Part shown: positions 1 through 64,000 of the stretch, piece after piece
How the letters are laid out: each line of letters opens with the position of its first letter
Numbering within the stretch: position 1 is the first letter of the stretch
Assembly (NCBI GenBank): GCA_903813345.2
Contig: CAIIXF020000010.1
Coordinates: 9,664,349-9,728,348 of the forward strand
DNA from: Owenia fusiformis
Taxonomy: Eukaryota > Annelida > Polychaeta > Sabellida > Oweniidae
Direction of reading: 5' to 3'
Length of the DNA: 64,000 bases
The notes under the pieces: generated by a model
The model's input: the letters and a program-made list of their open reading frames with translations, nothing else
Told to the model about the DNA's origin: nothing
The model's database searches: none
Translations under genes and position numbers: made by a program

Positions 1-361
1 GGCTTCACCTCTGTTACATATTTAAAATTCTTCATTCTCAAAATATATTGATTGTTCCCCCAAACCATTGTATTGATCAGACAGGAAAAATGGAAAAGGT
101 ATGGAAAAATGCAAATTATATCAGCTATTTGCAATATATGTGTACATGTACATTACTGTACTTGTATTTTGACTTAGAAAAAAAAATCAAATGAACAAAA
201 ACACACCTCCCTCTTTCACAGCAATGACTATTTTGTAGAATAAATGAAAATATATAAAATAAAAAGATAAAATTTCTCATTATTATGTACACTAACTCAA
301 ACTCTTGCTTTACTCAAACTTAAAATCACATTTCAAAATTCTGAAATATTAATCACCTTAC

Positions 362-491
362 TTGTCAGTGACTTTCTAACAGATTCAGGTGCCATTACTA
401 ATTGTTCATCAATACACCCCAGAGTAGCAACACCCTCGAAACCATGGGAGCCACTTTTAATAAAATTTCTCATTACGGATCTTTGTGGAAG
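362..491 (-). CDS. Possible internal exon of an unidentified gene
   Basis: On the minus strand an open stretch of 43 codons ends at a good donor (CTGACAA|GTAAGG). It starts after an AG (CTCATAG|CTTCC) that has only a weak pyrimidine tract. The translation is balanced rather than low-complexity, for example GSHGFEGVATLGCIDEQLV, followed by a MAPESVRKSL stretch. The exon would run from phase 0 to phase 1. I do not recognise the family. It could be a downstream exon of the RCC1-repeat gene, which lies on the same strand and whose exons often end in phase 1, but no exon linking the two was found. Confidence 0.3.
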
Positions 492-1349
492 CTATGAGCC
501 TAGTAACTAGAGGGTGGACACATTATGGGACAGTGGTTTGTGGTCAGCCTCTTAATGGGTTACATTCTTGGCAAATTCTCCAGGTCATTTTCTCATGAAA
601 CACGTGAAGACATGAGCATATTAAAGTTCAAAAACTGGATCAATTTGATCAAGCTTATGATGGAGAAATGGAGTCTTATTAAAAATCACAATTAACTTAA
701 GAAATTTAGTTAGTTCAAATTTTATGTAATATATTACACACTCATTGAAGTGTTGTATACTGTATGCTTACTTCCTACTATTTCATGCACAAGTAAATAT
801 GCACAGGACCCTGGGAGTTTCATCATGATAAAACAGAGAGATGTGATGAGTATCAGAATGTAGTGCAGAATTGTGTGTCAACCACAACAAAAGGCCCTGT
901 TTAGTTCCAATAAAAGTGCCAGTCTGAGATTGCAATATTAATTTTGACTATCATTTATTCATTCATTGTTGTAAAAATCATATATGTATATATTACTTAA
1001 AATATTTATAAGATTTAATTTTGTAAAATATATCACAAAGTCAATCAATTTCTACCTATTTAGTTATTTTTTCATATAGTGCATTATACTTAATTCTTGG
1101 GGCCTCTTGGTGGTGACATAAAAAGTGTAAACCCATTATCGTTCATAGCTCACTGCCAGGTCGCCCATGTTAGTCCCTCAAAGATCAAGCTATAAAAGAA
1201 AACTAATTATGAAGTATTGGCAAATATGTTAATTCAAAAATCCAGGTATATAATTACTTACAAGATGCTCATTAGTGGACCTATAATTAACTGTATTTTT
1301 CATCCTTTAAGATTTTTTACTAATTGAGATTTCTTTGGTTGTGTTCTTA

Positions 1350-1905
1350 GACACTTTGGTTGACTACATTGATTGGATACTGTAGTTGTGTATATTGGTT
1401 GGATACTGTGGTTAAGTATATTTATTGGATACATTTGTATACATATGATACTTTGGTTGGATACTCTGATTGGGTATATTGGTTGGATACTCTCGTTGGG
1501 TATATTGGTTGGATACTCTGATTAGGTACATTGGTTGGATACTCTGGTTGGGTACATTGGTTGGATACTCTGGTTGGGTACATTGGTTGGATACTTTGGT
1601 AAGGTACATTGGTTGAATAGTCTGGTTGAGTACATTGGTTGGATACTTTCATTGGGTATATTGGTTGGATACTCTGGTTGGGTACATTGGTTGGATACTA
1701 TGGTTGGGTACATGGCTTTGGTACATTGGTTGGATACTCTGGTTGGGTACATTGGTAAGATACTCTGGTTGGGTACATTGGTTGAATATTCTGGTCTGAC
1801 ATATTAGCTGAATAGTCTGGTTGGGTATATTGGTTGGATACTTTAGCTGGATACATTGGTTGGGGATAATGTGGTTGGGTGCATTGTTTGGATAGTCTCG
1901 TTTGG
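1350..1905. repeat. 26-bp minisatellite (two related 13-mers)
   Basis: About 21 tandem copies of a 26-bp unit, itself a dimer of two similar 13-mers, ATTGGTTGGATAC and TCTGGTTGGGTAC. The ends are degenerate and the centre is the most homogeneous part. Because 26 is not a multiple of three, the reading frames through it are accidental. The short ORFs on both strands here, rich in YPTNVPNQSIQ-type peptides, are shadows of the repeat. Confidence 0.95.
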
Positions 1906-3097
1906 TAAACTGCAGTTTTTAAATTGTTGTCACTTTTGCTTTCTTACTAGGATTTTGTGGCCAAAAATAATCCATTATAATTCAATTTTTAACCCATCAA
2001 CAAACATATTTCATTTAACCTAGGTATTCCCTAGGAGTCTAATTAGCCAATACACATTGAAATTCGATCACCAGGTGTGGTCAAAAGGCATATGTTTCTA
2101 AATACACTGCCCAGTGAGATTAATGGAGGAAAATAATTAAGTAAGCCACAACTGGTGTTTATCATCAAATTCAACACTTAAGAATTTGAACCAATCAACA
2201 ATCGAAAGGTATGAGTTAACTCTTTCCCTTTTGCTCTGTTTTACCTTAAAGAATAAAAAAAATTAAGGTCATTATTATCTAAAAGACCAATATATACAAG
2301 GGCTGTAACAAGTCATTATGAAATCCTAAATCCAAGTGTAATAATAGTGTATTTAACTTATCATTTTTAACTTATATTCATATCAGCTTGGATCAGTATA
2401 CACCAGTTGAAATCCCTCTTAAGATACTATGACTGGCTTATGATCCAAGCTGCTATGTAAATGTAAGTTAAATATGAAAATGTATTCTCTTACATTATAC
2501 AACATATATATGGTATATATGAACATATATATGGTATATATATATGTTCAAAAACATAAAATTATGAATATCCTGAAGCATGCGGCACATATAGGCCAAA
2601 GATGGGACTCTTTCTATTGATCTTTGACAAGGTCAGTCAAGGGTCAAACCCTCCAATTCAGGCTAATAACCTATGCTTATAAGGCTTTGATCTCTAGCAG
2701 GACAATTTCTTAGACTTCAACCAAAATGTTAAATGGCATTTATTCCCCAAAAGGAATTCAAAAAGATATTGCATTTTAGCCTTTTATTATCAGCTTCCCC
2801 TAATCACTACAATTGGTGAGCATAAAATAATTCAAGCTTGAAATAAAACTCATTTTTTATTTAATGTGTACATTGATACATCTGCTTTAATCAGACCACA
2901 ATAATGCAAAATATGTATGAGTGCCTTTAACCATTGTTTTGTTAATAACTCTTATTAGCATAGTGGCCGTAGGACATGTCTAAGTCATATATCAACTTCT
3001 GACACCCCTACACCCTCTTAGAATCAATTTCTTTAAAGTTTATTAAGAATTAAAGTTAACCTTTTAATATAGTATAATTTATGTTTTTAGACAGTTT

Positions 3098-3160
3098 TTT
3101 GTTTGTTTGTTTGTTTGTTTGTTTGTTTGTTTGTTTGTTAGTTTGTTTGTTAATTTGTTT
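3098..3160. repeat. (GTTT)n microsatellite
   Basis: About 15 uninterrupted or nearly uninterrupted GTTT tetranucleotides, decaying at the 3' side. Confidence 0.95.
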
Positions 3161-3325
3161 ACATGTTTCATCAGAAGATACCACAATGAATAAGCTAATT
3201 ATCAATATTTATATTATTTTATCAAATATTTTAGTTCTCAAATGTTAAAATTGCAATCTCAACTTTAAAATGTTACATGAGAAAATCAAAATTTGGCACT
3301 TTTTCTACAGAAAAATGTCAACTCT

Positions 3326-3514
3326 TCATATCATTCCATGACAATATTTCATGTTTTGTGGATATCTAACATTGGGATCTAATTGGTCACTTCCATTTAG
3401 TATATACAGGGAGAAATTTTGTATAAAACTGTCAAACTCATCAGCATGTTTTGAAGCCATTAGGCTGTAATTGAAGTCTGGAATAGGTGATACATTGTAG
3501 AGAGCATCCCTAGA
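3326..3514 (-). CDS. Possible terminal exon, unidentified
   Basis: A minus-strand open frame ends with a stop near 3326. It follows a possible acceptor (CACTTCTAG|GGATGC). The last 60 or so residues (starting DALYNVSPIPDFNYSLM and ending YPQNMKYCHGMI) have the mixed composition of real protein. The exon would enter in phase 2. No partner exon and no family was recognised. It could be chance open sequence. Confidence 0.2.
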   Translation of the reverse strand, partial: SRDALYNVSPIPDFNYSLMASKHADEFDSFIQNFSLYILNGSDQLDPNVRYPQNMKYCHGMI

Positions 3515-4246
3515 AGTGATTACTGTTGATGACAATCTTTTTAAAAAGACTTTTGAAAAGAAAAGAAGATTGATACAGAGGCTTATCCCAAATTGACAAT
3601 ACACCAATGAAGATGTTTATGCTAGTATGCCCTTTTCAATGGTTTCTTGGATACAGCCTTCAAAATGGTACCATTCGTACAGACCAAATAAAAGCATTAT
3701 TCATCACAATTCAGACCCCCCCCCCTACCCTCAAAAATAAAAAGTACCTATGTTTTAAAGTCTTATGTTATATGAGTTAAAGTAAGTATAATGTTAAAAT
3801 AGCAGTGTTACATGATGTTTACACACATTTGACATTAGAGGTCATGTAAGTCACACTACCACCATTTGAGATGCAACAGCTAGGGCCGATTACAGGAGAA
3901 CAATCCCTGGTACAACAGAACGGCATGGTCTCCGAACCATACTAAGCTTGTATTTGGGAATGCGACTTTCAGCTGGCAGCTACCAGATTAACCTACTATT
4001 TTATGGGCAACTTATTTAAATATGATTAGTATCTACCAATATTCCATTCATATTAAAATGAGTTGGTCATAAAAATAGTAGGTTTATCCGATACGGGGTA
4101 GCCGAAAACTGAAAGCAGCAACAGCGAATACAATCTTATATGAGTACTTTGCTTAAAGGAGTAAGCTGATACTTTCCTCAAAGGATACAACAAGCCAACC
4201 AGGAATGACAACAAGTTATTTTTCTCTTATGTCACCAGGTTTTGGA

Positions 4247-5035
4247 AGACTGATTAATCTGTCTGATCAAGTTAAAAGACACTGAGCAGGCTGCAAAATA
4301 CTTTGATCAAGTTGCAAGATATTCTAATCAAGCTATAAGAGACATTGATAAAGTTACAAGAAATGCTTATCATAAAGCTGCATTATACCTTTATTATCAA
4401 GTTGCCAGAAAAACTGAAAGACTGCGACCTATTTAGCAATAAAAAAACTGATCAAACTGCAATAAATGCTGATCAAGCTGCAAGAAATGAATATCAAGCT
4501 GCAAGAAATGATGCTCAAGCTGCAAGAAATGATCAAGCTGCAAGAAATGATGATAAAGCTGCAAGAAATGAATATCAAGCTGCAAGAAATGATGCTCAAG
4601 CTGCAAGAAATGAATATCAAGCTGCAAGAAATGATGATAAAGCTGCAAGAAATGATGATAAAGCTGCAAGAAATGCTGATAAAGCTGCAATAAATGCTGA
4701 GCAAGCTGCAAGAAATGAATATCAAGCTGCAAGAAATGATGCTCAAGCTGCAAGAAATGCTGATATAGCTGCAAGAAATGACACTCAATCTGCAAGAAAT
4801 GATGATCAAGCTGCAAGAAATGATGCTCAAGCTGCAAGAAATGATGATAAAGCTGCAAGAAATGATGATCAAGCTGCAAGAAATGCTGATATAGCTGCAA
4901 GAAATGATACTCAATCTGCAAGAAATGATAATCAAGCTGTAAGAAATGCTGATCAAGCTGCAAGAAACTCTGAGCAAGTTGAAAAGAACACTGATAAACT
5001 CTAACCTTGTAACAACATTGATCAGGCTGCATTAA
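4247..5035. repeat. 21-bp minisatellite, open in several frames
   Basis: Tandem 21-bp units of the form GCAAGAAATGATGATCAAGCT. One unit near 4530 is 18 bp. Decayed units extend to about 4247 upstream and to about 5035 downstream. Because the unit is a multiple of three, three long frames stay open: plus 4345-5004 (219 aa, QAARNDD heptads), minus 4433-5041 (202 aa, HHFLQLY heptads) and minus 4429-4977 (182 aa). No splice context, family similarity or flanking coding sequence marks any of them as a gene, so I treat the whole as satellite DNA. Confidence 0.9.
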
Positions 5036-5439
5036 GATCATAATGTCACCATTTCAAGATTGTTCAAAAAGGGGAATATCTCATACCAAAATCTATATAA
5101 AACATACACGACATAACTCCACAAACAATTTGTGTCCTAAAAATATTAAACACTTGAATTAATCCCTCTAAATTGACAATGAATGTTCTAAGGCAAAGAT
5201 TGTTAAAAATAAAAATATACATTGCATAAATGTTAATCATATGTGCCTCATTCATTTCCAAAACATTCAGTTAACACGACCTGGCATATATACACTATAC
5301 TATAACTATGTAAAGCTCTCCCTTTTGAACTTTTATGTCAGATCATCATGAACTCCCACACCTAAAATATGTGAACAACAAACTGAAACAATAAATCATA
5401 AAGAAACATATGAGTATGTTAGATAATAAGTCCTATTCA

Positions 5440-5790
5440 AGTTATATTGGGTTTGGCAAATAAACATGTACAGTTAGGAAGGACATATTCAATCTTGGGT
5501 TTGGGCAATATTAGGTTTAGGCAATTTTGGGTTTGATAAATTTTAGGTTTTGGCAATCTTGGGTTTGGGCAATCCTGGGTTTATCTATCTTGGGTTTGGT
5601 GAATCTTTGATTTGGTCAATCTTGGGTTTGCCCACTTTGGGTTTAGGCAATCAAAGTTTTATTGAATCTTGGGTTCGGTCAATCTTGGGATTGGTAAATA
5701 TTGTTTTTGGTAATGATTTTGTTTACTTTTTTGGGTTTAACAATCTTGGGTTTGGTAAATCTTTGTTTCAAGCTTATTAAAAAGTTATTA
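5440..5790. repeat. About 16-bp degenerate minisatellite
   Basis: Roughly 20 degenerate copies of GCAATCTTGGGTTTGG. The short plus-strand ORFs rich in LGLGN/GFG across it are shadows of the repeat. Confidence 0.9.
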
Positions 5791-8700
5791 ATGGGCAACC
5801 ATTCCATCCATAGGAGAGTCAGAATAAGTGCACTGCTTTCATGGTTCATCCTTCTGATTAATGCAAAAATCTACACACAGGGTAAAATAGTAGAGTTGAG
5901 AGAGCACACATTGTAACAGTACCCAACATGATACAACCGACCAAACACATACATTACAACATACAATACTTGAAAGACAATCAGACTTTGAAGTTTTTAT
6001 TGTTTTCTTTATTCTATGTAAGTCAGTCTGTAAACCATTTCTTGTGTTTCATAGAACCAGCTTCAGTGGTAGCATGGATGGTGTTTAATTAACAGAAAGA
6101 TTCAACAAAGCATGGGCTGCATCCTGCAAAATCAAGTGTTGGAAATCAACACCATGAGCCAGTCATGTTTTCTATGAAATAAGTCAAAATAGGAATTTAA
6201 AGATTTGATAAGAATACAAATAAAATTGTAAATGAGTTCTATTCCACTGTATCAAAAGATGAAACTCTATAGCAAAAATCTCGTTTTAATACACACAGTG
6301 TTCTGTTATAAAAACATGGAGTTGACAGTAGAAAAAATAATTGAAGATTTTTTCAGGCTAGATGCCCCCCTCAACAATCACTCAAAGTGTACAAAGGGCT
6401 CTTTAATGCATACTGTACCCAAGTGAGCCTATTAAAATCAAATACAATGAAAAAACATATAAAACAACAATAACACCAACCATATAATATATAAGAAAAA
6501 ATAGGTTGGCATTTATTTTTTGATCAGTGAATCCTTTTCAAAAACAACAGAAGGAAAACAATAAAACTTAAAATGCTTTTGAGCATGACTTGACATTTAA
6601 CTGACCAAAAGGCACAAAAGAACATTAAAAAATGTTCTCGACAGATGCGCTACAATTAAAAAATATTTTTCCTCAGATGTGGAGCTATTAAGAAAATTTT
6701 TTGAAGAGTTTACATTTTTTTAATAACTGACCCATCACTTTGATTTATTAATAAATTAATCCTAATCAATTAAACTTCTGTCTGTTAGGATAATTGGCAT
6801 TGAGATATTACAATATTATCATAGCTTTAATCTGAGCTGTTAATTACCTTGTAATTACCCCACATGACCAATCATCATTAAGGGATTAACTGCTAGTTGA
6901 CCACTTAATCCACAATGTGACAACAAGAAATTACTGTATGAGCATGAAAACTAACATAGGGCCATTGTTGAGTCATTAGTAGCAACTCAAATTGGAATCC
7001 ACTTTTAACAAATGCCTTACACACACCATGTGTTTGATATAGAATCTGTTAAAATCAAAAGTACAATTGAAAAATTACTTTGGGAAATTTGTTTTGTAAA
7101 TAAACAGAAAGGATGTTTAACTGAAAGGGTGTCCCTTTTGACCCTTAGGAATAAAAGAGATGGGCACGCTTGCAGCATCATTCATTCTAGTGTTCTGGGA
7201 ATGGTCACTTGCAAGCCAAATGGCCAATAGTTTTCAACTTGAGATTACACAGACCTTTTTTATAGGCTCTTTTATCTTATGTGGAGCCAACTGATTAACT
7301 CTATAGCTCACTGCTATCCAAAGTTTATTCACTAACTGTGATGTAAATCAAAATATTTTATACAGTACAACCAATGTAAGTCTCTGATATGATGTGGGAC
7401 TAAAATCAAACAATGCAAATAGGGGAAGTGCAGACGCTACTTTGCCACTGATAAAAAATGATTGTCTAATAAATAATAAAATAGATTGTAGTAACAGTAT
7501 CAAGTTCATCTAATTAAATCTTTTTTTAATATGCATGCATAATACTCATGTTTCTCTTGCTTAGAACGGAAATGCAAACATCAAAAATACATGGTCCAAA
7601 AAAGTTCATACTTCAATGAAAACAGTGTCTTTCTAATTCAAAGACTTAACAAAATCTGAAATCACAATGTGATCTTGTAAACAAATCCACATGAAGACAA
7701 TAACACTGTTAATGAGAGGTTAATGGTGATGATAATGATGATGCTAATGATGATGATAAAAACCTGGTTCTTCTCATATGGCAAATGATGATGCTAATTT
7801 AACAGTTGGGTCTGACCTTATAACCTGCTGCTTGACCTCTACAGACACACTTGCTAAACAAGTGAACACAAACTATCATCAACAACAAGTCCAAACAACC
7901 ACATCAAGAAACATACAGTCAAGGGAATAGCAATTCAAAATATGATCATTTGGCCTATTAATGTGACTGAATGTTGCCCCAATTTGAGGCATTTCCAGGA
8001 ACTGCATCTGAGATTGTAGAGAATATCAAGAACTTGGAGAACTTGGTTAATAAATGAAAAACTTTTTTTCAAGAGTGTGGTAAAGGCTATAGTGCTTGAT
8101 ATCACTCATCAGAAATGTTAATAAAGTGTTCCAACATGGAAGTCAATGGGAAATTCAGAAAATATATCTTGATTGGTGTTCACATTACGACCTGCTCAAT
8201 TTACCAAGGTGTTCGCATACATAGGTTTTACTGTGCATGCATATTCAAAAATGTGTTTTTTAATTCATTATACAGCCCCTTTATAAAAAATGTTTCGCCA
8301 TTATTTGTGTGGCAGGTTAGAAAGCGGACTCCTGCAGGGGATGTTATCTGAGAGCCAGGGTGATTGTGAGACTGTAATTGTTTCCAATTAAAATGTGTTG
8401 ATTATTTTAGTGAAGTGGACAGGAGGTGATTAATGTTGGGGCCTTATACCAAGATATCATGTTATACTTAGGGACCTGCTCAAACATTAAACATATAAAC
8501 ATATAATGAGATTGCACATGTATGTGTATATTATAGGCATTTTTACATAAAAATACAGGATCTGACCAAATCAAGAAAATATATATTCTTAATGTTGTTG
8601 ATCACATGTGTACTGATTAGAGCCATGTTGTCAAATATGAAGTCATCCACAAGGGGGATCCACCATACAAGGTATTGAGATGGAGAACATTTGTTGAACA

Positions 8701-9925
8701 TTTGTTGAACATATTAACCCAGTGGGGATACAAGGGATATATTAGGGGGTAACTGACACCAATGCCAGCATGACAACTGAAGCCAAACTCATTTTTTACC
8801 AAAGAGAGGGCTGCAGTTGATAAAATATTTGTTGACCATATCTGCAAAGTCAAACTTGACACATTTATCACTACGGGTGAGGAACTCCTGAACTAAAGCA
8901 GGTTAGGGCAACTGAAAATAGATATTAACACTAATATAAAATGAAAGGTTATGTTGCTTATCTTTTATAATGGCCACATGAGTGATTTTTACTGCTTGCA
9001 AAGTTAAACTCAGATGATACCTTTCATTCTCAAAGTTAGCCAAATTGAAAAATCGGTATGTGTTTTAACAGATATCACCAAATTCTTGTGATTTTGATTC
9101 TATTTAAAATGTATTTGAAAAATCATATCATTGCATATTATCACATCCCAAAAATATAGCAATGATTATTTCTACCCAACGTTAATATTCCCACGAATCA
9201 ATTCAGGTAAGGCGTGTCCTCATCCTTATAAAATCATGATATCATCATTATGGAAGAACTCCTGACATTTTTCCATATAGATCATTCGCTCCACAGACTT
9301 TAAATCCCAATTCCTTGCAAAAATACCATTAAAATTACAGTAAATCATACACGAAGCCAGATTTTATCAAATTATTCGAAATTCTTGGTTTCACCCCAGG
9401 CAGCCTTTAACTCATAATAATCATAATTTGGGAGTGTTTACGAGCCTCCAACAAAAGGGGATTCACTCTGCACCAGGATGGGACATGGGGCCAGTTTTCA
9501 ACTGCATGGAGTTTTATGTAGTGTTTTATGGAGCATCAATCAAACAGTGATCATTACAGTACTTTGAGGAATAACTCAACTGTAAATTCGTCATGGGAAC
9601 GTGCCACTTCTCTAAAAGTGAAATTTCAGCAAGGGCTTCTTTAGCAGGTACACTGTGAATGTAATTACAACGTCTAAAATACTCTTGACTATCTCAGTAT
9701 ACTGACTCCCCAGTCCCAACCCCTAGCTGCTTTCTTACCTAGTTCTGAAATAAAATAGAATTTTTTCAACAGATATGATCATCATCTTTAAAAGTCCCTT
9801 AATTAATATCAAGGTATGTGCCAGAGTCAGGACGAGTGGGGTAAGATTTAGGCACATAAGGCGAAGAAAAAGTGCAATAAAACAATTGCTTCTTGATTTC
9901 TTGATTGCTTCTTTGCTTGATTCAT
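5791..9925. other. Non-coding stretch, no gene seen
   Basis: AT-rich sequence with frequent stops in all frames. It holds a short GAT/GATGAT microsatellite near 7727-7760. I found no exon with paired splice signals and protein-like content. Confidence 0.6.
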
Positions 9926-9972
9926 TTGTTTGTTTGTCTGTTTATTTGTTTGTTTGTTTGTTTGTTTGTTTA
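9926..9972. repeat. (TTTG)n microsatellite
   Basis: About 11 TTTG tetranucleotides, the same motif as at 3098-3160. Confidence 0.9.
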
Positions 9973-12900
9973 TAAAGTAGGGAATGAAGCTATGATGTAA
10001 TTACTCTAAAAATTATACCCCATTATTATTGATGTGAATTATCTAAACCAGTTTAACCTCAAATATGATCCCTATCTTCTATCTATACAATAGAAGTCAC
10101 CCTTTAAGTAAAACAGTGATGGTCGTTTAAGGTGAAAGCTGACATTATTCTTATTTGAAAAATTGCATCCTTAAATATCATCTATTTTGGAAAACAACCC
10201 ACGTAGAATATTACACATATAACAATACCTGAGATTTAGCCAAAGATCAGTTCCCACAATTTCTGATTTTTTATAAACAATGTAGGTTTGACTTTATGTT
10301 TCAAAAACATGCATAAACCAAAAATAAAATTTAATTGATCGAAGTACTGTCTCGCCAACACTGAATATATGGTGGGAAATGTTCTTTTTTTTAAACTATG
10401 GGTATATGAACTTTAAAGATTATATAAAGAGAGAAAAATTAAACCTTATAAAATTGATCTGTACAAAGTGCCATTTGGATTTTCCGAACTACATGTTGTT
10501 AACCATGTTTATCCTTATATGGTAAGGCGAATTAGAACATGTGCCTTGAGAAACTCAAAATACATTCTCAAAATATAAACACTTCTTTAGTCCCACTTTT
10601 TGGACGTCTCCTGATTCCACGTTGTCACAGGGTCTCAAGGTGGACATTTGCAACCAGGTTGAGTAATTAAAGCTCATTTGAAACAGCTGGGTGTTGCGTT
10701 ACTGTATAAGTTCCATAGACTCAAGCAGATATACTCAGTAGACAGATTCATCATTTCAAGTTCATGTTCTATAGGCTTAGTGAATGGTTTATCTGTACAT
10801 GTACAATACGGATGTAATCCCACTTAGTTCTATCTGCAACTATCTAACCTTCAAAGTGGAAAGACTTTGAAGTTTGTCTGGTCTTTGACGCTTTTCTTAC
10901 TTTCCTTCTTGAGCCATTGAACTTCAGATTGTATGTTTTGTCTTCAATTAATGAAATAACAGGGAATCTGTGAATTTCTACCTTGAAAGTTTATGTTATA
11001 AGGGGGCCTCAAAATTAAGGAAATCCCAAACAGGGCCCATTTTGTTTCAATAATTGAGTCCCATTCTTCAAACGAGACCTAGTATTTTCTCAATAACAAG
11101 GCCTATTTTTGAAAATGAGTTCCATATTAAAGTCCAACATTTTTAATTTCTACAGATTGTTTCAGGCCTACCTCAAGCTCCTCCCGAAAGAAATCCTGCA
11201 TTCCCTATACTTTTAGGAAATGCTTATTGTATGTTGTAATACATAAAGTACAAGCAGTATCTGAAAATTGACAATAATAAAGTAAGTTATGAAAATTGTA
11301 ATGTAATGTGGAGGCAACATTTAGATATAATCCAGACAAACAACTACCCTGCGTGCAGAGTCTAGTTAAACTACAAGACGAAGCTCTCTTTTAAGAAGTG
11401 AAGTCAAACAAATGCAAAGGGTAACAAACAACTCAATTGACAACTCCTATTCCTCTGACGTAAACATCGCAGATAAAAAAACACAATTTTATCACCAAAT
11501 CTAGCTCAACATTTTATGAATTTGTCATAATTGTCATCATTGTAATATTGCCTTTTGTGATTTTAGTGCAGAATTTAGAATACATTATTGTATTTTTATT
11601 GCGACAAAAGGCTAATTATAAGCATATGAAATGTGCACATTTCTCCCAAACCATCCTTGGGACATTATATTCCCACAGGTGCATAAACTCTGGCACTTAT
11701 ATTTCACATTCATAACAAATAAATGCGAAAATCATCGCCAGATCATCTCAAACTCAAGATAAAAGTCCACGAAGGTATCTGGGAAAAACAGGTTCTGACA
11801 AGTGTTGGGATAATAGGAAGAATTTGGGAAGAAGTTAACAAGCAGTAAATGGTCTATGTAAAACACATGTTCAAAACCGGGATGATGTTTCTTGGGATTT
11901 TTCTCACATTTCAAGAGTTTTTATTCTCCACGGGTGGGATGCGGTGAGATAGCATGTAAAATGATGTACATGTACACAGAGTAGCTCTCGGCTGTATACA
12001 TGATTCTAGGAAGGCTACAAAATATGGACCATATTACAAAACATGTGTACACCAGAATATGAACCCATAATAGACAAATAACTAATTGCTTTAAAAAGAA
12101 TAATTAAGGAAATGAATCACAAAAATAATATATGCAAAATTTTGTACAAATCTTAACTACAATACTAATCTAATATCACATCACATTTATTTTGATTAAA
12201 AATGTTTAAAATTCATAACTAAATAAATTCTCAAAAGCAATTACTAACGATATAATATACTGTATTAATAAGTCAATTCAATTCAATAATACTATCTTAC
12301 AATAATCACATATTATCGTTACCTATTATAACCATATATTATTAGATAGCCAGATTCATCAAATGCTTCTGGTCATGACCTCCAATGATTGAGGAACCCC
12401 AATCCAAACTTGAGTTCTACATCCAGGTGTCAAAATCCAGTAAATGTAAACAGCCAAAAACCATGGGTGTCATCCGAGCATGATGAGGAAAAAAGCAATA
12501 GGCTAAAAAGGGCATGGCCTTTAACGAGGATTAAGACAATATTTGTGGAAGATGGGAGAGATGCAAGGAGGGATGAAACTCCAGATTGAAGAGATAACAG
12601 ATAATTAGACCGGGATCTATAACAACTCGGCTGTGAAGAAAAACACATCTTGGAGAGCATGGGAGGGATCGACCAGGTTACGAACCTGTCTCAATTGAAG
12701 ACAAACATGAAATATTTTATTAGCATGGCGTTGGCAACAAGAATTTTGTCATTTTCAGCTGTCCCTTCTCCTCCCCCTACCTCCATATGTAATATAAAAA
12801 AACATATAAATGACAAAGGGTTTTCTGAAAGGCATTTTCAATCATTTCAATTAAAAAAGGACTGCATCAAGTTTGTAAACATCACTAAATATACTTTTGA

Positions 12901-14209
12901 AATAGCCAAATTGAGAAATGTTGACGGTGGTATTTCCCTACATGCAACACTGTCCAAATCTTGCTGATCGAACCCCAGATTTATAACCAAACTGACAAAT
13001 CTCATCTTGACTTTGGTATTTTGACATCATGAAACATGGACATTTGGTATTTTCACTACATAGAATAGCTGGTTCTTGGACGTAGGTATTTTCGCTACAT
13101 GTTATTATGTCCAGAACTTAAAGGTTCAACCTGTAAGATTCCATAGCAAAGGTGTGACCCTAAAGGTTAATTATTTCATACACCTCGTTAACAGGTAGAA
13201 AGTTATGCCAGGTGAGAGTACAGGTAAGTAGTCAGGTTATGGTCCAGGTAAGAGATCAGGTATGTTATCATCCAACATAAATCAACCATAGCTGAGTATG
13301 TATAGATACTGTAGAATATTGTTTGCTTTTTAATGAGAAAAATAAGTCTCTTCCCAACATCATTCTACAAAAAAAGAAATACAGTAAACCTGCATATGGT
13401 GAACACCCATGAAGCCCCAAAAAGTGTTCACTGAAGAATAGGTGTTCACTACAGAAAGAGATTTTATAAAGGAGATTCAATGTAAAATGTGTCTTGAAGT
13501 GGTGTTCACTAAACACAGGTGTTCACTAGAGAGAGGTGTTCACTAGAGAGAGGTGTTCACTAAGACAGGCTTAAATATACACTTTAATGGTAAACATGGT
13601 ATTGCCATGGTATAAAATGACCATAACCGAATATGTTATACATACAAATGTATAGAAATACTTTTATTTCAAATAATAATTTGAAACCTACCACAACTCA
13701 TAGTATCAGTAACATCATCCTTAATTTTCCATTCAAATATGTTTAATCTTCAACTTTCAATACTCTTAGTACTGAAAATTTCCACAAGAGGGCAGCATGT
13801 TACTGCATGTCATTATCATTGCAATAGAACCAGAAACTGAATGTTTTGATAAATATGGAAATTGCTCATTCAACAATAATCTAACATGACATCATAATAT
13901 ATAGATCATATATGGCAAACAAACATACCTTCAAGCTAAGCAATGTCTTAGATTACACATTTTAAAAAAAATGTACATCTGGTAAACCTGGGACTCCTGA
14001 CCTATGAAAATTATTTGGGCTTGAAAGGTGAGCCTCATATTCCATGCAGCCTCAGTTGGAAAAATTAGCCTAAATCTTTCAAATTTAAGGCCAAAATGTA
14101 AGCATTTTCTCCAAACTCATTTGGATTAACTGGCCTTAACTTTTCAAAAACTGGACAAAAATTTTGTAAGATTATATCAAATTCTGAAAAATATTTGAGA
14201 AATACTTAC
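9973..14209. other. Non-coding stretch downstream of last recognised RCC1 exon
   Basis: No convincing exon was found. The remaining 3' exons of the RCC1-repeat gene should lie here or further left, because the last exon found ends in a donor. At 13385-13570 there are several short repeats of GGTGTTCACTA, probably a decayed transposon fragment. A very AT-rich run lies at 12100-12340. Confidence 0.5.
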
Positions 14210-14359
14210 CCGTAAGCGCCATGCTATGAGACTGGCCAGCAGCCACTGCAATTATATTCCTCCGTTTATTGGGCCATATCAGCTCTTCAGGTTCCAGAAT
14301 GTCCTTTGCTTTGCTCCCACAGCCTTTTCCACTTCCCCACACAAATACAGTGCCAAGAT
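14210..14359 (-). CDS. RCC1-repeat gene, last exon recognised
   Basis: Acceptor TATCTGCAG|ATCTTG, donor ACGG|GTAAGT, 150 nt, phase 1 to 1. It encodes LGTVFVWGSGKGCG and IIAVAAGQSHSMALTG. The clear donor shows the gene continues to lower coordinates. Confidence 0.88.
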
Positions 14360-17300
14360 CTGCAGATAAAATATGATTACAAGGTTTTAAACAACACTAA
14401 CATGCAACATGTTACCACCTGCCATTTGTTACAGATGCCTAACACTAAACACTACTGAACACCAACTGTGCGAACACTGTCCACGAAAACGTTGGAGACA
14501 GTATAATAATATGTCACCACTTGTGGTGGTGACATGAAAACATATACTAGAAGACTGTAAAACTCATACAGTAATACTATTGAAATGTAAATGACATTTG
14601 GGCAATGGGCATTTGAGATATTGCCCAAATGGATAGATATAAGTGGAGGAGGGGGAGCTTGTTCAGGAGGATAACAAAAACATAAAGAGGGATAGTAAAG
14701 AACAGCTTAAATATCATTGCACAGTCAAGTTCCTCATATCTGTGAATCTTGGATCTTGACCAGTGTACATGCAGTTAATTACAGGGTGTCAAATAAGTCC
14801 CGCCCCCCCCCCCCCCCCCCCCATCTACAGCCAAAACCAAGATATATGGTACCAAGTGTGATATATCATTGGAGAGGTCTTCCAAAGTTACGTTGATTAG
14901 CATATATCTGACACATGTCAATCAATCTCACAAAGTTTCACAGTGTATCAATTGAGGTGACCATAGGCCTAGAAACATGGCAATTTGGCGTATTTGGCTG
15001 GATTTTCAGAATTGGGTATAAGAAAAGTCAAAGGACCTAAAGATGACTACATATGTATATGGCAATGAATTTAACCAATTTCTGGAGAGGGGAAGATGTG
15101 TAGAAAATAGAGGAGCAAAGCAAGTGGTGAAAACATTTTTGTAACAAGTGGAATGCGAAAAAGATTAACTTTTTGACATATTTCTGAGGTCAAATCCTTC
15201 TCATTTTGACGCAAAAAACTGCTTAAAGGAGGGTATACTCACTATAAAAGACATCATGAAAATATAGGCGAAGTTCATCCAAAATACTTGAGAGTTGGTG
15301 AGTTAACATAACTTTGTATGATCTTTCCAATGATATATCGCACTAGAGACCATCTATTAAGGTTCTAGCTGTAGCAGGGGGGACGGGACTTATTTGACAC
15401 CCTGTATACCACATATAATAATGTACTAATGTACTAAGCTTATCATATTCACTTATGATATATCCCAAACAGAGCTACCCAGAATATATATAGTTGTCAA
15501 ATCAAATCAAACAGCCAGCCCCCCCCCCCACCCCACCCCACTGATCCTCTATATTGCCCCCAACTGACCCCATCCACCTGGCAAACCAATATATCAAACA
15601 TTTGTCTCTGTAGGAGTAAAAAACATTTCTGAAGACATATAGGGTCAAGCCCCTGGATAAGGTATCAGGATATCTATCATTTGAACCTTGTTGGTGTTGA
15701 TGCTATTGGGGGAGGGGTGTCTCTGTAATTTCAGTATGTCAGTGTAAAAGCATCTTTATAAAATAGTATTAAACATAATCAAGAGTAACATTTTTCTCAC
15801 AACACATATAGCCTTGTTGAATGTTTCCATAACTCAAATAACTATAAAAAATATAATTAAGCCAAACCATAACTTCCAACCAGCATCTGTAAGTTGTTGT
15901 TTTTTGTGCAAATTTGTTACTTAGTTTATTTGTTTGTAATTTGTTTCTAATTTATTTTATGAAGCCATGACATGACAATGAGTGATACGTCTAAATAGAT
16001 CACAGTAACCTTAAAAATGAAATTCACAACTTCTGACCCACCCTGCTATGTTAGGGTTAGCTCTAACACAGCCTTTGACTTTTGGTTCAAGGACCATGTA
16101 GCACTTGGTCTGTGGTCTTAGACCTTCACCTATACTGGTCCAGAGTTTCTCAATTCACTACTTGGGCCTGCCATGTCTTTATTATTAGAAATGTTCACAA
16201 ATTGATAACTGAACAATGCTTATCATAAAAATCATAAAAATTTTTTTTGTAAACATGGAAATCTTCATAGATGTTTACTTTGATGTGTAGAACTGCTATT
16301 TAGTTAATTGTGATTTGAGAAAGCTCATTTACAAATATGGAAGATATAACATGGCAAACTCACACCTGTATTTGATCAAAATAAAAACTTGGAACAACCA
16401 AAAGTCAATTTAGGTCACCTAAATACATATTTCCATATTTACTCTTCTACAGAAATCTGGCTTCCAGATTAACAAGCTTAAATAAATCGGCATTTTTTAC
16501 AAAATTAGCTTTTTGCACAGATGTCTCAAATGATCCCCGATGTTTTTTCGATATAAATCGCTATAAAATAACTCAGATAAACATACATATTAGCAGAGAT
16601 TTTCTCACATGATATCATGAGATAGCAGTTACCCATCTGGGCCTGGTTAATACGAGGATTAAAAACAAGATGGTGGGGTGATAGCTCCCAAATGTGTAAT
16701 AAATACAATATCACTTCCACGCTCTAAAAAAGTTAAATCAACGGCCAGTTCCATAAAAATGTAGAATCCTGGGAAAAAAGAAACTGACCAGGGTTACATT
16801 ACTTAAACATTTCTAAATTGAGAAATTCTGAAGTTTTGTTCTCATATTTTCACATCAGCATTTCTGGTCACAAACAATGAATTTAGGAGTTTATTTTTGA
16901 AATGAGAAATTATTGAGTGACCAGAGACTAAAAGAAGACATTAACATGCAAAATAACACCACCTGCCATTTGTTACAGACATCAACCACCGAATGCCAAA
17001 CACAAACCACCGACAGCCATCCACAAAATAGTTGTAGGCTAAAACAATATGTCACAACTGCTATCATGAAACCAAGTTCATGAAATCATACGTACCATCT
17101 ACGATGATGTTATGATTGGCCCCCGTGGCAATATGCTTGATTTCCCGGAGTTCATCCAGGATTTTAGGAACAACAGCTTCTTCTCTGTCTCCTGTGCCTA
17201 TCTGGCCAAACGCATTGTTCCTGAAAGAAAGGCAATAACTCAATATTCAATGCAATAATGACACAAGTGTATGTGCTAAGCTAACAGTATTTCTTGAAAT

Positions 17301-20300
17301 GAGATTTTTATATTTTCTAGTTTAGTTTATTGTTCCTTGCATAATTTTTCACATTTAAATGATTAAATTATTTCAACAATATCATCAACCATTATAACCC
17401 CGGAGCATATATTATGGTCAAAACAAGATCAAAGAAAAATAATTTCTAATACGATAGTTATTTAGTGGAGTGTTGGAACACAAATCAGAGAAAATTAGTA
17501 GAGTCTGTTAGAAAGTGTCCAAATTGTTCACTGAATGGAATAGGAAATATGAAGATGTCTTTATTCAAAATTCAGAACATATAAGATTCTTGGCACATAG
17601 GTTTGTTTCCAGGAATATATCACGCTTGATTTGATCTGATTGGTCAATTAATTTAGGTTGATATTCATTATATCGACTGATCATAATCTTGATATTTGGG
17701 TTTTTCTCCTTATGAGGTTTACTATCTTTTAAGGAGTTTGTCTCATTATTTCTTTCTTATCAAATATTGCCCCTTGTGCCTCCTCATTTCTTGGAATTAT
17801 TTTTTATAATTTCAACGAGAATGTGGAACATATTAGAATAATAAATTCTGAATCTTGGATGACCTCCCTCTAGCATACATTAACTTCTATACTAGCCATC
17901 AACATGGTAAACCAATATTTGTCAGAATTAATTATGCCTTTTCAGAGGCTACAATATCCCTTAGCGACTAAATTATTAAAAGTATCTCTAATGTGTATTG
18001 TCACCATGGTTAATATATGTACTATTCCCATGCTAAACATTTCACATATTTCACTCAATTTTTCTTATATTTGCAATAATATATTTAATTTGTAAAGATG
18101 TTATTTAATCTTAAATGTCAAAATCAGTTGTACATCTTTCTTTCTTGTTTTGATTACACCATTTTCCACTCTTTTCTATTTTTTATATTTTCATTATGAT
18201 ATTTCATCAATGGCATTGCATTGTTTAAGTTCCCTATGGCATGGTGAATTTATTAGAAATAATAATTTGAGTTTGTAAATATTGACTTTCACAATCTGTA
18301 CCCGCAGACTATTTGTGTACCATTAAATCAAGATCAGGTCAAAAATAATGACCAATTCGCAAACAAAATTAAATCTACCTAAATTCATATTAAACCATAC
18401 AAAAGAAAAATGTATCTATTTTAATGGATCAGAGATTTCAAAACAAAGCAAGAGAAAAGTGGAATTTAAAACTAAAATGTATTATTCATGGTATAATAAA
18501 TGACCTGTCATTTTGGTAAATATTTATTTTGTCTAGAACTGCCATAAGTTGATCTTTTTCTAATGTGACACATTTCTCAGACATAAAGAAAGTTGATGAA
18601 AATACTGTTGGCGGACCAAATGTCCTCACTTAAGTATAAATTTTTAAAATTTAAGGTTATCTAAATTGATATTCAGATCCTCAATTGTTTTGGAAAATAC
18701 AATATATTCCCTATCCATTTTAACAACTCAATACAACATATACTCTGATGAAATCAAACAATGTTTCAAAGCCAATATGATCATTTGTGATATAATTTCC
18801 ACTGAATTGTCAACTTATTTCAAAATAAGAAGGTTGCATTTTTGGGGGTAACCCTGGATGATTCAGTGCAATCACCAAAATCAATGAACATCTGTTCCTT
18901 GAGTTCTTTTCTTTTTACAAAATTGAAGATAGTATCCAGTTCAATTATTAAATTATTTCTGTCCAAAATGTAGATGCTGTGTATAGCATTTCAAGTATAA
19001 TCTTACCATTTTCACTTCACCTTTAAATTCAAGGTCTAAAATCTAACCTTAACTTCAAATTTTATTATGAATGTACATGTATACAAGGTATTAACATACA
19101 AAATGTCACCACCTGCCATTTGTTACATACACTGAACACTGAACATCAACCGGTGAATACCAAACACCATTCACAAAAAGTTGAAAACTACAACAATATG
19201 TCACCACTTGCATAAAAATATTGGATAAACTGAAAACACCCATCGTGAGATATCACAGCCTTCTCTCAGTTTCCTTTCTAGAACTTGTGCATTGCAGAGA
19301 TGGTCTGAGTATCAGAATGGAAAACACCTGGGTTCTGAGAGTGTTCAACCCATGAAATGTCATTTGGCCAGCTTTCTAGGTTATTTTACACAAAAGGCCT
19401 CAAATTTTGTCAAAAAAAACAAACACCAAATTTTACAAGTAAAAATAGGTCAGAATTTTCATTAGAAATTAGAGCACCCTTTAGCAGACACACATATGAT
19501 AGGGATGAAAATACCTACCCCAGAGTAGCCACAGCTCCATCTTTGAATAGAATCAGAGTGTGCTTCTCCCCACAAGCAACCTGCCTCACAGGCCTGTAAG
19601 TTAGGGTCTCTAAAAGCATAGGCTTCACCTAGAAGTAAAACAAATACTATATCATTGGCTATTAACAATAAAAATCACCCTGAGGGTACAATCCAAATTT
19701 AAATAAAAGTTTGATGTAACACTTCAGGTGTGTAGCCAGCTTTTGCCAAGGGGAGTCTGTTTTTGTAAAATTCCGAGGGGTACTCAAAATGGTGAAAACT
19801 GCATGATTTTGAACCCCCTTTCCCCCTGGCTACGGGTCTGACTTACAACTGTGCAAATATCAAGTTAAACAAGATACCATATTCAAGTATATCGCAAACA
19901 ACACTAAAAGGGAGCATAGATATTATAAATTAACAAGCAGAACAAAGTCAAAGTTCATTGTTTTAATGTTACATAATAAAAAACATGATAGTAGCTCGAA
20001 GGAACATTTGACATTTGGAAATCCCAAGTGATAAAAAACAATGAATATTGTATACACACTCAAGAAAAGTTAATCTTCATTCAAGCTTTCTGGATATAAC
20101 CCAATGAACAGCACTTATAGAAACAACCAAACTAACAAATATGGATGCTGTTAAAAATGGTATACTGTCACTAAAAGATCTGCTTTGTGTCTTGGGATTA
20201 TTGAATCCAACTGAATTTCAAACTTTTATTTTTAACATCATTAATTGCAAAGTTTGATTAATGGAAATGAATTGTTATTGATTTCCAAAGTTAATGTTCT

Positions 20301-23300
20301 TTAATACAAAAACTATAAAAAAATATTTGAAGTATTTTTAATCCAGTTATTTTAAGTTGCATTTTACACCAGTTATCAATGTACATGTATCAACATTTTA
20401 ATTCAGAAACATAGAGCAATCATTCAACTGTAATTTTACAGTTGATTAAAATAACTTGACTAAAGGCCACAAGAGGGCAGGACCTGCTAGGCTGCTTTTA
20501 ATCTATTTAATACTTTTGGAATCTCAGTGCATCACATACTATTTTATCCTGACTCTTTCACAGATACTGATATCCATTAGTGGATAAAAATTATATTCCT
20601 CAAAATCATTGCATTTTCTCCATTTAATTTTTTCAGAATAAAACATTTTTCCAGTATTTTTCTAATATCATGGGATAAAAAGATCATATACATGTCTGGA
20701 CTGTGTGTGGGTTCAATCTTCTTGTTGATGTGATATCCTTTCTAGGCATTCTCAGTCAGATAAACCTTCATCCCTCTTGATAAATGCCATACATGCTCCC
20801 TCCCTTTATCCATTTTCATAACACAACAACTCACCTGATTGCTTTTATATTTTTTGATCCTGAAGTCATATCCAAGTTGAGCATAAAAATTATTGCCAAA
20901 ACTGAACATGTGACCATTCTCCATGACAATGAATGTGTGGCGCCCTCCACATGCAACTTGACATACTTGTGGCGTATTCTTTGACTTTTTCGAATAGAGT
21001 CGTACTTTTTCTGGTTTCTCTCTGGGCCTCGTATCTCCACAACCAAGTCTACAAAAAGCATGAAAATGCAGCATGTAAAAGCAAAACAAAAAGCTAATTA
21101 TGTGCAGATCCTTTCAGGTAGTAATCACAAATTAAGTTTCAAAGTCTCCCCCTCAATCTCTCTCTCCAAATATAAAATATATGTAAAAAGGGTGGAAGGA
21201 ATACCAATGTCTGGATACAAGACGAGTTGGTTAAATACAAAGCAATTCCTGTTTCAAATAATAACACCGTCCTCAACAAACATAGCATACTAACTAAACT
21301 GGCTCTCTTCCTCTATAATGCTGAAAAGCGATTAAGGAGCTACTTGTATAAAACATTTTTATTGATATAAATAAATTGAGTAAAATAAAATAAAAAAAAG
21401 TCTTAGTCGCATTTGCTCTACAGCAGCCATATGGCAGCTGTGGCTTCACAATATCGAAAATATGGAAAAATCTACATCGTATTGCTTATCACTATATTTC
21501 ATGCTGTTTTCTCTTGATTTTGGGACCTATGGTCGCCGTACAGTTGCAATAGATCAAATGTGACTGAAGCACAAGACACTACCATGCTCATCAATCTAAC
21601 ACAAATATTTTGGGAACCTCTTATTCAGGGCAGTAGGGAGAGGGGTTCATGTGAACCCCCTCAAATCTTGCCTAAAATTCAAAACTACCTTTTCCTGCAA
21701 TTATGCGAAGCCCATCAATTTTAAGTTAATTTTTTGCAGTATTTCAGTAATTTAACATTTTTTGATTACCTAAGATATTTGAAGTTTATGTAAAGATGGA
21801 AATATGTGAGATTTATAACTTTATCTTGAGTAAAAAGATTGAATGGAGAACTATAGGCTACATTTTTGGAAATACGTATATATAATCGAATCATACAAAC
21901 CAGCAGTGTTTGATTCAGGGAATTACATGCAAACCCCGGGATGCAAACATTATTTTTTTGTTTTCTCGCATTGGGACTCATATTTTTCGCTAATTTTTGT
22001 CTCCAATATGAAGAGCACATTGCGCAAGTAATGGAAAATACAAGACAATTGAATTACGCAATTACGATTTTTTGCCGAAAAATTTCAAACCATCCTGTTA
22101 AATCCTGGCTACGCCTCTGTTATTAATTCACATTGTATTGGGCCTACATGTAATGAATTAAAATTGAGATTGTTACCCAATATTAAAAAAGTTGAATTCA
22201 TCGGTGTCTATGAATATATTGTTTATATCTTTAATAGCTTAATGCAAATCAACCGTTTGCCATCTCTTCATAAAACATGAAAAACAGGCAAAATGTAATA
22301 TGAATGCGTTCTAAATTTAAGCAATGTTTTCTTGTGACATTGCACTAGACTGTGTACAAAAAATATGTATCAATTCCATCAAAATTCATTTGATAGAATT
22401 CCTATTTTGTGAGTTGAGTAGTGGTATATGAGGTTACATTGTATTCTGTAGATGTCATTAAGGCATGATTTGATGAGCTAGGGAGAGAAAGGGGTTAATG
22501 CAATGGGTCACTGTTTTATCAAGTAAATGTAAATTTAGAGTATAAAGAAAAGCTTGTGTTACGAGAATAGAGTTAACCTCTTTAACCTGTTCCCTACCCT
22601 GACTATTTTCTGAATACGCCCTCTCCAACCCTCTGATTATTAGGGATGAGTTTCGATTCCGATCTCTGATTTGTAGATTTCATGGCCTTTTATGGAAGTT
22701 TCAGTATTAGAATGAAAGGTCTTATAGGCAGAAAATGCAGTGTTGTAATATTTTGACTTCATTTTCTTATTAGATTTACAGTAAACAAAGAATTATCTCT
22801 ATTTAAGAGTACAGAAATGTCTAGCAGCTTGTAAAGGGTAACAGTTCCAAGTATTGACATTATCATTATAGGGATAACTATAGAATTTTCGCAAAGTTGA
22901 TAATTTCTAAAGATGAGTTGGTGAAGGCGGACATTAATACTATGATATAAAGTTTCTTCACTGATAGCCTAGTGTCATAACCCCATATTACCATCAATAG
23001 ACTCTAAAAGGGAAAAAGCCAGAGGTGGGGCCCCCTGTCAAATTATTCATAATGGTCAATCGGCATACAGTTCTCTCTCAATGTTTGTTTTACTCAGGTT
23101 TCTAGCTTGCAACATTTATCATTGAGGACACGGAGGTTTTTTCACACAATTAATTAATATCACAGGTTTTAAAACACCCTTTCTTTCATAAAAACACGGT
23201 GAACTCTAATTAAAAAGGCCTATTAAACTGTTATTTCATTAACATGCAAAATGGTCTTGTTTTTCTCACAAGATGAAACAATATGTATAAACACAATATT

Positions 23301-26300
23301 TCTGAAAAAATGACGTTTATCATTAATGAGCAGTACGCGTAGCTTTTATAAAAAAAAACATTATGGCTATACAAACGAGTGAGAGTTTAGAAAACACAAA
23401 ACATTTTATCATTCCTTAAAATGCAACATATAGCATTTAAACATGGCAGAACAGGAAATTAATGTGCTCCCATCTTTGAAATATGTGAAATTTAAGCAAA
23501 AACCAGCATGCTGTTTTGTTGTTAACCTCAGAGATGTATATTGGCTGAATCTTTAATTAAAGCCGCAATACATATATTTTGTAAGCTGATCCAGTTATAA
23601 TGAAATATTAATTTCTATGGAAGGTTAGCGTAAAGCTACCACAGTATAATGTGCCCCATATGGCAAAAAAACTTGATCTAAAAATTATCCCTCTAAATAA
23701 AATATCAATATAATTCATACAGGAATTAGGGCAAAAATTATTGAAGAATGACACGGGCGCTATATAAAAATCTCACAAACATAAAAAATTGTGAGCTCTT
23801 TATCGCATGTTTGAAGCATAGAATAATAGACTTTCAAAACTATCTTGATCTTTAGCCTGAAGGATAGAAATAGAATCTGAATAAATGAAATGTCAATGTA
23901 TTGTGTTACAATGAAATAACCCTTCATAAAAATTGAGTTTATGTCATCAGTATGTCACCTGATGTCGCGAGGATGTCATATAGTCGACATTTCCAATAGC
24001 AAGCTTGTTGCCATGGGATTAGGATGTCATATCAAAGTCTAAGTTGAGTCAAATAACATGGTTAAGTTGCAGATTTGATTTCTTTCTTTTCCCAGGATCC
24101 GAAAGGTTATTTTTCAAAGTATTTCAGGACCCTAACAAAGAAAAGCAGATCAAATCACGCGGGGATACCATATTCCTAAATGAGATTATAAATGTTCAAA
24201 TATAAGGATTTCTAATCAATTTTAAGTGAGCCTTGCAAATAAATTCTCTCAAAAGCAAAAAAAATTACATGTGATAGTAAAATAACATTGAAATTATATA
24301 CACATTTGTAAAAGGGAAAAAAACTGAAATGGTTTATAAGCATTCTAAACCTTTATCTAATTTGGTATAAAACATAAATATTTCTTTATCAAATAAATTT
24401 CATCAAAGTGAATAAGACACAGATTCAATATACAGTCAAACACGTAGAAGTAGAATCTCTTTGGTACCTCAGAGAAGTATTCTACTTGGAATATCTTCCA
24501 TTTACAGTACAAGTAACAGAAGGTTGAAAAGTTTTCTACTTATGGAGGTGTTTCACTGATAGAGGTGACCTACTTCAATACATGAAAAACAAGTATATTT
24601 ATCTGCAGTCACTGTTATTTATATTTCATATTTGAGATAAACACTCTATCCAAAATCTCCCAGTGCGTAATAATAATCTAATATAATAGTCTAATATTCT
24701 TGATCAAGTCTTTGTATTCCCCCCACCCCCACCCCCACCCCCTCTCACTATCACAGGAAGTGTGGAGTGGAGGGGTCACAAAGCAAGTCTATAAACTAAT
24801 GATTAAAATATGCTTTTTAGGTGAGACACTATTGTCTGATCTGTATTGATTGAAGGTGAGATCATCTTTGATCTTTGATCCCTTTAGATCAATTATTCAC
24901 CTATCATCTTCTCTAATGGACATTTCACCTTGCCATTTCACAAACCAAATATGATTTTAGGTTTTCAGCAGATTTGGTTCAATCTTTGAAATGTCTTCAA
25001 ATTAACATCTTTGCAATTTACTCATCGAAAATGTGCTAACAACATAATTGGAAGATATTTTTTAATTTGAAAATAACCAAAACATGTGTTTTCCGAGTGA
25101 AAGAGTTGTTTTATGAGGGTTTGATCCGAATTGACCATATACATTGACAATCACTCAAACTCTGGCCTATGGACACAACCTTTTAAGCTGTTAATCAGCT
25201 CTACTCCATTAAAACTGAACTTTTTACCATAAAGATAATTAAGTTTAACCCTAGTCCAGGAGTTGATGGAAAAACAATGACCAACTTGCAATAAAAGCAC
25301 TATCTCCAATCACGGTAATATGGTTTCCTATAAGAAGTTTTTCTGGGATCATGTGGCGTTTACCCTTGGATAAATAACACCAGGGGATGACTTAAGGGAC
25401 ACGAATCTAAGAGCTTTTTATCTATAATTGTTCAACATAGCAGAAATATTCCAACTTTTTACTGACTTTTTTGCATAAATGCATTACAGATCTTTGGAAC
25501 ATTTGCATTTATACAGCCATACTCTTTTAAGTGAATTATATCGTACACAGTGAGACAGGCTGACTGGGATGATTAGTTTCTTCTCCTCTAAATATAGAGT
25601 TTAGGAAAATGCAATGGGCCATTGTGTGTTTTGCAAACCAGGGGGGAATAATTAAATAAAATTACCAGAATTAGAGGAACTCTTGAAAGATGTTGTTTAA
25701 TGTTTTAGTCAAGAACCAAGCCTCTGTCACCCCTCTCCCATGTTTGTGTTACAGACAGAACATGGTAGGGAATACAGCGGCTTTAGTAGGACTAAATATT
25801 AGTGGTCTTACATATACACAGCATTAACATGCAAAATGTCATCACCTGCCATTTGTTACAGACACCGAATACTGAACACCAACCAGCAAACAGTACACCA
25901 TAATGGGCCAGAATGAGATAAAATTGGACAGTCCACTGTCCACAAAAAAGTTTCGGACCATAACAATATGTCATCACTTCTGGAGGTGACATAAAAAGGA
26001 CTCGCTCTGATCTTGAGAGTGCAAACATAGTTAAGGTCTTGTGAAGAGTAGTTACTTACTGTCCACTGTTCCCATTGCCCCAAACATAGATGTCTCCACC
26101 ATCTGAAACAAACACAAAATTATGGATGATTATGATACAGATATTTTAAAATCTAATGTGGCAATCTTATCAAGAAAAAATATCTCACCTCTTCCAATTT
26201 TCTGTTATAGGCAGTATACGCATATTACATGTACCTATACAATTATTCTAACTGATTTTTAATAATATATTTATTAGATCAATGCTACTGGTGCTACATT

Positions 26301-29300
26301 CTTGGAATTGTGGAGTTTTGTATAATACATCAAAAACCAACCACAGGAGCAGATCACTGTCTCCCTAAGGTAGCTCGCTCCATTTCTAAACAAAAGTATT
26401 ACAGACTTACAAAACCCTTTATAATTCACATCAACAAAGCCCTACTAGGTCCAATATGAAGTCAAAATCTAAGGAACATAGGCATAACATAGCCAAAGAA
26501 CCCAGTTCCCTTCTTAGTCTAGATTCTCAGACTACCTAACTGTAATGTAATGTAAATGTAACTTTGAACATAAATGAGATATCCCACAGCCTCTTTTGGT
26601 AACAAGAAATCATGACCTGAACTGCCATCTTTAAATAAGAACTGGAACCAATTCATCAAAAATGCTGACCATTTACCTAACGTGTTGACATCCGAATGAT
26701 ACTGATTTTGAGAATCTGACAGATTCAATTTCACTCTTCAAATAATGTACTGTCTAATTTAGATTTTTATATCAACTTTAGTGATCATTTCCATCTTGTA
26801 GGACTTGGATATTAGAAGGATTACAGGAAGATCAATCATCTCTCCGCAGTGTTAATTATGGAATTAATAAGGGTCTTCCTTATATCAAGCATATCTTTGG
26901 TATCAAACGATGCACACCTTACTACCCCTTTAAAAAAATATCTCAAAATGTTGGCATTGCATATGTTTTTTAAAGTAAAAGAGAACAAATATGAAATAGG
27001 ATATTTTGTATCGTTGAAAATAAATTTTGGAAAAATATTTTTGATTTTGTACATGAATAAAATGATGAAAACGTAATAGGTTTAGAAGGGGTTCTTTTGA
27101 AACAATATGATAACAGCGACATACCTACTTGATTTATAGCCGCACATGGAACATCAATCATCGTTAAAAGACATCAACTTTGAGTTTTTCATGGTGCAAA
27201 GCCGGCTAAACTCTTAACGTGTCACAAGAAACATAATCTTTAGGGGATGAAGAAAATAGGATTTTATTACATGATTGACTCTATCATGATCCGTCATAGA
27301 ACTTATTGTATCGAACAAGATGGCTCACAACTTCGATGAAATAATTTAATCTTTTGGAATTACCAACATGTTGAATAATTCCGGAGAATTTCTGAATTGT
27401 CGCTGCACCACAAATTGTATTTTTTAATTACCCTAATGTGGTTTTCTATCCCACAGAGTGAAATCAAACTATTTTAATGTACATTAATAAGGCGCTCTGT
27501 TTTTATCAAAACCACAAAATGTTGTGATGCTAATGACAGAAAATCTCTGAAGTCGACACCAAGAATTTATCAACTACCAATCTATTTTTTAATTATGTCA
27601 TCAGACAATGTATTTTCAAAAAAGTGTAGAAAGTGTTTTTCTTGTAAATTTCTGGATTGTTTCGCAAAAATATTTTGGACCGTTAACGCGATTGATTATT
27701 TTTTAATATGCCATATGTTGATGGGTCCTATTAAACAGCTGATATGCACACATACTGTAACAACAGAGTCATAAAAAACAATAAAAAAATTCAAATTCAA
27801 GCTGGTCTTTTAACTCTAAGCCCATAAATTGTCGTCTTTTCAGAAAATGTTGCTTTGTGTGCATTTCATTATTACTTCCAAGAATGTAAAGATTAACATG
27901 GCGATTTCGTGAGACGGTCCTGTTTTCAATATTAAATTTTCAAAATAGAGTGAAATAATCAGAGAATAAAGGCAAAGATTATGAAGTTAAAACACTAAAT
28001 TATATTAAAATGCAAAAAGCTCCCTATTCAATTCAAATTTCACCAAGAAATTAAAAAGAAAAAAAGCAGAACAATTCTAAAATACAATATTTTTTACTTT
28101 GGCATGATGTATTAAGATGTAAGAATTGCTTATTAAGAAAACAGGCATCTTTATCTTTACATGCATCGGTTCTTTGTCACGAACTAAATTACTTTTTTTG
28201 AACTAATCGTTGGTTTAATTGTGATCTTTACTAGGATGAAAGCTGTGCATTATCTGATATGTTGAAACAGATGAGCAGAAAAAATCTAACGAGAAAAGTG
28301 GTTGTTTTGAAAGAAGTTAGAGCATGCTGAAGTCATTGTTGTATGGAGATAACCGTAATTGCGGCAGCAGAATGATTAACGGCCAAAATGGCCCATGTAG
28401 TAATACGGAGAAAGTCGTAGTAAAATTGGCGCTTTTTGATTATAATCAGGCCCAGAGCATTTCCCCTGACTTGTGATCCTTTGCTAATATTTTCTAGTAG
28501 ATTTGAAGTTTTTATCAATAATTACACCATCCTTGATTCAAACGTAATCAGCGTAGGGATGCTTGTTAGATTTGCTCCAACCCCCCTGGAGAAAAATAGA
28601 ACAATGGGATGGGTCAAAATAACTTCTGCAAAAATATTTTAGTAAAGTGAGAACCAAACATGTTCTTGTGATATCTTATTATGAAATGTAAGGAAATCTG
28701 AACATCTGGGATTCCACATGAGTTATCGTAACATATACACAATAGCATAATTCATTTGTAAGGTCTCCCGTTCAAGAAATGAGTTTCTGCCGATTGAGTG
28801 GACCCATTCACTTCATTATGTAACCCACTTGGGGCCTGTCAAAATGGCGGAATTTATAGTCACGTTCATTTACTGATTCTCGTACATCAGTTGGGGTCAT
28901 GCACTTGAATATTTGTCGTATAAACTCTATTAGGCATTTTCATTGATTAAGGCAATTGACTTGAGAGAAGAAATATTTTTTACATTTATCAATTTTGTTT
29001 TTTACAACTGTTCGGGAGTAAAGTGAATTTTAGTGCCAGAAAGAGATTGATGGTTAATGGTATTATGGAATTGAGAAATTTATATTACAAGATCATTTAA
29101 TTGACTTCAGATACTAGTTAACCAAAGGAAATGTAAGTTCTTTACAAGTTCTTTTCATCAAAGTGAATCTTCTGTATTGGTGGGCTTTTTTACTTTTTCA
29201 TTTCCAAATATTTTATATTAAGTATATTTTTATATCTTGGTGGTCTTAATTAGGTTCAATCATATGAATATTGTCAATCAAAGTAAATATAAAGTTCATA

Positions 29301-32300
29301 GGCTTTATAGGGGTTTCAATATTCAATTAAGGAAAAAAGTTATTCAAATTGGCATATAATCATTGTTAGCTTGATGCCTTTCAAACAACCCAGGCAAAAT
29401 TATGGAAAAATTGGTTTGATGATAAAATGAAATGGGTTTTCACTATTATTCATTCTAATCTTGGGTGATGTTAAAAGAATTTTTGAACAAAACAACAATC
29501 AAAAATTGTAATTTCGAAGCAAATCTTATTGAAAAGTCACAAGGTCTTATGACGATCAAACAAAAAATGCAAAAATTTAGATACACAGATGTCCTTGAAT
29601 TACTCTTTTATTCAAGAAATAAATGTAATTCAGCACAAATCTCATTATATCCAAATTCCAGAGGTTTCCGTAACTTCATCATCTCAAAAAATAAACTTTT
29701 TGTAGTACTACAGGGGCGTGACATTACCCAAGGGTGACTGAGTAATCCAGCGGAACTTCAAACAATCTCATTTAGCGTCAACATTGACTGTGTAAACATG
29801 TCACTCGGAGGCAAAAATAAATGTGCCCTCATCTCTAACTAGATGCAAAGATCACACATAAATGACATCAACATTCAAATGAGCTTTTCTAAGAAAGCGT
29901 TACTCAAGATATCTATTTTGGTGCAATCGACAGAAGATTAAATTCTCCAGCTCTTGTACAGTGTGAGCAATCATCAGGTTCAGTGGCATGGCAGGAAATG
30001 CAATATAATGTTGTACATACATGTAAACAGATCTTGCATTTTACATAAGAATAAATAGATAAATATTTTTTGAACACCATGGATGAAACAAGCATGAACT
30101 ACAGTTTTCTTCAAAAAAGTATGACAGATAATTCTGTTTTAAAAGTTGATGGAATGAATATAGACTAAGGGGATCTTAATGTCTCATCTTGCCCAAAAAT
30201 GGGTGAAATCCTTGCATAGCGATGTTGTACCTGCCCCAGTGCCCCTTAATACATTTGGCTTTACTGGTCACGACTAGCCTACAATTTCCACCATCAATAG
30301 ACTTTGATAGAAACATACTAGAGCTTGAAAAAAATTGCTCACTGAGGTGCATGCACCTTTCATAATTTATTTCAAATGGTGATTTCATTACTTAATTCTA
30401 ATACCTCATGAGCAGAAAGGTCTGCATCAAAGTATATACGAATGGTGTAAGTTGTTCAGATTTTTCATTTTGGTATATGTTGGACTTAGAGACTGAGCAC
30501 ATCTAAGTTATAACATGAACAATGAACTCCCATCGTTTGTTTTCTAGTATACTTTAAGAATGACAGCCAATTGAAAGTAATTTTACAAAGACAGGGGACT
30601 TTTAAGGATATCAGCCAATAGGAAGTAATTTTACAAAGACAGGACCCTCTCGGGATGTCGGCCAACTGAAAGTTTATAAAAAAAGACAAGACCCTATATA
30701 TTTTGCAAGTCAAGACAAGACCCTATATATTTTGCAAGTCCCTTTAACGATTGAAGCCAACTGAAAGTAATTTAACACAAATAAAACTCTCAGGATATTA
30801 GCCAATTGAAGGTATCTTAACAAAGACAAGACACTTGTAGGATGTGTGAAATAATTGAATCAGCAAAATCAAGAATGTTTCAAACATTCCAAATATGAAT
30901 AACTTGTTTCATCCATCATGCACTGACAGTTGAACTGATAAGCCAATATGCCCACTAAAATTGATATTTGAAATAAATATCATGTCAAAAAATATAACCC
31001 CTAAAATAAACAATAACAAGTAAGTTCATTGACTAAGGTACATAATATTTCACCTTCAATCAGGAATATTTTATTTATATAATACTCCTATTCTGATATA
31101 ATAGGAAATAGCAATTCTCATGCAATTGGTTAATTCTTTTGTATTTTGATGAGAGTTAACTTATTTGTAATGTTTGTGTTTATGTAACATTCTGATTTAC
31201 CCTAACAATGACTCATAGAATAATAGACAACAGCAACGCCATCGTGTAGCAAATCCCATCGAACAGCCATGGCTGGCATTTTTACAAATTATCATCAGAA
31301 AGTGTAATATGCTTCTAAGTAGGTACATATAAAAATTTTCCAAAAAACAAACAAAATCTATTACTTTTTGAGTTATTGTAAAAAACGTAAAAAAACACAT
31401 TAAAATGGTGGCCAGTTTTCAAAATGGCCGCCTACTCCCAAAAGTTCATTGACCAGCAAGGTACATAAATGGCCCCTTCTACCCAAAGTGTCATTAGACA
31501 GTGTGCAATACTTATAGTATTCACATACCATATATAGCGTGTAAAGGCCGCCATTTTTCAAGATGGCTGCCGTGTTTGCATTTCCAGGTTTCTTTCACAT
31601 GGAAATCAATGGGAGGAAAAAATGGGACCAAAAGAATGTTAATTTGGGCAACATACCATGGCAATTTCAATGTCAATTGTAGTGGAGATACAAGTATCGG
31701 AATAAACCAATTATTTTAATTTACCTGATTTTGGAAGATTTAATAATCTATAATCGTATTAAATTCAGGGAAACAACAATACAATCCCTTAGACCCATTC
31801 TCATGGCAAATATGAACATTTATGTATTTTGGTAAGTGATTTTTACCACCATTTAATATCATTGAGGTGACACAGAATAATTCTTCAATTCTGGTAAAAA
31901 TGAGCTAAAAAACATTTTAATTTAAAAGGACATTTGGATTTATCGATCATTTGATGTGGAAATGGCATTTGGGTTCATGCAAAAAAACATGTTTATGAAC
32001 CATGTATGGTTAATTAATGTCAAGCCATAAAATAACCTTAGATATAATTAATTGTGTATACAGGTATACAGAAAACTGCACCCAGAACAGCTAAATTGGG
32101 TTTATCTTTAAATTTTTTATCTCCCTCATGCCAATAATTAATGTTTGAACGAAATTCCTTCTTTCATGTTCAAATATCATAAGCTGATTGTTAAAAAATG
32201 ACAATGATTAATGAACAAGATGCCGAAGTTGCGTTTGCTAATTACGCACATTGTGTAAAAAGGTTGACCTGGGAATAACAAATTGCGCTGAGATCATAAG

Positions 32301-35300
32301 GCTTAAACTTTAATATCATACCATGTGACACATTCTACCTTTCAACCTTATCTATGATCACTGAGGACTAGTGATCCACTCGATTAAGCTAGTTACTGCA
32401 ACGGTTCGTTTCGGTAACAAACTGATTCGGTGACAAAATGTCAGAACCTTGAAGGTACGATTATAATTTTTTCCTTATTTCCTTTTGTTAGGTATATGTC
32501 ATTTGAATTCTGCCTACAAAACAGGAATATTAAAGTAGTACCTTCAAGGTTCCGACATTTTGTTACCTAAACGAATTGTTCCGGTAACCAGCGTAATCGA
32601 GTGGATCACCAGTGCTGAGACAACACAGTAGATGTACAAATTGACTGTTTCCAAAGTAAAAAAACACCTTTGAAAGTCCCTAAGGTTTAAAGATGCAAAA
32701 AAGAAATTGAATAAGAAGGAATTCAATAGTCCTTTTGTAATGTTTTTGCACCCTAGAAAGTTTGAAATTCAACAAAAAATAATTTTACTCAAGTTTATTG
32801 TTAATTAAAGTTGTGACAAAGATTGGAGATGAGTTTACAATATTTTTTGTTCACATTCCATGTTATGTTTAATTTCTAAAAGGTCCAATAGTTTTGCCTT
32901 TATATCACAATAACATTTTTTTAATTTCAAGGTTTAAATCTCACAATAACATATAGTTCATCTTAAATATTTAGTAACTACTATACTTGATAAGACATCT
33001 AAAATATTTTGAAGCAGAATTACAAGGGAAAAATTTGAATCGATTCTTATATTATATAGTTATTCGAATAACTTCAAACAAATCAAACTGGGGAGATTCT
33101 ATGTAACGTTTTACAGTGTAGGGCAAAGAGTCTTTTTTGTTGTCATTTTAAGAGGTTACATAGAATCTGCTCAGCAGGGTTTTTGTAGACAAAGCATGAT
33201 TTTAAAAGAACTGATCTAAATAACACGAAGTCTTTTATCTAAGAATAATTCATCAAATCTACATTCTATGATGTGTTTCAATTTTAGAGTGGGAGAAAGT
33301 TTATTCTAGCTATTGTAAAACACATTAAATTTGCGGACATCTTGAATTTGTATATATTCGCGTAAGTGTAAAATCGCGAATTCAGGATGCCGGGAATTTA
33401 AAATCATATAACTGGCAAAAATTTAACCACTTGCAAAAATTGCGAAAAACATAAATACATGTATGTGAAAAGAAACAAATGTACGAATTCATAAAAATTG
33501 CTCCCACGAATTCAATGTATTTACAGTATCAAAGTGCAGCAAAAGGGTTCATAGCAAATCAAAATGAGGTATTGCCTAGTAAGCACCATGTCAGGTAGAA
33601 TATGGGATATATCAACTTCAGTAATCCAGAATCTTCCCCTCCCTCTATTGTTATATGATGGATGAAAAATAATTGACAAAATAAATTACATTAATATATT
33701 AGAAAATCTCTAGAGAATTGTCACATTGCTTGAGTGGATTTGAAGTTATCTGAGGACAGATTCTTTGGATGACGAAATATTACGATTTTCAATTCACTAA
33801 TTTTTGATTTGTATGTCATTATGTTATCGTGTCACATGTTATCTGCTTTGATTGTGACGCATGATTTCATATTTTGATTACTCAACCTGATGAAAAATTT
33901 GGATTTCAAAGTCTTTTTCTGCAATTATACATATATAATAAAAAAATTAAACTGTACCATTGCTGGTGTCTACATTTAGTGCATTTCTGATATACGAAAA
34001 TCTTCAAAATATTGGTAAAAAAATAGACTTAATTTCATTGCATCACATTATAAAACTTTTGATTTTTCATCAAGACCTCTGACGTAAAACTAATTTTGAA
34101 CTTTTTATGTTTCAAGTAAGTCCAGATGTCACTGAATATGGATGTTTTTTGCAAGCAATCAGAACAAAATGATTTATACTCAAGCCTCAGTTCCAATATA
34201 CTATTACATTTTTTATACAATTCATCTTAATCAAAATAATTTATAAATTTTCTCAATCGGAAAAATTCGATATTGAATTGGAATTTATACCATTGTTCCA
34301 TGTCGGAATATGTTTCATTAAGACGTTAATTTTTATTCATTTATCATAAATGGAGATTGTCTATATTAACGTGACTTTTTTACTATTAAGACTATGATTT
34401 GTGTTTTTATAGTGTAACATCAGGGGCCTTTCATATCTATCAAGTTAAGCCCTCATCTTGATTTCTCCAATTGAGTAAGTTTATTAAATTTGTTTGTCGT
34501 AAAATTTTCTGATATGAGCAGAACGCACCAAAGTACCATGATAATAAAACACAATATGGAGTTTCCACCCAGTTACGTGACACAGGGGTTCATCTGTTAT
34601 GCTACTAAATGGGGCGTAATCAATCGCTACAGAGTTAGAGTTAATTAATATTTTCAATCACAACAATTAAAGGTTCTCGTAGGATTACTAAATTCACCAT
34701 TCGATTATTATAAAAAATCATTCTGCAAGAATTTTTGATATTCCATAATTGTCCCCAGAAATTAGCACATACGTGTATATATATATACATGTATTTGTTT
34801 GATTCAAGAGGTAGGTTAGGCCCCTACAGGTTGATGTCCTGTAAATAATGTTAATGACCAGGAAACCAGGCTTGCTTATTGTGCCCTTAAAAATCTCAAA
34901 AAAATGATTAAAAAAACGTTTAACAAGGAAGGTTTAGGCTTATAGGTCTTTTGATGTCTTCCTGGTCTTAAAATGTACAGGTAATAGATATCATATAAAT
35001 CGAGATGATAAACATTTTGCCAAGGTTCCACTTTTGGATTGTGGAGAATTTTCATAGACAACACTTATTCCAATTGATGACATAAAAAAAATAAACATTC
35101 ATGTATATCCATCCAAATCATATAACATACTGATTTACTTTTTGTTTTCATACTTTTAAAGACCAAAAAACAAGTTAATACACCTCTGTAATATACTACA
35201 GTATCTTTTCCAGTGTGACATCATCACAAACTTGGTCTTAACTATGTTCAGTGACCATATAAGGGGGTAAATAAATTTGAAAGAAAGTTAAATCCTTGAC

Positions 35301-38300
35301 AATCAAAAGGACAAATCAAGAAATTAACCCAAAAGCCATCGTCAAAGGTTCAGTTCTATTTAAAGTACATAACATAATCATAAGAATGGCATTTCATTCA
35401 AGCGAAGAAGTGATTACGAAATCCAGTCAAGACCTGGGAATCTTATATAGCATATGACACCACGGAAATTTTTCACTCGGCATAATCCTCTAATTTTGGT
35501 TCATTGACGAGATTATTGTGAGAATCTTAGTATATCAAGGAAAAATAATCAAAGGATTACTACGATTTTCTACTATTACCCATTTATTAAATAAGGTTCA
35601 CAAATAAAAGATAATTAGGTTATAAATCATGTTCAATAGGATGTAGTACTATTTCTCAGTTAACTTCAAACGAAATTAGTTTTTTCTTAATAGACAAGAA
35701 TGTAAGGCCTACTGCTACAATGAAGTAATTGTCATTGCATATTTTGGATGCCAGGGCCAATTTATTCTGCAGAAGAGGGACTTTCATTATAAACAGAGAG
35801 AAAAACTCTAATCTTTCTGGAAGCCTGAATTTTTTAACTTGGTGGTATTGACATTTTCCTCTTAGCCATCTGGTGACCAAAGCTGGAACTAATGTTATCT
35901 CACAGATATCCAAGTAAATTATTCATCGGCTTTAGTTAGACTACATTATTGAACTCCCGAAGTCATATCTGGTATCTGATCATATATACTAATATTGTTA
36001 ATCTTTACCCCCTCCCCTCTTATCAACTTTCTGACCAAAATGGTTATACTTGTTACCCGGGGGTTGTCAGAGATTTACACTAGCTAGTTTACACATATAG
36101 TCAATTGAATGACAAATTTAAGTAAAAAATTAGGTCAACACACTGGTCATTAGCTTTCATAATTATTTTCTAAAATGTAAAAATCATTACACAATTTGTG
36201 AAATCGAACATCCCAAGACTGATGCAAGAGACCATGCACACATTTTCTCCTGGTTATAGTGGCTTCCTTTAATAATCAGAAAATTTTGCTCTCTTTTTTC
36301 CTGGCATGGCATACCTCAACAAGGCATGCAAAATGTCACCACCTGCCATTTGTTACAGATGCCAACCGCCGATGCTGAACACTGTCCACGAAAAAGTTGG
36401 AGACTATAACAAAATGTCACCACTTGTGGTGGAAACATGATAAAAGAATACAAAATGGCAAAATAAATGAATCAGAAAAATTCAAATTCTTCCAATCAGT
36501 TTTCTAAGTTTTAAACGTTATTGTTTATTCTCCTCACTTGCCTAAGGGAAGACTTGAAACACATCAGTTTGGTAAATGTTATGATCCTGTATGTATCATA
36601 CATAACCCATAAATGAAACATCAAAGTGATGATTTAAAAATGTGAAATTGAGTGAAATCTCTTTCAACAAAAAAAACAATTAAATGAAATAGGTATGAGA
36701 TATAGATCTCATAATTGTATGGAAATACAAGAAAACTGATCAATTCATTCAATTTCAGAGAGATATTCTATAAAACATTCATTATTTAGTGTAGTTTCTT
36801 TCCGGTTTTACCTGTTAAAAGAAAGACTACTCAGTGCATCTCGGGTAATTAAATTCATGTTAAACTCAACTGAAAGGACTTTAAAGTCATTTATGAACAT
36901 ATGACTGACATAATTAGCTCAGCTCTCATTTGTCATTTTTTCTTAATTTACAGAGACTTGTTGTTTTTGTTAATGATAATAGCATGGATATTCCTAAATA
37001 GTATTTGAATTTTCAAAGATCAGAAATGACCTGCTGTAAAATACTCTAGTTATTGTATTTCATTCACAATAAATTTCTGTTGACCATACAACTAATTTAT
37101 CAAGACATATTGTCCATTAATAATCATATGGTTTAACAAAATAATTAATTTGATCTGGAATTAAATTAAACTTTATTTCAATCTATCAATTGCCTTTGTC
37201 CTATAATTGGTACTTAAATATGATTATATGGACAATGGTCTTAATATGTTCCTAGTGTTTAATTCTATGAATTAACAATAAAGCTTTATTGGTTTATTGC
37301 TATTAATGACAACAGAGCATCTGTGTTGTTGGTCACTATTAACAACAGTTCCATCTATTTTCAAACAAAAGCTTTTTTGGCGCCATTAGTGAATTTAGAC
37401 TCATTTGTGTACTTTTCTTAGATATAAGAATGTACGTATATTCACTCGCTTGGTGTAAATGTTGCTCAGTTTGATAGTAAATATTCAAGACTAATCTACT
37501 ATTCATAACATTCGAGATATTAACAGTAATATTCCTTTTATATATCAAAGCAAACACTAAATTAGGACATAATCATTGGTGTGATTGGGCAGTTTCAGTT
37601 ATTTTGGAGTTTGAATGCATCAATGTATAATATTCCCAGGGGCTAAGAATTCTTGAACATCATGTATATAATTTCCTCAGTGTTCTTCCCAGAATTTTGC
37701 CTCAAGTGGGAACAAAATTCTCATTTTCACAATTCAGACCAAAATCGTCAAAATATGCCCATTTTTCATGATTTTTCTCATTTTCAAGTGGGTGCAAATG
37801 GATTTTCAGGTGGGTGCAAGACTGATTTTTGAAATTTCAGTTGGCTGCTGTGTCCATTTGCTTTAATGCTGGAGAGATCACTGATCTTATGTTATACTTA
37901 CTTGTTACAACAATACTATGACTAGATCCGCAGGAGACCAATCGGATTCTTGACCCATATTTGCTGCTGAACTGCTCCACAATACCATCATGGCCACCAA
38001 CATCTTTCTCATTTTTGTGACAATGTTGATAAAATTCCCCACTTCCCCAGCATAAGAACTTCCCCCTTTCCAAGTCCTCATTGTCAATTCCAGCATCTTG
38101 TACCATCTCAATGACACTTTCTCCAATCTGTGCATCATTCGCATCTGCAGTTTTTGCACCTTCTGTTGAGTTTGATGTTTCAATTCTAAGTTCATCATTA
38201 ACACTGTTCATATGTTCATTAATATCTGCCTGAATTTGTTCTGTGAGATTAATATCCTTGGCACTGTGAGATTCATCCTTATTTATTGCTTCATCAAAAC

Positions 38301-38932
38301 CATCCACATGTTCTTTTTCAGTTTTTAAATGTGTGACATCTTCAGGAAGGTCATTTCCATCAAAAATATATTCATCATTATAAACAACATTAGTTTCACT
38401 TAGAGGAGGAAGATCTTCAGAAAGTTCATTTGGGTTTTCACCAGGAGTGTCATTGGTTTTGGTATTTAAGACATCATTATCATTCGCATCAGGGACAACA
38501 TCAGGAGGGACTGTTTCTAATCTATCAGGAGATTCATTTTCCACTTTATCAAGTGTTAAATTTTCAAGATCATTGGCACTTTCATGATCTGCAGCACTGA
38601 TATGATTTTGAGGTGACTTAGGTTTTGGAATGATAGAATGATACGAAGATGCATTCTTTGTATGTTTGGTGTCTTTTTGTGACCTGACATCTATCTTTTG
38701 ATTAGCTGAATTATATTCACTTTCCTCGATGAGGGATATAGTAGGAGGGTATCTTGGGAGGTGGTTCTTGCCAGTTATGAGCATGAAACCTTGGTTAAAG
38801 TCTGCTTGCTCAGCTACAGATGGTCCACCATTTTCAAGATGGCTGCCATCTCCGTCTGCTATTTCCTCAGTTGGGTCATCCATATTTGTTGCTATACATC
38901 ATGTATGGTAAGGTTTGAATGTGATACTTCAA
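14210..38932 (-). CDS. RCC1-repeat protein gene (3' end not found)
   Basis: Six exons were assembled: 37902-38932 (ATG at 38883), 26060-26102, 20835-21048, 19519-19628, 17096-17220 and 14210-14359. All junctions are GT-AG and all phases agree (1, 2, 0, 2, 1, 1). The result is 541 codons, still open at the 3' end. Residues 1 to about 270 are acidic and low-complexity (rich in D, E, N, S), probably disordered. Five RCC1-type repeats follow, shown by WGSGEFYQH, VSCGSSHSIVV, YVWGNGNSGQLGCGD, VACGGRHTF, VACGEKHTL, GNNAFGQIGTGD and VAAGQSHSMALT. RCC1 repeats form a beta-propeller that acts as a guanine exchange factor or a binding scaffold. No kinase, BTB, HECT or DH domain is visible in the part seen. 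It could be an RPGR-, NEK8/9- or alsin-like protein or a lineage-specific one; I cannot choose. Confidence 0.85.
14398..14535 (+). mobile_element. MITE, ATGTCACCAC family, copy 1
   Basis: The element begins AACATGCAA.ATGTTACCACC, continues TGCCATTTGTTACAGAT, then has a variable CCAACAC-rich middle. It ends with ATGTCACCACTTGTGGTGGTGACAT, split here only by its own loop. The left end (ATGTCACCAC) and right end (GTGGTGACAT) are inverted. The 3' end carries an extra inverted copy that forms a short hairpin. It lies in an intron of the RCC1-repeat gene. Confidence 0.8.
14782..15404. mobile_element. Mariner-like non-autonomous element with long TIRs
   Basis: It starts CAGGGTGTCAAATAAGTCC and ends with the inverse GGACTTATTTGACACCCTG, flanked by TA on both sides (a TA target duplication). 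The inversion continues inward: GATATATCATTGGA near 14860 pairs with TCCAATGATATATC near 15330, so the TIRs reach about 100 bp or more. Total length is 623 bp. It contains a poly-C run at 14804-14822 and no open transposase. TA duplication and CAGGG ends are typical of Tc1/mariner-derived MITEs. It lies in the intron before the last recognised RCC1 exon. Confidence 0.8.
15405..16940. other. RCC1-gene intron sequence
   Basis: AT-rich, with a C-rich tract at 15517-15541. No exon seen. Confidence 0.6.
16941..17072 (+). mobile_element. MITE, ATGTCACCAC family, copy 2
   Basis: TTAACATGCAAAATAACACC, then the family core CTGCCATTTGTTACAGAC, ending CAATATGTCACAACTG. The terminal hairpin is decayed. 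The right end lies only 24 bp from the RCC1 exon at 17096-17220. Confidence 0.75.
17096..17220 (-). CDS. RCC1-repeat gene, exon with repeat 4
   Basis: Acceptor CTTTCAG|GAACAA, donor AGATG|GTACGT, 125 nt. It encodes NNAFGQIGTGDREEAVVP and IKHIATGANHNIIVDG, one RCC1 unit. Confidence 0.9.
17221..19082. other. RCC1-gene intron sequence
   Basis: AT-rich and without a recognised exon or element. Confidence 0.6.
19083..19220 (+). mobile_element. MITE, ATGTCACCAC family, copy 3
   Basis: ACAAGGTATTAACATACAAA, then ATGTCACCACCTGCCATTTG, ending AATATGTCACCACTTGCATAAA. The right inverted arm is lost. Confidence 0.75.
19519..19628 (-). CDS. RCC1-repeat gene, exon with repeat 3-4
   Basis: Acceptor CTTCTAG|GTGAAG, donor CTGGG|GTAGGT, 110 nt, phase 0 to 2. 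It encodes RPVRQVACGEKHTLILFKDG and then AVATLG. The expected aromatic-Trp of the blade start is replaced by TLG. Confidence 0.88.
20835..21048 (-). CDS. RCC1-repeat gene, exon with repeat 2-3
   Basis: Acceptor TTTTGTAG|ACTTGG, donor AATCAG|GTGAGT, 214 nt. It encodes LGCGDTRP, a basic loop (KSKNTPQ region), VACGGRHTFIVMEN and MFSFGNNFYAQLGYD, which are canonical RCC1 positions. Confidence 0.9.
21049..25820. other. RCC1-gene intron sequence
   Basis: No exon seen. It contains a (CCCCCA)n tract at 24719-24743 and a short ZnF-free, transposon-like patch at 24430-24580 (GGAGGTGTTTCACTGATAG), which resembles sequence at 57880-57950. Otherwise it is AT-rich with dense stops. Confidence 0.55.
25821..25997 (+). 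mobile_element. MITE, ATGTCACCAC family, copy 4
   Basis: GCATTAACATGCAAAATGTC, ATCACCTGCCATTTGTTACA, ending TATGTCATCACTTCTGGAGG with GTGACATAAAAA after it. The middle is longer than in other copies (about 175 bp in total). It lies 62 bp from the 43-nt RCC1 microexon. Confidence 0.8.
26060..26102 (-). CDS. RCC1-repeat gene, 43-nt microexon
   Basis: TTTGTTTCAG|AT...GGACA|GTAAGT. It encodes GGDIYVWGNGNSG, the first strand and turn of an RCC1 blade, joining N from the exon before and Q from the exon after. Entry in phase 1 and exit in phase 2 both fit the neighbouring exons, which supports the 11.8-kb intron between this exon and 37902. Confidence 0.85.
26103..30545. other. RCC1-gene large intron, right-hand part
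   Basis: AT-rich sequence with no exon supported. The short ORFs at 26519-27161 and 28333-29737 have no splice partners or recognisable motifs. Confidence 0.55.
30546..30845. repeat. About 55-bp degenerate tandem repeat
   Basis: Five to six units around GCCAATTGAAAGTAATTTTA followed by CAAAGACAGGACCCT. One internal 38-bp segment (AAGACAAGACCCTATATATT and the bases after it) is directly doubled. Confidence 0.8.
30846..32367. other. RCC1-gene large intron, middle
   Basis: No exon. Around 31400-31570 two opposed AAAATGGCCGCC / GGCCGCCATTTT segments suggest a decayed short inverted-repeat element. Confidence 0.5.
32368..32612. mobile_element. MITE with about 90-bp terminal inverted repeats
   Basis: Left end CTAGTGATCCACTCGATTA, right end TAATCGAGTGGATCACCAG. 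The inverse match continues inward through GGTAACA/TGTTACC and AACCTTGAAGGTAC / GTACCTTCAAGGTT. This leaves only about 60 bp of loop in a 245-bp element. There is no ORF. The target duplication is not clear. It lies in the large RCC1-gene intron. Confidence 0.8.
33318..33529. mobile_element. Probable decayed MITE fragment
   Basis: Contains AATTCGCG / CGCGAATTC, AAAATTGCGAAAA and a terminal CGAATTCAATGTATTTACAG. This is the style of short inverted-repeat elements common in marine invertebrate genomes. The boundaries are approximate. Confidence 0.4.
36318..36440 (+). mobile_element. MITE, ATGTCACCAC family, copy 5
   Basis: AACAAGGCATGCAAAATGTC, ACCACCTGCCATTTGTTACA, ending AAAATGTCACCACTTGTGGT with GGAAACATG after it. 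It lies in the large intron. Confidence 0.8.
37680..37830 (+). repeat. Dispersed repeat, GTGGGTGCAA family, copy 1
   Basis: AAAATTCTCATTTTCACAAT, then TCAGACCAAAATCG and AAGTGGGTGCAAATGGATTT. The same order of words occurs at 47408-47505. Confidence 0.65.
37902..38932 (-). CDS. RCC1-repeat gene, first coding exon
   Basis: The start is the ATG at 38883, opening MDDPTEEIADGDG. A pyrimidine-rich acceptor (TTGTTTTCCAG|TTGAAG) places the exon edge at 38932, so about 49 nt of 5' UTR is included and a non-coding first exon must lie upstream. Two ATGs just upstream open a short overlapping uORF (MMYSNKYG). The coding part is 982 nt and ends in phase 1 at CAA|GTAAGT. The acidic region is followed by the first RCC1-like repeat, from FLCWGSGEF to SCGSSHSIVVT. 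Confidence 0.85.
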
Positions 38933-40829
38933 CTGGAAAACAACAAATTATATTTTAACCCATTTAACAAATATATGTTTGAATAACATGTATTGAAATA
39001 TATGTATAAATATATGGGTTGTTATGACAGTAAAGCTGTTAAAGACATGTGCTAAAAAATTAGTCAAAACTAAATATTCAGATAAAATACACTCTAGGTG
39101 GAAATTATGTTTTTTGCATAAATTATGCGACCATGTTTATAGTTCGGGTTATTGAACTGTGAATATTCTCCAGATAATCAATGGTGAAGGTGTTAAACTA
39201 GTCTGCAGGTAAACTTTATTGATAGAAGCTTCTAATAGCATCTTGTTGAGAGACAAGGTGGATCAATAAGAACCATCAGTACACCATACAAGATCGAGTG
39301 AATGTTTGGTTTAGCCTGTGGTGAAACTATAATTAAAAAACATTAAAGTCATGTCTTAACCTGGGGAGACTCTGTCAGGATCATTTTCTATTCAAAAATA
39401 TATTGATAAAGTATGAAGTATATTTTTACTAAAATGTATGAAATGTTTTTATTGAAATGTAAAGGAATCCAACTGTTCATGATGATCTTCACTGAAAATC
39501 AACATCTTTATATTACGTCATTATATGTATTATTCGTAAATGTGTAAAATTCATATGTTTTAAAGCTTCTCTTACTTCTTTTATTCTTTTCTGAACTTAT
39601 CATAAAATCCAAAAAGAATTAAACATTAATTGTTTTGTTAAAATATACACAGTTCCTCAAAGTAAGATTAATTAACGACTGACCTCTGAACTGTTAGAGC
39701 AACCTGTTTAATTTGTACACTGTCAAATGCTAAAATTGACGATAAGAGAGTTGAAAGCCCATGATCTAGGATATAACCAAATATTCAGAGCAAAAACATT
39801 TCTAGTTATGAAGAAGTTCCACTTTGACTCATTCAATCTAAGGACATTTACCTGTGAATATTGTGTGTAAACATGTGTTAACTTCATAAGAATTAGTCAA
39901 ATCACTCACTTACCACTTGGCTGTGAATAGCAATGCAAATATACCTGACTTAATCAAACATTAGAAATACTCTAAGAAATCAATCCCAAATATATTTACT
40001 AATCATGATCTTTCTTTTGATAGCCTGCCATATCTACAAGGTAATCTAAATAAGGCACGCTCGGGAGTTTCTCCGATACAATTCGAACAACTAACTCAGA
40101 TTGTATTTCGACTTGTCAAAATTTCGAACCATTTAATAAGACATTTGGCTCAACATGCATGTTCTAAAAGATGCTATATAAATATTTATAGTTAATATAA
40201 ACCCTCACATAATCAGAATTTCAAACATCACAATTACAGGTATATGCAATATAATATATAATATTACACAAGTAATCAATACATTTACTCAGATTGAAAC
40301 ATTCAAGAAAAAAGGAAAACTAATATATAAATTTAGGTGTAATTAATCTTTCATGATTTTGTCAGCTAATAACACAGATTTTGTCAATAAAATTCATTTG
40401 AATAACAACCAAATATTCTCGATTGCTTGAATAGTTCTATTCCTACTTCACTACAGTATTTCTGAGCTTTTATAGAACTCCATATTTACAGGTCTGGATC
40501 ATTTATAGACAGACGTTAAAAGCTACTCCAAATTCATAATGAAAATACAAGGTAAAATAACATTCAAAAACATACTATTTTAGGAAGTATTGTGTTCGAT
40601 TTTATCCTTAAACTCTCCGGTTATATCTGTGAATAGAAGTTATGTCTAAATACTACTTAAGATAAACAGATTACTTAATTGTAAGCCTTGCACATTGATA
40701 ATCTAAACCAACTTAGTTACCAGTAAAATATATTTTAGCTCTAGGAGGTATTCAATGGCTCACTAAATGGTGTTACTGTTACTGTTGATTCAGAAATTGT
40801 AAAACGTAAACAACATACTTAAAATACAT
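38933..40829. promoter_or_regulatory. Upstream region of the RCC1-repeat gene (promoter not resolved)
   Basis: The acceptor at 38932 requires at least one upstream non-coding exon on the minus strand. AT-rich sequence reaches to the DIRS insertion at 40830. I see no CpG-rich stretch or clear core promoter motif. The transcription start could lie here or beyond the retrotransposon. Confidence 0.3.
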
Positions 40830-40906
40830 ATTCTACCATGTTACATATTCAATGAGGTCACGTGAGAAAGCATTGCGCACGCAACAGACGTTTGAAATAT
40901 CAGTGT
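40830..40906 (+). repeat. DIRS left inverted terminal repeat
   Basis: Begins ATTCTACCATGTTACATATT and continues through AAGCATTGCGCACGCAACAG to GTTTGAAATATC. It is inverse to 46088-46165 with a few mismatches. Confidence 0.9.
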
Positions 40907-41397
40907 GTTGCAGACACGCGAATAGAACAGACGTATCGCCTTTGGTGCGATATATACGGTTAGTGAATTAAAAGTTTTTCATTAAACCTTCACTTATTAT
41001 TGATCAGTATTCTGTTGGGAAGCAAAAGAGTATAATTACAATTTTGTTATCTATGATGCTGATTATTTTCATCATTTTGACACGGTCAATTTGATATTTC
41101 AATTTCTTTGTTCCGTTTCCTTTGTTTAAAAAGGCGGGAGAAACAGTCAATAAATATTGACTCACCCTTTAATGCCTTTATGCATACGTTTTTCTACCAC
41201 ACTGCGTGGAATTAAAACGTCCTTTGACCATTCAACTGTTCAAAAACAGTTATTTATACGTGCTGTCGCATGATTGTACAATTCTGAGTACAAAAACATA
41301 CCACGTGCAATATCATTGACACGTTCAACTGCTCAATAGCAGTTCTGCTCAATAGCAATCAGTTCATGCGTTCAGAGTTAGTGCATGTATAAATCGT

Positions 41398-42459
41398 ATG
41401 CAATCGAACATGTCACAAGCATTAAAGTCTAAACCTTCCTTTCAAGAAGATTTGGACAGTGGAACAAAGACAAAATCTTCAAAGAAGTCCAGCTCTGTAA
41501 AAGCTAAAAGTTCCGACAAGTCGGTCATTATGAAGTCGCCAAGCTTGACATCAGAAGCCACTGCCTCTTCAATGGGAAGTGAGCCTTGTAAATCCACGAA
41601 CAATGAATCTGGTATCCCCGTGAGCTTTGTACAGGATATTACAAATGCTATTAGCACGGGATTGGGATGTATCAAAGATACTATGGTCGAAGCTTTAGGT
41701 GATATAAAGCAATCTTTGAAAACCGACTACCAAGCTGGTCAATATGATGATTATGGTGATATTCCTGATCAAGAGGATGAGGATCCTGACGTCCTTGAAC
41801 CACCTGCTAAAAAGCAGAAAACTTCCTCGTCCGAATCGACTGAAGTTTTTTCTTCCCTTATGAATAAACTTCGATCTAAGACCAAGTTACAAGACGATAA
41901 TGGACCTCCTTTATCTGAAGCTATGGCTGAAATCGTCACAGAACTAATCCAGGCGAAGCCAGAGGATGATGATATCGTATCTAAATTAGATGGTCACAAG
42001 ACGCCTGAAAACGTTCCATTATTGTGCACTACAAAGGTCAATGAACCTATTTGGACTCGGGTCTCAGCCGAAGTTCGCTCTAATGATATTAAATATCAAA
42101 AAGTGCAAACTCCCCTTGTGAAGGGTATAATTGCTTCTTCACGTGCATTGGAAGCACTGGATAATCTCAAAGAGACTCTTAGCAAAGAATCCGATGCTTA
42201 TGATGATGTGCTTACGACCATCGCGGAGTTAGTGTACGAAAATATGCTATTCAGCAGTTATGCAAACTTGAAACTTAACATGCGTAGACGTGAACTTTTC
42301 AAAAATGAAATTAATCAAAGTTTCAAGCATTTGTGCGCCAAATCTGTGCCAATTACCCAGTTTCTCTTTGGAGACGACATCTCTAAACAGGTAAAAGAGA
42401 TAGCAGAAATGAATAAAACGCAACTGCGAGGCGTTTTTTCCGTCTTCCACTCGGGGTAA
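41398..42459 (+). CDS. DIRS ORF1, gag-like protein
   Basis: 353 codons from ATG. The N-terminus is Ser/Lys-rich, an acidic stretch around residues 115-135 follows, then a basic PPAKKQK motif (a possible nuclear localisation signal), and a mostly helical C-terminal half. The position, upstream of RT and near the left terminal repeat, is where DIRS elements place a gag-like ORF. The stop at 42457 comes 18 nt after a run of six T. In the next frame an Arg-Gly-rich tail (GNRGRGRGYGGRGRG onward) is open to the stop at 42638-42640. ORF1 may thus have lost its RNA-binding tail through a one-base length change, or reach it by frameshifting. Confidence 0.8.
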   Translation: MQSNMSQALKSKPSFQEDLDSGTKTKSSKKSSSVKAKSSDKSVIMKSPSLTSEATASSMGSEPCKSTNNESGIPVSFVQDITNAISTGLGCIKDTMVEALGDIKQSLKTDYQAGQYDDYGDIPDQEDEDPDVLEPPAKKQKTSSSESTEVFSSLMNKLRSKTKLQDDNGPPLSEAMAEIVTELIQAKPEDDDIVSKLDGHKTPENVPLLCTTKVNEPIWTRVSAEVRSNDIKYQKVQTPLVKGIIASSRALEALDNLKETLSKESDAYDDVLTTIAELVYENMLFSSYANLKLNMRRRELFKNEINQSFKHLCAKSVPITQFLFGDDISKQVKEIAEMNKTQLRGVFSVFHSG

Positions 42460-44751
42460 TCGAGGAAGGGGACGTGGTTACGGTGGACGTGGTCGTGGAA
42501 ACAATTCCAACAACCATTTTTTAGGCCAGGGCTACGGCAGAAACAACCACCAGCGGAACTCTACCCGATATCCCAACAAGAGAGGGAGAGGGGCCAAGAG
42601 CAAGTCCAGCAATGCCAGCGAGAAAACCACCAATCAATAGGTCATGTTGACACTATTACAATAGACACTGCACCTGAAAAGGTAAGACAAACACTTAAAA
42701 GCTCTGTCAATTATTTTCAAGGTGGTCGACTTAAAATGTTCTTGCATGAATGGGAACGTATAACATCAGATCAGTCTATATTAGATGCTATCAGTGGTTA
42801 CACGATTGAATTTTGTGATGATGATATTCAACGAATGCAATGGCCATGTAACACAAATTACTCAAGGTCAGATCATGAAAGCATGGATCTAGAAATTGCC
42901 AAATTTGCAAAAAAGGGTATCATTGTACCAATTGATGATTCTAAAAAAGGTCACGTGTCACCTATTTTCCTGCTACCCAAAAAAGACGGGTCAAAAAGAA
43001 TGATTTTAAACTTATCTGATATAAATCAGAGTGTAGAATATCATCATTTCAAGATGGAAAATCTTCAACATGCCCTCAACATCGTGTCACCTAATATGTA
43101 CATGAGTTGTGTCGACATTAAAGACGCTTACTATAGTGTGCCAATTGCTACTGCTTCTCAAAGATTTCTGCAATTTGAATGGAAGGGCCAACTATATCAA
43201 TACACTTGTCTAGCTCAAGGGTTATCTTCGGCCCCCAGACTATACACTAAAATTATGAAACCTGTTTTTGCTAAATTGCGAAATGAAGGCCATCTATCGG
43301 TAGCATATATTGACGATTGCTGTCTATTTGCAGAAACCTCTGAGCAGTGTAAGCAGAACACCTATGACACAATCAATTTGCTCAGAACACTTGGCTTCAT
43401 AGTTCATCCAGAAAAGGTTATCTTGACACCAACACAGGTAATAACTTTTCTTGGTTTCGAACTTAACAGTATCAATATGACTGTAAAACTTCCCTGTGAT
43501 AAAGCACAAGTTGTGAAATCTATGTGTAAATCATTATTGTCTCGTAGCAACTGCACAATCAGGGATGTAGCACAAATCATTGGTAAATTAGTATCATCTC
43601 TACCAGGTGTTCAATATGGCCAGCTTCATTATAGAAATCTTGAAAGAGATAAAACAAAGGCTTTATCTATCAATGAAGGCAACTTTGATGCATGCATGCA
43701 ATTATCAAATGATGCAAAATCCGACCTACAATGGTGGATAAATAATGTAACGAAATCCGTTAAACCAATTTCTGTTACAGATCCAGGTATGTTGTTACGA
43801 ACAGATAGCAGCACAAAAGGTTGGGGTGCAATATGTGTCACCAATTCTGTTAGAACAGGTGGACGTTGGTCAGCTGAAGAAGCTTCCAATCATATCAATT
43901 ATCTTGAATTGATGGCCATATATCTTGCATTGAAATGTTTTTGTAGAGAAAAATCACACATCCACGTACGTGTTGAAACGGATAACACTACGGCTTTGGC
44001 TTACGTTAACAAAATGGGAGGTATCACATCGATTGCTTGTGATAACCTAGCAAAAGATATTTGGAAATTCTGCATTTTCAGAAATATCTGGCTTTCAGCA
44101 GCATTTATTCAAGGTTCTAAGAACACTGACGCTGATGAGGAATCTCGAGTATTCCATGATGAAACAGAGTGGATGCTCGACAAAGCAGTGTTCAATCAAC
44201 TGATTAATCTGTCTGATTGGCCATCTCCCGTAATTGATATGTTCGCTTCAAGATTGAATCATCAGCTCCCACGTTATGTGTCGTGGAAACCTGATCCAGA
44301 TGCTGAAAATATCGATGCATTGAATATAAAGTGGAATGATGAAACTTTGTATGTGTTTTGTCCTTTCAGTTTGATCACGAGAGTTCTAAAGAAGATCGAA
44401 CACGATGCCATAACCAATGCTATCGTTATAGCACCAGTGTGGACAACACAGCCATGGTGGCCGAAACTTCTGAGACTCTTGATCGATATCCCAGTGATAT
44501 TACCCAAAAGGAGAACGTTATTGTACCTACCGTACGACAAACAGAAACGCCATCCTCTTTGGAGAAAGATGACTTTGACTGCATGTCTTTTATCCGGCGA
44601 TCCATCGAAATCCAGGGAATTTCGAAAGACACTACCGAAGTCATCTTATTGTCTTGGCGATCTGCATCCAAAAAGCAATATGCTGTCTACTTACGTAAGT
44701 GGGTACACTTCTGTCATAGACGGAAAATTGATCCATTTCAATCATCTGTGA
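42460..44751 (+). CDS. DIRS ORF2, reverse transcriptase / RNase H / methyltransferase-like
   Basis: The frame is open from just after the ORF1 stop at 42457. The first ATG is at 42736 (671 aa from there), but homologous sequence (YFQGGRLK) starts before it, so the true start or entry mode is uncertain. Counting from that Met: RT fingers LLPKKDGSKRMILN (79-92), palm CVDIKDAYYSVP (125-136), catalytic YIDD (191-194). The RNase H acidic residues are D357 (RTDSS), E391 (LELMA), D416 (ETDNT) and D467. The DMFASRLNHQLPRY block (501-514) and the following PDPDAE..DAL..W region match the methyltransferase-like C-terminal module of DIRS elements. It overlaps the YR ORF by 394 nt. Confidence 0.93.
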   Translation, partial: SRKGTWLRWTWSWKQFQQPFFRPGLRQKQPPAELYPISQQERERGQEQVQQCQRENHQSIGHVDTITIDTAPEKVRQTLKSSVNYFQGGRLKMFLHEWERITSDQSILDAISGYTIEFCDDDIQRMQWPCNTNYSRSDHESMDLEIAKFAKKGIIVPIDDSKKGHVSPIFLLPKKDGSKRMILNLSDINQSVEYHHFKMENLQHALNIVSPNMYMSCVDIKDAYYSVPIATASQRFLQFEWKGQLYQYTCLAQGLSSAPRLYTKIMKPVFAKLRNEGHLSVAYIDDCCLFAETSEQCKQNTYDTINLLRTLGFIVHPEKVILTPTQVITFLGFELNSINMTVKLPCDKAQVVKSMCKSLLSRSNCTIRDVAQIIGKLVSSLPGVQYGQLHYRNLERDKTKALSINEGNFDACMQLSNDAKSDLQWWINNVTKSVKPISVTDPGMLLRTDSSTKGWGAICVTNSVRTGGRWSAEEASNHINYLELMAIYLALKCFCREKSHIHVRVETDNTTALAYVNKMGGITSIACDNLAKDIWKFCIFRNIWLSAAFIQGSKNTDADEESRVFHDETEWMLDKAVFNQLINLSDWPSPVIDMFASRLNHQLPRYVSWKPDPDAENIDALNIKWNDETLYVFCPFSLITRVLKKIEHDAITNAIVIAPVWTTQPWWPKLLRLLIDIPVILPKRRTLLYLPYDKQKRHPLWRKMTLTACLLSGDPSKSREFRKTLPKSSYCLGDLHPKSNMLSTYVSGYTSVIDGKLIHFNHL

Positions 44752-45563
44752 ACATAGGACTCGATTTTCTCACGTCTCTTTATAAGGACGATTTAAGCTA
44801 CAGTGCTATTAATACGGCCAGGTCAGCGTTGTCATTCATTATATCACAAGACTCTGTTACTTTTGGAAATCACCCTTTGGTTTCTAGGTTTATGAAGGGT
44901 GTGTTCAACGACAGACCTCCGTTACCAAAATATGAATCAACATGGGATGTATCAGTAGTGTTAAACTTTCTCGAGACATTTTATCCCAATGAACGTTTAT
45001 CATTAAAGGAGCTTACGCTTAAAGTAGTGACACTTCTGGCTTTAATTACAGGTCAACGTCGTCAAACGTTGCATACATTGACAGTCGAGAATTGCATCGA
45101 AGAACACTCAGGTTATAAACTTATTATTTCACAGTGTTTAAAAACATCAAAATGTGGAAAACCATTACCAATTCTCACTTTACCAAGATATAGCAATGTG
45201 AAATTATGTGTATGTGCGGCTTTGAAAGACTATATTAATCGCACGGACACTCTAAGAGGTAACCAAAGTCAGCTACTCATTAGTTTTCAGAAACCATACG
45301 CAGCTGTATCTCTTGACACCATCAGTAGGTGGATCAAGCTCACTATCAAAAATGCTGGAATTAATGTCGATATTTTTAAGTCTCATTCCACACGCTCTGC
45401 GTCTACTTCAGCAGCACTAAATGCAGGTGTTGGGCTAGATGTTATTCTTAAGGCAGCAGGTTGGTCTTCCAGTAGTACATTCGCAAAGTTTTACAATAAA
45501 CCTGTGCAGAAAGATTCTGACAATTTTGGATTAGGTGTTCTTAAAACAACTGAATCAAAGTAG
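44358..45563 (+). CDS. DIRS ORF3, tyrosine recombinase
   Basis: 401 codons, in a different frame from ORF2. Its first 130 codons overlap the ORF2 end, so the functional N-terminus may begin later than the first ATG. The catalytic set is complete: R234 in ALITGQRRQTL, H343-x-x-R346 in KSHSTRSAS, W369 in KAAGWSSSST and nucleophile Y379 in AKFYNKPV. This enzyme replaces the usual DDE integrase and would integrate the circular DNA form. No stop or frameshift interrupts it. Confidence 0.93.
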   Translation: MSFQFDHESSKEDRTRCHNQCYRYSTSVDNTAMVAETSETLDRYPSDITQKENVIVPTVRQTETPSSLEKDDFDCMSFIRRSIEIQGISKDTTEVILLSWRSASKKQYAVYLRKWVHFCHRRKIDPFQSSVNIGLDFLTSLYKDDLSYSAINTARSALSFIISQDSVTFGNHPLVSRFMKGVFNDRPPLPKYESTWDVSVVLNFLETFYPNERLSLKELTLKVVTLLALITGQRRQTLHTLTVENCIEEHSGYKLIISQCLKTSKCGKPLPILTLPRYSNVKLCVCAALKDYINRTDTLRGNQSQLLISFQKPYAAVSLDTISRWIKLTIKNAGINVDIFKSHSTRSASTSAALNAGVGLDVILKAAGWSSSSTFAKFYNKPVQKDSDNFGLGVLKTTESK

Positions 45564-45840
45564 TTCATTTGGTTATTTTGAGAGAATAAAGCCAGAGAAG
45601 ATTGGTATGATGTATTATTATGATTTATTTGATATGTTATAAAATGTATTTAACTTTGTACTAGTTACTTCTTGTTTAAGTAATAAACAAAGATTATTTG
45701 TAATCACTTATTTCACTAATCAATTTGATTACACCAAAAAAGGACGAGATCCACGTCCTTACATCTTTTCATGACGGACCTAAATATTCATTCAAGTCCG
45801 TGTTTTGATCACACAATGTGTCCATCTGTTGGCTTTAAAC

Positions 45841-45961
45841 ATCTCACGTGACCTCATTGAATATGTAACATGGTAGAATTTTAAGTTAAACGATCATTTT
45901 GTAAAAATGTGAAGTTTGACTGTAATTCTACCTGTTACATTGATTCAATGAGGTCAAGTGC
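45841..45961 (+). repeat. DIRS internal complementary region (ICR)
   Basis: 45841-45879 is the inverse of 40830-40868, and 45878-45961 is the inverse of 46126-46209. The two joined halves give, on the opposite strand, the sequence expected at the right-end/left-end junction of a circle. Confidence 0.9.
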
Positions 45962-46087
45962 CCTTCCCATGTGATTTCATGGCCCACCCTTTCCAGTGTG
46001 TTTGCTTGCAAAATGCATATTTATCATCATCTGGAATAGAATATAAATAAATTTTGTATTCATCTGGACACATTAGTGGTTAAAGAC

Positions 46088-46209
46088 TGATATTTCAAAC
46101 GTCTGTTGCGTGCGCAATGCTTTCTCACTTGACCTCATTGAATCAATGTAACAGGTAGAATTACAGTCAAACTTCACATTTTTACAAAATGATCGTTTAA
46201 CTTAAAATT
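46088..46209 (+). repeat. DIRS right inverted terminal repeat
   Basis: Starts GATATTTCAAACGTCTGTTG and continues into TGCGTGCGCAATGCTTTCTC. It matches the left repeat inversely up to GTAGAAT, then extends a further 45 nt to CTTAAAATT at the element edge. Confidence 0.9.
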
Positions 46210-46566
46210 ATACGTTGACAGCAGCACGTACATGTAGATTGAAGAGAGGCTCTTTGAAACCCAAATCTCCATTGAATATCATTTAATTCAATTTCAAATC
46301 ATTTATTTATTAAACTGTCACCTGTTATTCAGGTACAATATACTACAGTAACAATAACATATTTGTTACTACTTCCCAGCCTCATAAGAAACATGAGAGA
46401 TCATTATTAAAAGTAAACAATTTTTAATGTTTTACAAACAGCAACCATGAAACTGAACACACAAATTAGAAATTAATTAAGCGATATGAAACTAACAGGT
46501 CTTTACCTAATACAGAATCTAACAAAATGTATGACGCATATTTTAATAGTAAAGAATTGTATGTTA

Positions 46567-47040
46567 CCTTCTTCAAAGGCCACTATATCGTGGCCTTCGT
46601 CCAAAGATAAATCCCTGCTTGTTTTTTACTGCTGTATACCATGGGATTATGGCTCATGTCATAATCATAAAATTTGAAATCAAATGTTCACCATTTTTCC
46701 ACATCACAATTTGAATTGTGGGTTTGGTCGTATTACCTCACCAAAAATTCCAAAACACACATGAAGTGATCGATGTATTAGTTCACATCTTCTGGATCGC
46801 TAACTTAGAATTTACAGCCAGTTACTAATGTCAGACAATGACGACATTTCGTCCCGTTTTCGAATATCACCATTTTTATTTTAATTTTAGAAAAAAAACT
46901 GACAAAATCATGCAATATCTCATCAAGGAGCCCAGCCAGTTCCATTTTAATTCATGATTTATTTATCTGGCGATTTTTAAAATTTAATAAATTTATAACA
47001 CGCCGGCCAGCTTTTTTCAAATGGTTCAGTGTTCCAGGTG
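46567..47040 (+). repeat. Unclassified interspersed repeat, copy A
   Basis: Shares long direct similarity with 47645-48300: GTTACCTTCTTC.AAGGCCAC, TTACCTCACCAAAAATTCCA, GAATTTACAGCCAGTTACTA and ATCTCATCAAGGAGCC, in the same order. No ORF. The two copies differ by small changes and by the MITE inserted in copy B. Confidence 0.8.
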
Positions 47041-47407
47041 AAATTACTTCTATCTAAGAATTGGCAAGACTCAAGTAAATTGTATGCACAGGGCCCTGAT
47101 GCATATAGGTCTGAAACTGTACTTTGTATAAAATGAACGCTGAGGTAAGCATCTACAAATACATGTATCCTGCCATAACGCTACATGTAATCTTCATGGC
47201 CAAGCTTTTCTATTGTTTTTTTTATTTTTTGTCCTTCTACCAAACAACTTTACTGTAGAAGGTCAATTTTATTACAATAGGAATGTTTTTAATATATTAA
47301 AATTATCAATTAAGATCCTTATAAATGAATGGATCCACTAAATTGGCTAATAACAATTCAGAGAGTCCAAGAGCTCACACATGGTACATACTTTATATAC
47401 CGCATCA

Positions 47408-47505
47408 GTGTTCTCAACAGGACTTTTTTCAAGTGGGTGCAAAATTCTCATTTTCACAATTCAGACAAAAATTGGTGAAAATATGCCAATTTTTCCAGCA
47501 TTGAT
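47408..47505 (+). repeat. Dispersed repeat, GTGGGTGCAA family, copy 2
   Basis: TCAAGTGGGTGCAAAATTCT followed by CATTTTCACAATTCAGAC. Similar to 37680-37830. Confidence 0.65.
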
Positions 47506-47644
47506 ATGCCCATGACCAAATCAAGTGAACCCAACAAAATTATTTTCAGGAAGTCAGCCGTCAGAATTCACCTGTAACTTATGGATGACTCTAATATCAG
47601 ATGTTCATTTGACAACCAGATCGGGAATTTAGATTGTCTAAAGT

Positions 47645-48300
47645 TACCTTCTTCTAAGGCCACTGTGGCCTTCCAGTAAAGATATATTCCTGCATAAACA
47701 ACTGGTCATGTCGTAATTACAAAATTTGAGATCATATATATTTGATATCATTTTTCCACATCACAATTTGAATTGCGAGGTTTGGTCTTATTACCTCACC
47801 AAAAATTCCAAAACACACATAAAGTGATCAGTGTATTAGTTCAAATCTTCTGAATCGCTAACTTAGAATTTACAGCCAGTTACTAATGTCAGACGTTAAC
47901 CACATTTCGTCCAGTTTTCGAACATCGCCATTTTTTCTTGGAGCCATTTTGTTTTAATTTTAGACGAAATCCTGATGAAATCATGTCATATCTCATAGGC
48001 GTAGCGCCCGGTACGCACAGGCGTACCAGATGGTTGCAAATTCGCTCCAAATACAACCAAATTTCAAAATTTTCCTGGGGGATAACCCTCAGAGACAGCC
48101 CTAAACACTGTTTTTTGCTTCGCTCAACTCTTGTTCCCACGGTGGCGTACTACTTAGAAATATAGCGCTACGCCCATGTATCTCATCAAGGAGCCGAGCT
48201 GGGTTCGTTTTGATTAATGATTTATTTATCTAGCAATTTTTAAAATATTCAATAAATTTATGACACGGCGGCCAGATTTTTTCAAATAGAGTTCACAGTA
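47645..48300 (+). repeat. Unclassified interspersed repeat, copy B (interrupted)
   Basis: Direct copy of 46567-47040, interrupted between the two TATCTCAT words by the MITE at 47997-48178. The unit continues after it to the TTTTTCAAAT.G block. Minus-strand and plus-strand short ORFs at 47889-48165 are produced by the insertion and are not genes. Confidence 0.8.
47997..48178. mobile_element. hAT-like MITE with TATCTCAT target duplication
   Basis: Ends AGGCGTAGCGC and GCGCTACGCCCATG are inverted. The flanks are TATCTCAT on both sides, while copy A of the host repeat has that word once, so copy A serves as the empty site. The 8-bp duplication and GGCGTAGC-type ends suggest hAT. A reading with 14-bp CATRGGCGTAGCGC ends and a 5-bp TATCT duplication is equally possible. 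Confidence 0.8.
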
Positions 48301-48915
48301 TTCCAGATGAGTCCCCTCTAGCTAGACTGTATCCTTCGTCTGTTGGATACATACTACCCCTCTAGCCAAGTATTGGCTAGAGACTCGAGTAAGTCTAAAG
48401 ACATGATTTGATACATTATCTGAATCTACTGGATAAGGCTAGTCTTATGTATGCATACACGTTTTCATACATTAATATACAGGACATTATACAGAATTAA
48501 TTTTTACACAAAATAAGAGTCATAATTACCATGACAACCAGTCACACCAGAGGGCACCTGTTCAGGTGAGTTTCCTGTGTAAATTAACATTTTCAAATTT
48601 AACATTTCAGATGTGGTTTTACCCCCTTTTTCAGTATCCAAACCTTGTCAAAACTTAGCATATAGTGCTACATTCTATTTTCTTTACAACACCTTATAGA
48701 AAGTATACTTAGGACTAACTTAACTTGAGATATCTAGTTGAATTTAAGGAGCACATTACCTCTTCCGCGCTGTTTTTCGAAGTGCCTACTGGGTATGTCA
48801 CGTGATTTATTGGACAAAATGGCGGATGAACAGGATTTGGAAATCTGAGATATTATTGTCACATATTTGGTGTTTATCCTTGATTTAATTTAAACCAGGC
48901 GAACAAAATGCCGAT

Positions 48916-48981
48916 ATGTTAAAGGTTGCTATACCACGCTTTAGGAGAGTGGAAGAAGACGGGGATAAAGGCTCGTACACT
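48916..48981 (+). CDS. SNX24: SNX24-like, coding exon 1
   Basis: MLKVAIPRFRRVEE and on to SYT|GTGAGT. An upstream ATG at 48908 opens a four-codon uORF (MPIC) whose stop overlaps the main start codon, so the second ATG is the one that gives the PX domain. Confidence 0.88.
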
Positions 48982-51900
48982 GTGAGTTTGAAGCATTTTT
49001 CTTTTAATTTTTAGTTTGCTTTTTAATTTTGTCAATGAGACACGCCCACTTTCTGTTTGTGTTGAGTGAAACTAAGAGCTGGGAAACTTCTAGGGTTCAG
49101 AGAAGACATATGTCTTATTAAATTTGTATTGTAATTCGGAAAATAAATGACAAATAAAGGCTAATGAGGAGGAGGATAAATTGAACAAAAAATCAACATT
49201 GAACATAACAAAGGATACAGATAATAAGATAAGATAAGCACCGGCTTGTAGGCTGGTGTAGCCTTTTGCCTGTATAGGTGTGTGTATTTGTTATACACAT
49301 CAAGTCATATTTGGCATATGTACCCTTAAGGCTTGTGCTCCCAGTCTAATTTCAGTGGGTGGTTGTACCAATGGTCATCCAACTTGTTCTTGAACTGGTC
49401 AACACTTCTTGCTTGAATAACATATTCAGGCAGTTTGTTCCAGGGTGATATGACTCTGTTGGAAAAGAAATGCTGTCTTGTGTTTAGTCTACAGTGTTGT
49501 CGTTTCAGGTACATTGTGTGTCCTCTTGTTGGCTGCCTTGTTATATGGTTCAATTGAGGGAAGATAGTCTTGGGGCTGATGTCATAGAAATTGTTCAGGA
49601 TCTTGTACAGCTCAATCATATCTCCTCGTAACCTCCTAAATGCCAGTGTTGTCATGTCAAGTGTTGCTAGTCTTTCGGGGTATGTTAATTGCCTGAGGTT
49701 TGGTAATAGTCTAGTTGCTCTCCTCTGTATGTTTTCAATGGCTTCAATGTCTTTCTTATACTGTGGGCTCCAAACTGAGTTTCCATACTCCAATATTGGA
49801 CGGACAAGGCCATTAAAGAGTAGCTTAAGAGAATCCTCATCAATATACTTGTAGCTTCGCTTTATTACTCCCAAGACTTTATTTGCTTTATTTGCAGTTA
49901 TTGTCACATGCTCGGAGAATTTCAAATTTGAGTCAATGTTGACACCTAAATCTCTTTCCACACAGCTGTTTTTTAGTATTACATTTTTCCCACTTTGTGT
50001 ATCAGTCATATTATAGGTAGGTTCTGGTTTCATATTTCCCACTCTCAAAACAGTACATTTATTCGGGTTGAATTGTAGTTTCCATTTGGAGGCCCATGCT
50101 TGTATTGTATTGAGGTCATTTTGGAGTTCATCCGTGTCATTCTTGTTCCTAACTTCTCTGTACAGTTTAGTGTCGTCAGCGAAAAGAGCAATCTTGCTGT
50201 TTGACACGACATTAGGCATATCGTTCACATAGATAATAAACAGAATCGGCCCAAGGACAGTTCCTTGAGGAATTCCAGAGGTTACAGTGGTCCATGATGA
50301 CTCTTTTCCATTTAGTGAGACTCTCTGAGATCTGTCAGTGAGGAAATTTTCAATCCATTTGTGAGCAACTCCCTTAATACCAAGTTGTCCAAGTTTAGTG
50401 AGCAGCCTTGCGTGACTCACGGAATCGAAGGCTTTCGCAAAATCTAAATATATGCAGTCTGTGGTGCCACCTGCATCGAGAACACGGGTCCAAGCTTCTA
50501 GGACTTGCAATAAATTAGTGATACAGGATCTTTGGGGTAGAAATCCATGCTGTGTTGAAGATATGATTTTGTTTGCCTTGAGGTGATTAAGGAGGTTTAC
50601 TCTAACTATTCCTTCAAGCATCTTGCATACAATACTGGTTAGACTAATGGGGCGATAGTTTGTTGGTTCATTTTTTGCTCCTTTTTTGTAGATTGGGGTG
50701 ATATTTGCCTGTTTCCAGTCTCTGGGTATATTTCCTTCCTTAAGTGATTTAGAAAAGATGATATAAAGAGGGCGCTTAACAACGTCATGTAGTTCTTTGA
50801 GTATACGGCCCTTTATACCATCTGGGCCAGGTGAAGAAGTAAGTTTGAGGTTGTTAAGTCTTAGGTCAACATCTGCTTCAGAAATTTCCCAATTCTGGAT
50901 ATATGATCCTATATACATAAAGTCTAGCACGGGGCTATCAGTCATTTCATCTGTGGAAAAAAAAAATAATACCATAGGTTCTGGGCCGGTATAAAGATGG
51001 CAGCACCAACAGAATACAGTATTATCTTTTTGTAAATAAACACAGATCAATTACCATACCATCTTTATTTGAATTATTTCTATCGACCTTTGCCTATGGA
51101 TAATACATGTACCTTTTTGACATCTATAAATATCTGGATTCGTCATTTTCTCACAGACATAGAGATCATTACCAGAATTTCCTCCATTTAGGTCCCAGTC
51201 AACGGAGTCTATCAGCTGCAGCTTTGAAATCATTGCATCTGGATTAAAACATCCAGCAAATGTGCTATCATCCTTCAAGCTGTTAACTTGATGCTCCCTT
51301 GTACGGGGAAGATCAAAATATTTTTGTGAAACTTCAGAAAACTTTTTAAGCTTTATAAATTTGTTTGATTTATTGTTGTTCTAGGTATACTGTGTAGATG
51401 TTTATGTCAATGGCAGACAGCACTCTGTGGAGAAGCGTTATAGCGAATTTGAAGACCTACATAAACATGTAAGTTCTATTATTTTTGTAATTACAGTATT
51501 TGGAAAGGTTTCATGAAAAATATTTAATCAAGTAAGGAGAGTTACTAGATTTTTTCATCAAAAGCGTTCAAATTAAAATTTACATTATTCTGCCCAAAAT
51601 TGGTTTATCTTCAAACTCTTGGTGCAGCCTGAGCACCTACATGTTACAATGCTGTAAAGATTTGACTGGAGATGAAAGGAAAGTGATGTCTCTCAGCAAG
51701 TGTCAAACTCAGAAACAGCATTCACACCCTATGCAGACAGAGCCTGTGGGAAATATTGGGTGCGGAGCAAATGAGCGGAGGGTGCGGAGCTAACGGTCAT
51801 TTTTGAATTTAAATTTGGGATATTTCTGAAACTAAGCCGTTTTGGGACTTCAAATATACCAAGATATGTGTATTTGACACCAAATATCAATACAATTGTA

Positions 51901-54900
51901 AAAATAGTAGCGCAATTTATTCTATAGCGACGCAGTGTGCCTTTAACCTTTCCCAGACCTATATATTTTGAAATTATCCTTTTAATACTGAGTCCCCAGC
52001 ATTCATAAAAAATGGTGTTCAAGGTACACTATCTATACAAATTATTTTTGCATCTTGGAAGCCAGGCAGTATCTGTGTGATTTTATAAAAATTCGGAAAT
52101 GTTCTTCAGATATGAGCCCCCTCTAAATATTGGGTGCGGAGCAGCTCCATAAACGTAGCTCCGCACCCAATATTTAGAGGGGGCTCATATCTGAAGAACA
52201 TTTCCGAATTTTTATAAAATCACACAGATACTGCCTGGCTTCCAAGATGCCAAAATAATTTGCATGGGTAGTGTATCTTGAACACCATTTTTTATGAATG
52301 CTGGGGACGCAGTATTAAAAGGGTAGACTCAAAATATATAGGTCTGGGAAATGTTTAAGGCATACTGCGTCGCTATTAAATGAATTGCACTACTATTTTC
52401 ACAATTTTATTGGTATTTGGTGTCAAATACACATATCTTGGTATATTTGAAGTCCCAAAACGGCTTAGTTTCAGAAATATCCCAAATTTAGATTCAAAAA
52501 TGACCGTTAGCTCCGCACCCTCCGCTCATTTGCTCCGCACCCAATATTTCCCACAGGCTCTGTCTGCATAGGGTGATTCAGGTTCAGAGGAAATGCAAAC
52601 TGTTTCTGAGATGCCTGCTGATGGTGCAAAGAATGACCCCTTTTTGACTCCTATGTTACCAACCATCTATCAACATATCCCTTTCATACTGCAGCATTGC
52701 ATCACAGATGTTAAAACAAAAAATGATCTTTCAGTGTTTTTGCTGTTAAAATGCAAATAATCACAAATCTGTAGTGTTTTTTCTGTACTTTATTTGCAGC
52801 TTAAGAGGACTATAAGGCCACCTGTGTTTCCACCCAAGAAGTTCCAGAATTGGAATCCAAAGGTACTTGAGAAGAGAAAGCAGGGCTTAGAGGAATACCT
52901 ACAGGTACATGTATGGATGGTAGACAGGGGTATAGCTCATTAGACTTCATGTCCTCAGTTTTAGTTATAAAAATGTCAGAGATACCGTGCTAGTAGTATT
53001 TTTGTAAAAATTTGGCGAGATACTTTGCTAAAGCCATGGTATCACTCATGGTAATATTATATACATGTAGTATAATATCACATGTTGCAGCTTATATTCA
53101 TAGTAAATGCAGTGTTTCAAATTATGTAGATAAATATGTATTGTGAGATATTCTTGTCAGCAATACTAGTATTTGACTACATTTTGATCAGACTAAAAAT
53201 AAATCCAGTGTGTGAACTTTTGCGAGGCAGAAGATGCATATATTCCGCAATGTTGTGTTTTCTATTACTGTATCTTTAATAATTGATTTTTGTGTTAGGC
53301 TTAAATATTTAATTTTGTCACCACCAAAACCTTTTTGTGGTCGTGTTGGCTGTTGGTGTTTGGCATCTGTAACAAATGGCATGTGGTGACATTTTGCATG
53401 TTAATGCCTTGTTATGGTTTGAGTTAAATTATTTATATATTTTCAGGGTATTGTCCAACAAGGCATGATTCCTAAATCTCTATGTCATTTCCTGGATCTG
53501 AATGCCACATTGGGAATGGGAAGTGAAGAGTAAGTATAACAAACTATTTTATTTACATTCATCAAATGCCAAATCCAAGGGCAGTTTCAATTTTAATTGG
53601 TTTCATCTTTTGCATCATTTTTAAAACTGTAAAATTATCTAAATAAGTCAGAGAGAAGTGTGGCACACTGATGGAAATTCAGTTATTTGTCATAGATGGT
53701 TGAAATCTCATCACTTTTATTTTTATTATATAACTCCTATGCATTGTCTATCATTCTGCATGCTACATACATGTACATGTCAATGCTTTGAACTTTTTAG
53801 CATCTATGTATAAAAACTTTGAAATTGTTTAAAGAGTTACTGATCTCAATCACAGAAACTTGAATCACTATGATATGCTAAGATGCAGAGTCTGTATAGC
53901 CTATATTAGACTCGGATATTGAGTCCATATAAGCCAGCATATCAAAACTATACCGTATAAGGTGCTCCGAGTTCCTGTGATCTCTATCTCAATTAATGTA
54001 ATACAAGTGCCAAAATGTTCTGTTTTCTGTACTTTTCAATAATAATTGTAGAATTAGGTCACCCTCATCTAAGAAACTGCAAAGGTATACCACTACACCT
54101 GTTCGTTTGTAAAGTATTAGGATTTAGGAGTCAATGAGTGAATGTTCAGTTGTTCAGTTTTCCCATGTTTTGGACCAATGTACATGTTATTGTTTTCTCA
54201 TCCTATGAAGAAGGAGTATGTAACGGAAAATGTGCTGGAATTCAGTAAAATAAAAAAGCTTAATATTCAAGAAAAATGTTCTATGTTAAATATTGGATTC
54301 TCACTTGATGGGACAAAAGAGAACCCAGTGTTTTGCTGGGTGGGTGAGGGTAAAATTGTATATGTCCTAAACCTTGGGGAGAATAGCTTTCTCAACATTA
54401 TATTTGTTTTCCCAATCTAGGCACTTCTTGTCACATGTTTCTACTACATAGGGTGAGGTTAGACAGTTCAGTGTTATGTTAGTAGTAGTTAACTGTTTAC
54501 CATCCCAATTCACAGAACATCCATGTACTAAAGCTAGTACCGTTAGGAACTGGCTAGAACAGTGATGCCTGGCCAAAAATATAGTTAATCAAGTTTTGAG
54601 ACATCATCATGTTTTGGCCTGATCTTTTACTCGTATCTTGCACATGGTTAACTTGTCTTGTTGTGAAGATTATTTTAGTTTTCCTAGACTACAGGTTGTC
54701 CTTGAGGTATAGAGCAGATTTCGGAAAATTTACTTCCTATTTAAATGTAATTAACTTGGTTTACCAAGAAACCTGTCACAAAATAGCTCATGACTTCTTG
54801 GATAACCTTTGCTGTTGTTCTTACGTTACTTCCATATTAATTGATTTATTTACTCAAATTATTACTACTTCGCGAAATAATTTATATTGTTGTTTTACTT

Positions 54901-55538
54901 TATATTCTGGAGCTGGTTAAATAACAAGTATTTAGTAATAATGTCTGAATAATATGTTTGAATCCTCCTTTTCTCTCATTAATGGCCAAGTTCGAATAAG
55001 ATCAAGGCCATTGTCCACAAGGTTCTGTTATAGAAACATAACTGTTTATATTGTCAAAATGTCATTGAAATGTGTCATGGGGAGATTAATCTGATCGCAA
55101 ACATCTACTTTCAATATTTCTTTCTTTTCTGAACTTTTCTCCAGCTTACCTCTTTCATATGCCTAGGGAAAGGTAGTAGTAAACTTTGTATGAAAACAAT
55201 TTTCTAAAGGAAGCTTACTTACTACTTCTCCATGGCTTACAACCTCTATATTACTTGTTTAAATGAAATATCAAAATTGTGATTATATCCAAGGTTAGTT
55301 TTTATTCCAAATGTAGGCTATGATATTTTTTCCATTTTTTAAATTAGAAGGATATTAATTTTAAAATTGCAATTTTAGATCTCTTGACCAGCTTGATTAC
55401 AAGGAGCCTTCACACCAACCCCTTCTGGCATTTACTGAAGACCCCTTTATACATGCAAAAACTGATGGAATCCTACCTGATATTGTGGTAGATGGTGTCA
55501 ACATGGGACTTTATGGATCAGTAGAAGATATGAGATGA
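48916..55538 (+). CDS. SNX24: Sorting nexin 24-like PX-domain protein
   Basis: Five exons, 48916-48981, 51385-51468, 52800-52904, 53447-53529 and 55379-55538, all with GT-AG borders and matching phases (0, 0, 0, 2). They encode 165 aa, close to the roughly 169 aa of vertebrate SNX24. The PX domain covers nearly the whole protein: IPRFRRVEE, VYVNGRQHSVEKRYSEFEDLHK, the proline-rich PPVFPPKKFQNWNPKVLEKR, and RKQGLEEYLQ. The R-Y-S-E-F block and the basic KK/R positions are those that bind phosphatidylinositol 3-phosphate in PX domains. The C-terminal SHQPLLAFTEDPF followed by VVDGVNMGLYG matches the SNX22/24 tail. Expected role: endosomal membrane binding. Confidence 0.92.
49219..49325 (-). repeat. 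LINE 3' UTR and (TTATC)n tail
   Basis: After the RT ORF stop the minus strand reads about 85 nt of UTR and ends with GCTTATCTTATCTTATTATC, a short tandem tail as in CR1-like LINEs that lack poly(A). Confidence 0.75.
49326..51050 (-). CDS. CR1/Jockey-type LINE reverse transcriptase, 5' truncated
   Basis: An uninterrupted 574-codon frame, opposite to SNX24 and inside its intron 1. Motifs: SSPGPDGIKG (72-81), NYRPISLTS (131-139), LDFAKAFDSVSH (202-213), SGIPQGTVLGPILF (258-271) and the catalytic FADD (290-293). A C-terminal PILEYGNSVWSPQYKK..IENIQRRATRLLP block is typical of CR1/Jockey LINEs. The apurinic-like endonuclease domain that should precede RT is absent, so the element is 5' truncated. 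The first 35 residues are not RT-like; an acceptor-like TTTTTTTTTTCCACAG|ATGAA lies within them at about 50954. Confidence 0.92.
   Translation of the reverse strand: MICVYLQKDNTVFCWCCHLYTGPEPMVLFFFSTDEMTDSPVLDFMYIGSYIQNWEISEADVDLRLNNLKLTSSPGPDGIKGRILKELHDVVKRPLYIIFSKSLKEGNIPRDWKQANITPIYKKGAKNEPTNYRPISLTSIVCKMLEGIVRVNLLNHLKANKIISSTQHGFLPQRSCITNLLQVLEAWTRVLDAGGTTDCIYLDFAKAFDSVSHARLLTKLGQLGIKGVAHKWIENFLTDRSQRVSLNGKESSWTTVTSGIPQGTVLGPILFIIYVNDMPNVVSNSKIALFADDTKLYREVRNKNDTDELQNDLNTIQAWASKWKLQFNPNKCTVLRVGNMKPEPTYNMTDTQSGKNVILKNSCVERDLGVNIDSNLKFSEHVTITANKANKVLGVIKRSYKYIDEDSLKLLFNGLVRPILEYGNSVWSPQYKKDIEAIENIQRRATRLLPNLRQLTYPERLATLDMTTLAFRRLRGDMIELYKILNNFYDISPKTIFPQLNHITRQPTRGHTMYLKRQHCRLNTRQHFFSNRVISPWNKLPEYVIQARSVDQFKNKLDDHWYNHPLKLDWEHKP
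51113..51381 (-). CDS. Open frame of unknown origin upstream of the LINE RT
   Basis: A minus-strand frame open from a TAG at about 51382 to a possible donor CAAAAAG|GTACAT at 51112. Composition is protein-like (KYFDLPRTREHQVNSLK, FAGCFNPDAMISKLQL, DWDLNGGNSGNDLYVCEK). No family was recognised. The donor is phase 1, as is the acceptor inside the RT ORF at about 50954. It ends 3 nt from SNX24 exon 2, on the other strand. It could be a captured exon, an unfamiliar part of the LINE, or chance. Confidence 0.35.
51385..51468 (+). CDS. SNX24: SNX24-like, exon 2
   Basis: Acceptor GTTGTTCTAG|GTATAC, donor AAACAT|GTAAGT, 28 codons, containing VEKRYSEFEDLHKH, the core PX motif. Confidence 0.93.
51725..52575. 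mobile_element. 851-bp near-perfect palindromic (fold-back) element
   Basis: Two arms of about 420 bp (51725-52144 and 52156-52575) are inverse complements with few mismatches, around a loop of about 11 bp. The ends are CACCCTATGCAGACAGAGCC and its inverse. ATTCA flanks both sides as a 5-bp target duplication. The words TTGGGTGCGGAGC and GGTGCGGAGCTAACG recur in each arm. The ORFs at 51729-52022 (-) and 52380-52571 (+) are the two arms read inward and are not separate genes. It lies in SNX24 intron 2. Confidence 0.9.
52800..52904 (+). CDS. SNX24: SNX24-like, exon 3
   Basis: Acceptor TATTTGCAG|CTTAAG, donor CTACAG|GTACAT, 35 codons with the PPVFPPKK loop and RKQGLEEYLQ helix. Confidence 0.93.
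53313..53413 (-). mobile_element. MITE, ATGTCACCAC family, copy 6 (reverse)
   Basis: Reads on the minus strand AACAAGGCATTAACATGCAA, ATGTCACCACATGCCATTTG, then TTACAGATGCCAAACACC and ends in a shortened hairpin (TTTGGTGGTGACAAAA). It lies in SNX24 intron 3, 34 bp from exon 4. Confidence 0.8.
53447..53529 (+). CDS. SNX24: SNX24-like, exon 4
   Basis: Acceptor TTTTCAG|GGTATT, donor GAAGA|GTAAGT, 83 nt, with MIPKSLCHFLDLN, the last PX helix. Confidence 0.92.
53530..55378. other. SNX24-like intron 4
   Basis: 1.85 kb, AT-rich. Short open frames near 54142-54420 and 54609-54920 lack splice context and recognisable motifs. Confidence 0.6.
55379..55538 (+). CDS. SNX24: SNX24-like, terminal exon
   Basis: Acceptor GCAATTTTAG|ATCTCT, stop TGA at 55536. 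It encodes SHQPLLAFTEDPF and DGVNMGLYGSVEDMR. The last 12 codons lie in the first unit of the minisatellite that forms the downstream sequence. Confidence 0.9.
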
Positions 55539-56125
55539 CATGGGGCTCAATGTATTAGTAAAGGATATGAAGTGACATGAGACTTTTTGGGTGAATAGAA
55601 GACATGAGGTGACATATGAGTTGTGTATCTGAAAAGGAAGGCCTTGATTATCTATATCACTCTATAACTGTGATCAGTGGAGAATATGAGGTGACATTGG
55701 TGTTAATGGATTAGTAAAGGATATGAAGTGACATGAGACTTAATGGATGCATAGAAGACATGAGGTGACATAGGAGTTGCGTATTTGAAAAGGAAGGCCT
55801 TGATTATCTATATCACTCTATAACTGTGATCAGTGGAGAATATGAGGTGACATTGGTGTTTATGGATCAGTAAAGGATATGAAGTGACATGAGACTATAG
55901 ATCAATAGTGACATTGGAGTTGCGTATTTGAAAAGGAAGCCCTTGATAATCTTATGTCACTCTATGACTCTGATCAGTAAAGGATATGAGGTGACATTTG
56001 GCTAAATGGGCCAGTAAAGGATATGAGGTGACATTTGGCTAAATGGGCCAGTAAAGGATATGAGGTGACATTTGGCTTAATGAGCCAGTAAAGGATATTC
56101 AAGTGACATAAGACTTCATAGAGGA
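55500..56125 (+). repeat. About 37-bp minisatellite arising at the SNX24 stop
   Basis: Units of the type GATATGAGGTGACATTTGGC and TAAATGGGCCAGTAAAG. The first recognisable unit is the end of the coding sequence (ACATGGGACTTTATGGATCA, then GTAGAAGATATGAGATGAC). A longer period of about 160 bp, marked by AAAAGGAAGGCCTTGATTAT, is repeated three times (55633, 55789, 55931). Confidence 0.9.
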
Positions 56126-56591
56126 TATGAGTATATATCAGTTACCAACATGTTCAACCATAGAATTGAAGAAATAGACAAGATGAAGTAATATTCAACA
56201 TACAGCCAAAGTGATATCATGTTTGATATCTACATGTAAAATTACATATAGAAATGTGGTTTCTTTGAAAATTCTAAGTCAGGTTGAAATATATTAGACC
56301 CAATGATATAGAATCATAAAAAGTGATATATCTTTTTTGTATAGGACATATCTGACCTGAATTAGCCACCTGGAGGTGAAACTGGTAACTAACTACTGGC
56401 ATCTGATCTATTTGTATCTAGAAAGAGAAATGATACTCTGTATTGTCCTTCTATTTCTAGGGTCTATGACTTACATCTAGTATCCATCTAGTCCCACTCC
56501 TTCTATTTAAGTATTCTCAATATATATTTGAAATTGACACATTTCAAAATGTTGGAGAACAAAAATTGAATCTACATAAAAGTCATAAGTA

Positions 56592-57175
56592 CAGGGTGGT
56601 CAAAAAATGGAAACCCTGCATTTTCCTCATATCTTCGTCATTTTGGGTAATTATTCCCTGAAATTTGACACACATGTACAACATTCAATTTCCTACAGAC
56701 TAACCATATTTCATCACCATCAGATTGATAGTCACAATGGTACAGCACTTTGAACAAGATGCCCAAGTGTGGCCACCATCGCGCTATTGGCAAATCTGAA
56801 CAGGTTGTCAATGGTCTGACTACATTTTTCAGCAGGTATGGCCTGAATGACATGGATGATCTGCTTTTTGAGGTCTGCAGTTGTCCTGGGGTTATTCTCG
56901 TATACTCTTTTTTGGTGTATCACCATAGGTTGACATTAGGTAGGGACATTTTGGATGATAGGTGCAGGTTTGCCGAAAGTGCAATATTGGCCAATGGAGC
57001 ATGTTGTTTAAAGTGCTTTAACATTGTGACTATCAATTTGATGGTCATGAAATATGGTAGGCCGGTAGGAAATTGAATGATGTACAAATGTGCTAAATAT
57101 CAGGGAGTAATTTTCTAAAATGACAAAGATATGAGGAAAATGGCGACAGGGTTTCCATTTTTTTTGACCACCCTG
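56592..57175 (-). mobile_element. Mariner-like element with transposase remnant
   Basis: TIRs CAGGGTGGTCAAAAAATGG and CCATTTTTTTTGACCACCCTG, flanked by TA on each side, 584 bp. The inner parts are also inverted (TTGACACACATGTACAACAT against ATGTACAAATGTGC). The minus strand holds a piece of transposase, described separately, so the element is an internally deleted relative of a mariner-type transposon. Confidence 0.85.
56732..56926 (-). pseudogene. Mariner-type transposase C-terminal remnant
   Basis: About 64 codons starting MVIHQKRVYENNPRTTADLK and including IIHVIQAIPAEKCSQTIDNL. This is the pattern of the C-terminal end of mariner/IS630 transposases (VY-x-NPRT-x-x-L-K, then a helix, then a basic tail). 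The catalytic DDE/D core is absent, so it cannot be active. Confidence 0.65.
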
Positions 57176-58034
57176 TATGAGCCACATCCATTGTGGTGTG
57201 GACAACTCATATGGTAATTTGTTTTATTCTCAAAACTCAAGCCTAACCTAGGATGGAGAAACGAAATGTTCTTTCTTCATTCAACAAAACCAATAGTTTC
57301 CACGTTGTTTATTACCGAACTATAATATTATCATATTGAGATTGTACAGGGTCAGCCAAAAAAGGTAACCCAATCAAATCTTAATGACTCAGTTATCCAG
57401 TTTGACACAACTGAACCTTGTCCAATTTTCTTTCAATCACCCAAGTTTCATTGCTCTATTCAATTCCAAATGGTTACGATTTTACGATGGTTACTTGTTT
57501 CAAGTCCCTGCTGCTTTTAGGGTTGTTAATGTAAATATTATCTTGGATATAGACAGCCCAAAGATAAAATTGTAGAGTGCATTGTTCCAAATCATATTTG
57601 GATTAAAATGTTAAAATGAATTTTTTCAAAATGAAATGTTTAACTTTTCTATTGAAAGTGTGAGCTGTAAATATTTTATGAATATTTGTAATAAAATTAT
57701 CTCAACTACAGAGATATATCTTGTGATTATTTTTAGATGCAACTTCAAGTTAAACCATATTTGTGTTTGAACTTTGAGTAGGACTGATTATAAGACTGCT
57801 GTATTATTGAAACTTCTGGTGTTCCCTTTGCAAATCCTCGGGTATCCATCCATGTAAGATACAGTGGATCTCTGGAAGTGGAACACCTCCATTGTGAATC
57901 ATTATTTGAGATTAAAGAGGTGTTTCACTGTATTTCACAGTATTGAAAATATGGTTAAGTGTAGCGAGTTTCATTTCAATATTGCCTAAAATGTGAAAAG
58001 TTCTATGATAATGTCAAAATATCAGGCCTCTTAG
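57176..58034. other. Intergenic sequence between SNX24-like and SDHC
   Basis: A TACAGGGTCAGCCAAAAAAG word at 57346 looks like one end of another mariner-type element, but no matching right end was found. Otherwise nothing recognised. Confidence 0.5.
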
Positions 58035-58445
58035 ACTTCCACGAATGCGATCATCAGTTCTGACTTCACAGACTACGTTCCTTTTGCACTAACAACTCAC
58101 ATCATGAACGTGAAGTGAAATCTTAAGTCGCGTACCACCATTTCCTTGCTCCTGAACATATTTCTCTACTCACGCACAGAGATCCATGCTCGCGAACAAT
58201 TTGTACAAAGTGCATCCAGGTATTTGGGATTTTTTAGTTATGCGTAATAGTGCGAATAACATTACAGACTTTTTTAAGATCAGGCATGCAGTTCGCGGGC
58301 ATGGATCTCTGTGCATGAGTGGAGAAATATGTTAGGGAGGGAGGAAATGGCGATGTGTGACTAAGGATTTCACATTCGTGATGTGAGAATCGTGGATAGA
58401 GTGCAAGGAACGTAGTTCAAGAGGTCAGAACTGATGATCGCGTTT
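58035..58445. mobile_element. Imperfect fold-back element, about 410 bp
   Basis: GATCATCAGTTCTGACTTCA near 58049 is inverse to AGGTCAGAACTGATGATC near 58420. GACTACGTTCCTTTTGCACT is inverse to AGTGCAAGGAACGTAGTTC, and CACAGAGATCCATGCTCGCG to CGCGGGCATGGATCTCTGTG. There are arms of about 170 bp with mismatches and no ORF. Confidence 0.75.
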
Positions 58446-59390
58446 GTGGTGGTGGTGGTCTTGAAAAAATACCTTTTTTGACCTTGAAAAGGTCATTGAA
58501 GGTCAAATCTTAATTCTATAGTCAGATTTGAACTTCTTAAAACTTGTAGATGATTTTGAAAAAAAATTGGGAGTGAGATTTGAACTTCTGAAAACTTGTA
58601 GATGATTTTGAAAAAAATTGAAGTCAGTCGAAACAGTATTTGTCAAGTTATTGGAAGTTGTAAGAAATTGTTACAGACGCCGATCGCCGATCGCCAACCG
58701 CTGCCCACCATCCGCCGATCGCCATCACAAAAAATGGAGACCATAACAAAATGTCACCACTTTTTGGTGGTGACATAAAAATGTGTAATGCCAGTCATAA
58801 AATGGAAACTATGACAACACATGCATACAAGCACTTCGTAGTTACATAGCAACATTAACAAGGCATTAACATGACAAAATCAAAATGTCACCACCTAGTT
58901 GCTCACAATATTGTTGAGAACTTGAATTTGAACTTCTGCGAACTTGTAGATGATTTTGAAAACAAATTGGTCAATTTGAAAGCAAGTTTTTGACCTTAAA
59001 AGGCCATTGAAGGTCAAATGTTTTTTTGACCTTGAGAATATCATTGAAGGTCAAATCTATAGTCAGATTTGAACTTTCGAGGAATTCTAGGTGATTTTGA
59101 AAAGAAATTGGTCAAATTGAAGCAAGTTGCAAAAATACCTTTTTGACCTTGAGCAGGTCAAATCTCAAATCTAAAGTCAGATTTGAACTTCTGATAACTT
59201 GTAGATTTTGAAAAAAAAATTTGTCAATTTGAAGCAAGTTGTAGAAAGACCTTTTTGACCTTGAAAAGGTAACTGAAGGTCAAATCTTGAACATTAAATC
59301 ATATTTGAACTTCTGAAAACTTGTAGATGATTTTGAAAAAAACTAAAGTCAGTCTAAACAGTATTTGTTAAGTTATTGAAGTTTTAAGAA
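58446..59390 (+). repeat. About 115-bp tandem/complex repeats enclosing MITE copies
   Basis: Units share CAGATTTGAACTTCTGAAAA, CTTGTAGATGATTTTGAAAA and TTTTTGACCTTGAAAAGGTC followed by ATTGAAGGTCAAATC. At least five units in whole or part, in the order broken by the MITE pieces at 58665-58890. Confidence 0.8.
58665..58890 (+). mobile_element. MITE, ATGTCACCAC family, copies 7 and 8 (pieces)
   Basis: 58665-58780 has TTGTTACAGACGCC, a GATCGCCGATCGCC-rich middle and the end AAAATGTCACCACTTTTTGG with TGGTGACAT, lacking the left end. 58858-58890 has only the left end, CAAGGCATTAACATGAC and ATGTCACCACCT. Confidence 0.7.
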
Positions 59391-59475
59391 TTTATTACAG
59401 ACACCAACCGCCACCCGCTGATCACCAACCACCAACTACCGCAAAAAATGGAGACCATAACACTATGTCACCATA
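59390..59475 (+). mobile_element. MITE, ATGTCACCAC family, partial copy
   Basis: TTATTACAGACACCAACCGC with a CCACC-rich middle, ending CACTATGTCACCATAAAT. Both ends are eroded. Confidence 0.6.
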
Positions 59476-59546
59476 AATGTTCATGTATATAAGCGAATGC
59501 CTTTCTATGGAAAAACACAATACACCAAGATATAACATTTAAATAC

Positions 59547-59552
59547 TTTATT
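59547..59552 (-). terminator. Candidate SDHC polyadenylation signal AATAAA
   Basis: Minus-strand AATAAA about 575 nt after the SDHC stop. It is the clearest canonical hexamer I saw in that interval, but a closer non-canonical signal is possible. Confidence 0.35.
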
Positions 59553-60126
59553 TGGCAAAAACTGTGCCTACTAGCTGGTACATGTATACTCCCTTGTAAT
59601 AAATGAGTATGTTTAAGAGTCAAGAATAGTAGGTTAAATTACACTTACAAGCTACTAAAGCCCCTTTACATGTACATGTACATATACGATGTATGTACTG
59701 TATATACTATTGTATATTGCAGCGCAAAAATCTATAAAATCATCTTGATTTGCTCAAGGAAGAAACTTGAATTGTGTCACTTCTGAAAGGAATTCTTTTC
59801 TGATAATGAAAATGTGCGAGAAGCAGACAATGACGTAATAGATACATTGCGACAGTATGTAACCAGAATTATAATAGTACACTTGAGGTACCTGAGACGA
59901 ATCTTCTGTTATTAGGTTCTGTCATCAGTAAGCTTTAACGTACACTGTATACATAATTCAGAATGATGCATAAACCAGGTCTGATCTGTCACCATGGTAA
60001 CCGTATCTTTCATAAGGTGCAACAAATAGATACAGGTACATATCTAAGAACAGACAGATTAATATGTATGTACATGTTACATATGAGTCTAGAGTCTTTA
60101 CATTAACTGTGAACTGCACTTAGTGT

Positions 60127-60240
60127 TTATTTCCATGGTAAAGAGGCAACTGTTGCGGCAATGATGAATGAAAGAGCGAACACGGTCCATCCACTTTTGT
60201 AAAGAGTCTTCAGTCCAAATCCCCATACTGCATCCCAAGC
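60127..60240 (-). CDS. SDHC: SDHC, terminal exon
   Basis: Acceptor TATTCTCCAG|GCTTGG, stop TAA at 60127. AWDAVWGFGLKTLYKSGW, then a final hydrophobic helix ending ATVASLPWK. Confidence 0.92.
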   Translation of the reverse strand, partial: AWDAVWGFGLKTLYKSGWTVFALSFIIAATVASLPWK

Positions 60241-63200
60241 CTGGAGAATAACGTCAAAAGGTTAGGCAAAAATAATATGAACATACATAAAAAATAATAT
60301 TGTTTCAGGTTATATTAAATTTCTTCTAACTAAAACCCCATCAGAAATATTTTGAAACTAATTTCAATAATAATTTCATTAAATGTGTTTGAAATAATGA
60401 AGTAGAAAATCATATTATCATGTTTATCATCAAAAAGCATTCAATTCTACCTGTCAATGTTAAAACTTACCAAATGACGTGATCCATTCATCCCATGGTA
60501 TATAAGTGGCCAACATAAGAACATCTTCATTCCATAGTACGCCGATGAAGGAAGCTGGAGGTCCTTCAGAACAGCCACATAATGTGGGAAGTCATGTGGT
60601 AGTGCTAATAGAGTACAACTCATCAGAGCAACAGCTGCAATAAGAAATCTGACTTGAAATACAATACATATCAAGTACACTTAATGTGGGAAGTCATGTG
60701 GTAGTGCTAATAGGGTACAGCTCATCAGAGCAATAGCTGCAATAAGAAGTCTGACTTGAAATACAATATATCAAGTACACTTAATGTGGGAAGTCATGTG
60801 GTGGTGCTAATAGGGTACAACTCATCAGAGCAATAGCTGCAATAAGAAGTCTGACTTGAAATACAATACATATCAAGTACACTTAATGTGGGAAGTCATG
60901 TGGTAGTGCTAATACGGTACAGCTCATCAGAGCAATAGCTGCAATAAGAAGTCTGACTTGAAATACAATACATATCAAGTACACTTAATGTGGGAAGTCA
61001 TGTGGTAGTGCTAATAGGGTACAGCTCATCAGAGCAATAGCTGCAATAAGAAGTCTGACTTGAAATACAATATATCAAGTACACTTAATGTGGGAAGTCA
61101 TGTGGTGGTGCTAATAGGGTACAGCTCATCAGAGCAATAGCTGCAATAAGAAGTCTGACTTGAAATACAATACATATCAAGTACACTTAATGTGGGAAGT
61201 CATGTGGTGGTGCTAATAGGGTACACCTCATCAGAGCAATAGCTGCAATAAGAAGTCTGACTTGAAATACAATACATATCAAGTACACTTAATGTGGGAA
61301 GTCATGTGGTAGTGCTAATAGGGTACAGCTCATCAGAGCAATAGCTGCAATAAGAAGTCTGACTTGAAATACAATATATCAAGTACACTTAATGTGGGAA
61401 GTCATGTGGTAGTGCTAATAGGGTACAACTCATCAGAGCAATAGCTGCAATAAGAAGTCTGACTTGAAATACAATACATATCAAGTTCACTTAATGTGGG
61501 AAGTCATGTGGTAGTGCTAATAGGGTACAGCTCATCAGAGCAATAGCTGCAATAAGAAGTCTGACTTGAAATACAATATATCAAGTACACTTAATGTGGG
61601 AAGTCATGTGGTAGTGCTAATAGGGTACAACTCATCAGAGCAATAGCTGCAATAAGAAGTCTGACTTGAAATACAATACATATCAAGTACACTTAATGTG
61701 GGAAGTCATGTGGTAGTGCTAATAGGGTAAAGCTCATCAGAGCAATAGCTGCAATAAGAAGTCTGACTTGAAATACAATATATCAAGTACACTTAATGTG
61801 GGAAGTCATGTGGTAGTGCTAATAGGGTACAACTCATCAGAGCAATAGCTGCAATAAGAAGTCTGACTTGAAATACAATATGAAAACAGTATATGTATGT
61901 ATATTGGTGGCCCAAAAGTAGGTACAGTGGGCCAGTCTGTATATAGATACATTCAAATGCATACTTATAATTGCACTGGTATGAATTCAATTAACATTGT
62001 TCTTCCACATTAACTTGTGATATTTATGCACCATTCCCTAGCGCTAAATTGTTGTAATGCTCAATTAGACAATTACTGTAGATATACTTAATTTGGCCCC
62101 CATTTTAATTTGACGGATTGGCGGATTCAGAAAAGCCGCCAAATTAAAAATCTGTCAAATTTCAGTTTAGAATTTTTCTCCGATGCACTTCAGAAATTAA
62201 ACTCCAGGGGACCTTTTCCTGTCAACATGTCATCAATTCTACATTATTCCAAAAGAAATATAGAAAATATCTTAGTAAATACCTGTCCTAGTGACGTAAA
62301 CATCTACAAAAATTAAAAACTTAAGTTCTGAATCCGCCAAATTAAATAGCCACCAATATTTGAAATTGAGCAAATCAGTCAATGAAATTAAGTAGCATCA
62401 AAATAAGTGTATCTACAGTAACACTGAATAAGACCTTATATTATTGGCAAGCTATGAAATTATATAAAATATTACTTACACACAGACATTGCAATTCCAC
62501 ATATACGAAAGCAAATTGACAGCATGGATGTTAACTCAGGTCTGGAAAGTAGAGAATAAGACTATAGGTATTGATTCCAATAATAGCGAGTTTAAGCTTG
62601 CAATGTTTTTCACAACCTAAACGTGAACGGAAAATATCAAGGCCATGCATTTGTATGCTGGATAAGTCATATGTATAGGTTGGCGTTTCAATTTTATATG
62701 TAAGCCTAAACTCCCTTATACCTACATGGAGTTTGAGAGAAATCACATTATTGGAACAATAATATCGCAATATTTAATATCCAATAACATCAAAATGTGA
62801 TAATCATCCTAATGATCTTCTGCCAGGGGTATCAACAAGTTTCATAACCAACTGGCTAGCTTGTGTTAGAATATACAAGGGACATCCAAAAAGTTCCCCT
62901 GAATTTACATTATTAATATACTAAGAGTTTGATAGGTTCATTTAAGCAGCCTTCAGTATTGTAGAATAAAAATGGTAAAGGTTTTCTTACTTCTTTTTCA
63001 AAATATTCATTTACAATAACTAACAATTCACAATAATTGGCACTTACTTGTATACTGTTAAATGTGGTGAAAGTGGTCTCTTTTTTATTTCTACATTCCT
63101 TTTCCAGAACTCGGCCATTTCTGCTTCAGCTTTTAACTGTTGGGTTGACATGGGGATTCTGGAGAAGATGAACATTTATTAATTTTGCAGAACTGAGAAA

Positions 63201-63852
63201 ATAACTACAGAAAAGAATTCACTAAAACAGAAATGGCTAACAGCAAAGACATAAAACAAATGGGTTCTACTTTTCTTGGACAACTGTTCATCTGAGGGAG
63301 TCCGGGTCCTGAGATCTGAGATGTTATTGCATATTACATAACAGTTGTCTAAAAACTAATAACTATTCACACATTCATGAAATCTGAAGACTATCTTGAA
63401 CAAAAAACTTGGCTAATGAAGGATAGTTTCAGATGGATATTTTGAAATGCTAAGAGGGTTATCACAATTAATCTAAATGTATCTGCATAAAGTCACAATT
63501 AGAGGGATGTATTTTTCACCTATATCTTAACCAGTGTACATGTAGCTGAAAATTGATAACCCTGATATATGTTTTTTGAGACACAAATCTTAACAAGGCA
63601 TTAACATGCAAAATGTCACCACCTACCATTTGTTACAGAGGCAAAACGCCAAACAAGAACTTCTGCCACAAAAAATGTTGGAGGTAATAATAATATCTCA
63701 TCACTTCTGGTGGTGACATAAAAATACTTAATTTAACTTACGCCATTTTTACTAGAGAATTGAGGTTAGGTTTGCTGAATGCGATTGCTTGTGAAGTGGG
63801 CTTGATTATGCATGTCTGCCGCAGGAAACCTGATCTTCCACAAGCTGTCAAC
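60127..63852 (-). CDS. SDHC: Succinate dehydrogenase cytochrome b subunit (complex II), 5' exon outside window
   Basis: Five exons: 63742-63852, 63048-63158, 62480-62541, 60471-60634 and 60127-60240. All have GT-AG borders and continuous phases (2, 2, 1, 0). The 187 codons seen include a basic, Ser/Thr-rich mitochondrial presequence, the RPLSPHLTVY motif, MLSICFRICGIAM (the H-R haem/quinone region of the family), three hydrophobic helices, and WPLIYHGMNGSRHLAWD. That last stretch carries the His of the haem-binding H-x-x-N-G-x-R-H-L signature. The protein anchors SDHA/SDHB in the inner mitochondrial membrane and passes electrons to ubiquinone. The start codon must be right of 64000. The usual SICHR His-Arg reads SICFR here. 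Confidence 0.93.
60471..60634 (-). CDS. SDHC: SDHC, exon with helices 2-3 and haem His
   Basis: Acceptor TTATTGCAG|CTGTTG, donor CATTTG|GTAAGT, 164 nt. VALMSCTLLALPHDFPHYVA, then YGMKMFLCWPLIYHGMNGSR. It is the parent of the decoy array immediately upstream. Confidence 0.93.
60657..61879 (-). repeat. 12-copy tandem array of the SDHC exon boundary
   Basis: Twelve units of 100 or 102 bp begin (word AATGTGGGAAGTC) at 60683, 60783, 60885, 60987, 61087, 61189, 61291, 61391, 61493, 61593, 61695 and 61795. Each contains, on the minus strand, a pyrimidine-rich acceptor TTCTTATTGCAG and then 55 nt of exon (read AIALMSCTLLALPHDFPH). Each then reads straight into TAA. The real exon copy adjoins at 60580-60634. 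The 2-bp length difference comes from ACATATC against ATATC. All lie between the upstream donor (62480) and the true acceptor (60634). Confidence 0.95.
62073..62421. mobile_element. MITE with TTACTGTAGATAYACTTA ends
   Basis: Left TTACTGTAGATATACTTA, right TAAGTGTATCTACAGTAA. Inner parts GGCGGATTCAG and CTGAATCCGCC are also inverted. 349 bp, no real ORF, probable TA target duplication. It lies in the SDHC intron beside the decoy array. Confidence 0.75.
62480..62541 (-). CDS. SDHC: SDHC, first helix exon
   Basis: Acceptor ACTTTCCAG|ACCTGA, donor CTGTGT|GTAAGT, 62 nt, phase 2 to 1. PELTSMLSICFRICGIAMSV. Confidence 0.9.
63048..63158 (-). CDS. SDHC: SDHC, exon with RPLSPH motif
   Basis: Acceptor TTCTCCAG|AATCCC, donor ACAA|GTAAGT, 111 nt. 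AEFWKRNVEIKKRPLSPHLT is the conserved start of mature SDHC. Confidence 0.93.
63592..63727 (+). mobile_element. MITE, ATGTCACCAC family, copy 9
   Basis: AACAAGGCATTAACATGCAA, ATGTCACCACCTACCATTTG, ending AATATCTCATCACTTCTGGT and GGTGACATAAAAAT. It ends 15 bp from the SDHC presequence exon. Confidence 0.8.
63742..63852 (-). CDS. SDHC: SDHC, mitochondrial presequence exon
   Basis: Acceptor ATATTTCAG|GTTGAC, donor ATGGC|GTAAGT, 111 nt. LTACGRSGFLRQTCIIKP and SKPNLNSLVKMA: basic, hydroxylated, without acidic residues, as in a matrix-targeting signal. Confidence 0.85.
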
Positions 63853-64000
63853 CTGAAATATTAGAAATTACTAAATGTACAATCTGTTTTGAACAGAATC
63901 ATTAGCCTCTTAAAAAATTAACATCAAAGGTGTTGTTATTTTAATACTATACATGTACTTGACTAATCATATTGAAACTTGGTTCAGATATTCCATAAAG

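Follow-up and report, generated by a model that had tools for sequence, protein, structure and literature searches.

A tandem array of copied exon boundaries in an SDHC intron of Owenia fusiformis, with further boundary arrays in the same genome

The window analysed here, 64,000 nucleotides of DNA from the annelid Owenia fusiformis, carries on its minus strand an SDHC gene that extends from 63852, in a presumed presequence exon, to 60127 (Table 1). Its four joined coding exons match the Sdh_cyt family with an E value of 1.2e-26, and among solved structures 2h88_C, a chicken chain, comes closest (E 2.3e-33). The motif YHGMNGSRHL of the SDHC protein aligns with YHTWNGIRHL in 2h88_C, and its role is presumably that of a haem ligand. 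A protein search of the assembly found SDHC once and no second locus, and the idea of a second copy that serves as a safety net was rejected on this ground. A Pfam-family search of the genome missed even the true SDHC locus and is therefore uninformative on a second copy.

Table 1. Positions of the SDHC exons and intronic features in the window, followed by the splice-boundary arrays of the sampled pieces (L numbers)
Feature	Position	Strand	Remarks
SDHC exon, presumed presequence part	63742..63852	-	splice signals and open frame only, by eye
SDHC coding exon (IPMSTQQLKAEAEMAEFWKRNVEIKKRPLSPHLTVYK)	63048..63158	-	borders by eye
SDHC exon upstream of the array-bearing intron	62480..62541	-	donor GTAAGT from 62479
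MITE-like element upstream of the array, same intron	62073..62421	.	23-nt inverted ends (91% complementary)
Array, 12 copies of 100/102 bp	60667..61880	-	acceptor count, TRF, unit alignment
True acceptor segment, 32 nt	60635..60666	-	one base (-13) unlike the 12 copies
True SDHC exon, 164 nt	60471..60634	-	YHGMNGSRHL in 3' part; donor GTAAGT from 60470
Final SDHC coding exon, carrying the stop codon	60127..60240	-	borders by eye
TRPM-like array, 94-bp units	L015 6255-7281 (G000:C5:9006255-9007281)		acceptor and exon start
C2H2 array, 119-bp units	L030 4717-5761 (G000:C3:20004717-20005761)	-	99% match; exon end and GTAAGT
Lactate/malate-dehydrogenase-family array, 55-bp units	L039 1398-2163 (G000:C12:20001398-20002163)	-	exon end and donor; units 2142-1420
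Chitin-binding array, ~70-bp units	L033 3356-3597 (G000:C6:20003356-20003597)	-	acceptor and exon start; short, worn

Several other features share the window with SDHC. On the plus strand at 42460-45560 lies a retroelement, with an RVT_1 frame (42460-44748, E 6.3e-21) and a Phage_integrase frame of the tyrosine-recombinase type (44343-45560, E 1.8e-11), an arrangement that we take to be DIRS-like. A long open frame on the minus strand (49329-51050) encodes a reverse transcriptase domain (RVT_1, E 1.1e-36), a minus-strand frame at 20745-21113 matches RCC1 repeats, most strongly through a model of an RCC1-like domain (E 7.3e-12), and a 21-bp repeat on the plus strand (4339-5001) maintains an open frame of 221 codons, made up of QAARND-like heptads, for which no Pfam match was found. 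In the wider assembly, which comprises 12 contigs of 32-62 Mb and one of 0.66 Mb, a Ubx-type query hit three genes in one contig stretch with 75-83% identity up to query position 72-73 of 77. Matches that continue past the end of the homeodomain are presumably a protostome feature; some weaker matches of the same query, at 35-53% identity, likewise extend far beyond position 60, and the observation is thus suggestive only. Eryth_link_C (PF16915), the family of the annelid haemoglobin linker, scored over its cut-off three times on a single contig, with a best E of 5.0e-7 and a stop inside one of the matches, and had no match in 14 control genomes, none of them from annelids. These matches favour an annelid over a lancelet as the host. 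A mitochondrial COX1 query found no match in the assembly.

The intron between 62480 and 60634 is 1845 nt long, and its last 1.2 kb is a tandem array. Thirteen TTATTGCAG acceptors follow each other at a regular spacing, the step being 100 bp five times and 102 bp seven times; 12 of them lie in the copies (61880 down to 60667), while the AG of the true one ends at 60635. Seven units measure 102 bp and five 100 bp; all stand head-to-tail, and TRF describes them as 12.9 units with a 96% match and a score of 2428, or with a slightly higher score (2476) at a period of 202, a repetitiveness far beyond chance. Each unit is composed of 32 nt of intron end with its AG, 55 nt of exon start and 13-15 nt of filler, the latter reading AGTGTACTTGATA with or without TG and with one base changed in one copy. 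The true exon next to the copies (60634-60471) is intact, open and in frame. A preliminary description of this DNA had proposed 12 copies of 100 or 102 bp, all upstream of the true acceptor, that consist of the exon's own acceptor plus its first 55 nt and have near-identical pyrimidine tracts. Acceptor spacing and TRF confirm the array, the 32 + 55 nt are present in 12/12 copies, and 12/12 lie upstream of the true site. The acceptor segment, TATTGTATTTCAAGTCAGACTTCTTATTGCAG, keeps its AG and is identical in all 12, with C for T at -13 relative to the true one. The 55 exonic nucleotides of the copies depart from the true exon by two fixed differences (+3 and +23) and vary among the copies at four sites (17, 19, 24 and 34). 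A genome search for the unit, in a mode that skips very common words, returned 13 matches, all at the SDHC locus, and a dispersed satellite or transposon was rejected for that reason.

If the exon ending at 62480 were joined to a copy, the frame would yield GIAMSV-S-IALMSCTLLALPHDFPH-stop. This exact peptide results from seven of the 12 copies, and the others show C>F, S>R, L>V or L>P. In every copy codon TAT has become the stop TAA at the junction through the first base of the filler, and a product spliced into a copy would end before YHGMNGSRHL. The earlier reading of a peptide followed by an immediate stop thus holds for the stop (12/12) but needs correction at the junction codon, which is Ser and not Ala (SIALMSCTLLALPHDFPH-stop), and the exact peptide is confined to 7/12 copies; that the use of a copy would remove the haem-binding part of the protein is borne out by the position of the stop. 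An array of mutually exclusive exons was rejected on the same anatomy, with the exon part cut at 55 nt, a stop in 12/12 copies and weak donors only.

Tandem copies of intron-exon boundaries have been named mirages in lancelets (PMC3087553), and in our assessment the SDHC array is most likely a minisatellite of this type, which would go back to a single duplication over the 5' border of the SDHC exon and be tolerated by the gene rather than serve as a dedicated regulator. Whereas the anatomy of the array is directly legible in the sequence, the mutational steps that led to it are a reconstruction. A founder would have arisen when 32 nt of intron end and 55 nt of exon start were duplicated and rejoined through about 14 nt of filler, the first base of which would have converted TAT to the stop TAA. 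Repeat turnover, by unequal exchange or replication slippage and partly by dimers of about 202 bp, may then have raised the number to 12 copies. The copies are closer to each other (a mean of 1.33 differences per 87 nt) than to the true exon (3 to 5), which means that the founder probably diverged before it spread; the array, represented by one haplotype, is homogenised among its copies. The base at exonic position 17 is T in 4/5 of the 100-bp units and C in 6/7 of the 102-bp units, the exceptions being one C and one G, and this tracking of unit length, together with the period of 202 at which TRF scores best, suggests that amplification proceeded in part by dimers. At exonic position 3 the copies read ATT (Ile), while the true exon and the aligned solved chain share Val, and the Ile state of the copies is therefore probably derived. 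The search for a template of the filler was uninformative, the best exact match outside the array in 59000-64000 being 9 nt. The MITE-like element of the same intron, present in at least 39 other places of the genome among 40 scored of 647 first-look candidates, was rejected as the source of the array, as it is a separate element upstream of it.

Similar arrays occur elsewhere in the genome. In a sample of 26 pieces of 10 kb taken at round coordinates (260,000 bases), tandem arrays cover 22,187 bases; 29 arrays have a unit of at least 39 bp, and 16 of these have at least three copies. The flanks of 15/29 and 12/16 arrays, respectively, were examined visually on the basis of open frames, selected ones of which were also compared with Pfam, and at least four arrays of the sample span a splice boundary. 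Upstream of the true SLOG exon, the TRPM-like array has ten copies, nine clear and one worn. LSDAT_euk is matched in order by the frames at 5065 (E 2.8e-15), 5562 (2.8e-8) and 7231 (1.9e-4) of that piece. The frame at 7231 is the array's own exon, and its match falls below the curated cut-off; compared alone with solved structures this exon gives only weak matches, to an engineered protein (3e-4) and to TRPM3 (0.7-1). In the C2H2 array, whose exon matches zf-C2H2 over its cut-off, donors run from 5676 to 4724; the eight extra ones are all intact and share the hexamer of the presumed true donor, which is the first of the series judging from the open frame. The exon of the lactate/malate-dehydrogenase-family array matches Ldh_1_N (E 1.1e-12) and belongs, we presume, to the mitochondrial malate dehydrogenase. 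Its 13 extra copies include 12 with GT, in the form GTAAAT, while the true donor is GTAAGT, and since a CAG acceptor-like site stands 5' of the exon part the units look like 25-nt microexons. The exon of the chitin-binding array matches CBM_14 (E 3.7e-6), and the array has two clear upstream copies, one of them with AG, and a partial third that was left out of the counts. Over all five arrays, SDHC included, AG or GT is kept in 42/45 extra copies: 12/12 in SDHC, 9/10 in the TRPM-like array (with the worn copy counted as a loss), 8/8 in the C2H2 array, 12/13 in the dehydrogenase array and 1/2 in the chitin-binding array.

By simple arithmetic, four arrays per 260 kb scale to about 7,700 per genome, within limits of about 2,000 to 20,000 (assembly of 498,259,871 bases; Poisson limits). 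A total of 26,966 genes has been reported for Owenia fusiformis (PMC9977687), and with an assumed seven introns per gene this number yields an expectation for randomly placed founders. Four boundary arrays were seen against about 1.1 expected among the 16 arrays with at least three copies (Poisson P 0.024), four against 2.0 among all 29 (P 0.143), and three against 0.76 among the ten with at least five copies (P 0.042), figures that depend on size cuts set after the arrays had been seen, an assumed intron number, a borrowed gene number and recognisable exons only. These counts do not show a preference for boundaries; they do show that boundary arrays are not strongly purged. With at least four of them in 260 kb, the SDHC array is perhaps one of thousands of tolerated decoy arrays. 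A bolder proposal, which we consider rather doubtful, is that exon boundaries are a preferred birthplace of minisatellites, that thousands of genes carry decoy arrays and that in some of them, for instance SDHC, copy number could set mRNA output.

How might the spliceosome cope with 12 additional acceptors? Each is intact and equal in quality to the true one, and a first-come model of 5'-to-3' choice would favour the first copy, since the intron into that copy measures 631 nt against 1845 nt into the true acceptor; both points speak against an easy preference for the true site. Pairing across the exon, on the other hand, should favour it. The true acceptor lies 164 nt from the donor of its exon, and the copies lie 266-1378 nt from the same donor; the true acceptor is most likely favoured because it alone stands at an ordinary exon distance from a strong donor. 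It would thus be used nearly always, with the complete exon and its strong donor still spliced, while a copy would need either the same donor at 266-1378 nt or a weaker donor within the array. On a donor matrix, the donors of SDHC itself score 8.6, 8.3 (the exon adjoining the array), 5.9 and 4.4, the best donor in the units (CAA/GTCAGA at +81 or +83) scores 3.7, and the best of copy 7 (GAG/GTGTAC at +16) 4.3. A further seven GT sites in the gene, none of them an SDHC donor, exceed 4.4. Given this poor separation (4.4 for an own donor, 4.3 for copy 7), donors within the array may also be usable. A transcript that used a copy and was spliced to the true donor would be expected to undergo nonsense-mediated decay, because, by arithmetic, some 210 nt or more would separate its stop from the last coding junction downstream. 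Normal splicing of SDHC is what we infer from other species and genes.

Against the tolerated minisatellite, three other explanations have to be weighed. The array could be an intermediate in the gain of an exon or intron, in which a copy is recruitable as a new exon, as proposed for the globin mirages of lancelets. Each unit does combine an acceptor with a weak donor, and a model of this kind has been given (PMC3087553), but every copy contains an in-frame stop and the donors are weak, so that we hold such a role to be very unlikely; a related, minor rival, the reading of the copies as poison exons, needs the same weak donors within the array. The preliminary description had offered two meanings, a regulator of complex II level or a tolerated recent expansion. 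In the former case the level of complex II would be set through competition between the copies and the true acceptor, with a tuned fraction of the SDHC pre-mRNA sent into decay; the intact acceptors with an immediate stop in 12/12 copies and the single SDHC locus found are what this reading would lead one to expect. The RNA of the units nevertheless folds in an ordinary manner, no better than shuffled sequences (z -0.06 and -0.79, compared with -1.18 for the edge of the true exon), on account of which sequestration of decoys by RNA structure was rejected, and no Rfam element reaches its gathering score in 59000-64000. The exonic parts of the copies look free of constraint on coding, as 4/5 of the variant types are nonsynonymous. 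The four variable sites of the 87 nt all lie outside the acceptor part; its invariance might point to constraint but has a chance probability of about 0.16 and is no good sign of it. Equivalent arrays moreover adjoin unrelated genes in the sampled pieces, and the lancelet precedents are said to splice normally (PMC3087553, PMC3902484). A dedicated regulator of complex II thus finds no support and appears very improbable, while the tolerated expansion is strengthened by the lancelet precedent and the four or more additional arrays in 260 kb. Finally, although tandem arrays are prone to wrong copy numbers and the exact figure of 12 is the assembly's own and unproved, a miscounted or falsely built repeat is scarcely credible in view of the ordered differences among the copies (T, C or G at exonic position 17; units of 100 and 102 bp), the small size of the array (only 1.2 kb inside a 37-Mb contig) and the architecture it shares with other arrays of the same genome.

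Returning to the mirage-type minisatellite, many near-identical splice sites beside a true one amount to a natural experiment on how the spliceosome chooses, be it the first site met, the site nearest to the exon core or the site favoured by pairing across the exon, and the SDHC array, with 12 acceptors of equal quality and one locus found for its gene, makes a clean test case. What is new is that a genome apparently not that of a lancelet holds at least four further boundary arrays beside SDHC. No report of mirages outside lancelets was found in the literature searched (listings and parts of papers), and the lancelet huntingtin paper does not mention them; a search that required all terms together retrieved no report of SDHC splice variants, and one on phrases for duplicate splice sites no report of these. 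As mirages are reported only from lancelets in the literature searched, the present arrays suggest that they are not a peculiarity of these animals.

In lancelets, mirages are described for BflGb6, BflGb9 and Adh3 (PMC3087553), and also for TnC and PGBD5 (PMC3902484). The BflGb9 mirage is a copy of a 3' exon boundary, and the Adh3 units measure 10-72 bp (both as given in PMC3087553). The Adh3 data and RT-PCR of the globins suggest that regular splicing is not interfered with, and instability of length is reported (PMC3087553); a second study states the same for Adh and TnC and draws this conclusion for PGBD5 (PMC3902484). The SDHC array resembles these cases in that a boundary is copied in tandem and splice signals are kept in many copies, and it differs in dimensions, with 12 copies of 100/102 bp against six and three copies of 150-160 bp in two haplotypes of BflGb6. 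Its host is moreover unlike a lancelet, and while lancelet mirages come with splicing data the SDHC array is known from its sequence. Two other systems are comparable in part. Tandem genomic duplication has been described as a route of intron gain (PMC3443670), and there, as in SDHC, the duplicated segment carries splice signals; in that route, however, an exonic segment makes a new intron, whereas in SDHC an existing boundary was crossed and the copies stay intronic. The intronic VNTR of human ABCA7 is likewise an expandable repeat, for which an effect on splicing has been reported (PMC5954066), while for the SDHC array genomic sequence is the only source. With a unit that spans a boundary of its own gene, an intact exon adjoining it and the AG kept in 12/12 copies, the array has three of the defining features of mirages, and, so far as its letters allow a class assignment, it matches the kind already described in lancelets.
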